From Membranipora membranacea (lineage: Eukaryota; Bryozoa; Gymnolaemata; Cheilostomatida; Membraniporidae), in assembly GCA_914767715.1 (NCBI GenBank), contig OU612069.1, forward strand, positions 11,777,387 through 11,841,386: a stretch of DNA of 64,000 nt. The letters run 5' to 3'. Position numbers and translations under genes: made by a program. The notes below the pieces were generated by a model, which made no database searches, had not been told where the DNA came from, and saw nothing but the letters and a program-made list of their open reading frames with translations. Shown here one piece after another: positions 1 to 64,000 of this stretch (positions are counted from its first letter, which is position 1; each line of letters starts with the position of its first letter).

Positions 1-3000
1 TTCCACATCCAAACAACTCTCTGCAAAAAGGAGGCGAGAAATCATGTGAAGTCAAAAATGCAACTGAAACAGGAACACAGAATTTAAGTTGGTATTTAAA
101 AGTTAGAAAACAAAACAACGCCAGCTACCTCCAGTGGTTCCGAAATAGCACTTGGCTGTCAGACGTTAAATTTAGTAGAGGCAGACGATTAAATTATGTG
201 AGTTCATAATGATTTATTTTAATCAGTTTGATGCACAAGAAATGATGTAGAACAACTTCAACACATCAAGTGCAAATCTTAAAGGTAGCTTCTGAAGTGT
301 GAAATATGACACCCAGTCATTAATTGGCATTTATTGTAGTTTGAACAGACATATTGTGTCATGTGCCCGATGCCAGGAGGTAACGTGATGAAATGGGGTC
401 AGAAATCGGACAGAAAATGAAGAACAGTGCATCGTGGTTCTTATAGACCCTGGATTCTTTAACTACCACAGTAAATATGTAATATATAATATATATATAG
501 TCGAGCAGCACAAGGAGTTAACTCCTTGCGCAGGGTGATCACAGCTTAGTCAAGTTCTACATGATATGTAATAAGTCAACACCCCTGAAGCTATACTCTT
601 TAAAACGTTAAACATAAGAAGACGCTGGAAAAAAGATAACATTGCCAGAAAATCTGATACATTATTGGTTTTGATAAGGCGGTGCATGATTTCGATTTGT
701 TGTATTTATAGATTACAATTTTGATCCAGTTTGCTTGCATTACAAGTTGCCCATGTATTTCTAGTGAACCCCGGCCGCTGGAAAAGCAACTCTGAATGGA
801 GGAGAAACTCCGATCGATGAGTAACTCTGAAGAGAGGAGCAACTCTTGATGGGGGAGCAACTTCGAATAGAGGAGCAACTTTGAATAGAGGAGCAACTCT
901 AAATAGAGGAGCAACTCCGAAAGGAGAAGTAACTCTTAATGAAATAGTAACTCTAAATGGATGGGCGACTTTGTATTGAGGCAAAATGTATCAACCTTGA
1001 TCTAGATATGCGTGTGAGGGCATGTAATCACTTAATCACGCAGTTCTGTCGTGACATGCTGACTCCCCCTGGAAAGTGTGAAATGCGCAATTCTGATACT
1101 TATAACACGCCTGTGTAAAACCTCAACTCGACGTGTTTGGTTTGAACACAATAAACTGGTTTTATACACATGGGTTGTTGGTGCCAATACCCGCCCTGAT
1201 GAAAGAAGCTTTTAACACTTAGGCTAAAGCAACAGTGACAAATTATGAATAATGAGGTTGATTTGTTTTGTTCTCCACGATCAGGTTGTTGGCGCAACAA
1301 GAAAAGTATGGTGTGTATCCTTTGGGACAAGAGTTTATTTTGAAGAGAACAACCTTGCTCAAATTTCAGAGTACCGAGATATGGCTTAAATTCTGCTCTC
1401 ATTGCTTTCTCTTTGCAATTTGGTCATGACAACGTCTCATTGCCACCTTTGAGTTTGAAAATCTCACCACGTCATAGGCCTATTCATCCAACTAATAAAT
1501 GACTGGCGTCAACTCAGGTGAGAAGTGTCAGTATGCAATGTGTGAACGGGGTGGGTGAGAAAATCACACTGGGAAACTGGATTCATTGTGAAATCATTCC
1601 TCCTGGATATTGAATGTTCCAGTCAATGAAATAAACTCATACACTCATTGAGTCAGACCTACAGAGGACACTTCTAAAAGAAAATTCTCTTCAATCTAAT
1701 CAATTTGTATCGTAGCCTGTTTTGAACCATAAGCCAGTTCCTTCCATCACAATATAAAGGAAAAATATTATATGTTTTTTAACCTGTAATTGTGTAGTTA
1801 TCAACCTAATGAACACATATTGTCATTAATGCAGGTTTACAGCAGAAATTTTAAGAGCAAATTGCCTTAGAACTACTGGTAGGCTTTCAATCACTTATTG
1901 AGTAGTTAGTTACCAGCCCAAGATCATTCTTAGTCATCCAACTCTGGAAAGTGACTGTTCAGGAAAGTCATAAAAAACTTAGCCTTAGACTTAAGAGCGT
2001 TATAGAAATAGAAACGATTTAAAAGGAACATGGCTCGTTTATGTAGGTTACCTCGCCCCCCATGCCCGGTACAAATGTAACATAGTTAAACTAAAGAGGT
2101 AAGCAAGTGTCACAAAAACCTGTAGGTATCAGCTACAGCCTGTCAGATCACAGATTTCTGTGTAATTTCGGTTTTCCCAGCAAAACATGTCAAAAATTGA
2201 ACTGCGATGATTACAATGGAATTAGTTGGGTACGTATCACTCCCCAAAAAGTTTGCCTGATGCCTTTCCTCCAGCTATTCTAATAAGCCGCTATCAAATC
2301 AGAACACTTGTTTTTAATCAATATCAGTATTGATCAATCAATTAATATGGCAGCCTTTGCTATTTCTTGTCTCTTGATCACAAGACTATGTGTGCCATAA
2401 TTTTCTTAGTCATCATTAGACCTATGCAATCAATTTGTTGAGGGGGTGGGGCAACTCCAAATGAACGAAAATTGGACTTGCAATTTTGCTAAGACATCAA
2501 CTGACCTGCCGATCCCTGCGATTAGTCAGTTCTCCAGCCTCAATCATCTTATCCTGATACGATCTCATGTGCGACCAGAGCTTGTCTAGACCGTCCCCTG
2601 TGTGAGATGATACTCTCAAAGTCTACAGGAGAAAGTATTTAAAACCAATCAATAATCTATTATTTGTATGCATTCGATAAAAATACAGACTTTGGTGGCA
2701 ATTTCTAACTGTCAGACCAGATATGTCAATTCGCATTGACACACAGTCTCGATATTTCATGCTGCTATCAGGGTTCTTGTGCACAGGGATTCACACAAAA
2801 TGAGAAGGTATTACAGAAAAGTCTATTCGTCCATTAGTTGTACCCTCTTAAGAAAAGTAAAAATAACATGAGGTATGCGTTCCATGATCCATGATCCAAT
2901 ATGCTTGCATGTTGACCCCCTCGTTGCAAGCCACCGTCTGCTCATCAGTAGAATGGGACAACCAGAATGTTGGCAAATTGAATCATACTTGATCTAACCG

Positions 3001-6000
3001 CATCGGCTTTACAGCGCATCTAGTAGTGAATAAAACTAAGAGTAGTTCAAATCTGAATATATTATGTCATCAACCTGTCAGCCAGCTTAATATTTGGAAG
3101 TGATGAAAATGTGGATGAAAAGATTCAAACGATTTATTTCTTAGCAGATATAATTACGTTCAGTGTATCAGTAATATCTCAATACACTCTTATCAGCCCT
3201 TTCAAATGCAAAATGTTAAGACCACCCAAATGATGAAATGAAATTTAATTAACAGGAATAGCGGGTAGCGGACCGACAATGAGCTGCATTGAACAGTCAC
3301 ATAGCAGCAATATGCATGTCAATGCTCAAGTAATCCAGTGTCTGAATGGGAAGTTTGGTGTTATGCTGCATGTGATCTCGCTCCTTATTAGCCCCACCCC
3401 CCCAACAACACAATGAAAACTTGTCTACACTTCCCCCCCCCCCCCCGCAAAACATTACAAGGGTGGGCAATTCCCGTAATATTCAACACTTTTTGTGAGA
3501 TTAGCATAGCGTTTATCATGTTGAGATCTGCAATACTGGGGAGTCTCTCAATTAGAGGAAGCAAGTCTTTTAAAGCCAAATGACCACAACCTCGCGCAAA
3601 AATTGCGCTCAATTTCCTCATTGTCTTGGTCTTTCAATTATCATATCATCATCATATCTTACACCCTGAATGCTATACATGAATCTGTGAAGCAGTGAGC
3701 GATTTGGGGAAGAGTCTGCTTGCAGGACACAGTCTTCTGGCCATGAAAATTGTTTGATGGACATATCTCCCTGAAAATCTAACCTTGGGTGACCATAGAG
3801 TAGACTTTTTCCTGAGTAGTTTTAGTGCACTGGTGTATTCGGCCTGAGCACGCCGAGCTGCAGGTAACAGATCGCCATCAGATTTGTTTATTATCACAGC
3901 GTCTGCTACCTCTATAATACCCTTCTTCATACCTGTAAAAATATGCGGAAATCATAAGGCAAGACTGATGCAATAGCAGCAAAGCCTTGACTATTTTCAA
4001 TTTTATTCATTAATTCTCAGGTTCATACATTGAGCAGTGAGAATAGAGTGGATTTTATTATTAAAATTCTAAATCTCGCAAAAACCTTCTTTGACATGGA
4101 ATGTTTACCAACTGGGTGGTGAAAAATAATTCTGAGCTTGCTGATTATAAAAGTCTGATATTACATCTGATATAGTAGCAGGGTAACATGTTGACCACGC
4201 TCTCAGAACAAAACGTTGGGTCAATCTCACTGAGAATTCCAAAAGGTTGCAAGGTGGGAATAATGGTTTTCAACAAAGGTATTGAGCTCTATTTTTGCAG
4301 CAATACTAAACCAAAAAAGCCAGGTCTCAAGGTTGATGGAGTTTATCACTCCTAAATCCCCAATGTATGACAGATCCATAATGTACAGAGTAGAGTCGGG
4401 TTCTCATGAGTGTAAATCGCAACAGCACTTACCCTGTAATTCATCACCGGCTGCAGGGGGGACAACTACACAAAACATATCGACCATGTTAGATACAGCT
4501 ATCTCTGACTGACCTACACCTGTAATACAACAGATTTCAACATCATTATTTATTGATAATATAGGATAAATATAAACTGAGAATGATGTAAGTTCGGCAA
4601 ACTTACTAATAAAAATGAACTTACGAGACGAAAGGTAAGTATGTTTCGATATCTGAAATGTTACTTAATTGATAATAATAGTCTATTTACTTCTTTTTTA
4701 TATGTATAGCATTTTATGTTACTTTGCAGATAAATTTAATATTGTAAAAATGTGCTCTGTATATATATACAATAAAAGAAGGTTTTGAAAATGCTGTTGA
4801 AAAATGAAAGTCTAAGTATCTAAAAAAATGTGTCATTATAAAACTTGGCACAGAGAGTTCTATAACAGAACTTTCGAAAGTTTACTCACTGTTTGAGGAT
4901 CCTAAACCTGCCAGATGGAAGTTTGTTAGAAATTGTTTGTTTTACCATAGAAGAGAAGAGTATGCCAAAGAGGAAGAGTTTGCCATTTTGTGCATGCTTG
5001 TAATAGCTGACTTTTAAACTAGGTATCAGTTACTGACCGTCTTTACTTCATAAAGACTCCTTACACATCAAGGAAAAATTAGTGCTAGCCAATATGGTAT
5101 ATACGACATCAGGAAAATCTTACCAACAGTCTCAACAAGTATGACATCATATCCTGCGCCCTCACATAGCCCGATAGACTCATTAGTGCTCCTTGTCACA
5201 CCACCGAGTGTTCCCCTGTTGGGTGAAGGTCGTATATATGCTGATCTGTTCTGCGATAGTTCAAACATTCTGGTTTTGTCTCCCAGTATTGAGCCTATTC
5301 AATCATACAAAGAACAACAAAATCAGGGCTGCAGTTTAGAAAAAATGGTAGGGGAGGCAAAAATCGGAGGCTGATCCGAAGCATCACAAGGAGGGGTGCT
5401 GTAGGCTCCTCCCCAAGCAATTTAAGGCATATAACTAGCAAATGGAATTCCCAGAGCAGCTAATTCTAACATGGATTACTCAATTATCTTATGCCACTGT
5501 ATTTATTTTTCTAGGGGAGGGAGTGCCTCTCTGCCTCCCCTAGAACTACGGGCCTGAAAATGAGTATTTACTATTTTTAGAGTATTCGGGGGGGGGGGGG
5601 GGTTGCTTTCAATTTAAACCTGCTCATAACTTTGTCTTCTTTTCTATCCATTCAAGTCTACTTCCAATATTATTAACTGCCTGATTTAACCATTATTACA
5701 TTAAGTCTCTTAGCAATCAATCATTTTGAGACTGAGCTGGCTGAATTGAGACAAACGGGGTAAGCAAAGAATTTAATTGTAACAGCAGGGTTAAGATGGC
5801 CAAAATGGCTGGGTTTAACACACACCCTATAAGCGTCATCAGTCCAGATTAATTTTTGCTTTTTGTGGTATTTAAGGTTAAAAGTGACCTTCACATACCG
5901 GAGGTGTCTCATCTAGAGTTGTTACATAAATTGAGTCAGTATATTGTGATCTCTTCCCAGACTTTATTATCAAACATAAAAGTATTTCATTAGCTCCATG

Positions 6001-9000
6001 GAGAAACTCATCACTGAATTGGAAATCATACAACAATGCTAGTCTAGCTGACATACTGACTTGATGCAGGACGTAATACGGCTCCAATTTGATCATTTGA
6101 GCTTTGCCCACACATTTCTTTTACCATTAAACCACACAAATGACAGGGGATGGGGGATGTTGAATTAAACAGTTATTGGCAAGGTCTTTATGGCTGGTAC
6201 TGAAGTCCATCACGTTGAAGAACAGAGTTATGGCAGTTGGCATGAGCGACCAAATGTCTGAGATAAAATCTGTTGGTGTTCACATCTGTGCTCCTGGGAG
6301 TCGTCCCACTTTTCGCCAATCGCCTGTATAAAACAAATCAGTGGTAGGGTTTTTTTCAAGAATAAAATTAGATGGACTAGCTGAAAAACTATCCCACATA
6401 TACTTACTACTATCTGGGTGTAACAGGATTTTTCTGGACATTATTATTATTGAAATTCATCAAGATAACAGGTTATCCCTACCACTGATGGTGGTTCAAC
6501 CATAATAGCAAAACCCGCAAAAACTAGTTAGGCATCTATCGATCAATGTGAATGGTAGAACCAGATGTAGAACATTTCTTCATGCAGCAGCCTTTTGTTA
6601 CTCATGCAGAGTAGGTAGGATAGACGGGTCACCCTGTGAAGTATTTGTATCTCTCAGTTCATCAGAAGGCCACATAACGCTAAGAACGTCCCCTTCTGCC
6701 TCCTCAGTAAAGTCATGTATGTCAGCTACGCCTCCAAACTTCAGAATGTCAGCAGAGCTTGGGCGAACCTTAGCCTGAGATATAGACACAGAGGGCATAA
6801 TGCAACTTCATATCTAGTCTATATTAGGCTAGATCAAAATCCGCCCTAAGGCTAACAGGGACGGTCAATAAAAACAGGTACGAGTCAGCTTCTGAAAGCA
6901 GGAGTGCATGAAAGCTCCAAATAACTAACGATGATCTGCATATAATAGATGTTTGGATTTCAAAATTGACTAAAAAAGAATTATCTTGCCCAGAAGAGAA
7001 GACACGTTATTTGCAACTCTATGCATACATAATTTGACATGGCTTTTTGGGTATCTTTACAGCTCAATATCTCAATATCAATTCACTGGCATTCACATAC
7101 CTTTAATAATGATCTCTCATCTTTTACAGCTGTAGCATTCAAAGCTGTCTCTATCCTCAGTATTTTGTCAGAATTCTTAGCTCTTTCCACTGATGTCCTT
7201 CTATATTTTGACGATGTTGATGTTTTCTACAATACATGGTCACAATATTGAAGAAGACTGTGTGTGCATTGACAGGCTTCCAAGTGCGTTCGGCAGGTTT
7301 TTTTTAAAGATTGATTACGACATGATGTTTACTTTTTTTATGCACAACACATTCGTCAATATAATATGGACACTTGCCAATTATTTTGCCTGTTTATTTA
7401 TCTTCAATAAGTTGAACCTCTGGTAATATCATAGTCATTGTGCACAGATGCCCTGGTGATTTTGCTTGGGTGCCTGTGTGATTCTGTCTTTAATCTGAAT
7501 AAGCATCTACGGCTATCAACCTGCCTATTTTTTATGTATTACAAATCCTAGCAAAACACATAACCTGTTACAGAGTATAGTTTTTCACAGGGGAAATGTT
7601 TCCAATTTTGCACTTGCTCAAAATGACTAACTTTAGAGCTAGTGTAGCTAGTATAGGTAACAGTCACTCGCCCTCCGTCCTTTATAAAGACTCCCACCTC
7701 AGCTAGCCAGCACAATTTAGTGCTAGTTGATGTAAGGTCACCCCCAAACTAGCTAAATTGAACTCTAGCTAACATTTATTCCTCTAGGGTACAAGAACAA
7801 ACATGGGTTTCATATACCACAAACTCATCACTGAGGAACTCTTATGATACAACTGGGCGGGTTAACAAACATTGTTCTCATTTACCAGATATTCCACAAA
7901 CTAATAAATGAGGGAAGTTGTATAATACAACTGGACTAGTAACCCACCTGATCATCCTGCTTCACACTTAAGTGGTGATGCATGTTAAGAAGTTTAGTCT
8001 CAGCAAACAACTGAAGATTTTCTGCCTTTGTGAGTATATTTGAAAGCATGTGGACCTTTTCACCAGTGTCCATTCCACTCAGTAGTTTTGACAAATCGGC
8101 CCCAACATCGTGCTGCCTAGAGAAAAAATAAGTTCCACTTAGTAGGTTCGACAAATCAACCCCTACATTGTGCTGCCTAGAGAAAAAAAAAGTTCCACTT
8201 AGAAGGTTAGACTAATCAGCCCCTACATCGTGCTGCCTAGAGAAAAGAAAAGTTCCACTTAGTAAGTTTGACTAATCAGCCCCTACATCATGCTGCCTAG
8301 AGAAAAAATATGTTATGGAGTTGGGAGAATGATTGGAACAACCGAAGGTGACATAATACTGCTCAGGCTTACCACGAGGAGGCCCAGATACAGCGTATCA
8401 CTCTTGGTCCCTAGCAGTGGTAAACACAACATTTTTTGAAAGGCATGTCACATGAATGAATGATGCAAATTATCACTTCGCTCATTTGGTCTTTCAATTA
8501 GACATACACTCCTAAATTGTTCACTCTGAATGTAGTTCCATCAATGAGTTGGCCATTAAAGAGCGAAACCTCTAGTCAGGCGTCAAGTGAGTGATTTCAG
8601 CTTATTTAATTGAGAGACCCTGCTGGAGACTACCTTTGGCAGCAATATACTATTATACTTACTGGTGGCTTTTTATAAAGTCATCACTTTTCACGACAGT
8701 ATGGGCGGCAGCAGTTCTTCTCCGTTGTATGTACAACTCCAGAGAACATATTATAATGAGCAATGGCAACAGAACACCTGCAATATAATTCATCATTGAT
8801 GTATATTCTGGTTATTTGATAGGGCCATAAACATGTTACTACTTATAATATCGAATTCACATGAATCAATCAAAGAATAGAAGGTGGGGATATTTCTCAT
8901 GTATGGTAGTAAAATGACAGAGACTGTTTGAATCTGAATTAAATTTGAATTGTAAAAATACTTTAAAAAAAAGATCTTAGGTGATGTGGTTGAAAAGTGA

Positions 9001-11939
9001 ATACCCTGGCTTTCTACTTACCTAGGAACAGAGCAAGTATGAGAGTGTTATCTGGGTCTATATGTTTATCATCCAGTGGACTTGGGCTAGGGGTTGGAGG
9101 TGATGCACCTGTAAAATATAATATGAGTGGTCACTAATATCCTTAATAATCCCCTGTAAAAAGGGATTGAAGATAAATGGACCTTTGATAGTTATTCATT
9201 TACTATAAGGTCTATGGCTAGAATACAATCAATTTCTGATGATCATAACAACAACACAGAACGATAAAATGAGCAAAATTTCAACCTGATTATCATGCAA
9301 GGAGGACTTGTCTAATTGCAAACATATTGAATGAAGCGCGGTCTGCTATCGACCTTAGGTTAGCATAGCGTTATTGTATGCACTCCAGCATCAGTTTTGA
9401 GAGGAAAACTTAGGGGAAATGTTCAGGTTTACTAACAGGAAGTGATTTGTCTGCAGGGTATGAGAGTTACCTTTTCTCATGGGAAGCACTCATTCCACCA
9501 TCAATAATACATACCAAGTAGAGTATTGAAATTTTTTTGTACCATGCAAATTAAACATAACTTTATCTTAGGATATCACTATCAAAATCATGAATTGGTC
9601 TTTGGGTAGTCTTTTAAAACAAGATTTAATACTTCACTTTGCCAATTGAATGACAAATAAACGATGAAGTACTTACTCATGTTTGAAGTAGCCATCTTCA
9701 TCCAACCATTTCTCTCCACGATGAAAAAGCTGTTGTAATGCGCTGTCTATGCAACTCGAATTATAGTAAGAAATTCCAGCTCGCGATGACAGCAAAAGTC
9801 AGCAAGCAGACACATTATGTTTGTCGGGATGATAAGCAACAAAGGAAAGCGCAATGTGCTGCCTTCACACTCACTAATTGATTGCTTTGGCATTATTGTT
9901 ATTTGAACAAATTTTATGCATTAGAAAATACAGTTGAACGTGATGCCCTGATTTTGATTCTGAGAATGATAGCACATGTTGCTTGCAAACTTATGTTTAT
10001 CCCTTAAGAGGGGCTAAATCATGAATTTAACTTTCCGTACTCTTGGCAAAACACTCTGTCAATTAGTTTCCAGTGATACGGTCTAGCTTTTATTTAAATT
10101 ATGTATTTTGTTAGTTGAGTTTTAGGTCTTATAACTATGTGATCATTTGGTGACAGAATCTAACATAAAAGGGAAACTAGAAAGCTAATTCCGTAGAAAC
10201 TCCTCAGTGAAACAAGCTGAAATTAGTCATCATGAAATGAAACCCAGCTTTTACGCTGTAGTCAGTAGGAAATTATATGTTAGTAGGCATGATGAATATT
10301 ATCAGCGAATATCTTAATCCTACAATACTCAATCCCATCCTCCCGAAGTCCAACTCGCAGATCGGAACATTGTTTGGAAAAATGTAGTTTATGTTTTCGA
10401 TAGAAATGTTGTTCAATGTACAAACATTTTAACTGAACCCATCTGCTTCCACAATGGTGGAAGATATGTTACAGGGTCAATCCTACTAGAAAAGTGGATA
10501 CATTACCCCAGTAAACAGAATATTGTGAGTTCATAGGGCGTATTAGCAAGGATCATAGTGATCAAGGTGGAGGCAATAAATCACTATGATCCACTAGGAT
10601 ACCAATTTTCACATTTTGCAGCTGTTTAAGTGTAATAAGGTTCACAGGCTGTTTAATTTCATATGCCCCAACAACTTTTCAGCCTAAGATCTTTAAAACC
10701 ATACAGAACATGGCCTAGTAGGACTGAAACTTCAAAGGACGTACCTCCAGTTGACACTGAGGAAGGGTCGACGGCAAGCACAGCCACCTTGTGACCTTCT
10801 TTTATTAGCATCATACCTAAGGCTTCAATCAAAGTAGACTTTCCAGCTCCAGGAGCCCCGGATAATCCTGTAACCATCGATAATATGCAATTTTCAATAC
10901 GGAAGCATCATAATATCTAGTTCAACATTGAGACAGGTCTGTGATGGCCCTTTAACTCTACAAAGAGAGATTGACTGACTCAGATGCTATGGAGAGAAGT
11001 TCCAAGCGAAGACTGATAAATCATGCTGCTTTGATTAAAAATCAGATGTCATATCACACGCCACATCCCGAAGCATGGGCGGTGAAATACCAGTTGCCTT
11101 AGGGGCTAGGCTGCAATATCTGAGCCCATTTGCTCTCAGTTTGCAGGCAGGTCAGAGCACACCTGGGGGCCAACCAAACCTCAGTAGTCGATAGACTGCA
11201 GTGGGATTCGAACCCACGACCTTCAACATTTGCATGCTGAAGGAACGGCTCTCTAACCAACTGAGCTACCGCCTACTCCTACCGATACCCAAATCGTTTC
11301 ACGTAACGAAATTGAAATTTGAACTGGCTTACCTATTCTGAAAGAAAACTTTTGGCCATGCTCCTCTCTTACTTTCGTTGCTCTCATCAATCTTGCTAGA
11401 AGAGCCTGTCCTAGATTCAAAATAAACACCACACTGATGTCAATAAATACGGTCGCATCATTGTATTATAAATGCAGTGGGTTCAGCAACTTCAAGTTCT
11501 GATCTTATAAAGCCTTACCGCAAATGGATTCGATTCACTCAGAGCAGAGTTAATTTGGCATAAAACATAGACCATTATGGCATCATAAAAGTGATCCCTT
11601 CCAATTTCATAATCTGTTTTAATGAATATAATAATGAATATACGAAATACCGTATTATTTACAACGGAGGGAGAGGCCGATATAACCAACTGTCATGCTT
11701 CACTTACCCATGGCTTTCTTGCGTGGATTGGATGACTCTACTAGAGTGATACCTTTAGCTAAAGCTGCCCTTTGTCCTGCTAAGATCCCTTCGTAATATT
11801 TTGTTACGAGAGGATCGGTTTGAGACACAGAATCATCTACATATCTCCAGTTAGATATTGCTTTCAAGCTGCTGTTATTTAGTGCTGGGGCTTTTGAGTT
11901 GATGCTGACATTTGTCGAAGCTAGCAGCCTTCTTAACAT
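1..11939 (-). CDS. MMAA: Methylmalonic aciduria type A protein, mitochondrial GTPase (partial at 3' end)
   Basis: This is the MeaB/ArgK-type G3E GTPase that guards and reloads B12-dependent methylmalonyl-CoA mutase in mitochondria. Coding exons on the minus strand are 11708-11939, 11333-11410, 10745-10867, 5124-5294, 4433-4519, 3784-3932, 2506-2622 and 1-20 (cut by the window edge). All junctions are GT-AG and the frame is kept, giving 319 residues before the last exon. Visible motifs are the Walker A loop GAPGAGKST (exon 3), AVDPSS, the switch-region block [14 protein letters not shown] (exon 4), ETVGVGQSE across exons 4-5, PPAGGDELQ, and the base-specificity motif NKSDGD (exon 6). I chose the ATG at 11939 because MLRRLL starts a basic, Ser-rich mitochondrial presequence and a splice acceptor (exon start 11990) lies just upstream, leaving a short 5' UTR. 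The last visible residues are RVVWMW, matching the start of the family's final conserved block. A large intron (5295-10744) holds another gene. Confidence 0.93.
511..528. repeat. Perfect 18-bp palindrome
   Basis: The 18 bases CAAGGAGTTAACTCCTTG equal their own reverse complement. The core AAGGAGT recurs in the palindromic elements at 24.2-24.9 kb, so this may be the remnant of the same kind of short transposon. It sits beside an AT dinucleotide run. Confidence 0.6.
780..970. repeat. 18-bp minisatellite
   Basis: About ten imperfect copies of an 18-bp unit resembling GAGGAGCAACTCTGAATA lie head to tail. Because the unit is a multiple of three it leaves long open frames on the minus strand, which I do not regard as genes. 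Confidence 0.85.
5324..5557 (+). mobile_element. MITE-like dispersed repeat, copy 1
   Basis: A short non-coding unit begins near GTAGGGGAGGC and ends near CTAGGGGAGG...CCTCCCCTAGAACTACGGGCC, so its ends are partly inverted copies of each other. Near-identical units occur at 13893-14092 and 58400-58615. No protein is encoded. The size of about 200-230 bp and inverted ends suggest a non-autonomous DNA transposon, though target-site duplications were not resolved. This copy sits immediately upstream of MMAA exon 4, inside the intron. Confidence 0.65.
6598..9701 (-). CDS. Nested gene: single-pass membrane protein of unknown family
   Basis: Five minus-strand exons lie wholly inside the MMAA intron: 9677-9701, 9022-9108, 8663-8777, 7948-8116 and 6598-6774. 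All have GT-AG borders, and together they give 573 bases, exactly 190 codons plus stop. The protein starts MKMATSNM (a second ATG two codons on is possible), then has a Pro/Ser-rich stretch and one strongly hydrophobic segment at about residues 34-52 ([20 protein letters not shown]). A basic stop-transfer RRR follows, then a polar cytosolic part with a predicted amphipathic stretch ([15 protein letters not shown]) and an acidic Ser/Thr-rich tail ending PTLHE. There is no cleavable signal peptide, so it is probably an Nout-Ccyt type III or II protein. I do not recognise a family and assign no function. It shares its strand with MMAA; a possible minus-strand AATAAA lies at 5963-5968. Frame-consistent splicing is the main support. 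Confidence 0.75.
8075..8312. repeat. Tandem 62-bp repeat containing a splice acceptor
   Basis: Four copies of a unit of about 62 bp are arranged in tandem. The left-most copy is the 5' end of the fourth exon of the nested gene together with its acceptor (polypyrimidine then AG at 8117-8118). The other three copies lie upstream on the minus strand in the intron and each keeps the TTCTCTAGGCAGCA acceptor-like core. Confidence 0.8.
11030..11280 (-). mobile_element. tRNA-derived SINE (family A), minus-strand copy
   Basis: Read on the minus strand, the head resembles a tRNA with an A box (TAGCTCAGTTGG) and a B box (GGTTCGAATCC). A conserved tail follows with GGCCCCCAGGTGTGCTC, GCAGGCAGGTC.., CCGCCCATGCTTCGGGATG and ATATGACATCTGATTTTT. 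The same tail follows the tRNA-like head at 23798-24036. The conserved 150-base tail argues for a SINE rather than a working tRNA gene. It lies in MMAA intron 2. Confidence 0.85.
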
Positions 11940-11990
11940 GATCGTAAGAGGAATAACTTTTGCAGAAAAAGACAGATTTGTGTTATCACC

Positions 11991-13057
11991 TGTAGCAATA
12001 GACAAAATATGATATGCCTCTCATCAACAGTATTCCGTGGGAGTATTCTCTGCACTCAATAAGACGAATGACAGCGTTTTTCCAACCATATATCATGCGA
12101 CATCAAAGATTGAAAATCATACATATCGTTAGGGGTAGGCCCACATTTGACTACTAATGGCCTGATCCAACACTTGACTACCGTCGTGAGTGATTTGGTC
12201 TGTTTGCGTTTGTAATTCCAGGCGTTTAACACATCTCCCTCGTTCAAACTATACTATTCATTGCGCTGTGCTCAATCACAATCATCAGTGAACTCCCTTC
12301 ATTCATTGCTGTGCTGAACAGTAGAGTAGGCCTATGTTTAAGAATTATTTTTGCATCTGTCTTTTTTTGTCTGTCAGTACAATGAACTCCCTCTTCATTG
12401 TTCATTGGTCAGTATGAGTATAAATAATAAACAATACAATAGCATAATATAAAGTGGCTTATGCATATGATTTGTTGTTATCTCATCTGACATGCTAGGT
12501 CATACTACGATTGAACATCTCACTGGTACCCTAAGAAAAGAATTCAGACAGCAGTCCAACCAAGGAGGACTGACTGAGAATGCTCATCACATCGCCATTG
12601 GACTGGTCTCTCTTACTTACTCATTCATTCCTGCACAGTTTTTTTATTGTCGTTGAGTCCACAACAAGAACACAGTGCTCACTGGGTACAAGTTTTACCT
12701 ACCTGGTTACTGAGTGAGCATATGTAGCCAAAGTTCCTTATTAGAATACTGAAAATTATTGAAAAATGAATAACAACTCACTTTAAGTAGGCATTTAAGT
12801 ACCAAGTTTTCTCTGCAGAGACTTTCAAGGCTAATTAAAGGTCAATTCTTTGAACCAAATATTAAGATTTCATAATTGTTGCTTTTTCCATTTTTTTTGC
12901 CTTTTTCATAGCTCAATATGCAACTTTCTTGATTTAGAAGACATATTAATGAATCTACGTATCTTGAATTAAATTAATTGTGTATATTTTTGCCGACTGG
13001 TCTAAGAATCTGTCTGCCAATCAAACTACAACATTGGTGCAATTGACAGAATACAAG
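11991..13057. promoter_or_regulatory. Head-to-head spacer between MMAA and ALG9
   Basis: About 1.1 kb separates the MMAA first coding exon (reading left) from the ALG9 start codon (reading right). No convincing coding exon is present. The stretch should hold both promoters and the non-coding first exon of MMAA that is implied by the splice acceptor bordering position 11990. I see no clear TATA box or CpG-rich core. Confidence 0.5.
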
Positions 13058-16000
13058 ATGTCAGCCCCCAGGACCACAAGAAGAAGGCCTGGTGCAGGGA
13101 ATCAAAACCTGCCTGACAACACTCAGGAGATCCCTGTCAGGTTCAGTGAAAGGTAAAGTTTGTGCTACAAAATTGTTAGTAAAATCATATAATTGCAGAT
13201 ATATTTGATCCAGTTTTAAAGCTCTGAAATGACAGATGACTGATCAATTCTTCTGAATTAATTAATTACTGCTGATGATGAGGAGGATAATTATTTATAT
13301 ACATTAATATATATAATAATAATGATTATAAAGTAGTCACTATTATTCATCACAGACATACATACACATATTCAGTCAGTATATGTCTCTTCCCTTGTCT
13401 ATTACATCCATTCATCAGGAAATTGGCCATCTCCAGATTATACCCATGGAATCAGTTCGTTCCACAAAACTTGTTCATCATTCATTGCTACCCCTCAATC
13501 ATCATTCATGGGTTTCTGGGACTTACTTACATGTCTTTTCTTTGTCAATGTCCAGTGGTTGATACTGGACATTGCCGAAGTAAAGGCATGTTAGTCCCAG
13601 GGGCCCATACCCACAATTAAGTGTCGCCTGTGAAGTTGACATATCAAGACTTGTAACAAGACAAGGCAGTTCTGTAATTAGCATGTTAGCTTCTCTAGAG
13701 TAAATCAACGTTTTGTGTTTGTTTTCTAGCACAGCGCCATGGAATGGACCAACCTGTGTGTCATCTGTGTGGGCACCCAAAGTGAACACAGCATTCAAAC
13801 TTCTATTGTCATTCCGTCTCACTTCAGCGGTGTGGAGTAATATCTCTGACTGCGATGAGACGTACAACTACTGGGAACCCGTAAGTACATTACAGGGCCA
13901 ATGCTTAGGAAAAATAGTAGGGGAGGCGAAAGTCCGAGGCGAGTCAGAAGCATCACCAGTAAGCTCCTTCCCGAGAAATCTGAGGCATATATTAAGCAAA
14001 TGGGTTATTCAATTATAGTGTTTTTATGCCACTGTATTTAGCTTTCTAGGGGAGGCAATGCCTCCCTGCTTCCCCTAGAATTACGGGTCTGCATTAAGAA
14101 GGCTATTACTTGACCGTGGCACAATAAGAATAATATAAACTAGGTGTTAGATAAAGATAATACTTGTTGTATCATGACAAAGGTAATTATTGTCTTATCT
14201 CCATTTAATACATTCTGTTAGGGATTGTAGCCTAATGGGGTTCATATTGGCCTACTCAGACTGAATTCGGCAATCGGTACATAATCTTTGCATCAATGAG
14301 TCAAATTGTTGTCAATAACCAAATAATGCTAGGCCTACCACTACCTTGGATTTGAGATTATGGCAAGTCCAGTTACTAAGGTTGAGTTTGCATAAAAATT
14401 GCAAATTTTTAGGCCCACTACATTTTTGGAAAACATTGCTTTTTGCCATATACAAGGCTGTCAGTTGGATCTTATTCCTTTCAATTCATATCCATCATAT
14501 TGTTTTATTCATTACAGGCATATTTTATGCTGTACGGTAAGGGATTTCAGACCTGGGAATATGTACCTGAGTATGCTATCAGATCGTATGCCTATATACT
14601 GCTGCATATTCTACCCATCAGGTTTCTTAGCATATTCACAGAGCCTGAAAAGGTAAGCTTATGACCACCCACCCACAGTCCCCTGTTTTAAATGTTTGCT
14701 AGCTAAACAGCATTGTAAGTTATTAGGTATGGCTATTGGGATGTGTGCCACTTTGAACCCACATATGATATTTGTATATTAATTATGGTATGTCAACATG
14801 ATTATCCTGTAGGGATTACGTTAGAAACTCCTTTATTTCTACGTCTTACTTCTATAGATTAGGTAAAAACACATCATGGAGTGATCAACAAAGTATCAAT
14901 TCAAGCGAGGTTATTGTGTATTATAATGTCAAACCTGTAATTTATTAAAATTGGACATACCAGCAATGTTACATAGTGGCCTATGTTTTGAGGGTAGTAG
15001 TAAGTTGTGGTTGGCAAGCGGAACCTAGTATTACTGATTTATGATGTCCTATAAACCATTAGTTACTTTCACTGTTACCTTTAGTTGTATGTCTGGCGGA
15101 ATTCACGTTGCCATGGCAACCTACCTTTTCATCGTATAGCATTTCCCCTATACCTTGTTGAAGTTATGAAAAATATCTCAGTGATATTTTCATCGAATGA
15201 ACACTTTGTAATTGGTTACCTTTAATACTTTAATTTTGATGCTATTATAGATAGCTGTGTTCTATTTGATGAGATGCATGCTGGCTGTCTTCTGTGCTAT
15301 ATCAGAAACCTATTTCTACAGGTGAGACCGATATTTGCATCACAACATTTAGTGACCTATACTGTAATATCCATAATTATTAATTATGTATTATTATTAT
15401 TCTTTTTTTCCCTCATACTCATGATGACATGATGGGACAAATAGTTCATTAATATAAGATTTATCCTCTCTCTGACATTAAGGGGACAACTCCTAAGAAA
15501 TAACTTTGTCGTCTTGAAATGATTTGATTGATTACACAATTTGTTATAGATGTGGAATTTGTTGATTTCAACAAAGTCCAACATTTATATGTGTACAAAT
15601 TCATTCATGAATGCTGATGTTGCTCACTCTGGAGCTTGGGTTGACCAATATTATTTGCTTTCTTGGAAACATGGGTTAATAAGGAATAGTATTAGAGCTA
15701 TCTGAAAAAAGCGATCCCCTAATCAGTCTATATTCAACTTGAAATATGTCATGAGACATCGCTAGTGTTACCTAAATTTACTTTCCTGTGATTGCAGAGG
15801 AGTATTGGCACACTTTGGAGCGTCAGTAGCTCGTCTCACTCTAGCCTTTCTACTGCTGAGTACTGGAATGTTTATATCGGCGTCTGCCTTTCTACCCAGC
15901 AGCTTCTCTATGTATATGACTATGATATCTATGGCTGCCTGGTACAGTGGTCATTTACCTGTAAGTTTATACCCTGATATTGTTTATTACTTTGAATTAT

Positions 16001-19000
16001 GAATTAATTTTGAATTAATGAAACTAAGCAAGCCCCCAAATAATATATTTATATGCTACGTTGAAACTAGTTTGTTGCATACCCAAGTTTATGTATGCTT
16101 TGGTGTGCATTGGTTTCTGGATACCAAAATAGGCCAAATATAAGGGTCAGAATTGGGAACCAGCTGAAGTACTTGTTCAGCAATGCCAGGGCATTGAAAT
16201 TTGCACAACCTACCTGGAACCTGTAAAAAGGATGCGCTATATACCCTACAAGATGGAACCTTAAACTTATAAAGTTCTTAAACTAAAAGTTGTGATGCGG
16301 TTGTCCGCTTTGCTAACGTTCTTCTCAATCAATATTTCTTTGTTGTAGATTGCGATATTTGCTACTGCAGTGAGCACCTTCCTAGGATGGCCATTTGCAG
16401 CAGTTTTAGGGTAAGTTTCTCCGATATTGTCAAATTTGTTTTGTCGATAAAAGTTGAGTTGTCCTCTTACAGGTGTTTGGGCAATGAAAATGAAGTTTTG
16501 CAAGGCTTAATGATGAAATTAATACAGCATAAATACTATTTGAGATAGTAGTTTATGTTGAAGACCAAATGTTCAATTTCTCTTTGGCTAGGATGAAATC
16601 ACTTTTTTAAGTCGAGTAACAAATTTTATAGCGATCAAACCTGTTCAAGATCATTCATTATCCCATAGCACCACAACATCTGGCCGGATGATTTTCTTAG
16701 TTAGAGGCAGCTCCAAGGGAAACAAACCCTGAACTTATGTGTTGCAGTGAACAGAATACAATAGCAGAGGACAGAAACTGAATTGATTGTTGTTTTCCCT
16801 ATGAAAATATGTTGCATACAACAGTAATGATTGACTTTATTCTTGTTTCTTTTAGACTGCCGATAGCCCTAGATCTTGTGATCAGACGTAATAGGTTCAG
16901 ACTATTTCTGAGCTGGAGTATAGGAGCTGTTGTAGTAATACTTATACCTATGGTGTATTATGACTCTACTATGTTTGGTAAACTAGTCATCGCTCCGCTG
17001 AATATCGTCATGTATAACGTTATGACATCACATGGCCCGGACCTATACGGTGAGTATCGAATCAACATTGCTTTGTTCCTATTATTATCATTACTGTGCT
17101 GCTTCTGATAATTCTGACTTGATATACAGACAGCGCGCTAGTGATGCCTGAAGTCCCCTTTTCTATTGTCAAAATAAGACATACTCGTCATGCTATGTGG
17201 TTAATTTTTGTTGCACTGGATTTGGTACCTCAAACTCAAAGATTGATTAATTTTATTCTTGTTCTACTCAATCTAATCAGATCATTAGGCCAATAAGGGA
17301 GGAGGGGCAACCAAAATTTATCCAAATCAAACAATTAAATAGCCCAAACCCCTTGAACAATGCTGACACTGTCGCGAGTCCAAGCCTACCCTATCAGGTT
17401 TCTCCTAGTAGCAGGGGATAATTCTTGAAGGCGAAAATTATATAATATAAAAATTAGTTTCGATTGAAAATTAGTTTGTTTTGTTTCAGGTACGGAGCCT
17501 TGGACTTTCTACTTTATGAACGGATTTCTGAACTTTAACTTTGTCTTCCTACTGGCTCTTCCAGTAGGTCTCATAGTTTTACTCAGCCAGAAACTCAGCG
17601 GACTCAAATTCCCAGGTAAAACAGGGTATAGATATTAAGTATCCTTCTCTCCATTATGATGTCACATTCACATTACAAGAATCAATCACTTCCTGTTCAT
17701 TGTGATATCATAATGCAGAGAATGAGAGTTCTTGCAAAATTGTACTCAATAAATGAAGACAACCACCTTATAATTGCAAACTGAATGGTTCTGGGATTAA
17801 AGGAAAAATCTTTAAAGGAAAACAATCTGCATCAGAACAAGAATTTTTTCAGTTTGTCCCAAGGTGCCAGTCCCTGAATATCCCTTATTATTCACAAATT
17901 AACTTATAATATGTCAATCAAACTTCATCTCTAGAGAGACAACCATTACATAACTTGCCACAAACAAAAGAAACAGAAAGAGGAAAACATGTGAAAGTGA
18001 ACTCATAATGTTTATATTTGACAGGAATACCACATTACCTGACACTGTTACCCATGTATATATGGATGCTGGTATTCTTTACACAACCTCACAAAGAGGA
18101 AAGATTCTTGTTCCCAATCTATCCACTAATCTGCCTCAGTGCTGCAATGTCTTTGGACCATTTACAGGTAAAAGAAACTCAGTCACCTGTGCAGTTGATC
18201 AATATTTATGTTGAATGGCAAAGGCACTTTCATACTGTGACATTTATGGACAACTAAAAATTAAATTACAAAGCAGTAAGGAATTATTTTTTCATTGTTA
18301 AGGAGAGGGTAACTCCATACTCCTTTCTAACTATTATGCCTGAGCAACCTTGGCCCTTTTAGGAAAAGGACTGATATGAGTGCTGAACCAAAAGACAGCT
18401 TATAACTCCAATGAAATGTAAAGTTTTTATTGAATAACTAAAGGATACTCTACAAAATCACTGTACTATGGCTGAAGATCACTGCCTAATAAAGGAATTA
18501 TCATGGCGTCATCGTTGTTATCTTGTTCATCTATGTCTAGATTATTTCGTATTGTAGAGAATATTTTCCCACATAGTAGGATTTATGCGTCACTACACAG
18601 ATTTCTTACCTGCTGTACCTCTTAGTGTGGTTATAGTCACTGGTATCGTCTCATTCTCTAGAATATTAGCTCTCTATCAAGGTAAGTAATTAGTTACTAC
18701 CCTAGATGTATAACCAACTGCTGTTACTTTAATGGGATTTTAGATGTTTCCTCTGTGGCTCACAGTAATAATATAATAATAATAATAATAATAATAATGA
18801 TAGATATGTATTTATTTAGTAATATATAGTAAAAGATAGTAATATATTGTAATAGATAGTAATAGATAGTAATATATAATAATAGAAGTTACTTACATAA
18901 TCTAGCATGCCTTGTCCCCATGATGCGTCACTCAGAAGTTGCGGATACTTGGTCAGTCACATTCTAACTTCCACATCCATCTATCAATGCCTTGTCATTT

Positions 19001-22000
19001 AGACTGTGTAGTTTCATGGATAGATGCTTATGCAAACTGCAATATTTTTGACTTTCTTGGTTCAATATGTGCTTTGAATTACGCTGATGAATGATGTTAT
19101 AATTAAATTTTAATGTTTATCACTAAGTGATCCATAAATTTGATTATATTAATGAAAAATATGATACATTCATTTTACGGCCTGATATCTGTGGAGTTTT
19201 GTATTTGTATTTGTAGCACTCTGCTTTCAATCTTAGTTAATGCTGTTGATATATTCATATCTATCACAGGTTACCACGCCCCGATAGAAGCGTACACTTA
19301 CCTAACTAATATATCAGTGACACCATCAATACATAGACTGAGAGCACAAAGTGTGGCCTATGTGTGCACTGGTAAGGAGTGGTACAGATACCCCTCCTCT
19401 TTCTTCATGCCAACTGACAAGTAAGAATATCAGGCTTTTTGATGAAAATTGAAACTATTCAACATTCTCTGTTATTCCCGGGTAGTTTAAGGTAGAGACA
19501 CAGGGGCCAGCAAATATTGACTTTCTATACACTGTTGGAAAACTGCCGAGCTACTGAAGGTTAACAGCTTAAAATGTGATTGGATAACGTTGCTTCATTT
19601 TATCAAAGAAATGAGGCTGGAAAGGCTGTTTTTAGCAAAGTCGATGGCTGAGCTAATTTGATCGCTAGAAATTTCAAAACAGGTTATATTTATTCGTAGA
19701 TATATAGTTCATCCTAGTTTTTGTAGCCCGGCAGCTTCCCAACAGTGTATAGAAAGACGATATTTCCTGACCCCTTTGTCTCTATCTCATTACATGATTA
19801 TTTGAGAATTTTATCAAGATATCCTGGGTGGTTTTATCCTACGATGGTGGTCATGGTTTGTAGTTGAGAAGGGTAGTGCTTCGGATTGGGATGTTCCCTT
19901 CCCTTTCACCTGTAAAAGTGTGCGACAACTCTTTATATAGAGTATGCACAGGATAACAATTTCTCACCTTATTCCTGCAAGTGTTAGACACTTATTTGTC
20001 CCGTATCTGACAAGTCTCCCATTTTGGTAGGGAGCCTCCCAGTTTTTAGGGGTATTTTCCACCTCCTCCTTATCTCCCTATTTCCTCCCTTTTTTCAGCT
20101 TCCTTCACCTAGATGACTTTTTAAGCTTCTCGTTGCAAGAAAAACTATGTTTTCCTACCCCCGCAGTACATATACCTATATATAATTGCCTATTAACATA
20201 CTATCTCTCCTCGTTCGTATAAATTGCAACAAAATAGTTTGTAAAATCAGGTAAAATTACGCATTTCATAATACGAACGCTCTAGTTTTGGCTCAAAATA
20301 AATGACAACAAGGGCCAAATTAGACCTTCACTGCTGGACACGCAGAGTGGTACTCCGGGTCGGGAGTTCGTCCACGGGGACCTCCTGATTTCTGGGTCTA
20401 CCAACTTGTCATGTATGATTGTCCCTCAAATAGTTTATAAATATTGATTTATACATCTTTAGGTGGAGTTTGAGATTCTTAAAATCAGAGTTCAGAGGTC
20501 AGCTACCAGGGCGTTACAGAGAGGACCTTCCCTTACAGAGAGCTACTAGTATAGAGAGACCTGATGAATTTAATGATATGAATAAGGAGGAAGAGAGCAG
20601 ATACGTAAGTGGTCAGAGCATAAGAATCATGTTGTCAAGTGCCTGTGGTTTGCCGGGTACATTTAATTAATTGATTGAGTTGTATTATTTACATACAATA
20701 TCACAGAGTAAGGATACATCCTTACTCTGTGACGATATCATGTGACAGCTCCCATCATATTTCAGTTATACATCAAATTGTTGTAAACTGTTAAAAAAAT
20801 AATTAAAGAAACTGGGCTGACATTTAGTGGTACGGCAGCGTCTGGGCCTGAATTTATGGGCATTGCGAGAGGATGATTTGGCTGTTGTAAGCCGGTACAT
20901 CCACCCTAGCAAATCCATACTGAAAATGGCTGGCCCTTTATCCCGAAGTCTTACAAACTGATTTTGGGAATGACTTGTTAACCACAGGTACATTCCATCT
21001 TATCACATCACATATGTATTGAAAGAAAATGGGATTAAATCATTAGCTGATGTCTGACTATGTTTTATTAGGCTCTATCGCACCCACCTGTTATTGCTGT
21101 AGGCCTGTCACTTTTGAACAGCAACCACTATAAAATTAATAAATCATTTTAGCTTGCTGCTTTGCTGCAGTATTCCATGGTCATTGTTTTGGTTTCCAAT
21201 CTCCAAAGGCCTGAATTGTTTATCGCCAGCCATGATATAGCTACGGAAAACAATAGTCAATCCCTATGTTGAAAGTTGTATGTTCTCATTTTGCAGACAG
21301 ATGAATTGGGATGTCACTATATTATAGATTTAGACATCGGTACATCTTCTCCAAGAGAACCTGATTACTCTAAAAATCCAGAGAGATTCAAACTATTACA
21401 CACCATACCATTCCTAAATCATGATAAGTAAGTCAAACTAGAACTCAGACTATCCAGAGAACTCAGACTATCCAGAGAACTCAGACTATCTTCAGAACCC
21501 AGCCTGTCCAGAGAGTACAGAATATCCTGAGACCAGAGGCTAGCCCAGACCATCCAGATAGCCCAGACTATCCAGCTAGCCCAGTCTATCCCCTACATCA
21601 AGTTTGAGCCCAGTTGCCTGAATTTAGAATCACCTCCCAGTAGAAAAGGCGTGATCAGGAAATTTTGAACAAATTTGATCAAAGTTGATGTAGAATATAC
21701 TCGACACGCCGCAGAATGAAAATTTTAAATATCCCCTTTGAGTTAAAGTAAAGGATCCAGGATCAGTGATCAAATTTAAACATCAATATCATGGTCTACA
21801 ATCATTGATTGCTCAGGGAATGATGTTTCAAGATACTCCATGATTTTGAATGATTACCATCATGTGGATTTGATGGCTTGAATGTTATCTTCATATCGAA
21901 CTTTGGTTCCTTCAGAAGACAATGGATCATTCTTCCACTGCAACGTATTGCACTTTGTCTGTTCGGCACCCAAATGATTTATACATTTAATTAGAGACAA

Positions 22001-22660
22001 ACGCAATGGACCCTCATTTTGTGGTTTTAGGATTGATTGGGTTTTGCTAATTTTAACCCCAATTCACATGAATCTCATCTCAAATAATCTCTTTGTGGTC
22101 ATGTTACTGGCTCTCTGACACAACTTGTAAAATACAATGCCTGGCCACGGTATCTGCTTATGTTTAACAAGGAGTTAGTGGATATGATCATCTGGTTTCT
22201 GAGACGAAAGAACCAATGCAATATCTTTAGCTATCAATAGCATGGGTTCAGTAATGGACAATAAACAAATCATTAGTCTGTGAGGGACAAGTGAATATGT
22301 AACGCATACTCTTTGAATCTGTTAGCTTCCCCCTCTCCCTTTTGGGACGTTTTTACAAAATTTTTGTTGCCATGCTTGCTTCAAATGCCGACAATATGTT
22401 GTGACTAAGACCTGAGTGTACGCCAAATTGTAAAATAGCTTCGATACTTTTGTCTTTTTTTTCAAATCTCCCCTTCTTTCTTTCTCTATTTTACTAAATT
22501 TATTGTTTGTTTATATTTCAGATCTCACAAGCTGTACAGAGCATTCTATATACCATTTCTGAGCGAGCAACATTGTGTGTATGGTCAATATAAGATATAT
22601 CAGGCTAGACGACCCCCACCCAAACCTGCAGCACAACCGAATCCAGCAAAAAATAACTAA
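13058..22660 (+). CDS. ALG9: Alpha-1,2-mannosyltransferase ALG9
   Basis: This ER-membrane GT22-family enzyme adds alpha-1,2-linked mannose from dolichol-phosphate-mannose to the lipid-linked oligosaccharide for N-glycosylation. Fourteen exons: 13058-13152, 13730-13880, 14518-14652, 15251-15321, 15798-15960, 16349-16410, 16856-17049, 17490-17615, 18025-18167, 18558-18681, 19270-19420, 20463-20604, 21297-21427, 22522-22660. They sum to 1827 bases, 608 residues plus stop, close to the usual 610. All borders are GT-AG. Family landmarks are the luminal first loop DCDETYNYWEP with catalytic acidic residues, GFQTWEY, STGMF..SAFLPSSF, GKLVIAPLN, HGPDLYGTEPW, the GT22 signature HKEERFLFPIYPL, GKEWYRYPSSF, and SEFRGQLP. 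Many hydrophobic segments fit a multi-pass enzyme. The N-terminus is Arg-rich and the C-terminus Pro/Ala/Asn-rich. Repeats lie only in introns. Nothing suggests damage. Confidence 0.96.
13893..14092 (+). mobile_element. MITE-like dispersed repeat, copy 2
   Basis: Same family as 5324-5557: starts with GGGCCAATGCTTAGG and GTAGGGGAGGC, ends with TTTCTAGGGGAGGC...TTCCCCTAGAATTACGGG. It lies in ALG9 intron 2, just 12 bases after the donor, and has no coding content. Confidence 0.65.
18775..18890. repeat. AT-rich microsatellite
   Basis: A run of AAT triplets is followed by about ten imperfect copies of AGATAGTAAT, all in the ALG9 intron after exon 10. Confidence 0.85.
20701..20732. repeat. Perfect 15-bp hairpin
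   Basis: The arms TCACAGAGTAAGGAT and ATCCTTACTCTGTGA pair perfectly around a 2-base loop in the ALG9 intron after exon 12. The compact shape suggests the ends of a deleted inverted-repeat transposon; no function is implied. Confidence 0.75.
21428..21595. repeat. 17-bp minisatellite
   Basis: Imperfect tandem copies of a unit like CAGACTATCCAGAGAAC begin right after the donor of ALG9 exon 13 and run for about 165 bases. They diverge towards AGCCCAGACTATCCAG. Confidence 0.75.
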
Positions 22661-23259
22661 AACCTATAGTCTCTGCATTCAACGACGAGTTTATGAAGTC
22701 ACCTGACTGCATGCATGTCATCAATGTTGACACAAGTTTATGAATGCTTCCAGATAGACTTTTGATTTTGAGTCATTGATAATCCTGGTTTGGGAGGGGG
22801 GGGGGGTACTGACACTGTACCATAGGATATGATAGTCTTTGGTGGAACCCTGTCTACTTGGTAATGGGATAGTAATGTTATGGCGTCATTGATGACTCAA
22901 TCGCTTTGCTTATAACACTACTATATGATATCCAGAAAAAATAGAACGCAATAGTTTTAGTCATTTTGTTATTTTGTTAAGGTGCTAGGCTAACCATACT
23001 CCAAGTGCTCGCTTGTTATGTTGGAATCTCATTGAGGGAAACCCACTTTGTTCATGCTTTTACAGCCATTCCAATAATGAATCAAATTCAGTCGTGATTT
23101 GTACATTTATTTTTCAAGTTGATGTAATAATTTTGTACCAAATCTCGCCAATTATATTGCAAGGCATAACATTCCCATCACTGCTTGCGACGTAAAGTTA
23201 CTTTTTTTCTAAACCCTGGTATAGTGGTTAGTTTCTACTGTGAATCAGCTTGTGATAGC

Positions 23260-23265
23260 AATAAA
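23260..23265 (+). terminator. ALG9 poly(A) signal
   Basis: An AATAAA hexamer lies 600 bases after the ALG9 stop codon, followed by AT- and GT-rich sequence, and is the first strong candidate for cleavage and polyadenylation. Confidence 0.55.
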
Positions 23266-23797
23266 CTGCAATGAACACAAATGAGTTTTTTACCGCAATG
23301 CAACTCCCTGCTGAAATTCTAAAGCTGTCAACAGTCTATAAAATGTGCACAGAGACCAGATCAGCTGGGAATTCCTAAGAAATGCATCATGGGATATGTT
23401 GTGACATCATCAACGTTATAAATATTGGTGCAATGACTTTATAATCGGAAGAATAATATACACATGTACAGGGTACACTATCAAAAGTTCAACACAGAGC
23501 ATGAACCAGCATCATGTATGCCGAGTTACTGGAATACTCTCACTGAGGCTGCATAAACAATTAATCTAAAATCTGCTGCTGCTATTATTGACAATTTCCA
23601 CTCAACTATGAAAATTACTGGTAGTTGATTTTGATTTGCTGCCTTGAATTGGAACCTATGTACGCGACTTGGATCACAAGTGCGCAAAAAACCGCATGTG
23701 ATGCATGATCATGCAATTACCTCTCATGCACTTGGAAAGGATCCAAAAGGCAGAATCAAATAAGATAGCCAGCACGTAACCTTAGCAACACACTATA

Positions 23798-24036
23798 GGA
23801 GGAGGTGGCTCAGTTGGTTAGAGCGCGGCAAGTGTTGAAGATCGTAGGTTCGACTCCCTCTGCAGTCCATCCTCTACTGGGGATTGGTTGGCCCCCAGGT
23901 GTGCTCCGACCTGCCTGCAAATAGAGCAAATTGGATCAGATATTGCGGCTTCGCCAATGTGGCATTAGAATTTCGCCGCCCATGCTTCGGGATGCCTCGG
24001 GATATGACATCTGATTTAAATCAATTTTTTTCAATC
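23798..24036 (+). mobile_element. tRNA-derived SINE (family A), plus-strand copy
   Basis: A tRNA-like head (GTGGCTCAGTTGGTTAGAG as A box, GGTTCGACTCCC as B box) is followed by the same tail as 11030-11280, through GGCCCCCAGGTGTGCTC and CCGCCCATGCTTCGGGATG. The anticodon arm is shortened compared with a real tRNA. Confidence 0.85.
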
Positions 24037-24210
24037 GACCAACAAATCTAGGGTCACAAGACCTGCCAGATATATAGGAAGTTGCCAAATCTGTTTGTGT
24101 ACAAAATTATTGATAAAAGGAAGGCAGTTACCTTTGCGCAACATCTTATTTCAGTGAAGGAAGGCAAGTTGTAGGTAGGTAGAGATAACTACAAGTTTTG
24201 ATCAAATGAT

Positions 24211-24860
24211 GTTATGTTATACCAGGGAGGGTGGGATCCCACCCTCCCTGGTTATACCAAAGAGTTATACTAACTCCTTGGCAATACAAAAGGTGGTTTT
24301 TTTGTTGAGTCGTTGATTTTCCTGGTTGCTTGAATCGAGAAATATACTATTATATAGTATGGTATAAACAGGGAGGGTATAAATAGGATGTAGCTCATTA
24401 ATACGTACAAACTCATTGGTATCGGTAAAAGATTTTGGCTGTGTCCTGCAAATAAATGACCTACAGTCTAGCTAGTCATATATCTTTGACCAACTGGCTT
24501 CTTTTTGTAATAGATATTTGCAGCTAATCAGAGAACTCCCTCTTCATTGAGCTAATATCGTCATATATATTGTTGTAACAATGTAACCAATGAACTACCT
24601 CTAGTTCATTGTTGTAACCAAGGAGTAACAGCGAAAATCCCCTGTTACTCCTTGGTATAACATATGTAAGGCTGTCTTGACTCTTGACAAGCTTTGTCAA
24701 GACATGACATGCTAGCTAGTATCATATTATTGTAAAAAAAAGAGATATTTTGCTAAGCGAACATTTTCTCAGGAGCTTTTGATGTTTGGAGTGTCACTCA
24801 TATTTTGATTATGTTATATCAAGGAGTAATTGTTACTGTTACTCCTTGGTTATATCTTTT
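24211..24860. repeat. Cluster of palindromic MITE-like elements
   Basis: At least four palindromes lie within 650 bases. A perfect 30-base one (CCAGGGAGGGTGGGATCCCA...) flanked by TTATA/TATAA sits near 24223-24252. Arms ACCAAGGAGTAACAG / CTGTTACTCCTTGGT lie at 24617-24631 and 24642-24656. A third is at 24814-24856 with TATATCAAGGAGTAA arms, and CTTGACAAGCTTTGTCAAG lies near 24692. Their outer sequences share the form (G)TTATA(C/T)CA(A/G)GGAG, pointing to one family of short inverted-repeat transposons inserted in and beside each other. Confidence 0.65.
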
Positions 24861-26443
24861 GGTCAGTGCTCTGTGGTTAGCAGTCATAGACAGTCAGTAG
24901 TCTAACTAAACTCCCAATTTAGACCAAAATAACCACAATCTGGGCACCTCGAAAACCAGTAGTATTGATGCCTGATGACAGTTTTTCCTGATGGATGGCC
25001 GGTCACTTACACTGACTACGTAATAACATTTGGCGCATGCTCTCTGGCAGCAGGGCATATACGGCCAGTCAACTTAGTGAAATTCTATTTTAGTACATAT
25101 CTCTATATTTCTCAATCCAGGGATCAAAATGTTTTTAATACATCACTAGCCTTCTCACGCAGCCACAAAACATTTATTGTTGATATCTTGACATAGCCAT
25201 TCTCCATGATTTGTTAGATTTCTGTAACTTCTTGCCCGGCTTCTTGCCTGGGTATTCCCTCTGCCTACCAAAATTTCATTTCAAATTTAATTGTTGATGA
25301 CTCGGCAGTCAGCACAATAACTCCCAGAGCTCAGATTCCGCTTTTTGGTGAGGTGCACAATTAATATCAAACTGAACCAAAAAGCACTAAATTTTAATTG
25401 AATCAGATATTTCGCTCTGTCTTTCCAGCAGGCGAGTGTGACGTTGAGTGTTCTAGTCGGGCAGTCTCTGTTCTAGCTTTGTGCTATCTGACTGTCCCAT
25501 CGCCGTTTAACTTTTTATATACCTTTAATACCGGTGTACTTATTCTGGTTTTTATAGTAAGCAATAAACACATGAAAAAAAAGAAATAAAAAGATTTACA
25601 ATACTCTCTGATGCTCATTTGTGAATTATCTAGACCTAGAGCTCCTGGGCAAAAATAAACGTGCTGTCTGGTCACTTCATTTGCATTTCAGGCATTGACC
25701 ACTCATGAAAAATCTGTTCGATTGTTGTGGAGGCAAATAATCATCATCACAGGCCATTAGCGATAATCACCGGTCACCCAATGGTCACTCAATCATAGAG
25801 GCTACCCTATTTGGGGCCTTTGCCCTAGATTTTTGACAACTTGTCTTCATAAACATTATCATGATACAACAGCTGATCATGCATTTCCTTCATGTACACT
25901 TGGGCCACTATAGGGGATTATAAAGAAGGGGTTAATTTGGGTCCTGTGGTATTGTAACAATTATTTGCAGAGAGATAGGATTATTGTTAGGGCTGTGTGT
26001 TTAGAATTTAGAGTGTCATTTGTTGTTGTGTTATCTGTTTGCCAATTTTGGGTCAAACAGCTCAGTTTAAATGATTTTCAACAGAGAGAAGGCAAAGATT
26101 TGATCGAGTGAGTTGGATTTTCTACTACATACTTGCTAAGGTGAGAACTGGCATTTGAATTGGACATTTTTTTACTTTTAATTCCCTTTTGTCTGAGACA
26201 TTTCCCTTGAATAACTTGTTGGAATGAATAGTCTAAACTCTAAACGATGACACAAAACTGTTGATGACACGCTTTGAGCTTTTTTCAATGTGAGGATGTA
26301 CTATTTCTTACCAGGGTTGTTTTAAGTATACTGAAGGGGCAATCTGTGATAGCTGTTGGCTCCTTGCTTCTTCCAAATTCTTCATCGCTGGATAAAACTT
26401 ATCTTCTGAGTGAATTATTTGGGTGAAAATGCTTGATTGAAGG

Positions 26444-26503
26444 GCAGGAAAGTTGGGGTTAGCGAAACGAGCAGCAGGAAAGTTGGGGTTAGCGAAGCCA
26501 GCA
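26444..26503. repeat. Two-copy 30-bp tandem duplication
   Basis: The unit GCAGGAAAGTTGGGGTTAGC plus ten bases occurs twice in a row, with few differences. Confidence 0.8.
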
Positions 26504-26776
26504 TTTGGTTCACACAGCCATTCTCATTCTTGTAGCACCGTTCCTATACTGTATATTAATTGTGGGTTCTTTAGAAGATGGGGACGATATCTTAATGGGT
26601 TACAGTTCATTTTCTATGCATTGAGATCAATTTTTGAGGAAAAAAATAATTTCCGCATTTGCCCAAAAAATTATTTTTATCACTGGATTTTTACCATAAC
26701 ACTCATATGATACAGTGGTGATGTCTCAATGTCTTTCCAGTAGTTTTTTTTAGCATCATCATGAAATTCAATGTGA

Positions 26777-26818
26777 AAAACGATTTTCCGCATTTTCGAA
26801 AACGCGGAAAATCGTTTT
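26777..26818. repeat. Perfect 15-bp stem hairpin with extra half-copies
   Basis: The arms AAAACGATTTTCCGC and GCGGAAAATCGTTTT pair perfectly around a 12-base loop that is itself nearly palindromic. A further related half-copy (TGATTTTCCGCGTTTTCC) follows to about 26850. Confidence 0.7.
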
Positions 26819-27016
26819 CCGCGATGAAACTGATTTTCCGCGTTTTCCAGAACCCGTATTAATTTTTCCTCTCATAATTTCTCCATTGGTTGACCCACCC
26901 AACCCAACAAATGATATAAAAACTGCTAGCTTTCAGTATTGCTTCTTCAAAGAACAGCCTAACTGTAATGGTATGGTATTTTTATTTCATTCTTTTTATC
27001 TTTCACAGGTGATCGT

Positions 27017-27103
27017 ATGAAATTATATTACGGATCGATTGCGGATTACACTGAACAGAAAGACCACCTGAAAACTACTGCCCGAGAACATGGTTGTCCA
27101 TGA
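27017..27103 (+). other. Upstream reading frame overlapping the PPP1R3 start
   Basis: The first ATG after the splice acceptor at 27007-27008 opens a 28-codon frame that ends at TGA 27101-27103, fourteen bases inside the main coding sequence and in a different frame. If transcribed as read, it would lower initiation at the main ATG. Confidence 0.5.
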
Positions 27104-27764
27104 GCTAACGCCACCTGTCAACACCAAGTTATACCCAATTACAGAAGACCAAAATCAAAATTATTTATCATTCTGTTTCAACAAGTTACGTCAACAGGAA
27201 GATAATTCCAAGAAAACAGTAGCTAAAACACTTCAACGGCAAGTAAGATTTGCTGATAGTTTTGGTCTTCAGTTGGCTACTGTCAGAATAATGTCCGAAG
27301 ACTCCAATGCACCGCCAAAGATAAACCCAGCTGCCATTAGGAGATCTACATCTGCGTCAGCAAACCGAGGGTCGCCTCCCCTGTTGCCAACATTTGAACA
27401 ACCCATCAGTAACTTTTCCACTTTCATTCAAAGACTAAACCAGCAAAGTGTCACACTGGAATCTGTTCACATATGCGGCGAATCTTTACAAGGCATCATC
27501 AAAGTTCAGAACTTAGCCTACCGGAAGCATGTGTCAATACAATACACTACGGACCGATGGCAGACTAGCCGTGTGCATAATGGCTGTTACATGAAAGCCA
27601 ATGCATTGCCGGCGGCAAGCCGATATGACTCGTTCAGTTTTTCAATCGTTCTGCCGGCGGATACTCAGAATATCGAGTTCTGTGTCAAGTATGACTGTAT
27701 GGGAAACACATACTGGGATAATAATAGAGGCTCTAATTATATACTCTGCTCTGAGACCGGTTGA
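27090..27764 (+). CDS. Protein phosphatase 1 regulatory subunit 3 (glycogen-targeting subunit)
   Basis: A 224-residue protein encoded in one exon. Residues 50-54 (RQVRF) form the RVxF-type docking motif for the PP1 catalytic subunit. Residues from about 100 to 218 form a CBM21 carbohydrate-binding domain, with ESVHICGESLQGIIKVQNLAY, the VSIQYTTDRWQT strand, and the diagnostic WDNNRGSNY at 209-217. Such subunits bring PP1 to glycogen to activate glycogen synthase and inactivate phosphorylase. A Ser/Pro-rich linker (70-98) separates the two parts. The size matches the short PPP1R3B/C/D/E-type members; I cannot pick a vertebrate orthologue. The coding exon is preceded by a splice acceptor and a 5' non-coding stretch with an overlapping upstream frame. 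Its last bases form part of a tandem duplication. Confidence 0.9.
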   Translation: MVVHELTPPVNTKLYPITEDQNQNYLSFCFNKLRQQEDNSKKTVAKTLQRQVRFADSFGLQLATVRIMSEDSNAPPKINPAAIRRSTSASANRGSPPLLPTFEQPISNFSTFIQRLNQQSVTLESVHICGESLQGIIKVQNLAYRKHVSIQYTTDRWQTSRVHNGCYMKANALPAASRYDSFSFSIVLPADTQNIEFCVKYDCMGNTYWDNNRGSNYILCSETG

Positions 27765-27968
27765 CTTTTATCTCAGCAGTGAGGGTGGGAGCGTGTCCCA
27801 CCCTCCCTGATCTCAGTAAATACGGGGGGGGGGGGAGAATCACTGGTAAAAACCATTCTTATGTCCTCTGCGCTGAGACAGTTTGACTTTCATCTCAGCA
27901 GGAAGGGTGGGAGCGTGTCCCACCCTCTCTGATCTCAGTGAGACCAGGGAGAATACCTGGTGGTAAGC
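27738..27968 (+). repeat. Tandem duplication spanning the PPP1R3 stop codon
   Basis: Two units of about 118 bp each carry CTCTGCNCTGAGAC, then GTTTGACTTT-like sequence, TCTCAGCAG, and a hairpin AGGGTGGGA-GCGTG-TCCCACCCT. The first unit includes the last codons and stop of PPP1R3; the second lies in the 3' flank. The hairpin arms match the palindrome at 24.2 kb. Confidence 0.8.
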
Positions 27969-28767
27969 ATTCTTATATGCTGTCATTCATTCCTCCTGTA
28001 ATTAGACATAATTATGTATGATGCTATTGTTATCAACATTTTCAAAGAAATCAGAGTTGACAATCTTCCATTGACAAGCTTCCTGTTATCATGCTAATTA
28101 TTACCATTGCAGTTAAATCGGTTATTGTGTAAATAGAATGTAAATAGACAATTCCTCAGCTTTGAACTTGTAATTATCTAATATATTGAGATTTATGATC
28201 CAACCATTATTTTTTGTTTCACAGAACACACTATTCATTTATTGACAGATTTGGAAGCAATCGTGAATAATTTGAAAATATTTCAATCATAGATAGTACA
28301 AGATACAAGACAATTATTCTGATGTTGAGCTTGGCACTTTTTTGTTGCAGTGTTATTTGCTATACTGCTCTGTATAAGATGAGTGATCAGCATGGTTTAC
28401 TCAATGAGGGAGTTCATTGGTGGACTAGCTTCCAAATTCAACTAAACCCTTTTTATCTGCGATGTTTGCGTGCCACATGAGCAGACAACTTCAACAAATC
28501 TCCAAGCAAATGCACATGGATATGAATAGGCCTAGGAAGGCCTTAGCAGGGGCGCAATACAATGAACAAAGACATAAACATGAGTTTGATTTTTGAATTT
28601 GAAATCCTTGACATGGCCCATAAATAATTAAAGGATTGATTTTAGTCCTTTTCTCTTAGCCTGACAGATTTGAACTGTAAGTTCAAACAAATTTGATGAT
28701 CCTATTGTATTCAGTTCAAAGTTGTAACATTTCACTACATGGTTACACATATCACGTTCACAAAGTT

Positions 28768-31700
28768 TCACTGCCTTCTGGATATTTTTACAAGGTAGTT
28801 ATTTTCCGGTGACAAGACAAACTTTGTTTTTGCTTTCTCTGAAGGCCGTTCCGCCTGTCCTAATTCTACTTGGAAGTTTTGTAAGACACTTATCAGAATA
28901 AGAAACAGCTCGGATCTGGCCAGGTGCTCTCCAAGACATAGTCTTCTACCTAAAATAGGCAAGAGATTGACATTAGTATTTCACTACTTAACCGTTTTGG
29001 GAGATTGGAGGGGGAGGTCATATCCGGTGTCATATGATGTGTAAACACTTCTTCAGATTATGGCTATCTTTCCAAAATCAACGGTTGGTAATATCAGTTA
29101 AGCTTGAGATTCTTGTATCTGTCACATAGAGAAGGATATTTTTTTTATTCCAGCTCAATGAATTGAATGGTTTTGCCACGTATCATATGCAAACAGCATA
29201 CCGATCAGTCACAGCAGGTTTCAGAATATTTTTAAATCTTCAATCATCACAATTGAAAAGTACGAGATTGATATTTAGATTTGAGCATTGTTCGACCAAA
29301 GATACTGACATTGGGATTTTGTCAGGAGTTGTCCCTCATTAGAGGGGGCACTGAACAGATGATACTATGAATCTGAGACTTATATATCATTGGAGCAGAT
29401 CATGAAAAATCTTAGCCTGCAGACTGAATAAAGATACCACTCTTGCCTGCGCCAAACGGAGCCATGTACATTCTCTCCGGTGCTTTATACCGTCCCTCAG
29501 AGTCTAGAAATCTCTCTGGTTTGAACACATCTGGTTCTGGGTACTGTTCATTATCGTGACAGGTTGAGTACAGGACTGCTGTCACTCGCGTTCCTGTGAT
29601 AGAGGTAGATATTCAGATAAGGCTATCCTTAATCATTAATCTAAATCCTTAATCTAAGCTCCCGATGGAACACTGAGCATGTTATTTAGTTAGGTTAGTG
29701 CAGTGGTATTCACTGCCAGGCAATTAGTTTCTGTAGGAGTCATGGGTTCAAGCCCCACTGGGGGAGCTTCAAGAATAATTATTCAAGGCCCTGCACTCTC
29801 GGGTGTATATCTGTACTTTGATAGGAGAAGAAATACAAATTAACATAATTAGTTGGGGATCCCGGGGGTCAAAACCGGTGTTAAAAGTGTAAAAGCTGTT
29901 TCATACATTATTGAGTAAAAGTGTTATATTTTTGTATTCCGTCCTCAGAACAGGAATCACAAGGGGGGTTTTATGGAGTTTTACTCATGTTGAACAGGGG
30001 AGACAACTTTTCCATAATCAACCTTTCATTACATATCTTTAAATTGTGACAAAAGTTCTCAATATTTAGAGCTAATACTCTGGATATAGTTTCCTGATAC
30101 CATTGGCTTTACATAGAAATTAAAAGTCACTTACCCAGATTGTTGATGTGCTAAATATATTAACAAGGACCAATGTGACTGGACAAAAGCCATGAGGCCA
30201 TGTGGAAAATGAAGAAAAGAATTAAATCAATTCGTTTAAAAGCAACTTATCGGTAAAATGCTGTTTGACAATGGTTGTCAGAAAAATTGAAGCAAATCAG
30301 GGCATACATGGTCTTCACAGGATAGACAAAATTTCTCAAAAGTATCTTCGAGAGACAGTACTAATAGTGCTTGGGATTAGATTGTCTCCTAAACAAGTAT
30401 CTTTTTTTCTCAGACATATTTACCTTTAGGTATCACCTGACCGCACACAGTCACATCCTCCTTGGCTCTGTGAGCGGGTGTAGCACCGGCGACTTGTCCT
30501 ACCCTCATCACTTCAGTGATTACAGACATTGTGTATGGCATGCTATTCCTGTCAGCATAAGAGGCTGTCCTCTCACCTGTGTGGGCGAAGAAGAAGTCAA
30601 AATGGTATCCCACAATGCAATTTATAAGTTATGTGGCTGTCTTAGATTGTTGAGCTGTTTGTGATGTAATCAAATTTTTTGAACAAGACAAATGTAATAA
30701 GTAACTTGACGTAGGCCCAATAATAATTAATTGACAAACTGGAACCATTGACCTTGTCTGTCCAAAACTCCCTGCTGGAACATCAATATACATGACATAA
30801 ACATCCATTAGGAGTTATCCTACTTCTCCCAAAAATACCAAAACTCCAAACTTTGCTCGGGTCGATGGTAGTATCATTTCATAATCCACCACACTCTTTG
30901 TAAAGTAATGTTTACTACCTGGGCAGTATTTTAGCACTTGAATTACTAGGCAAGGAATTTCTGAGGTGGTGACAAGGCCTTTGGTTCAAATTAAGTTAAT
31001 TTAAATCTTCTAATCTGCCCTTTGTCAATACTGTCACCAATTTAAAATCTAGATTACTTACCGAGTTGTTGTTGTATTTCCTGGTGTATCTTCTCCTGAA
31101 CTTCTGGGTATAACACCATGTATAAGAAGGCCCAGTATAAGGATTCAGCTGTAGTGTCTGTACCTGCTAGGTACATACTGGTAACGGTCGTCACTAGATT
31201 ATTATCTACATCAGAGAGATACAGATTTGTATAAGTATAACCTCAAGGATATCTCAGAAGAAAAATGTGTCACCGATTTTCCCATGCCTGATAGGGACAC
31301 CAAGATTCTGTGAGGGGTTAATATGTATCCACTGCTTGGTGACTGGACTGGTGCAGAAGCTGTCCTGGGTTCGGGTTCCATTAGGGGAGCATCCCTGATT
31401 GATTGCTCTAGCTCCAACCCCTCAGGTTAATCTATTTCCTGTTACATAAATTTATTTCTGTAGTAGATAAGCCGATTGGTAAGTGATAGCTAAAATTATA
31501 ACTGATGAAAGGCATATGGCATAAGAAGTGAACATGAATTTCTAACCATTAAAAGCAGAATCAGGTTTGCCAACATGATCACGTTGCTCCTTGAGGAATG
31601 AGTCGATATAATCTCTGGCAGGGTTTTCAAAGTTGATATCTTGCCGATGCTGCTGTATTTGATTAAGAGCAAAGGTGACTCCATTTGAGGCTTTTCTCTT

Positions 31701-34510
31701 TTCTGTGTGATATCCAACAGGATCAAATGGTAAATACTGTAATGAGAAAATAATATGTCAGCATGAGATAAAATAAATACCTGATAATCACCCGATAAAC
31801 CGCAAATCACTATTGGTGTACAATAGCAAGAGAGATTTTCAGCCTGCTTCAACATTGATAGTTTGAAAACCCCTTATCATTAATACAAATACACAACTTT
31901 TGTCTGGCAGCACTTAATGTTTTACTAGCCCTTGGGTAGTGACCTTATGGGTAGTTGCCTAATGGGTAGTGGATTTTTGGACAGTCGCCTTATGTGTATT
32001 GGCTCTGATTTGTTGGCTAGTCTTCGCTCAGAACACCAAAAATAAATCTCTAGGGATTTTTTCCTTGAAACATCCTGTTTAAAAAACAATATCTTCTGAT
32101 TCTCACTTTCAACAATGGCAGCCATCTTGCGAGCATTTGCAGTCCAGCAAATCTTGTAAACTGTACATGAGACAACTTCTCATCGGAATAGTCGAATCTA
32201 TCCCCAAATATCACTTTAGTTATGATGTTTGAAGTGGCTTGTATCAGAAGATTTTCAAGGTCAAATGGACGACCTTCGTTTTGCTCCAGTTCTTTGATGA
32301 AGTGGGTTATCTCCTCTTGGATTACCGGTTCTATACCCTTACCACCTGCAGTCAGAAAAAGTAAACGATGATTAAAATATGAAGCCAACCACCTGAGTTC
32401 AAACTGTTTCAGAGCCATACAAAGTTGATGCACACAAATAGCGTGTTGGCAACTAATGTAAGTGCTCAGACAGCTGCAATGCGAGTTAGTGGCATTACAT
32501 TATCGAACACAAAAATTGAGCGTTTGATAATGCAATGCCACTAACTCATATTGCAGCTCTCTGAACACTTAGACTAGCTGTTAAAATTTCCACCATACAA
32601 GTTCAGCCTAGAATTGTCAGGGTGATGATATGGGTGCTATAATTGACCTGATTGCCTCTATCGGTGGAAATTCCAGAAAATTGCATGATGGGATAGCTTG
32701 ACAAACCTTTCTGCCGCTAGCTAGTACTCACCTATTCCATGATCTTTGAACACGTGCATCGCATGCTTTCTCAACTGCTGCCACCGCCCATGTGTCTCTG
32801 CAAATCCTTTTCCTGTCAACAATAGACGCAAATACTCTCTTAGAATTGCATTATCGTGGTTCGGAAGAAGACAACTCAATTAATCTAACATCTGTACCAA
32901 AGATATAAAACAAAACCAAGTAAAGACCTTATTCTGTAAGGTCCCCAAACCAATATGTGGCCTATGAGATAAGGCTAACGCCCTCCCATCAGGTTGACAG
33001 TGCTAACAGAAACACAATTGCGTATTCTTCATTGAGGCTATGTAAACAAAGACAGACATCAAATTTGCCGGAATTCTCTGGACACCTAACCTTCGATTAG
33101 TATCCCTTTAGCAGATTCATGTCGCTCACTTAGTAGGTCAGCGTTACCAGTAAAGCCCTCCTGTATGGCTTCTGGGCTGGTCAAAAATACTGCCTTTTCT
33201 CCTCCTGGCAGGTCAAGCGTGATCACATCTCCATACTGAGATCGCAATTCTAAAGTGAAATGAAATTTCCTAGCAAAAGTGACATTAGGTAAAAATGCCC
33301 ACGTATTTTTTCCATTTTTTCTTTGCGTAAATTGACAGATTATTTTATATTAAATCTTATATTGGTCCTCAATATATTGACAGAGCCTCTTTACATAGCG
33401 GTAGGTCTTTGAGGCTCATGTTTTTGCCGCCAAAGATACGCAACCATGTGACAACTTCGTATCCGGTCAATTACAATGTGATATCACTTAGATACTGAGA
33501 TTTCACTATTATGAAATCATTCTCTGCAAGCTTTGGTGAACCTTAGAAAAAGATTCCTCACAAACCGCCAACCTATGATTGTTACCTCGAGGTCCAGAGC
33601 ATACTCAAGTTTAATTTTATTGAGCCATCAGTATTTCTCACAGTAATTTAATCTTTTCTCTCTCAACCTGACAATGTGGAAACAAGTTGAACTCCACAAC
33701 CCAGCACAAATCATCATAACTGCTGAAACAGAAAAACACTCACCATAAATCTCTTTGTAAATATTCGGTGACTTTATCATCCACAGTGCGTGACCTACAA
33801 AAGGAAGCGGCCATGGTCCAGGTGGATATCTGTATCTGTTCCAGACTGGCCAGTTATACAACACAATCAGACCTCCTGCAGCCGCGGCGAGTACTTTAGT
33901 TGTTATCCCGTAGCCTGCCAGTCTCTCGGTTATCTCAGAGAGGACGACATCTATCCTTCCTGCGCTTGTACGGAGAAACTCAACCAACTGCTCTGTAAAA
34001 TATTGATAGCCATCTCACAATTCTGCGATTTTAGAAGATGGGAAGGCTGGATGAGTTTAAGCCTTGGGCTGATGAGCTGTATGCTATTATGTTCTACATG
34101 CACAGTAGAAAAGGTTTGTTCCCATCGTGGTGGCGGAGCGATATTACAAAATTGGTACCTTGATACACCGCTTTCCAAGTCTTTCTCCGCATTTACTGCG
34201 TGAACAAACTTGTCCAACATGCACTTTGGTATCAGCCTTTATATGACTGCCAAGGCTGCTAGAAGCATAATTCAGACTATAGATGAGTGCTTATTTCATA
34301 CGCTGGCTTATTATTTACACATCAGAAACATATCACAACCACAGACACTGTGGTGAGGGATTTAATTTTTCACTCCTACAGGCACACTACTGTAATGGAT
34401 CTTTCGGCTGAAAACTGGGCTTTAGCATTGAACTGAATATCTAATGTGGTACTCAGTGTACAAAGTGTTAGTACTCTGCTTGCAAGTCTCAGTTATAGCT
34501 TCTTACCCAT
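28768..34510 (-). CDS. CYP2-like cytochrome P450 (intact copy)
   Basis: Ten minus-strand exons: 34507-34510, 33744-33992, 33091-33249, 32732-32812, 32107-32345, 31547-31736, 31062-31205, 30424-30576, 29447-29593 and 28768-28949. They sum to 1548 bases, 515 residues plus stop. The first coding exon is only ATG plus one base; the duplicate gene has the same arrangement. An N-terminal membrane anchor (about 27-48) is followed by the proline hinge PPGPWPLPF. Other marks are WQQLR in helix C (148-152), AGTDTT in helix I (321-326), the K-helix pair E377/R380, the FKPERF block, and the heme loop FGAGRRLCLG with ligand Cys at about 460. This is a microsomal class II monooxygenase of the CYP2 clan; the substrate cannot be told. 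The intron after exon 9 uses a GC donor (GGCAAGA), a known minor variant. The neighbouring duplicate at 35565-59921 is broken. Confidence 0.92.
29321..29404 (+). repeat. Dispersed repeat C, copy 1
   Basis: The segment beginning GTCAGGAGTTGTCCCTCATTA and ending ATCATTGGAGCAGATCA is repeated with modest divergence at 63698-63788. It is non-coding and of unknown class, possibly the end of an LTR-type element. Confidence 0.65.
29696..29835 (+). mobile_element. tRNA-like SINE (family B), copy 1
   Basis: A B-box-like GGTTCAAGCCCC is followed by ACTGGGGGAGCTTCAAGA and, further on, CCTGCACTCTCGGGTGTATAT. The same order recurs at 31318-31432 and 60350-60450, all on the plus strand. Confidence 0.6.
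31318..31432 (+). mobile_element. tRNA-like SINE (family B), copy 2
   Basis: Shares the block GGGTTCGGGTTCC..TAGGGGAGC and the following TTGATTGCTCTAGCTCC with copies 1 and 3. It lies in an intron of the intact P450 gene. Confidence 0.55.
32447..32582. repeat. Long inverted repeat, about 55-bp arms
   Basis: The arms carry GCAATGCGAGTTAGTGGCAT and its near-perfect reverse complement ATGCCACTAACTCATATTGC, extended outwards through AGCTG/CAGCT and AAGTG/CACTT blocks. The loop is about ten bases. Size and shape fit a MITE. It lies in a P450 intron. Confidence 0.75.
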
Positions 34511-35564
34511 CGATAATGCTGAATGTCAAGCGTTACGCTGTTCGTTCTGTCTTTATACCTTCTTCATCAACTAAGTCCCTCTATAAAAAAAAACACCATG
34601 CCTTTGCTACTCAACACAGGCAATAAGACTTACTATATAGTGGCAGTTTCTTTGATAGACCCAACGAGTAAACCCTGCCCAGCTAGACTTTGATATCAAT
34701 AGATTGCGTTGAATAAAGCAGCAAATGGAAATTAAAGCTGTTGTTATTTTATATAATAAAGCCAGTTTGTTTATTGTTCCATTCAATGACCTGGGCATAA
34801 TCAATGTTAGATGTATGCACAGGTAGTTTTCACCTGATCATGCACTGTTATAGTGCTTGTAACCTGTTGCAATCAGTTTGAAAAGAACATTCGATATCCA
34901 TGAAATCAAAATGAATCAATCACTCATACACTGCGAACAACTTTCAAATAATATGTGAGAAAATTGGTTTACACAAGCCTTGTCACACAACTGTTCTTTT
35001 TATTTTTTACACCTCAAAAAAGAAAAAAAGGAGCTGTGTGACAAGGCTAGGTTCACAAACTGAAAGCCATAACAAGAAACAGACAAAATTTGCTGACACC
35101 TATTTTTAGTTCTCAGATACCTGCTACATTTGGGATGGTGGGCCATGTCTTCAGGAACTGAGTGCGCTGGATGACACGCGCCGAGGACAGTGGTTTGTAT
35201 CAACCTGTTTTTAAGAGAGGGCATACTTGGTTTATGACCATGATTCTATAATAACCCCTTTCTATGTTCCAGTAAAATGTAATTTGCATGCTTATAAGCA
35301 CAAGTTGTCGCCTTTTTTAAAGAGGTAAGGTAACTCCTATCATTTATACTGAACTTCATATTATTAGACTATTTGATCAATGTTTTGATTTTGACCCATG
35401 AGGTATGTTCACAATATGAAACCGCTGGGTTGTTGTTACTGCACCTTCTAATTTGAAGGGAAACCATCAGGATAATGATGAAAGTAAAAAAAAATTGGTG
35501 TTTATCCAAACTGTGCCACAAAGGTGGCATGTCGATGAAACTAGACAGGAAATTGAATCAGGAA
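34511..35564. other. Spacer between the two P450 copies
   Basis: No credible coding exon. It should contain the promoter and 5' UTR of the intact P450 on the right side of position 34510. An inverted repeat lies at 34976-35049. Confidence 0.55.
34976..35049. repeat. Inverted repeat
   Basis: The outer arms AGCCTTGTCACACA and TGTGTGACAAGGCT are exact reverse complements, and the inner sequence is a T-rich run facing an A-rich run, so the whole 74 bases can fold back. Confidence 0.75.
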
Positions 35565-38529
35565 TTAAAGTTTTAATACAAATTTAGGTATTTGTTTTGA
35601 TGGTTTAACCAGGTAGTTCTTTTCAGGAACTGTCGCCAGTTTATCCATCTTTGATCTCATGGTTGGCATTTCATCCTGTCCAAACTTTATCTAAAAGTTT
35701 TGTAGCATGGTCACGAGAAACAAAAACAGCTCAATCTTTGCAAGTTGCTGCCCTAAACAAATGCGCCGCCCTGGAAAGAATAAGAAAAGATCTTGATCTG
35801 ATTGAGTGATAAACAGGTTGGAAATGTTTTGCTTTGGATAGTAGAGATTATCACTTAGTCCCCTACCTATTTTAGGAAGGTCATACTGCTTTGAGAATCC
35901 TAAAGTTTACAACAAAAAAACACACACTGTTGTAAAGCAAACTTCATAATATTCTTCTGGGATGCAGATGATGTTTTGCAATCAAGTAGCGCACTGACAT
36001 TGAGACTACACTATTAAAATGTGTATCGCTGATTGTTAATGTCAATTTAGTGTGAGTACCTAACATGTACCCGCCCTATTTTATGAAACTGGCGTCGGGT
36101 GATCACAGAGTTCCATCTGTGGTACTCATGCTAAGTGAAATAATTCACTCTCTATTGATCGAAGATATACATGCAATAGTGTATCACGTCATCAGTGTAA
36201 CCAACTAAGGAACTCACCAGCTCGAAATGGTGTAAAGTTGACCTTTTCGGTCTTCTTGAAAATCCCCTTAGAGTCAGGAATCGTTCTGGCTTGAAAACCT
36301 CAGGGTCAGGGTATACCACTGGGTCATAGCATGTTGCGTAGTTGTTAGCCACAACTCTAGGACCTACATATAGAATGAAGGTGTGCATCACGCAAATATA
36401 TAACTTTCAGAGAGGTAAAAGGAGTGTGTATGATTTTGACCTAAAGTATTTCACTTTAAAAATTCATTCTTATCAATGTAAGTGATTAATTTACATCACA
36501 CAACCAGAAAATGATTATTCATTAATTGTTGCTGTCATCCTTATTACTTAAGGTCATGCCTCGCCTAGGATACTAACTTGAGAACTACTGGTCCGATTAC
36601 CTTGATTTTTCATTCTAATTGTAGCTTTTCCTTGTTTAGCAATTTCCAGACCCTCAATTATCTTCAATTTAATTTCTTTTAATTTGTGATGGCACTATAT
36701 AAAATTTAAGCCACTGGTGCCCATGCAAAAGAATAGGAGCTGTCAATAATTGGGAGCATCTGGCTCAGACGCCTCACAACCAATGATTCGTATCAAACCA
36801 GGATTGGCAGCGCAAAATAGTCCCCAATAATTAACTTGTGACAATTAGTTGTAGTAACAAGCCTTGACATGAATTTCAAGTACTAGAGAAGGAAAGTTCT
36901 ATAATAAGAGACAGGCATCAACAAGCTAGCTTGTGAACTATTGTAAAATACACTAAAATGGCTGGATTTTAGAGACTTATATTACTACGCCAAATCTGGT
37001 AGCAGAAAAATATCAGGCAAAAAACCATGAATGGTTGGATTTTCCTCTGTATTCATGAGGGATTTATTTCAATTCGAGTAGAGATGTTGATTCAAAACTT
37101 GGGAATATACAAAAAGGATATGTTTGTTGATAATTCCCATGCAACTGTTCACTCAACATGTATTTTATTTGGAGTTAGCTTGGCAAAATGAATATTGAGT
37201 TTACAGCCTGCCTCTAGAAAACTGCATGATAGGCCTTCTTATCATACTCCTTCTCCGGCACAAAAATTTTATTTGGTTCCAAATAAATGCGTAGTGCCCT
37301 CACCAAGGCTTAAGTGGACGCCCTATCAGAAAATATATTTCAGTCTCAGTACGGTTTTCACATATTTGTACTTCTCGTTTTGTACAGCAAAGGTGCATTT
37401 TTGTCAAAATTTGACTAGTTTAGGAGTGAGATAATTCAAATTTGCCAACTGGCACATCAATTTTTTTTCATCAATACTGTTCAGCACTTGGCTAGTGAGG
37501 GCACTAGGGTAATCACATTTGTCCACCTTGGACAACAATTGACACAGCTCACTCACTTTATAGCATAGTCAACACTTTATGGTTTAGCTATCAGTATGTG
37601 AATTTGAATGCCATTTTTTTCCCAATCAAATCGAATATTGAACATTATTGTTGTTATGGCTGCATGATATAAGGGTAGTCTTTATGTATTACCTGCATTT
37701 TTCCCTCTAAGAACTTGCAATGTGTTTTTATATGGACAATAGTGACAATAGGTTTTGACATGTTGCTGAAATTCAGTGTCGCGTTATGACGTTATGTCAT
37801 GGCGTAATGTCGTCAAATTTAGGGGTTAGACTTTTCTGATCATGTGGATTGAGAAACTCCAAAAAGAATTTTGGCGAGGCATGACTTAAAGCTAGACTTT
37901 CAAGTCAGCTACCAACATTCAGAGCTGGCTATCATCAAGCTACCTCCTAACTAATTAAATTAAACTCTAGCTAACATTTGCTCCTCTTTGATATTTTGAA
38001 TCTAATTTGGGAAAACATTGGGGGTTTTGAAAAGTACTCTTTGTGGAAGCGAGATATTCCTACCTTTAGGGATTTTGTGACCACATATTACAAGGTCTCC
38101 CATTGCCTGATGTTCCCCAGTAGCTGGAGCTATCATGATAAATCTGAATAACTTCATCATCACAGCCATAGTGTAAGGGAGAGCTTCTTTGTTGGCATAT
38201 GACGCAGGTCTTGAACCTGGAATGTTACAAAAATGTAATTAATGAATAATACAAACCAAATATGTTTATATAATAATATGATCTTTCAAAATGATATCAT
38301 ATTTTAGAAATAAATTAAGTTGCAGACTTTATGTATCACTAGAGGTGATACTGTCGTCAAAGATTCGTGTATTGGAATTCTAGGTTCTGCCTATAAGTGG
38401 CATCATCTTTTGGCAAGTGGTAAGAGCATTCAATAGACAGGCAATAAAATTTGAACCAATGAGTAGTCGCAAGTAAAAGATTCTCAGTAGCTGACCATGT
38501 TTGACAATAGTCTACTTTGGGTGCCTAAA

Positions 38530-38533
38530 CCTC
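38530..38533. repeat. Target-site duplication, left copy
   Basis: CCTC directly abuts the left LTR and is repeated directly after the right LTR at 55796-55799. A fifth base (T) also matches, but it may belong to the LTR end, so the duplication is 4 or 5 bp. Confidence 0.8.
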
Positions 38534-38896
38534 TATCAGCATGGAATTTTTGATTTGTTATGGTGAATGAATTTTGTGTTTGATTAATCGGACTGTAATT
38601 TGGAGTTGTTCACTCCTTGTCTCAAATCCCAAATAATAAAATATCCTCCAATTTTCTGTTTTAGAATCCGCGATATGTATGGTTCAAGTAGTGCAAATGT
38701 AATGGTAGCAGATCTGGACTTATAATTGCTGATAATTCGGTTATTAAAGAGAGACTTCCAAAACACAACTGAACTGTTGATCAACAATACCTCAGCGGTA
38801 AGTAGAGCTACTATCGTACAATGTGCGCTAGCCTCAACTACTGAGCACTGGTTTAGATTTGAGTTTGGTGCAATTCTCGGTGGAATTGCTCAAGGA

Positions 38897-38902
38897 TTTA
38901 TT
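38897..38902 (-). terminator. Candidate LTR poly(A) signal
   Basis: Minus-strand AATAAA in the 3' LTR, about 800 bases downstream of the TATA box and 360 from the LTR end. This would give a long R region and a U5 of roughly 350 bases. Confidence 0.45.
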
Positions 38903-39105
38903 TTAAACAATAATAACAAAATATAAATATGGTTCTATTCGTCAGGCAATAAATCAATCAATAATTTTACAATAATATCTTAGCATTTATCATTTAGTCA
39001 TAAAAATACATAAACATTCAAAATCTTTATAATAAGATCTTACCCTTGGTGCAGATGACCTCGAATTCAGTGTGATATTCAGTGTGATATCTCTGTGTAT
39101 TGAAA

Positions 39106-39515
39106 CTATGTTAGACTGGGTTCCTCGCTGTGAGTCGCGGTATATGTATCTCTTTATATCTAAGCTATGTTAGACTAAGTTCCTCGCTGTGAATCGCGGT
39201 ATTTGTATCTAAGCTATGTTAGACTGATTTCCTCGCTGTGAATCGCGGTATTTGCATCTAAGCTATGTTAGACTGATTTCCTCGCTGTGAATCGCGGTAT
39301 TTGTATCTAGGCTATGTTAGACTAGGTTCCTCGCTGTGAATCGCGGTATTTGCATCTAAGCTATGTTAGACTGATTTCCTCGCTGTGAATCGCGGTATTT
39401 GTATCTAGGCTATGTTAGACTAAGTTCCTCGCTGTGAATCGCGGTATATGTATCTCTTTTATCTAAGCTATGTTAGACTAGGTTCCTCGCTGTGAATCGC
39501 GGTATTTGTATCTCT
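39106..39515 (-). repeat. LTR tandem array, eight copies (3' LTR)
   Basis: Eight units of about 49-59 bp share CTATGTTAGACT and CCTCGCTGTGAATCGCGGTA. The array lies downstream of the LTR TATA box on the element strand, so it would be transcribed into the leader of the genomic RNA. The same array is at 53725-54134 in the other LTR. Confidence 0.9.
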
Positions 39516-41066
39516 GTATATCTTGCCAAAAGCTCTGTTGGCTGAATGTGTCTAAAGTTTTTAGACAATTTTCCTCTCTGTAGATGTGCCTCCTTGGGCT
39601 GACTGAATCAGATAATTCTCTGATTAAATCTGTAATGCTGTACGTCGTTAACCCGCTCTCTGGCGCTGACTGATTTTTACAAGTGTCCATCAGGCTTTTA
39701 TAGTGCTGGTTTGCTGTCCTGTTATTGTGCAACGTTTGCATTTACAGGTGTAAAGGTGTTTACCTTGTTATTGGTTTTAGCCTCAATTTCGTCATTACTC
39801 TCTTTTGATTTGCGTGTTTTGTCAGTTTTAATTATCTAGCTGTCAAAACATAGTTAGTCTGTCCTTTGCTTGACCTTCCCTCATTTCTGTTTCGATTATT
39901 TTTAAGTAATTTATGGTGTCAAGTGCACCTGTTTATCCAGGGTGTAATCTGTTGGTTTTCCTGATTTTGCAATCTTTCCAGGGTTGTTTTGAAGATCTTT
40001 AGTGACTTCTATTGCTCGTTATTTTAAAAGTAGCTTATGGTGTCAACTGCACTTGTTTTCTGTGGTGCAATATATTGGTTTTCTAATTTCGCAATCTTTC
40101 CAGGGTTGATTGACGTGCCCAAAGATCTCGTGACTCTGTGGTTATTTTGAAGATGTTTTGTGACTTCTGTTGTTTTCCGTTGTTTGATTCTCCACGGGTT
40201 GTTGCACGTGCCCAGATTTCTCATGGCCCTGTGATTATGTTTTGTTATATTTCAACACGCCCTCAGTGCACCATTCCCTCTATTTACTACAATATTACTA
40301 TTTTCCATTACCATATAGCCTGTGTCTAGATAAATCTCAATAATGATAACCTATGATGTTTAAGCCTAAACTACCCGTCACCATGCACTGAATGCCTAAG
40401 TATGTATCCGTTGGGTCTCAGTTTAAGCTCTTAGTAATAATTGAATTTAAACTAACTTTACTTTGTTTTGTTTTACAGATTATGTGGGTTAATGGTGATA
40501 TCCTGTCTTCACAGTACAGTGTGCAAGCTTAATTATCTAAAGAATACTCTACCACACTACTGTCAGAACTCATCTCATATCTATAACTTTAAAGTCTTTG
40601 GTTCTCATATCATCAATTCGAAGCCAGCGAACAAGCAGCAAAGCTCTCACAACAAGCAGGTCAAGCCTATAATAATCACGCCGAAACAGATCACCATAGC
40701 TATTCAAATTGACAACATGTGGATGACAATGGAACTTATGAGAAAAAAAAATATAATCAGAAACCAGTGCAATTTGTGTTATAATGTCTGGTGACCTAGA
40801 GTTCACCCTTAGTCTTAGTTTTTGACTTTTGCACGCTCATTGTTTTTCTCCGCTTTAGAAACCAATCACCGATAATAGGTGCAGAGGTAATTATTTTTGA
40901 CAGGTGTCATATTTTATGGGAGTTCTAATCCAGCTGATGAGTGGTTATCAATTTTTGTGGTTTCGGTCCAGGGTCTGGTTTATGAAATGTGTTGGTTGAA
41001 TATTAACACGTTATTCACTGCACTGTGTCTTTATATGATATGTGATTGACCTTTAGTTTTGTACTG

Positions 41067-41196
41067 TCGCACTTTTCGGAAATAAAATTTGTTATCCCCG
41101 TTGTCGAAGATTTTTACTGTGTGTGTGTGTGTCCCTCTAATTTTCTTGTATGGTTAATCGTTTGCTGCATCTGACATATCGCACTTTTCGGAAATA
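41067..41196. repeat. 18-bp direct repeat straddling the LTR boundary
   Basis: TCGCACTTTTCGGAAATA occurs inside the LTR edge (41067-41084) and again just outside it (41179-41196), where a polypurine tract would be expected. The right LTR has only the inner copy at the matching offset. Confidence 0.8.
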
Positions 41197-41385
41197 CAAG
41201 TGTCCTCACTTGTTGGTTTCATATGTGGTGAATAAATCATGTTCTTTCCTACAGCTGTCAGCTTCCCTGGTTAATCCCACATGGTTGGAACCGCATTCAC
41301 CACACCGTGTCGGTTCGATCTCTGGTTTCTGTGACCTCAACGCCATCCCCTGTGTTTTTGTCTTCTGGCCTCCATGTCTGTAAGG

Positions 41386-41393
41386 TATAAAAG
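41386..41393 (+). promoter_or_regulatory. TATA box of the antisense RING gene
   Basis: TATAAAAG lies 93 bases before the RING start codon, with an initiator-like TCATTC about 20 bases downstream (41408-41413). It is outside the LTR and on the strand opposite to the element's coding frame. Confidence 0.65.
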
Positions 41394-41485
41394 GTCGATG
41401 TTTCAGATCATTCATTACCCAGCAATCAATACTTGGTACTATTACAGTTTTTCTTCATCTTCTTACTTTTAATTCAACTTTAGTT

Positions 41486-42915
41486 ATGTCTTCGCTTTTT
41501 GAACAATCTTGCGCAATCTGCTGCGCACCCAGTCCAGGGCGACTGACGATATACACGGCATGTGGGCACTTTGTATGTCCCAGGTAATATTCCTAACAGT
41601 AGACGTATGATAATATTCATGTTGTGTCAGTATAGGAGCTGTTGTACTGAATAGTCTTAATAGTTAGCAATAATTTATGTGAATATTTACTTATTGTTTC
41701 TTTTCAATTCCATTCGCTTGTTTTTGTTTCTGTTCATTCACCTAAATTTTTTGTTTGTTTATTTATTTATTTATTTTTTTTTATCTAGGTGCGATGAAAG
41801 GATGATCCTCGGCTTGGTGGAAAGAGCACTTGAACTAAATCATGATTTTGACAGAGCGCTGACCACCACCTGTCCTTTCTGTCGGCGCGGGACAGGGGGG
41901 TCTATTGGTGACACAATGGACCGTGTCACCACCCTGTTGGTGTACATGTATGCGGTGTCCTTGTTTCTGTCGGTGAGTAGATTTTGTTTTGGCGGATGCC
42001 GCAATGACTAAGATAGGTGTAAAAATATGAATGGAGTGGAGAGGAGATGATAACTTGACGCAAAAACAGTCCAGTTTGCTAGAGATTATTACAAGAATAA
42101 GATAAGATAGCATCTGGTGAATATTTAATAAAAAAAAAACTTCATGCTATTATGCTCATTACAATGGGCATATAAAAATCTGACTATTACCATTTGCTAG
42201 CAATATATCCTAATTCGTATGTTTTGATTTCACACACGATTTTTACATATAGTTTTAATTTATCATTTAATATTGCAGAGCTGCAATAAGGATAGCCCTA
42301 ATTCGGTGTTGGGAAGGGCTGGCTATGTTCCTGGGGAACAAGGTTATAACCAGGACATAGCTCGGAGTATCGTTCGGCAGTGGAGATATATCACTAGTTC
42401 TGTGGACACTCTGCTGTCGAGTGGTTTCATCCTGACAGACATCAACAGAAACCCGGCGCTTCAACCCCGATTAACTCGTGCCAACGACGAGAACCTCTGT
42501 AAGTTTGAATTGTTTACAGCCCTGTTAATACAATCTTATAAAATTTAATAGATATTTTTTGTAACTTTTGTTATATGTAATGTAAGCAGTGATCGTAGTC
42601 ATGATCTAACTTCTAATGATTCCCCTCAATTTTTGGGGCATGTTTCCCCTGAGATGCTGTGTAACAATGTAAAATTATATTATAATTATAATGTATTTTG
42701 CAGTTCGTCTCAGCGTGCCTCAGGCCGGAGGAGATATACCTTCCCATAATCTAGTGCAGGCTGGCGTGGATCTTCTTACTGTATTCAATGATAGAGTGGA
42801 GTTGCCAGCCAGCCCGTTTGCACGCATCAGTGAGCAAAACGGTCCCGATAGACGTCAGCGGCGACGACAATGTCGGGGAGTATACGGACGCCGTTGTCGT
42901 CGGGATCCAAGATAA
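41486..42915 (+). CDS. Antisense RING-finger protein carried by the retroelement
   Basis: Four plus-strand exons, 41486-41583, 41789-41972, 42279-42498 and 42704-42915, sum to 714 bases: 237 residues plus stop. All three introns are GT-AG with good donors (GTAATA, GTGAGT, GTAAGT) and pyrimidine-rich acceptors. The N-terminus is a textbook C3HC4 RING: Cys9, Cys12, Cys26, His28, Cys31, Cys34, Cys61, Cys64, with intron 1 falling just before Cys34. A hydrophobic patch (about 78-96) and a region of no known family follow. The C-terminus is strongly basic (RRQRRRQCRG...RRCRRDPR), like a nucleolar or RNA-binding arginine-rich motif. A RING suggests E3 ubiquitin ligase activity; the substrate is unknown. 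The gene lies between the polyprotein stop and the 3' LTR, convergent with the polyprotein, with its own TATA box and poly(A) signal. Confidence 0.85.
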
Positions 42916-42997
42916 AGAACTGATTATTGATCACTGATTATGATTTTTTTTACTTGAATATCCACTCTTGTATTGAAATAACTGTGTTTAGATAAAT

Positions 42998-43003
42998 AAT
43001 AAA
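42998..43003 (+). terminator. Poly(A) signal of the RING gene
   Basis: AATAAA lies 83 bases after the RING stop codon, followed by a GT-rich stretch (TATCTTGTTTCC). It ends 38 bases before the stop codon of the convergent polyprotein, so the two transcripts would overlap tail to tail. Confidence 0.7.
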
Positions 43004-43040
43004 TATGTAATATATCTTGTTTCCTCTAATATGTTGAAAC

Positions 43041-43826
43041 TTATTGCTTTGGCCTGTTGCAAACAAAATAACCAATGTTCACATTTTTATCTGTAATGTA
43101 ACAAGTTGGTTGTTCTAAAAATAACCAGTATCTACATTCTCTTGTCCCTCTGAAGTATTTTATAATTCTTACTCCCTTTTGAAGAATGGTTCTCCTCTCT
43201 TCTTGAGTCAGACTATGTGGTGTCTTGATACCGTAAAGACAATCTTTGTTATCCTTCCTCAATTTTAGCTGTTGTCTTGTGGGTTTGTTGGTTACTTCAT
43301 TGCACTTATTCTCCGATACCGACATAAATTGTATTATTGTGTCTGTAACTTCATAAGTCATTCTAGTTTGATTCCTGTTCACACACTGCTTTCCCAGAGT
43401 TGTTGTATGCTCTCCGATTACTTTACTCACCTCTTCATCATAGGTATTCCATCTTTGTGATACCATTTTATTCCAGCAATCACTCTTTGACATTTCCTGA
43501 TAGTAGATATCTTGTTCCGTCTTTGTTCTTTGGTCACTTCTGTCGCATCTGATTGAGGATATGGTATGTTTTATCCTACATGTTGAGCCTACCATTAAGG
43601 TATTTTTGTTTTCTCTCTGTTGTAACCAGTTTTCATCAATATTGGATACTTCTCCTGTCTGGTTGTACATACTGCAGTTTAAGCTCATGTTTAGTTCTCC
43701 ATTGGTGAGGGTTGATTTTACCCTGTGATTCAACTCGCATATCACGCTGTTCTGTGCGCTAATCGTTGGCAGTATTATACTCAAGGTAATAACACCAATG
43801 CAAAACTTTGTCGAGAAGTTAATATT
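43041..43826 (-). other. C-terminal glycoprotein-like module (Env2) of the polyprotein
   Basis: Residues from about 3070 to the end. A hydrophobic signal-like segment (VITLSIILPTISA) is followed by a Cys-rich region of about 230 residues with N-glycosylation sequons (NMS, NCS, NQT) and a KSDCWNKMV motif. There is no C-terminal membrane anchor. It resembles a viral-type ectodomain without a stalk; the family is not recognised, so the label is by position and features. Confidence 0.55.
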
Positions 43827-46800
43827 ACTCGCCCGGTAATTGTTTTTAATCTTTGTTGTCCTAATGCTGTTGGCGTAATAACAAGGTGGTTCAACTGAAT
43901 TGTTTTCTCTTTCTTCTCCAGATTCAACCATCAACCTTTCATTGTAAAGTGCAGGTCGTCTCCTCCTAAGATTATACCTGCCAGTCGTATCTTCATGTGA
44001 GTTGACATCGTCTCTGAACAAACCCTGATATTCTGCTCTTTCCTGTTGGGTGGCTGATTCAAATGTATTTCCTTGCCCCTCAATATCTGAGTGTTCGTGT
44101 TCTTGTGGTTCAATGTGCTCATCGTGCACTTGAGACTCATCACCATTTTCTGCTCCCTCATCTGCTGAATTTTCTATATCTAATTCTCCTTCTGAACTTG
44201 TCTTCTGGCCTCTCAGCTTATTCTCCTCTGAGTCATCTTTCAGATATTCTTCTTGTATAGCTGCTTTGCATTCCTTGTAGGTTGGTGTGTAGTTTTCTGT
44301 GACAAGTTTAAGTCTTCTGATATTGATCCATTTAGGTTTTGAGTGTGGTGCCACACAAGGTACCAGTTTTGCCATGGTGTCACTTACATCTGTCACTCGG
44401 AACGGTCCTCTGAATTGAGATGTGAGTGCTCTTGATTTTCCCTTTTCTATAGCTGGTCTATACATATAGCAGCGGTCTCCTACTTTGATAATAGGATTGC
44501 TGGCATTTCTATCAAAATATTGTTTGTACCTTTCATTCATCTTGTCGTGTATTTCATACGCATGTTTTATAGCTTCCTGAAGTCTCAAAACCAAGCTTTC
44601 CTTGTAGTCATCAGTGGAGTTTGCCTTCTCATTTACACTGATCGGACTCGCTTCCTGCATTTTGCTAAATAGGGGAATTCTAAAGTCCCTACCATGTGCA
44701 AGGAAAGCTGGTGTGTCGTTCATATGCGAGTTAGATCTGCAAACCGATGTGTTCATTGCAAATACCACTGCCGGCAAATAAAAGTCCCAGTCGTTTTGTG
44801 TTGATGAGGTGTACCCCTGTAGCGCACGTTGTAGAGTTTGTATCCTCCGTTCTACAATGCCGTTTGACCTTGATGAATACGCAAGTGTAAATGCATGATG
44901 AATATCTGTCAACTTCGTCAGTTCGGCCATTAGTTTTGATCTGAAACATGGTCCATTGTCTGATCTGAGTTCGATTGGGAACCCGTAGATTACAAATACT
45001 TTACTAAACAGTGCATACGCTATGGTCTGTGCCTTGAGATCCTTTAGTGGTATGGCAACTACAAGCCTTGTGACTGACTCAACACATACCAGAATGTGTT
45101 TATTCCCGTCCTTAGAGATCTTCAAGTCTTGTAGATTGTCGATTGACCACCTTGCAAATGGACTTGAGATGGGTACATGTCGCATTTCTGGTTTGAGATA
45201 TTTGTTTGGTCTTTTGCAGAGCCCACATGTCTGACAGTCACTTATAAAGGCTTTGACATCGTTGTTCATCGATTTCCAAAAGAAATATCTTGTCAGACTT
45301 GCTGTCGTCTGTATAATACCACGATGTCCTCCACATAAGTCACTGTGGAATGACTGTATTATTCTCCTTCTCATTTTTACAGGTACTACCAGTGTCAATC
45401 GCTTCTCATTTCTGGAGATGTACCACAGCAGGTCTTCTCTCACTTCATATTGTTTTGATGCAGCAATGAAGAGTTTCCTCAATTGTATAGTGAGGTCAAT
45501 ATCTAAGTGTCCAGTTTCCAAATATCGTAACAGAACACCGTAGAAGCTATCTTCCATTATTCCTTGTCTGAATTGGTGTACAAATACCCGGTTCTCCAGT
45601 ATATTCTTCAATTCCCAAATCAGCTCCTCTTTCTTTCGCTTTTCCTGGTCACTTTCTCCCTCAGTCTCCTTATCTTCTTCTTCTAACACATTGATGATTG
45701 CCTTGTGTTTATTTGCAGTTTCCTGCATGATTTGTTGTGTATTCGTCTGTTTTGTCCTTCTTATCCCTTCTCTTCTTATCCTTTCTGAGTCAACTTTTCC
45801 ATTTGTATCAATGACTGGCTGGTTATTTTCCTCATCCTCTTCGCTGTCTGTAACATCCAGTCTTGAAAGACAATCTGCGGCTTTGTTGGCCTCACCTTTT
45901 ATGTGATAGATTGTGACATTCTCGAATTGTCCTAGTCGTGTGGTGAGTTTCACCCTTCTCAGTGATGGTTGTCTGTTATTTTGTAGTATAACCTTTGCAT
46001 CCATACTGTCGGTGTAACAGTGTACCTCGGAGTGCCTTGTAACTGATGACCAGTGTTCTAGACAACATAATAATGCATGTGCTTCCAACTCGTACATTGG
46101 CCAAGCTCTCTCTGCTGCATTGAGCTTCCTTGAAAAATAACCAATCGGATGTAATACTCCTTCATGTCTCTGACTCAGCATACCACCCACACATTGTATA
46201 GAACAATCCGAGTGAACAATGAAAGGTTTTTCCAGGTCAGGATGTGTAATCACCGGTCTTTCAGTTACTGCAGTTTTCAAGCTTTCAAATGACCGTGCCT
46301 CCTTTTCAGTCCATTTGAAAGGGTTCTCCATTTTGAGTAGTTCGGTAAGAGCAGTTGCTTTCTGTGCATAACCTAGAATGCATCTCCTCATGAATCCACA
46401 AAGGCCAAGAAATTGCCTCACCTGTCTACGTGTTTTTAGTGGCTTCATGTTTCTAACTTTCTCAACGTTTCTGTCGTCTGGTGTCATACCTTTCATTGAT
46501 ATCACATGACCTAGGAACTCTACCTTTCGTTGAAAGAAGTGACATTTTGATGGTTTGATCATCAGTCCTCCTATCCTGAACCTGTCAAACAGCTTTCTCA
46601 GATATTCTATGTGTGCCTTGGGATCGTCTGGTGATGCCACTATCCAGTCATCGATATAATTGATGTAGTTTCTCGGGTTGAGGTTTGCCCTTATAACATT
46701 GGTGACCTGGTTAAAGATCCTTGGTGATATGCTACATCCTTGCGGCATTCTTTTCCACGTCATCTGGGGCATTCCATCTATTGCAAATGCCAATTTTGAT

Positions 46801-49800
46801 CTTGATGCAGGGTCGTCTATAGCAATGGAGTAAAATCCTGATGCTGCATCTAAACTGCTAAACAAACTGTTTCCATGCATTTGCCAGTTGATTTCTGCTA
46901 TCCTTGGCAATTGTACGATCTCCTTGTCCAACAATTTATTCAGCTTTCTGTAATCTATCAATAATCTCAAAGAGTTGTCCTTTTTCAGTATCACAAATCC
47001 GGGTGCACACCAGGGTGAGTTTGCATATTCTATTATCCCTGCTTCCATTAGTTCATTTATCAGTTCTTCAGTTTTCCTACGATGTAATGGGTTCAGAGGG
47101 TATGGTTTTGTTGCAACAGGTTGATGTTGGTTTGTATTTATAGTTGGACTGTATAACGGGCTGTGTTTCAAATCTTTGATACCTCCTGTAAGAAACACAT
47201 CTTTGTTTTCGATGATCACGTCTCTTATTTCCTGGCGCATTTGTGGGTTGAATTCATTCCACGGTATGTTTATAGCTTTAATCAGTTCCTCTGTTGTCAT
47301 TTCATCATATCCTGCTCTCGGTATGTAATGCTCTGGCCCGATATCATTTGGATCCTGTAACACATTTTTCTTCTCTGTATTTCTATCTTGTGATTCAAGC
47401 CCCATGACATCTTTTCTTGTATATCTAGTAGCAAGTAGATCGACCATCATCCCATTGATAACCATTACACCCTGTCTTACATCTATCAGTGTCCTGCCAA
47501 AATTCCAGAATGCTCCGAATCCAATCAAGGGTTTAGCCATCTCCTTCCTGCAAACAATGAATGTTAACGTGAATTCTAAGCAACCGATCCTGACATCTGC
47601 TTCTCCACAGTCTAGAATGTTGATTGGATGTCCTCCAAAGCCACATGCTTTCGTAGTTGTGGGTCTTCTATTTCTCAGTAATATTTCTTTTGCCATACTT
47701 TCGTCCAGTAGATGTATGTGAGACCCTGTGTCTAAGAACAAGATTTTGTCGATTTCATTTAATTTACCCATGATATATGGTGCTTTGTAAGGATTTGTTG
47801 TTTCTGTCAGGGTTTCCACTGCAACTTCCTCATGCTCCATTTGGTTATATTCAGCATCGCTCTCGATATACATAACTTGATTCAACATCTCTAATTCCAC
47901 GCCTTCTTCTGATTCCCTGCCTTTTGGTTGCTTATTCCTATGCCTCCCCGGTGATGTCCTCAGAATGTTTCCACTTTCATTTCTCCATATGCTACCGCAC
48001 TGTATTCCCAGTCTTATGACCCCTAGCGTAATTAAGATGTTGCATACTATATTCCATATTGTCATAAATGTAGCCCATCCTGATTTTATGAAGTCGAAGA
48101 AGCTCAATCCCCCCAAGTTGAATGCTTTGGATGAGGTTGGTCCTGTGTTTGGCAAAAGTCCCGCTTTCCTCAGTTGTGTTCTCTCTGATTGTATAGTGCT
48201 CACAAAATCGGTGAGTAATAGATTAGCCCCCGTGTCTAAGTCTGATATCGGGAACAAACCAATCCTCTCCTTGAATAAGTGTAGTTTAGTGTCTTCATAT
48301 ACAGTTTTGGTAAATAATATATCTCTGAGCGTATCATTTTCCATTTCTTTAGCTTTGTTTACTTCATTCTTGTCCCAATGGTACTTGAATAATGTGTTAT
48401 TCAGTTTGAAAAAGGTAAACTCTCCTTTCTCGCAGTTCTTTAGTGGCAGATCTTTGTGTAGAATATTTGTTTTAGGGTCCATCCATAGTGTATGTGTCTT
48501 GTCAAGCTTTTCCTTCACCTTTACTGGTACCCAATTTCCACATTGTATGTCTTGCTCCTCATCAGGTTCATATGATATATTGTAGTGCTTAACTTCCTTG
48601 CACCCATACACTGCAATATCATCTACCGAAATTGGTTCTGCGGCAATGTAGTCATCTTTCAGTAATAATCTGATGGCTCCTGTTGGTTCCATTAACATAA
48701 GTTTGGATATCAATTGCAATGCTAGTTTCTCGTGATTGCACAGTGATCTTACTGAATTCTTGAACATCCGTTGGGTTTGGTTACTGATTTGTAAAGACAG
48801 ATCCGTTGCTACTGCCAGAAATTGTCCAACTAGAAATCGAGCTGTGGCATTTACTGTCAGCAAAAATTCCTTTCTGTGCTTGGTCAAATTCTTCCTGAGA
48901 ATTTCTGTAGTATTATCAATAAATAACCCTTGGTCCGTGTGTATTAACAATAGGTTGGGTTGGCTATTTGGACAAACTTGTACTCTGCCCCAATTTCCTC
49001 TTTTGAAGCTCAATGCCATATCCTGTTCCTCTGACATCCAGAAGTCTCCTTGTAGTTCTCCTTTGACCTTGGTTGCTTTCTTGAATAAACATTTTTCTGT
49101 TGTGTTTCCCTTCCATACAAGCATTCCATTGTCTTGTAATGAACAGCTGAAGTTGTCATATTCACAGTTATCTGTATGTCCTAAGGTTGTTTGCATCACT
49201 GTGCTACCTCTATGATAATATATGTATCCTGGAGTAAGATCATAATTGACTACTTCTTGAGTATGCCAAGCACAACACCATGTGTATTCAGGATCTGTTG
49301 ATTTGTGAGTTGATATCACACCATCCTTTTCCGTCAATTTTTCTCCATATGCTTTCCTGTGTTTTACCATGGTCCAGCATGCCCCTTCTGATACCGGTTC
49401 ATATCGTACTGTTTGATGGTGAGCTCTTTCGTCGCTGAAGAAGTATAGGAAGGTATAGGTAGTTGTTGTTCTTTTGCTGCAGAGAAATGCTTCGTTCTGC
49501 AATATGAGTGATGTTGTTTTATATAACTGTATTTCCAGTGGTGAGATTTCCATTTCATTTTCTTTCGGAATGTCACACTTTATGTCTTTAGGTAGTGACA
49601 ATATTAAGTGTGGTTTTGATCTGCTGTTCAATCCAGTGTTGCATATCATTGGATGGTCTGGATGTCCTTTGGCTGTTTTTATCAGACTACCTATTACTAC
49701 TAATGCTATTGCAATAGTGAGGACGCTTCCAACTGCTCTAAATCCTCCCTTAGACTTGGTTGTTAATGGCGGTACGTCTTCTTTTTCTGCTCCGTTGTAA

Positions 49801-52800
49801 CTGTAATATGTTTCCCTTAGTAGCTCCTCGTCCGGGTCGTACGTTTGCGTTTCCTTGCTCTCCTTGTATTTCTTTTGTTTATGTCCTCTGTGTTTTCTGC
49901 TACGATATCTCTTAGGCTTTGATTTCTCCTGATCAGTTTTTCCTGTCTGCAGTTGTTGTTTACAGGACACACTCGTTACTACTAGGTCTCCATATTTTTT
50001 ATTGACCATATTTGGTCCCTTCTTTAGCTGCCTCCTTCTTTTTGCCTGTGCGTCCCTATCAAACATGGGAGTTATCGGCTCTATCCTTAACATATTGATA
50101 GGGTTAGTTTCTTGCCAATTATCCTCCTCGCTCCATTGTACAAACTTAGTGTGTACAACTTCCTCTAGGCGGTCTTGTGTGTAGGTAGTTCCTGTTTCCT
50201 CATTGGTCATTTCCGGGTTGCTCTCAATTTTACGAGTTTGACTATCAGATCTCTCTTGATTTTGCTTTGCACCGTTTGCCTCATTTACCTTCTCTGCTGT
50301 AAATAGGTATTTTATATCTTCGAGACCTGGGTAAGCTTTGATGGTTAAGTTTTCTAATCTCTGTAGCTCTGCCGTCAACTGATTTCCTTCTAGCCATGGC
50401 TCTTCTTCTGGTAACTCCTCTTCACTGAACCATATATCCTCATCTCTTATTTCGGATGGAAACTGTTTAATCCATTCGTCCAGTTTCACGTCATATTTAC
50501 TTGTAATTTCTGTGTTTGGTTCGCATAATTCACCTTCACTGATCCATCCATCTATGAATCTCTGTATACATGCTTTGTCATCCTCTGGAGTTGTCTGTCC
50601 CTCTGAGTCAGTGGAGACAATTTCTTCTACCTTTTTTGTATATTGATCGCCTGCCTTTGATTCCTTTCCTGTTTGTTTGTGTTTCGCACCACTTTCCTTG
50701 ATCACGTTGTTGGTTACAACTTGTATTTCCGATTCATTATCCTCTTCTATGAATCTTACATAGTTTGTAGGTCTTTGCTGGTTTCCTCCTCTTGGTTGAT
50801 TATTATTTCTATTGTTGTTATTATTCATATTTTGTCTACATGAGTAACTGTGGTGCCCCGTTCTGAAACAGATGTTGCATATTGGACTTGCTTGTACAGA
50901 AAATTGCCCTCCTTCGTGGTTGCGTGCGTAGTCCCTTGCTTGCTGAAATCTATTCCCAGTGTTTCTATCATTTTGTCTTCCGCCATCATGATTATTGCCA
51001 CTTCTCTCATTGTTTTGTGTCCAATAGTTTCTGTTTGATCTATTTTGCTCATTTTGATAAGGTTGCCTATTTTCCCATCTCCTGTATCCATTATTATTTT
51101 GATTCTGATAGTTTCCTTGGAATTGTCTTCTGTTGTAACCACCATTATTGTAGTTATTCCGAGGGTTGTATCCTGTATTGGGTACTCTCATGTTTCTCTC
51201 CCTGTCGGCTTCTTTAACAAGTCGGTCCTCTTTTTCAGCTCTCTCTCTCTCTTTTGCTTGCAGGTCTTTGAGATTTCTCTTTAGACATTCCATCTCTTCG
51301 TCCTTTTTAATTTGATCGGTTAGTTGATTAACCATAGCTGCCACTGGTTGTGCTACATTAGAGGTTCCTTCCTTGAGAAGCATTTCATTTGTCCTCTCAT
51401 ATCTTTGAGCCAGTTTAAATGCTTCTTCTGCTGTGGTTAGATTTTTATTTAGTAACCCACGCTTGAATGATATTGGCAAGCCTGCCAAAAATGTGCCTAA
51501 TATTACCTTATCTCTGGCTGTGTATTCCATATCAGGATAAGTTCTTTTTGCCATTGAAGTTATCACTGCATAAAACTTTCCTATTGATTCAGTTGGAAGC
51601 TTTTGTCTGCTATATAGATCTATTGAAGATGATGTGCCTGCACTCTGGAATTCCTTGTTCAATTCTTGCATTAGTGGCTCATAATCATCCTTCAGTTGTG
51701 GTTGTCTTTCGACTGTATTTTTATATATGACTAACGCTCCATCATTAAGATATAATGGGATTAGTTTGCTCCATGTTGATATAGGTACTGATAATGCTCT
51801 ACATTGTAGCTCATAGTTTTCCTTGAATTCCATCCATGTGATAGCATCGTTTGGAGAGTTTGTCCATTTTTCCATCTCCGGTAGTTTCATAGCTACATTT
51901 ATTATCCCATTATTCATATTTTGATTGGCTTGTGCAGGTTGTTGCCCTCTATTATCTTGTGAAGCATTTTGGAGGCGTGGCCTATCTCTCTCAAATTCTC
52001 TTCTGCGTGCCATGTTATCATTGTACTCCTGGTCTGCGTCATAATAACTGTCATAGTCATTAAACCTCAGTCGTTGTCTGAATGCAGGTCTATAACGCTC
52101 TTCATACCTATTATCTGGATAAGCTTCACGCCTATGGATAATATGATCCTGAGATCTTTTCTCGTCTTGGATTGGGGTATGTTTTATGGTTGTGACTTTG
52201 CTCCTCTCTTCTCCATCAAGTTCTGTACTTATGTATGCTCCCATCCGTTCATGGCTAATATCTCCCTGTCTGGTCTCACTTCTGTGGCTGTCTTTTTCTT
52301 TACTGGCTATCTCTGGATCTCCTTCCTTCCTGATATCAATAGTTTCAGTTGGTGTTCGGCTTCCCCTTCTTCGGAAGGTAACATGATCAAAACTTCTTGG
52401 AATAGGTGTTCTGATATCCTCTCCTTGGTCTGCAGCCGTCTGTCTTAATTTCAGCATCTCTTTTCTTCTAAATTCTTCAAATTGTCTCTCCCTGTCTTCC
52501 AGCTCTATAACCTTTTGTCTGAAATGGTCAATCTCTCTGTCCTGTGAGGCTGCTCTTTCTCTAAGATGTTCAAAATCACGCTCATAAGATATAGCTCTGC
52601 ACCTCAAATCTTCATTATCCTGTTCATATATTCTTGATTTCTGTTTGTATTGGTCTAAATCTTCTTCAAGTCCTCTTGCTCTATACATAATATGATCAAT
52701 TTCTTGTTCTTGTGACTTGAGTCTCTGTGTGAGGAAGGTTTCTCTCTCTTCCCATTCCTCATCTCTTTTTGACGTCTCTTCACGATTCCATTCACTTGTG

Positions 52801-53033
52801 ACTAAATAGTCATTTAAATCACGCTCATGTGCCTTCACTCTGATTTCACTTCTCCCCAAATCCGCATCCATATTGCTGGCTCCCTGTGATGCACTTGCTG
52901 GGTCATCTTGGTCTTTCTGCGTGTCATGTTGGTCCTCTGTGTGACGTTCTGAATCTGCCATCTTTTCTGACTTTTTCTGTTTCTGAACGCCTAGTAATGA
53001 CCACTTTAATGCTGATTTAGCACCTTTAATCAT
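43041..53033 (-). CDS. Gag-Env-like-Pol-Env-like polyprotein of the LTR retroelement
   Basis: One uninterrupted frame of 3330 codons starting at a true ATG (53033), 100 bases below the primer site. In order, with approximate residues: charged coiled coil (70-205); retrotransposon Gag domain (385-545); CCHC zinc knuckle CNICFRTGHHSYSC (719-732); acidic linker (740-1090); envelope-like module with membrane segments at about 1101-1120 and 1652-1676; aspartic protease LFLDTGS (about 1764); RT with MPQG and YIDD (about 2125); RNase H with D-E-D-D set (2270-2390); integrase with HHCC and D-D-E (2560-2760); GPF-type module (about 2880); acidic tail; and a signal-peptide-led glycoprotein-like module (3078-3330). 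The frame encodes the replication and particle proteins of the element. Fusion of everything in one frame, and the place of the first envelope-like module, are unusual. No stop or frameshift is seen. Confidence 0.93.
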   Translation of the reverse strand: MIKGAKSALKWSLLGVQKQKKSEKMADSERHTEDQHDTQKDQDDPASASQGASNMDADLGRSEIRVKAHERDLNDYLVTSEWNREETSKRDEEWEERETFLTQRLKSQEQEIDHIMYRARGLEEDLDQYKQKSRIYEQDNEDLRCRAISYERDFEHLRERAASQDREIDHFRQKVIELEDRERQFEEFRRKEMLKLRQTAADQGEDIRTPIPRSFDHVTFRRRGSRTPTETIDIRKEGDPEIASKEKDSHRSETRQGDISHERMGAYISTELDGEERSKVTTIKHTPIQDEKRSQDHIIHRREAYPDNRYEERYRPAFRQRLRFNDYDSYYDADQEYNDNMARRREFERDRPRLQNASQDNRGQQPAQANQNMNNGIINVAMKLPEMEKWTNSPNDAITWMEFKENYELQCRALSVPISTWSKLIPLYLNDGALVIYKNTVERQPQLKDDYEPLMQELNKEFQSAGTSSSIDLYSRQKLPTESIGKFYAVITSMAKRTYPDMEYTARDKVILGTFLAGLPISFKRGLLNKNLTTAEEAFKLAQRYERTNEMLLKEGTSNVAQPVAAMVNQLTDQIKKDEEMECLKRNLKDLQAKERERAEKEDRLVKEADRERNMRVPNTGYNPRNNYNNGGYNRRQFQGNYQNQNNNGYRRWENRQPYQNEQNRSNRNYWTQNNERSGNNHDGGRQNDRNTGNRFQQARDYARNHEGGQFSVQASPICNICFRTGHHSYSCRQNMNNNNNRNNNQPRGGNQQRPTNYVRFIEEDNESEIQVVTNNVIKESGAKHKQTGKESKAGDQYTKKVEEIVSTDSEGQTTPEDDKACIQRFIDGWISEGELCEPNTEITSKYDVKLDEWIKQFPSEIRDEDIWFSEEELPEEEPWLEGNQLTAELQRLENLTIKAYPGLEDIKYLFTAEKVNEANGAKQNQERSDSQTRKIESNPEMTNEETGTTYTQDRLEEVVHTKFVQWSEEDNWQETNPINMLRIEPITPMFDRDAQAKRRRQLKKGPNMVNKKYGDLVVTSVSCKQQLQTGKTDQEKSKPKRYRSRKHRGHKQKKYKESKETQTYDPDEELLRETYYSYNGAEKEDVPPLTTKSKGGFRAVGSVLTIAIALVVIGSLIKTAKGHPDHPMICNTGLNSRSKPHLILSLPKDIKCDIPKENEMEISPLEIQLYKTTSLILQNEAFLCSKRTTTTYTFLYFFSDERAHHQTVRYEPVSEGACWTMVKHRKAYGEKLTEKDGVISTHKSTDPEYTWCCAWHTQEVVNYDLTPGYIYYHRGSTVMQTTLGHTDNCEYDNFSCSLQDNGMLVWKGNTTEKCLFKKATKVKGELQGDFWMSEEQDMALSFKRGNWGRVQVCPNSQPNLLLIHTDQGLFIDNTTEILRKNLTKHRKEFLLTVNATARFLVGQFLAVATDLSLQISNQTQRMFKNSVRSLCNHEKLALQLISKLMLMEPTGAIRLLLKDDYIAAEPISVDDIAVYGCKEVKHYNISYEPDEEQDIQCGNWVPVKVKEKLDKTHTLWMDPKTNILHKDLPLKNCEKGEFTFFKLNNTLFKYHWDKNEVNKAKEMENDTLRDILFTKTVYEDTKLHLFKERIGLFPISDLDTGANLLLTDFVSTIQSERTQLRKAGLLPNTGPTSSKAFNLGGLSFFDFIKSGWATFMTIWNIVCNILITLGVIRLGIQCGSIWRNESGNILRTSPGRHRNKQPKGRESEEGVELEMLNQVMYIESDAEYNQMEHEEVAVETLTETTNPYKAPYIMGKLNEIDKILFLDTGSHIHLLDESMAKEILLRNRRPTTTKACGFGGHPINILDCGEADVRIGCLEFTLTFIVCRKEMAKPLIGFGAFWNFGRTLIDVRQGVMVINGMMVDLLATRYTRKDVMGLESQDRNTEKKNVLQDPNDIGPEHYIPRAGYDEMTTEELIKAINIPWNEFNPQMRQEIRDVIIENKDVFLTGGIKDLKHSPLYSPTINTNQHQPVATKPYPLNPLHRRKTEELINELMEAGIIEYANSPWCAPGFVILKKDNSLRLLIDYRKLNKLLDKEIVQLPRIAEINWQMHGNSLFSSLDAASGFYSIAIDDPASRSKLAFAIDGMPQMTWKRMPQGCSISPRIFNQVTNVIRANLNPRNYINYIDDWIVASPDDPKAHIEYLRKLFDRFRIGGLMIKPSKCHFFQRKVEFLGHVISMKGMTPDDRNVEKVRNMKPLKTRRQVRQFLGLCGFMRRCILGYAQKATALTELLKMENPFKWTEKEARSFESLKTAVTERPVITHPDLEKPFIVHSDCSIQCVGGMLSQRHEGVLHPIGYFSRKLNAAERAWPMYELEAHALLCCLEHWSSVTRHSEVHCYTDSMDAKVILQNNRQPSLRRVKLTTRLGQFENVTIYHIKGEANKAADCLSRLDVTDSEEDEENNQPVIDTNGKVDSERIRREGIRRTKQTNTQQIMQETANKHKAIINVLEEEDKETEGESDQEKRKKEELIWELKNILENRVFVHQFRQGIMEDSFYGVLLRYLETGHLDIDLTIQLRKLFIAASKQYEVREDLLWYISRNEKRLTLVVPVKMRRRIIQSFHSDLCGGHRGIIQTTASLTRYFFWKSMNNDVKAFISDCQTCGLCKRPNKYLKPEMRHVPISSPFARWSIDNLQDLKISKDGNKHILVCVESVTRLVVAIPLKDLKAQTIAYALFSKVFVIYGFPIELRSDNGPCFRSKLMAELTKLTDIHHAFTLAYSSRSNGIVERRIQTLQRALQGYTSSTQNDWDFYLPAVVFAMNTSVCRSNSHMNDTPAFLAHGRDFRIPLFSKMQEASPISVNEKANSTDDYKESLVLRLQEAIKHAYEIHDKMNERYKQYFDRNASNPIIKVGDRCYMYRPAIEKGKSRALTSQFRGPFRVTDVSDTMAKLVPCVAPHSKPKWINIRRLKLVTENYTPTYKECKAAIQEEYLKDDSEENKLRGQKTSSEGELDIENSADEGAENGDESQVHDEHIEPQEHEHSDIEGQGNTFESATQQERAEYQGLFRDDVNSHEDTTGRYNLRRRRPALYNERLMVESGEERENNSVEPPCYYANSIRTTKIKNNYRASNINFSTKFCIGVITLSIILPTISAQNSVICELNHRVKSTLTNGELNMSLNCSMYNQTGEVSNIDENWLQQRENKNTLMVGSTCRIKHTISSIRCDRSDQRTKTEQDIYYQEMSKSDCWNKMVSQRWNTYDEEVSKVIGEHTTTLGKQCVNRNQTRMTYEVTDTIIQFMSVSENKCNEVTNKPTRQQLKLRKDNKDCLYGIKTPHSLTQEERRTILQKGVRIIKYFRGTRECRYWLFLEQPTCYITDKNVNIGYFVCNRPKQ
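44289..47876 (-). other. Pol region: protease, RT, RNase H, integrase
   Basis: Protease has the DTGS active site. RT shows SLDAASGFYSI, MPQG and YIDD, followed by FLGHVIS, a typical Gypsy-type run. RNase H keeps HSD, YELEAH, YTDS and KAADCLSR acidic residues. The integrase has HSDLCGGH...CQTC zinc-binding residues, then the catalytic Asp in WSIDNL, Asp in RSDNGP and Glu in NGIVERR. A RGPFRV motif near residue 2880 matches the GPY/F module found C-terminal to Gypsy and retroviral integrases. Confidence 0.93.
47904..49751 (-). other. Envelope-like module (Env1) placed between Gag and protease
   Basis: Residues about 1095-1710. It opens with a hydrophobic segment (GSVLTIAIALVVIGSLI), continues with a Cys-containing region of more than 500 residues with several sequons (NFS, NTT, NLT, NAT, NQT, NIS), and ends with a second membrane segment (MTIWNIVCNILITLGVI) before a basic tail. 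A GACWTMV motif resembles the DCWNKMV motif of Env2. The layout is that of a membrane-anchored viral glycoprotein; I cannot name the fusion-protein class. Confidence 0.65.
50754..53033 (-). other. Gag region with N-terminal coiled coil and zinc knuckle
   Basis: Residues 1-760. A long, highly charged heptad-rich stretch (about 70-205) precedes a Gag capsid-like domain containing WMEFKENYELQC and RYERTNEMLLKEG. A basic, Asn/Gly/Arg-rich nucleocapsid part ends with one CX2CX4HX4C knuckle. The coiled coil is a long addition compared with ordinary Gypsy Gag proteins. Confidence 0.85.
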
Positions 53034-53132
53034 AACACCTAAACAAAATGATATGGGTTAACAATACAGATAGTAACAATTATTACCGCTAAATTGTCTA
53101 TTGAGGTGTGGTCAACAGTTCTTTGAGTTCAG

Positions 53133-53149
53133 TCTCGGTAGGACCTCCA
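53133..53149 (-). promoter_or_regulatory. Primer binding site, tRNA-Gln type
   Basis: On the element strand, TGGAGGTCCTACCGAGA begins 3 bases after the 5' LTR. It is complementary to a tRNA 3' end ending TCTCGGTAGGACCTCCA, which has the U73 discriminator and T-arm typical of metazoan tRNA-Gln. Complementarity continues into the T loop (plus strand GAGTTCAG). Confidence 0.8.
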
Positions 53150-53724
53150 ATTTATCAGCATGGAATTTTTGATTTGTTATGGTGAATGAATTTTGTGTTT
53201 GATTAATCGGACTGTAATTTGGAGTTGTTCACTCCTTGTCTCAAATCCCAAATAATAAAATATCCTCCAATTTTCTGTTTTAGAATCCGCGATATGTATG
53301 GTTCAAGTAGTGCAAATGTAATGGTAGCAGATCTGGACTTATAATTGCTGATAATTCGGTTATTAAAGAGAGACTTCCAAAACACAACTGAACTGTTGAT
53401 CAACAATACCTCAGCGGTAAGTAGAGCTACTATCGTACAATGTGCGCTAGCCTCAACTACTGAGCACTGGTTTAGATTTGAGTTTGGTGCAATTCTCGGT
53501 GGAATTGCTCAAGGATTTATTTTAAACAATAATAACAAAATATAAATATGGTTCTATTCGTCAGGCAATAAATCAATCAATAATTTTACAATAATATCTT
53601 AGCATTTATCATTTAGTCATAAAAATACATAAACATTCAAAATCTTTATAATAAGATCTTACCCTTGGTGCAGATGACCTCGAATTCAGTGTGATATTCA
53701 GTGTGATATCTCTGTGTATTGAAA

Positions 53725-54134
53725 CTATGTTAGACTGGGTTCCTCGCTGTGAGTCGCGGTATATGTATCTCTTTATATCTAAGCTATGTTAGACTAAGTT
53801 CCTCGCTGTGAATCGCGGTATTTGTATCTAAGCTATGTTAGACTGATTTCCTCGCTGTGAATCGCGGTATTTGCATCTAAGCTATGTTAGACTGATTTCC
53901 TCGCTGTGAATCGCGGTATTTGTATCTAGGCTATGTTAGACTAGGTTCCTCGCTGTGAATCGCGGTATTTGCATCTAAGCTATGTTAGACTGATTTCCTC
54001 GCTGTGAATCGCGGTATTTGTATCTAGGCTATGTTAGACTAAGTTCCTCGCTGTGAATCGCGGTATATGTATCTCTTTTATCTAAGCTATGTTAGACTAG
54101 GTTCCTCGCTGTGAATCGCGGTATTTGTATCTCT
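53725..54134 (-). repeat. LTR tandem array, eight copies (5' LTR)
   Basis: Counterpart of 39106-39515, with the same order of unit variants. Being downstream of the TATA box, it should form part of the long structured leader ahead of the primer site. Confidence 0.9.
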
Positions 54135-54313
54135 GTATATCTTGCCAAAAGCTCTGTTGGCTGAATGTGTCTAAAGTTTTTAGACAATTTTCCTCTCTGT
54201 AGATGTGCCTCCTTGGGCTGACTGAATCAGATAATTCTCTGATTAAATCTGTAATGCTGTACGTCGTTAACCCGCTCTCTGGCGCTGACTGATTTTTACA
54301 AGTGTCCATCAGG

Positions 54314-54321
54314 CTTTTATA
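54314..54321 (-). promoter_or_regulatory. LTR TATA box driving the genomic RNA
   Basis: TATAAAAG on the minus strand, about 1475 bases into the LTR from its TGTCAG end. It implies U3 of about 1.5 kb and a long transcribed leader. Confidence 0.55.
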
Positions 54322-55795
54322 GTGCTGGTTTGCTGTCCTGTTATTGTGCAACGTTTGCATTTACAGGTGTAAAGGTGTTTACCTTGTTATTGGTTTTAGC
54401 CTCAATTTCGTCATTACTCTCTTTTGATTTGCGTGTTTTGTCAGTTTTAATTATCTAGCTGTCAAAACATAGTTAGTCTGTCCTTTGCTTGACCTTCCCT
54501 CATTTCTGTTTCGATTATTTTTAAGTAATTTATGGTGTCAAGTGCACCTGTTTATCCAGGGTGTAATCTGTTGGTTTTCCTGATTTTGCAATCTTTCCAG
54601 GGTTGTTTTGAAGATCTTTAGTGACTTCTATTGCTCGTTATTTTAAAAGTAGCTTATGGTGTCAACTGCACTTGTTTTCTGTGGTGCAATATATTGGTTT
54701 TCTAATTTCGCAATCTTTCCAGGGTTGATTGACGTGCCCAAAGATCTCGTGACTCTGTGGTTATTTTGAAGATGTTTTGTGACTTCTGTTGTTTTCCGTT
54801 GTTTGATTCTCCACGGGTTGTTGCACGTGCCCAGATTTCTCATGGCCCTGTGATTATGTTTTGTTATATTTCAACACGCCCTCAGTGCACCATTCCCTCT
54901 ATTTACTACAATATTACTATTTTCCATTACCATATAGCCTGTGTCTAGATAAATCTCAATAATGATAACCTATGATGTTTAAGCCTAAACTACCCGTCAC
55001 CATGCACTGAATGCCTAAGTATGTATCCGTTGGGTCTCAGTTTAAGCTCTTAGTAATAATTGAATTTAAACTAACTTTACTTTGTTTTGTTTTACAGATT
55101 ATGTGGGTTAATGGTGATATCCTGTCTTCACAGTACAGTGTGCAAGCTTAATTATCTAAAGAATACTCTACCACACTACTGTCAGAACTCATCTCATATC
55201 TATAACTTTAAAGTCTTTGGTTCTCATATCATCAATTCGAAGCCAGCGAACAAGCAGCAAAGCTCTCACAACAAGCAGGTCAAGCCTATAATAATCACGC
55301 CGAAACAGATCACCATAGCTATTCAAATTGACAACATGTGGATGACAATGGAACTTATGAGAAAAAAAAATATAATCAGAAACCAGTGCAATTTGTGTTA
55401 TAATGTCTGGTGACCTAGAGTTCACCCTTAGTCTTAGTTTTTGACTTTTGCACGCTCATTGTTTTTCTCCGCTTTAGAAACCAATCACCGATAATAGGTG
55501 CAGAGGTAATTATTTTTGACAGGTGTCATATTTTATGGGAGTTCTAATCCAGCTGATGAGTGGTTATCAATTTTTGTGGTTTCGGTCCAGGGTCTGGTTT
55601 ATGAAATGTGTTGGTTGAATATTAACACGTTATTCACTGCACTGTGTCTTTATATGATATGTGATTGACCTTTAGTTTTGTACTGTCGCACTTTTCGGAA
55701 ATAAAATTTGTTATCCCCGTTGTCGAAGATTTTTACTGTGTGTGTGTGTGTCCCTCTAATTTTCTTGTATGGTTAATCGTTTGCTGCATCTGACA

Positions 55796-55799
55796 CCTC
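55796..55799. repeat. Target-site duplication, right copy
   Basis: CCTC (plus a following T) matches the bases bordering the left LTR at 38530-38533. Confidence 0.8.
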
Positions 55800-58399
55800 T
55801 ACTCTAGAGCCAATAACTATCTGTGTTTCAGACTTGTCTCCATCTGCTGTTCCAGTTTATGTCAGAGGTAGCTGGACCACAAAAACCTATTTTGGAATGT
55901 TAGCAGATTGAGTTGTAATTTTGGGGCACCCTTCCCTGAATCTATTGCTTGGAAATGGCAAAAGGTTGTTGAAAAACTCCCTCCCATGTATTTACACATA
56001 ATACAAATTATATAAAAGATTAATGGATTAAAAAGGACATTGTGTTCTGATAAAGTTGAGACTCTTGTCTTTAGATAAACATAGGTGATAGGATATCAAA
56101 ACAACGTACCAAGATTTTCTTGAATCTCTCTGTACACTTTTTGTTGCACATCAGGATATAGTACCATAATAGGGACCATCCAGTAGAGGGCCGTGGCTGT
56201 CGTCTCAGTACCTCCGAGATACAGGCCTGTCACCTGATACAACAGGTGTCTGTCTGTGAGAAACAAAATAAGGACATCGCTAAAAACATTTTGTTAACAC
56301 GATTTTCGATTGAGATGTGTTCTCTTTCTTTTTCATGATGATCATCACTTTAATTTATTCATTTTATTCTCATCTTGAAAATTGCCATCAACAATGTGCC
56401 AAGCAATAAGGGGATGAAAATTAAGTTGATGGACAAACTTTTAGCAGTCAGCTTCGATCTGGCATGTTATTGTAAGTCTAATAATATGTTCTGTTTTTTT
56501 GACTTGTCCTCATTTATCACGTTCACAATTGTAAACTAGTTGAGCAAAAAACTTCATCGTTGAGTCTTAGATGGACTGATGGATACTAATGATGTGAAGG
56601 GACTAAGTAGACCTTCATCATCTGTCTCAAAACAACACCATCAGACAGGTTGAGAAACTTAATATTTGTCTTCTCCAAATTCAGGAAACTGCCAGCACGT
56701 ATAAATTTTACCGGGGAGTCTGTCCAAAGCTCCCTGATTTTGCATTGTTGGTCAGGTTCGACATTATGTTGATTCGGAGTTGCACCCCCACGACACTAGA
56801 AGCGACAACCTCTTATAAGGTCTTATAATGTACCTTGACACATAAAAATTGTCGTACCACATTGAATATGAAACATGACAGTTTTCCTTTAACAGCAGGT
56901 GTGATATTCTCACCTTCAAATACAGTATCTGGGTTGTCCTGATGCTGATGCTGCTGTTGTAAAAAGGCATCAATGAAATCTCTCAGTGGATTTTCATATA
57001 TGATGTCCTTACGATGCTGCTGTATTTCACCAATAGCAACTCTAACTCCATTGTCCTTTTTAATCTTGGCTTCTTTGAATGCTGGGAAATACTGAAACAA
57101 AACATGGTAATATTTAATGTGTGAATTCTTACTGAAATTTTCTGAATACTACTTCTCAGCCACTAAATGAAGGATGGGTATGGGTGCCTTACATCAAGTA
57201 GGGTGTGAAAAACATATCCCACAATGCCATTCTCTGCCACTTCATAGGTGAGCTGGCCAATAATTACGAATGATACAGTTAGGATTAAATGACCTTTTTT
57301 GTTTCGCATAAGCATTGGTAGAATGCAGCCATCTTACATCTTGCCAGCTTAGTTAGGATGTTGCTAGGTTTCAAAAGAGCGATAGACTCAGCAACAAAAA
57401 TCATACATTAAATCAGGTCCGACAATTTTATACAGAAGCTAGTTTTCAACCACATCGAGAGAACAGGAGTGAAATGTCAAACAGCCTTTCTGAGTTGGCT
57501 ATTATTGATTGACCTTCCCTTGAGATTACCTTCACTAGAGGAATATATCTTGATCTCAGTCTAAACCCTGCATACACACTGAACTGTACATCAGCTAGTC
57601 TCTTGTCATCATACTCGAACCGATCTCCGAATATGACTGTAGTTATCACATTTGAGGTAGCTTTTGATATGAGTTTTTCTAGATCAATCGGCTGACCAAT
57701 GGAATCCTCTAATTCTCCAACTACATGTGCTAGCTCATCATGAATGATTGGCTCTATGCCTTTTCCAACTGTTATGACAGAACAAATAAAATTAACATTC
57801 AAAGATATGATCTTGTCATTACCTTTGCACTATTAAAGGTGCTTCAGTGCAAAGATGCTGAGTTGTTGCCACATGGACAGATCTATTAGTGGAAGACCCA
57901 TCTGTCTTAGGTGTCAAATGAAATCCCATTTGACTATGGAAAAGTATGCAGACACGCAATTAGTGCCGAGACTTGGGTTCCGATCTCATTTGGGAGATTT
58001 CTAGCTCCTGCCTTTAGCTCCTGCATCCGGTAGATACCAACTTACTGTTTGGTAAAGGACAGAATATTAGGCTGGTCCTGAAGAGGGTCTCAAGGTGCCC
58101 TAAACCCTTCCACTAAGTGTGTGATGCACCCTTGAAATTTGAGGCAATAACAAGCCTGCGAAACTGAAGCTGGCACTAACCAGCTTACAGCAGTGACATT
58201 TTGATCTTAACCATTTGGCTGCGAAGCGGGTGCCTACCAACAGACCTTTTTCCTATCTACTGATATACTGAACTCCCCCATGCCATGTTCTTTGAATACT
58301 GACAGCATATGTCTCCTCTGCTGCTGCCATCGACCGTGTGGTTCAGGTTCTCCTGTCTCTGGATAATAGAAAGACAAAACAGAGTCATAATTAAAAGCA

Positions 58400-58615
58400 A
58401 AATGTAAGGGGAGGCAAAACTCAGAGGCGACGATGAAGCATCACCAGGAGGGGTGCTGTTAGTTCCTCCCTAAGCAATTTAAGGCATATAACTAGCAAAT
58501 GGAAATCCCAGAGGAGCATGGATTATTGATTATAGTGTTGTTAGGCCACTCCATTTGGCTTTCTAGGGGAGGCAGCGCCTCCATCACCTCCCCTAAAACT
58601 ACTATAAGGGCCTAC
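58400..58615 (+). mobile_element. MITE-like dispersed repeat, copy 3
   Basis: Same family as 5324-5557 and 13893-14092, with GTAAGGGGAGGC at the left and TTTCTAGGGGAGGC...CCTCCCCTAAAACTAC at the right. It lies between P450 pseudogene exons 2 and 3. Confidence 0.65.
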
Positions 58616-59770
58616 AAAGCTTCAGAGGGTTATTCAGGGATATGCTCTACAATTATATTGGATATATTGAGAGTCACAGAATTCACATACCATATCTTCA
58701 AATGGGAAAAAAAGAAGCAGGGTAACCTTTAACCTTGGTGACCATCAGGCAACACTATGAGCCGGGTTCAGGTACCAATTTAAAGAGAAAACAATCAATG
58801 ATTGCTGTTAAAAGACAGTTTGTCTAATATTGAAATATTGCTATTGGATTTGCAATAAATGATTGATGATCAATAAATAAAATGTGGTTACGATGTCTTT
58901 ATGAGTAAGGGCTGACAATCCGTTGGAGCCTAGTCTGAGCCGCCCAAAAATGTATGTCTCATTACCTTCAGTGACAAGTGGTATTCTTGTTTTGTGTTTC
59001 TCGCTGAGTATATCTGCCTTTTTGACAAATCCCTCTTGAATAGCCTCTGCGCTGTTTAACACAACCCATTTCATACCTCCAGGCAAATCCAAAGTGACCA
59101 CGTCTCCATTCCTTACTCAGTTCTACAAAAAATTACCAATGATGTATAATGTAAGGTATTTTATTTCTAACCTAGGTGATAGTGTAAAAGGCTTTATAGA
59201 TAAGTGTCTGACTGTTTGGGTGAAATGTTGAAAGCTGTGACACTAGGCTTTTGACTCAACGGTCAATGAAAAACCTTTTGTTTCATTGAGAAAATTGATG
59301 ATGGTCAGTCAAATAATACATCTCTCCTAGAAGCACTTAACGTGTGCCTTCAATCTGGGATGCACATTTCTCATAGTTTGCAAAGTGTGACGCTACATAC
59401 CGTAGATATCCTTGAATAAGGTTCTAGACTTGGCCATCCAGAGAGCGTGACCTTCAAATGGCAGCGGCCATGGGCCTGGTGGATACAGGTGCCTGTCCCA
59501 AATAGGCCAGTTAAAAAGGATGAATAGTGAAGCTGCTTCAGCTGCCACAATTCAAGTAACCGATCCCATTCCTGACAAGGCGTCACCGGCATGGGACAGA
59601 GTGTCCACTGCTAACTCTAAAATGACACATGCAATACTGTAGAAATGGTTAAACTGAAGCATTTGCAAAAGAAAATAAACCCTGAAAAGCAATTTCTGCT
59701 TCCTCATGTAAACATTGCATCAATGTTGACAAGCATGCACCATTCTACTGGAGCAGCTGGTATAACAATA

Positions 59771-59879
59771 TGCATAACTTGGTAGCATAACTTGGTAGGT
59801 TAACTTGGTAGCATAACTTGGTAGCATAACTTGGTAGCGTAACTTGGCAACATAACTTGGTAGCATAACTTGGCAGCAT
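59771..59879. repeat. Minisatellite of AACTTGGTAGCAT units
   Basis: About eight imperfect copies of a unit like TAACTTGGTAGCA (13-16 bp) lie in the intron between the ATG exon and exon 1 of the P450 pseudogene. The open frame over it is a translation of the repeat. Confidence 0.85.
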
Positions 59880-60349
59880 TGTTTTGAATTGAAAGGTAGC
59901 AAATAATATATTCTTACCCATTGTTTGGCTGGCCTTGGCTAAATAGTTAAATCGTGTTTGGTTGTTGCCATCGGACTTGTGAGTCAGAAGTTAGCTGTAA
60001 TACTGAATTTACTGTTCTTAACTCAAATAGCTGGTGATAAACAAACAAGTGAATGCCTTTGCAACTGTGATACTGCCAAGCAATTATCTTATCACCATTA
60101 TCTTGTAAACACTACTGATATGACAGTCCAGTAACCTTCAAATTCTACAGATATATTCTAATCTTCATTATCATCTACCCTAGAAGAGTGAACATCAGCT
60201 AGCGCTATATTTAGCTAGTTTCAGATGAGCTAATGTGCTGTGGGATGAGAGTACGCAACTCCGAGTATTTAATAGCGGGATTTCTAATTAACGCCGTCAA
60301 CCTATTCTTTTTTGAGGATGCCGCAATCGGTTGCTCCCTTGATATATTC

Positions 60350-60450
60350 TGACATGATTGGTGCCGCAGGAGTTATGGGTTCGAGTTCCACTGGGTGAGC
60401 TATCAAGATTGATTGTTCCAGCTCCCAGCACCTTCGGGTGCATATATCTT
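60350..60450 (+). mobile_element. tRNA-like SINE (family B), copy 3
   Basis: GAGTTATGGGTTCGAGTTCC, then CACTGGGTGAGCTATCAAGA and CACCTTCGGGTGCATAT. It matches the copies at 29696 and 31318. Confidence 0.55.
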
Positions 60451-60609
60451 CTAGCACTATAATATTTGCAGCTATTAAAGGTTGGAATTTATATTATAAA
60501 AATATATAATAATTTAATCTATGCAAGGGAATGGTGTTGTAAATTTTATATTTTGACCATTATGCCTGTGTGATGTCAGTTGGTTAAAATCGCGGGTTAA
60601 CCTATATGG

Positions 60610-60977
60610 TAATTTACAACATGACCACAAATTACCGAATCTCAAAAGAGATGATCCTGTGAGAATAAGCAAGTTCAAACATGTTTTTAGCAAAGGATAT
60701 GACAAAAACTGTTCATCAGAGATTTTTTCTTATTCACAAAATACATCAAACCTCCCCTGTGACATACACTATTCGTGATCAGATGGATGGGAACATTGAT
60801 GGGTCATACTACAAATATGAACTTCAAAAGGTTTCACTACCTGACTCGTTTGAAATTGAGAAAGTTACGGAAACTAGAAAATCTCAAGGGAAAGAGCAAT
60901 ATTTAGTGAAGTATGTCCTGCGAAGTTTAATCAATGGATATATAAGAATCAATTCCTATGACCCTTTGACTCAATAA
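60610..60977 (+). pseudogene. Polinton/adintovirus-type integrase, C-terminal remnant
   Basis: The frame before about 60730 encodes DDPVRISKFKHVFSKGY and the next frame continues with SPVTYTIRDQ, GSYYKYELQKV and a chromodomain-like end (PDSFEIEKV.., EQYLVKYV). This is the usual C-terminal arrangement of Polinton integrases. The two parts are in different frames, with the shift near a run of T at about 60723-60728. The catalytic core is absent upstream, so this is a 5'-truncated, frameshifted relic. Confidence 0.75.
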
Positions 60978-61047
60978 AATGTTTTGTAAAACACTCATAT
61001 TATTTTGTGATTAAACTAGTTTTTTTCATTTGTGTCGTAGCCTCTTT

Positions 61048-61754
61048 ATGACAATGGTGTCTTCTTTTTATGCCGTGTTACCCTCTAACGCATCATATAA
61101 AACTTTTAAAAATAATAAATTGCATACTTACAAAGTACAAATCCCTAGACTCCCTTCTGCGGAGTGCAAATGGGTTGTTGGTTTAACTGAGATTAGTTAT
61201 CCATCTCGATGGCCAAACATTGCAGATTACGGCTGGGTGTATATTAAATGGAACATTAGTGAGGAACCCATGCGCTTCCCAATTGAACCTGGATTCTATT
61301 CAAGTGTTCCCTTTCTTTTGGAGAGAATAAAGTATATTTTGTCATTAAATAAGAGTGGAGTTGAAAGTAAACTTAATTTCGTGTATGAGGAATTCATCGA
61401 TAGAGTAGGTATGAATATACCACAGGATGTTGATTTTACAGTAAGCTTTTCAGATAATTTTGCTGCGTGTCTAGGATTTGAAAGCAATAAACAATACTCG
61501 ATCGGATATACTCGTGCTCCATTCCCAGATTGGTTGGTGATGATATGGTCCCACTTCTGAAGGTTTTTCAAGCACAACCAATGAGAAAACAGTATAGTCA
61601 TAGCTGGGTCAAGTTCCGAAATGTTGAGTATGTTCCAACAGTGAAAACACATATCGACACAGTGGAAATCAATATAAGACGAGATAATGGAGAAATTATT
61701 CCATTTGAAAATGGTAAAGTTGTGGTGACACTTCATTTCAAGAGAGTTTCGTGA
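61048..61754 (+). pseudogene. Polinton/adintovirus-like penton (minor capsid) protein, interrupted
   Basis: The N-terminal part (stop at 61558-61560) starts with SSFYAVLPSNAS and includes KWVVGLTEISYP, both hallmark blocks of the Polinton minor capsid protein. The C-terminal part (61530-61754) continues in another frame with MVPLLKVF, then VEINIRRDNGEIIPF and KVVVTLHF. A short conserved segment between them appears lost along with the frame. This protein forms capsid vertices in that group of elements. The final TGA overlaps the next gene's ATG (TGATG). Confidence 0.8.
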
Positions 61755-62137
61755 TGTCAATTTTATATGACTTTGATACATCATCACAATCTGGTGGTGG
61801 ATTGCCTGTCTTTCATGGAGCTACACATCAACATGGATATGGAATAGGTGGAATATTCGCTAATATTTTTCGAAGGATTGCACCTGTATTAAAAAAAGTT
61901 GCTAAGACAACTGGAAAACAATTAGTGAAAACAGGAGCGAACTTTGTAGCTGATGTCATAGACGGGAAAATATTAAAAAATGCAGCTCTGTCAAATCTAT
62001 CAAGTGGAGGACAAAAACTGGTTTCAACACTTTCCTCCAAGCTTTCATCGAAAAAAAGAGGTGGGGTCAAGAGGAAAGCACCAACTGTCGCTGTTAAAAA
62101 GAAGAGACGAAGCATTACTAAAGACATTTTTAAATAG
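61754..62137 (+). CDS. Small basic core-like protein of the Polinton relic (pX-like)
   Basis: An open frame of 127 residues from the ATG at 61754. It has a Gly-rich, weakly hydrophobic N-terminal half (GYGIGGIFANIFRRIAPVL) and a Lys/Arg-rich C-terminal tail with KRKAP and KKKRR, like the adenovirus-pX/pVI-like small proteins found between penton and major capsid genes of Polintons. It is the only one of the four genes here that looks unbroken. It overlaps the upstream stop by one base. Confidence 0.7.
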   Translation: MSILYDFDTSSQSGGGLPVFHGATHQHGYGIGGIFANIFRRIAPVLKKVAKTTGKQLVKTGANFVADVIDGKILKNAALSNLSSGGQKLVSTLSSKLSSKKRGGVKRKAPTVAVKKKRRSITKDIFK

Positions 62138-62227
62138 ATTGTCCACACAATGACATCCCAGTTCCGTATAAAAAATAAAATCTTCACAAGAAAGTATCAT
62201 GAGTGAACTTGAATTTTTCATCCAGGA

Positions 62228-63224
62228 ATGTCCAAAACTAGTATCCGTGAAGGGGAGGTGTTTGAACTTCCACCGGAAATCCATCCTAGTGGCTTAGCAC
62301 CATTAACATTTGAGATAACAGGCAATTCAACATTCTATATTGACCTCCGTAACACATTTCTTCATTTGCAATGCAAAATACTGAAACAAGGCGGAAGTTC
62401 ACTCACTATACTGCAGCTGACGTAAAAATTACTCATGTAACCAATCTTCTTCATAGCATGATTTCAAATATTAGAATATACATGAATCAAAAAGAAATAG
62501 AGAGCAATCCAAACTACAACTATAAAGCATTTCTTTCCACCATCTTAAACCATGGAAGTGATGCCAAGAATTCACACTTGACAACAGCTAAATGGATTAA
62601 CGATGACATGGAGGAGGAACATGCAGCAAATTTTTCAGGTTCTCAAACAACAAAGATGAAAGCCAGAGCAGCTCTGTTGGCAGGAAGTAAGACGTTGGAC
62701 TTGATTGGTTGACCCATAACACCACTTTTCTCCCAAGGTCAATACTTGATTCCTGGTCTAAGTTTGAGAATTGAATTTGAATTCAATAATCCTCGCACTA
62801 TCTTGCAAAATGTTGAGAAAGATCTTACCACTGAGTACAAGATTGATATTGTGAAAGCATCCTTACTTGTTCGACGACTACAAGTACACCCAACGATTGC
62901 GTCATCCCATGCAAAATGCTATATGATGGCAAGAAAGCAAAGTATACTATTAATAGAACTGATGCACAATTCTTCACAATATCACCTGGTAGACAAAACC
63001 AGAACATTACTCTCATTAACAACAATCAGGAAGCAAAAACAATGATTATTGGTTTAATTGATCACATAGCAAAAACGGATTCTCCTTTCAAGTTTGAGAA
63101 CTTTTGCCTCTCATCCATCAACATTATTATGAATGGGAGTTATGTGTTGAAGAAACCACTCCAGGTAGATTATGACAATGATATCTATATCCGTGCATAC
63201 ATGAACCTTCTCTCAGTCTCTTGA
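62228..63224 (+). pseudogene. Polinton/adintovirus-like major capsid protein, broken
   Basis: Pieces of a double jelly-roll capsid protein lie in order. MSKTSIREGEV to YIDLRNTFLHLQCKI is in one frame. After a shift near 62395, VTNLLHSMISNIRIYMNQKEI and GSDAKNSHL follow, then a TGA at 62710-62712. The same frame resumes with ITPLFSQGQYLIPGLSLRIEF, and after another shift near 62915 comes YTINRTDAQFF to the end. So there are two frameshifts and one stop. The gene would have made the capsid shell; here it is a relic. Confidence 0.82.
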
Positions 63225-64000
63225 AAGTCACTAACAGATGCAGGCAATAATATCTCTCTTGAGACATTTAAGAACAGTCTCTGCCTATACGCATTCGACC
63301 TTCTGCAACCCTTATAGTATTAAGATCATTGTTTCTTGATTTAAACCATTATTATAATCATTGATTCTTGCTAATGTCAACTAATGTTAACTTACAATGA
63401 CTGCTCTTTGTTGTTATTTTAGGGACACCCTGTACTAGTTTAGCATGTTCGATAGGGGATGAGAGTTGGTTCAGCAACGGTTATCTTTATTGTTAGAAGT
63501 TTGTACCCTGTGACATAAAAATGCATATTTACAAATTATGAAACTTATTATGGGTGTAGTTCTCTGTTAATTAATAATAACAAAAATGTTTAAGTTGATT
63601 TTAAATTATGCTGCCGATAAATTCCTTAGCGATCAAGTGGACACATATTGAAAAACTGTAGCCTGTGAATGTAAGAGTAGTAGTATAATGGGGTTGTGTC
63701 AGGAGTTCTCCCTTATTATAGGGGGCGCTGAACAGATGAGACCATAAATTGGCACTTTTGTATATAAGCCATCATTGGAGCAGATCACACTTTTTGGTCT
63801 GGCAGCCAGGGAAATTAAGATAGAAACAAAATGAGGGCAATTTCATAGGCGGATTATGCTGACCCACTTTATGAGACAAAAATTGATTTCAAATTTAATT
63901 TGATATTTATTATATTATATAATATAATAAAAATATCATTAAAATATAGAGAAATAATAATATTCCAGCTTTGAATTTTGAATATTATATAAATTAACCT
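63225..64000. other. Right flank of the Polinton relic
   Basis: AT-rich sequence with no coding exon that I can support. It holds copy 2 of dispersed repeat C (63698-63788). No polymerase, ATPase or protease gene of the Polinton type follows within the window. Confidence 0.6.
63698..63788 (+). repeat. Dispersed repeat C, copy 2
   Basis: GTCAGGAGTTCTCCCTTATTA, then GGGGGCGCTGAACAGATGA and CATCATTGGAGCAGATCA. It matches 29321-29404. Confidence 0.65.

Follow-up and report, generated by a model that had tools for sequence, protein, structure and literature searches.

A predicted four-exon RING gene lies antisense between the coding frame and the 3′ LTR of a retroelement in the bryozoan Membranipora membranacea

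Antisense open reading frames (ORFs) between pol and the 3′ LTR are described for the plant elements Grande (gene23), RIRE2 and Retand (TRP28) and for the fungal element Boty, and are kept in most copies of a family, according to the main texts of two reports (PMC7264820, PMC11963269); an upstream promoter of its own is reported for Grande gene23 (PMC7264820, main text). The antisense transcripts of HTLV, STLV and BLV are spliced, and in the HTLV and BLV cases transcription starts in the 3′ LTR and the products are bZIP or other proteins (PMC10186651, in the portions available). The LTR elements of bdelloid rotifers carry additional genes after pol, a captured ORF3 of env, DEDDy, GDSL, CC or TM type (PMC5408684, main text). 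A chuvirus-type glycoprotein is present in the LTR element Anakin (PMC12440569, in the portions available; see also PMC7642597).

The gene described here resembles the plant and fungal antisense ORFs in its location between pol and the 3′ LTR and in lying on the strand opposite to gag-pol, both at the locus under study and in copies on contigs C4 and C7. The plant and fungal systems differ in being described as ORFs and in encoding unrelated proteins (TRP28, Smc), and neither an intron nor a RING is mentioned in the main texts of PMC7264820 and PMC11963269. With HTLV-1 HBZ, HTLV-2 APH-2 and BLV it shares the character of an antisense accessory gene or transcript that is spliced, here by prediction (PMC10186651, portions available). 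Unlike the HBZ type, it has four exons and its TATA box at 41386 is outside the LTR, 210 bp beyond the LTR end at 41176. An invertebrate host and additional genes after pol are common to this element and those of bdelloid rotifers; in the main text of PMC5408684 neither ‘intron’ nor ‘ring’ appears, and the single ‘antisense’ refers to small RNAs. The earlier note on this DNA knew of no multi-exon RING example of this kind. As a claim of novelty this was overstated, since antisense accessory genes (Retand, Grande) and spliced HTLV HBZ are known, but the multi-exon RING case itself is without found precedent: the literature searched, which covers subscription journals thinly, yielded no LTR element described with an antisense gene that encodes a RING or has several exons.

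The window, a stretch of 64,000 nucleotides, lies on contig C5 of the searched genome (339 Mb, 18 contigs). It contains an LTR retroelement with the following features.

38535–55795, minus strand: LTR retroelement, 17,261 bp, in a cytochrome P450 intron (LTRs, target-site duplication, P450 exons on both sides)
38530–38534 (left) and 55796–55800 (right), unstranded: target-site duplication CCTCT (5-bp duplication)
53154–55795, minus strand: 5′ LTR, 2642 bp, TGTCAG...CTGAT, 100% identical to the 3′ LTR
38535–41176, minus strand: 3′ LTR, 2642 bp, identical to the 5′ LTR
53133–53149, minus strand: probable primer binding site TGGAGGTCCTACCGAGA, directly after the 5′ LTR, tRNA-type
43041–53033, minus strand: single open frame, 3330 aa (ORF list and Pfam)
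47934–49748, minus strand: glycoprotein-like segment in the gag-to-protease interval, hydrophobic stretches near both ends (Pfam, hydropathy)
43044–43853, minus strand: gp2, the C-terminal membrane/Cys-rich segment of the ORF (hydropathy)

The open frames flanking the element cover adjacent stretches of the cytochrome P450 profile (258–308 at 56.1 kb and 308–379 at 38.1 kb), and the element thus sits in a P450 intron. The primer binding site is presumably tRNA-Gln-like. The 3330-aa ORF comprises, in order, a coiled-coil-like N-terminus, gag, CCHC, the glycoprotein-like segment, protease, RT, RNase H, IN and the second membrane/Cys-rich segment. The Pfam matches for RT, RNase H, H2C2 and rve are above cutoff, those for gag and CCHC below, and what we take to be the protease is assigned by motif alone. 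The PR–RT–RNase H–IN order (protease by motif only) and a target-site duplication within 4–6 bp are those of the Ty3/Gypsy type. Membership of Troyka was considered and rejected; the 5-bp duplication and TG..AT termini of the element differ from the 3-bp duplication and CG..CG termini of Troyka (PMC12440569, portions available). The glycoprotein-like segment matches Pfam Monjiviricetes_fusion with E 4.9e-5 and 21.9 bits, below the cutoff of 27, and no solved relative was found by sequence. With Anakin the element shares a glycoprotein of chuvirus type, here as a weak match; the segment lies between gag and protease in one frame. We note that this order, a chuvirus-type fusion-like segment (of weak similarity) between gag and protease in one polyprotein, is unusual and is shared with a related element described below. 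The LTR contains an array of 49-bp tandem repeats (39104–39495 and the matching stretch of the 5′ LTR), and its stretch 1055–1144 is repeated in other LTR copies too. Outside the element, a 176-aa ORF at 61030–61560 on the plus strand has no Pfam match.

The RING gene is modelled on the plus strand as follows.

41386–41394, plus strand: TATA box TATAAAAG, putative promoter (sequence motif)
41486–41583, plus strand: exon 1 (spliced translation)
41789–41972, plus strand: exon 2 (spliced translation)
42279–42498, plus strand: exon 3 (spliced translation)
42704–42915, plus strand: exon 4, Arg-rich C-terminus, TAA (spliced translation)
42998–43003, plus strand: poly(A) signal AATAAA (sequence motif)

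The four exons join into 237 codons and a stop, as the earlier note had read them, and the gene lies where it was placed, antisense between the end of the retroelement ORF and the 3′ LTR; the TATA box and AATAAA stand at the two ends then given for the locus, 41386 and 42998–43003. All three introns, of 205, 306 and 205 bp, have GT..AG ends, in phases 2, 0 and 1, and the G+C content is 0.50–0.54 in the exons against 0.25–0.31 in the introns. None of 20,000 shuffled coding sequences stayed open. The RING assignment stands on the ligand pattern, C-x2-C...C-x-H-x2-C-x2-C...C-P-x-C, which is of C3HC4 type and is completed only when exons 1 and 2 are joined across intron 1. It does not extend to a Pfam score above the curated cutoff: matches are weak, the best being zf-C3HC4_3 (E 2.8e-4, 21.1 bits against a cutoff of 27). 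E2-binding RINGs typically have the C-x-I-C and C-P-x-C-R motifs seen here. The tail contains RRQRRR and more arginines, which suggests nuclear or RNA association. No convincing relative was found among solved structures (best E 0.11), and no viral relative was confirmed in viral contigs with either the RING or the RT piece as query. The gene is tail to tail with the opposite-strand ORF (53033–43041). The modelled transcript terminates before the ORF stop at 43041, so that its complementarity to the genomic RNA would be confined to the 3′ untranslated part.

A search of the animal's own genome with the RING protein gave 16 matches from 15 candidates, which fall into five loci: the window, C4:8.12 Mb, C7:15.31 Mb (two fragments), C7:3.49 Mb and C5:25.59 Mb. 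The gene is complete only in the window; no other intact locus was found among these 16 matches. At C4:8.12 Mb exons 2–4 are open and exon 1 is missing from a rearranged composite, the copies at C7:15.31 and C7:3.49 Mb are broken, and that at C5:25.59 Mb is 39–42% identical with an in-frame stop in exon 1. Where the end of the ORF is retained (window, C4:8.12 Mb and C7:15.318 Mb) the RING gene is antisense beside it in all three; in the C7:15.318 Mb copy, which is older and about 80% identical, this ORF end amounts to 115 bp at 81%. No element sequence except the RING gene was found in the 30 kb of sequence around C7:3.49 or around C5:25.59 Mb. In the four further loci introns occupy corresponding positions wherever sequence survives, and GT or AG is kept at 16 of the 17 surviving splice sites (C4, the two C7:15.31 fragments and C7:3.49). 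Gene and orientation are shared by the window and two other copies, and no clean intron loss was found at any of the five loci of this gene. The composite at C4:8108584–8124826 joins a left part of gag-only type to a right part with the RING gene and the 3′ half of the ORF, and holds the RT and IN of another retroelement inside (25–28% identity). Between the two RING fragments on C7 lies part of a Polinton-like DNA polymerase B, accompanied by zinc fingers (C7:15310667–15313000, L011:667–3000; Pfam DNA_pol_B_2 E 2e-5, just below cutoff).

Identical LTRs imply that the present copy came through RNA, with the caveat of gene conversion between LTRs. Since this recent insertion nonetheless has three introns, these would have passed through the RNA of the element; on the usual reading of identical LTRs, the introns survived at least one RNA cycle. 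The genomic RNA corresponds to the minus strand. There the introns read CT..AC, so that splicing is not expected, and the gene's poly(A) signal should likewise be silent. We consider it probable that the RING gene resides in the element as an accessory gene with its own TATA promoter, spliced, and copied because its introns are unreadable in the genomic RNA. Its transcription would start at that promoter, on the opposite strand to the genomic RNA, and splicing would follow as in an ordinary gene; its introns, present in the genomic RNA as their complement, would stay unspliced and be copied along with the element. Orientation, rather than export of unspliced RNA, would protect them. The protein may be a nuclear RING ubiquitin ligase directed against a host defence or silencing factor, or against RNA or proteins of the element itself. 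A counter-defence or regulatory role is suggested by HBZ-like regulators and by RING proteins of viruses. In Giardia, overlap of sense and antisense is reported to be linked to intron retention (PMC6545626).

A related element (element 2, C7:15.321–15.329 Mb; RT 39%) has its glycoprotein segment, C7:15325049–15326773, between gag and protease, and carries two overlapping opposite-strand genes after pol at C7:15319355–15320924 (L012/L011), each with an intron and AATAAA. Of the exons of the antisense gene, one looks by eye like a signal peptide, one is CPxxCxC/Thr-rich and one is transmembrane; the phases are 0 and 1. The sense gene, which has a single intron, shows TATAAAAGG, a RING scoring 28.2 where the Pfam cutoff is 27.3, and a second exon that is Arg-rich. 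The 3′ limit of element 2 is uncertain, as the searches yielded no LTR for it. Used as a query, its RING protein produced 14 matches (21 candidates): element 2 itself, four other places at 64–77%, one at 47% and seven weaker at 25–40%. The seven cluster at C7:4.64–4.75 Mb, most with stops, and could be host RING genes. At one of the four places, C7:15146524–15146757 (L050), a relic of the sense RING gene lacks the intron, its frame continuing through the exon junction, and is otherwise broken; a short in-frame repeat stands just before the junction, and two copies of another repeat flank the relic. Two others of the four comprise exon 2 with 12–23 bp of intron-side sequence, with no exon 1 found in the 4 kb of sequence covered.

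The intronless relic and the sense gene bear on whether orientation is what matters. The RING gene could belong to the element while its introns persist through retrovirus-like export and packaging of unspliced full-length RNA. Retroviral genomes keep sense introns, and element 2, whose RING gene is sense yet intron-bearing, indicates that antisense orientation is not strictly required. We nevertheless regard this as unlikely, because an intronless sense relic at C7:15146524–15146757 stands against no clean loss at the five loci of the gene found in antisense. Intron loss in that relic is what sense orientation predicts, although a processed copy made by a LINE would be an alternative source. 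The passage of the introns through RNA is supported, given the usual reading of the LTRs, and orientation is a candidate for what preserves them: a sense RING gene that keeps its intron and an intronless relic both occur.

Elements at C4:7.56 and C8:25.58 Mb (97% alike) have an antisense intron-bearing membrane-protein gene in the same zone, the first exon of which was not found. It is 27% identical to the antisense membrane gene of element 2 (score 84 against 32 ± 6 for shuffles, reached by 0 of 1000), with an intron in the same phase. Homology of the two RING genes, in the window and in element 2, was not accepted; only the RING motif aligns (E 0.003) and the intron positions differ, and they are treated as separate acquisitions or as very diverged. 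In the distant LTR families L042–L048 no cargo was found by a RING-motif scan, which would miss an intron-split RING, or by tblastn with the relatives' three accessory proteins and the window RING; L043 and L047, which have no match to the element's protein pieces, say little on cargo. In this lineage the zone between pol and the 3′ LTR seems to serve for cargo, since other intron-bearing genes occupy it in two relatives. The use of this zone by relatives for genes with predicted introns is new here.

The element itself is unevenly represented in the genome. Its LTR is abundant, with at least 117 matches at about 40 loci (40 of 191 candidates scored), and gag is found at 97–100% in five places and decayed elsewhere. 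The RT piece matches only the window among the matches scored, the next of 106 (800 candidates) being 39% identical, and gp2 was found at the window and C4 only (3 matches from 4 candidates in the genome search). The RING gene is absent from three of the five gag-bearing copies at 97–100% (one read, two inferred), and pol is absent from them too. In the copy that was read, at C1:31.31 Mb, the LTRs are 8.9 kb apart; gag is kept together with the beginning of the glycoprotein segment, everything from protease to the RING gene is gone, and another insertion lies within gag. The copies at C6:4.63 and C7:21.96 Mb have frames some 1215 aa long, and the genome searches gave no match there to RT, gp2 or the RING gene, from which we infer deletion derivatives of the same kind. 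The earlier note named full-length copies without the gene as evidence against it. LTR-bearing copies that lack it do exist, but the one read is a deletion derivative without pol; as far as these copies have been seen, the RING gene appears to be missing where pol is missing. The three (C1:31310629–31322237, C6:4633632, C7:21960543) form a candidate non-autonomous gag-bearing family that spreads the LTR without a pol match.

The low copy number of the RING gene, which is complete only in the window, would fit a host gene that was caught once, when a neighbouring locus recombined or was read through, and that is useless to the element. Exon G+C of about 0.52 against 0.40 in the ORF points to a foreign origin, and two RING relics have no element sequence nearby. 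Yet the gene occupies the same antisense place, next to ORF C-terminal sequence, in the C4 and the older C7 copy. The present host locus is a P450 gene, so that an origin at the window locus is not borne out, and no intact chromosomal source was found. Position inside the target-site duplications, the P450 flanks and an arrangement shared by two other copies support the gene as part of the element. Selection also argues against a passenger. Gapped codons and codons with a stop in either sequence were skipped, and dN/dS of the window gene was 0.34 (bootstrap 0.18–0.64) and 0.22 (0.13–0.37) against the C7:15.31 fragments and 0.31 (0.21–0.46) against the C7:3.49 fragment, values that the relics' own decay raises. 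Against C4, the youngest other copy, it was 0.45 (0.16–1.52), indistinguishable from 1. The proposed purifying selection thus holds for three decayed fragments from two loci (0.22–0.34) and not for the comparison with C4. As judged from the decayed fragments, the predicted RING protein is under constraint. A chance passenger is on this evidence quite improbable.

Least probable of all, and very much so, is an antisense transcript acting mainly as regulatory or double-stranded RNA with the protein secondary, as proposed for antisense ORFs of plant elements (PMC7264820, main text) and compatible with its predicted complementarity to untranslated genomic RNA, because constraint acts at the protein level and the RING ligands are completed by splicing.

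Laboratory retroelement reporters use antisense-intron cassettes. As a resident accessory gene, the RING gene would be their natural counterpart, and would show a way for a parasite copied through RNA to keep ordinary intron-bearing genes. More tentatively, and with considerable doubt, elements of this lineage may have acquired RING anti-defence proteins on two or more occasions and a mucin-like membrane protein on one, with placement in antisense as a generally applicable way of taking genes with introns through an RNA genome. The antisense and the sense RING gene in one genome provide a testable pair for whether orientation decides intron survival, and RING accessory proteins of LTR elements would be candidates for counter-defence.
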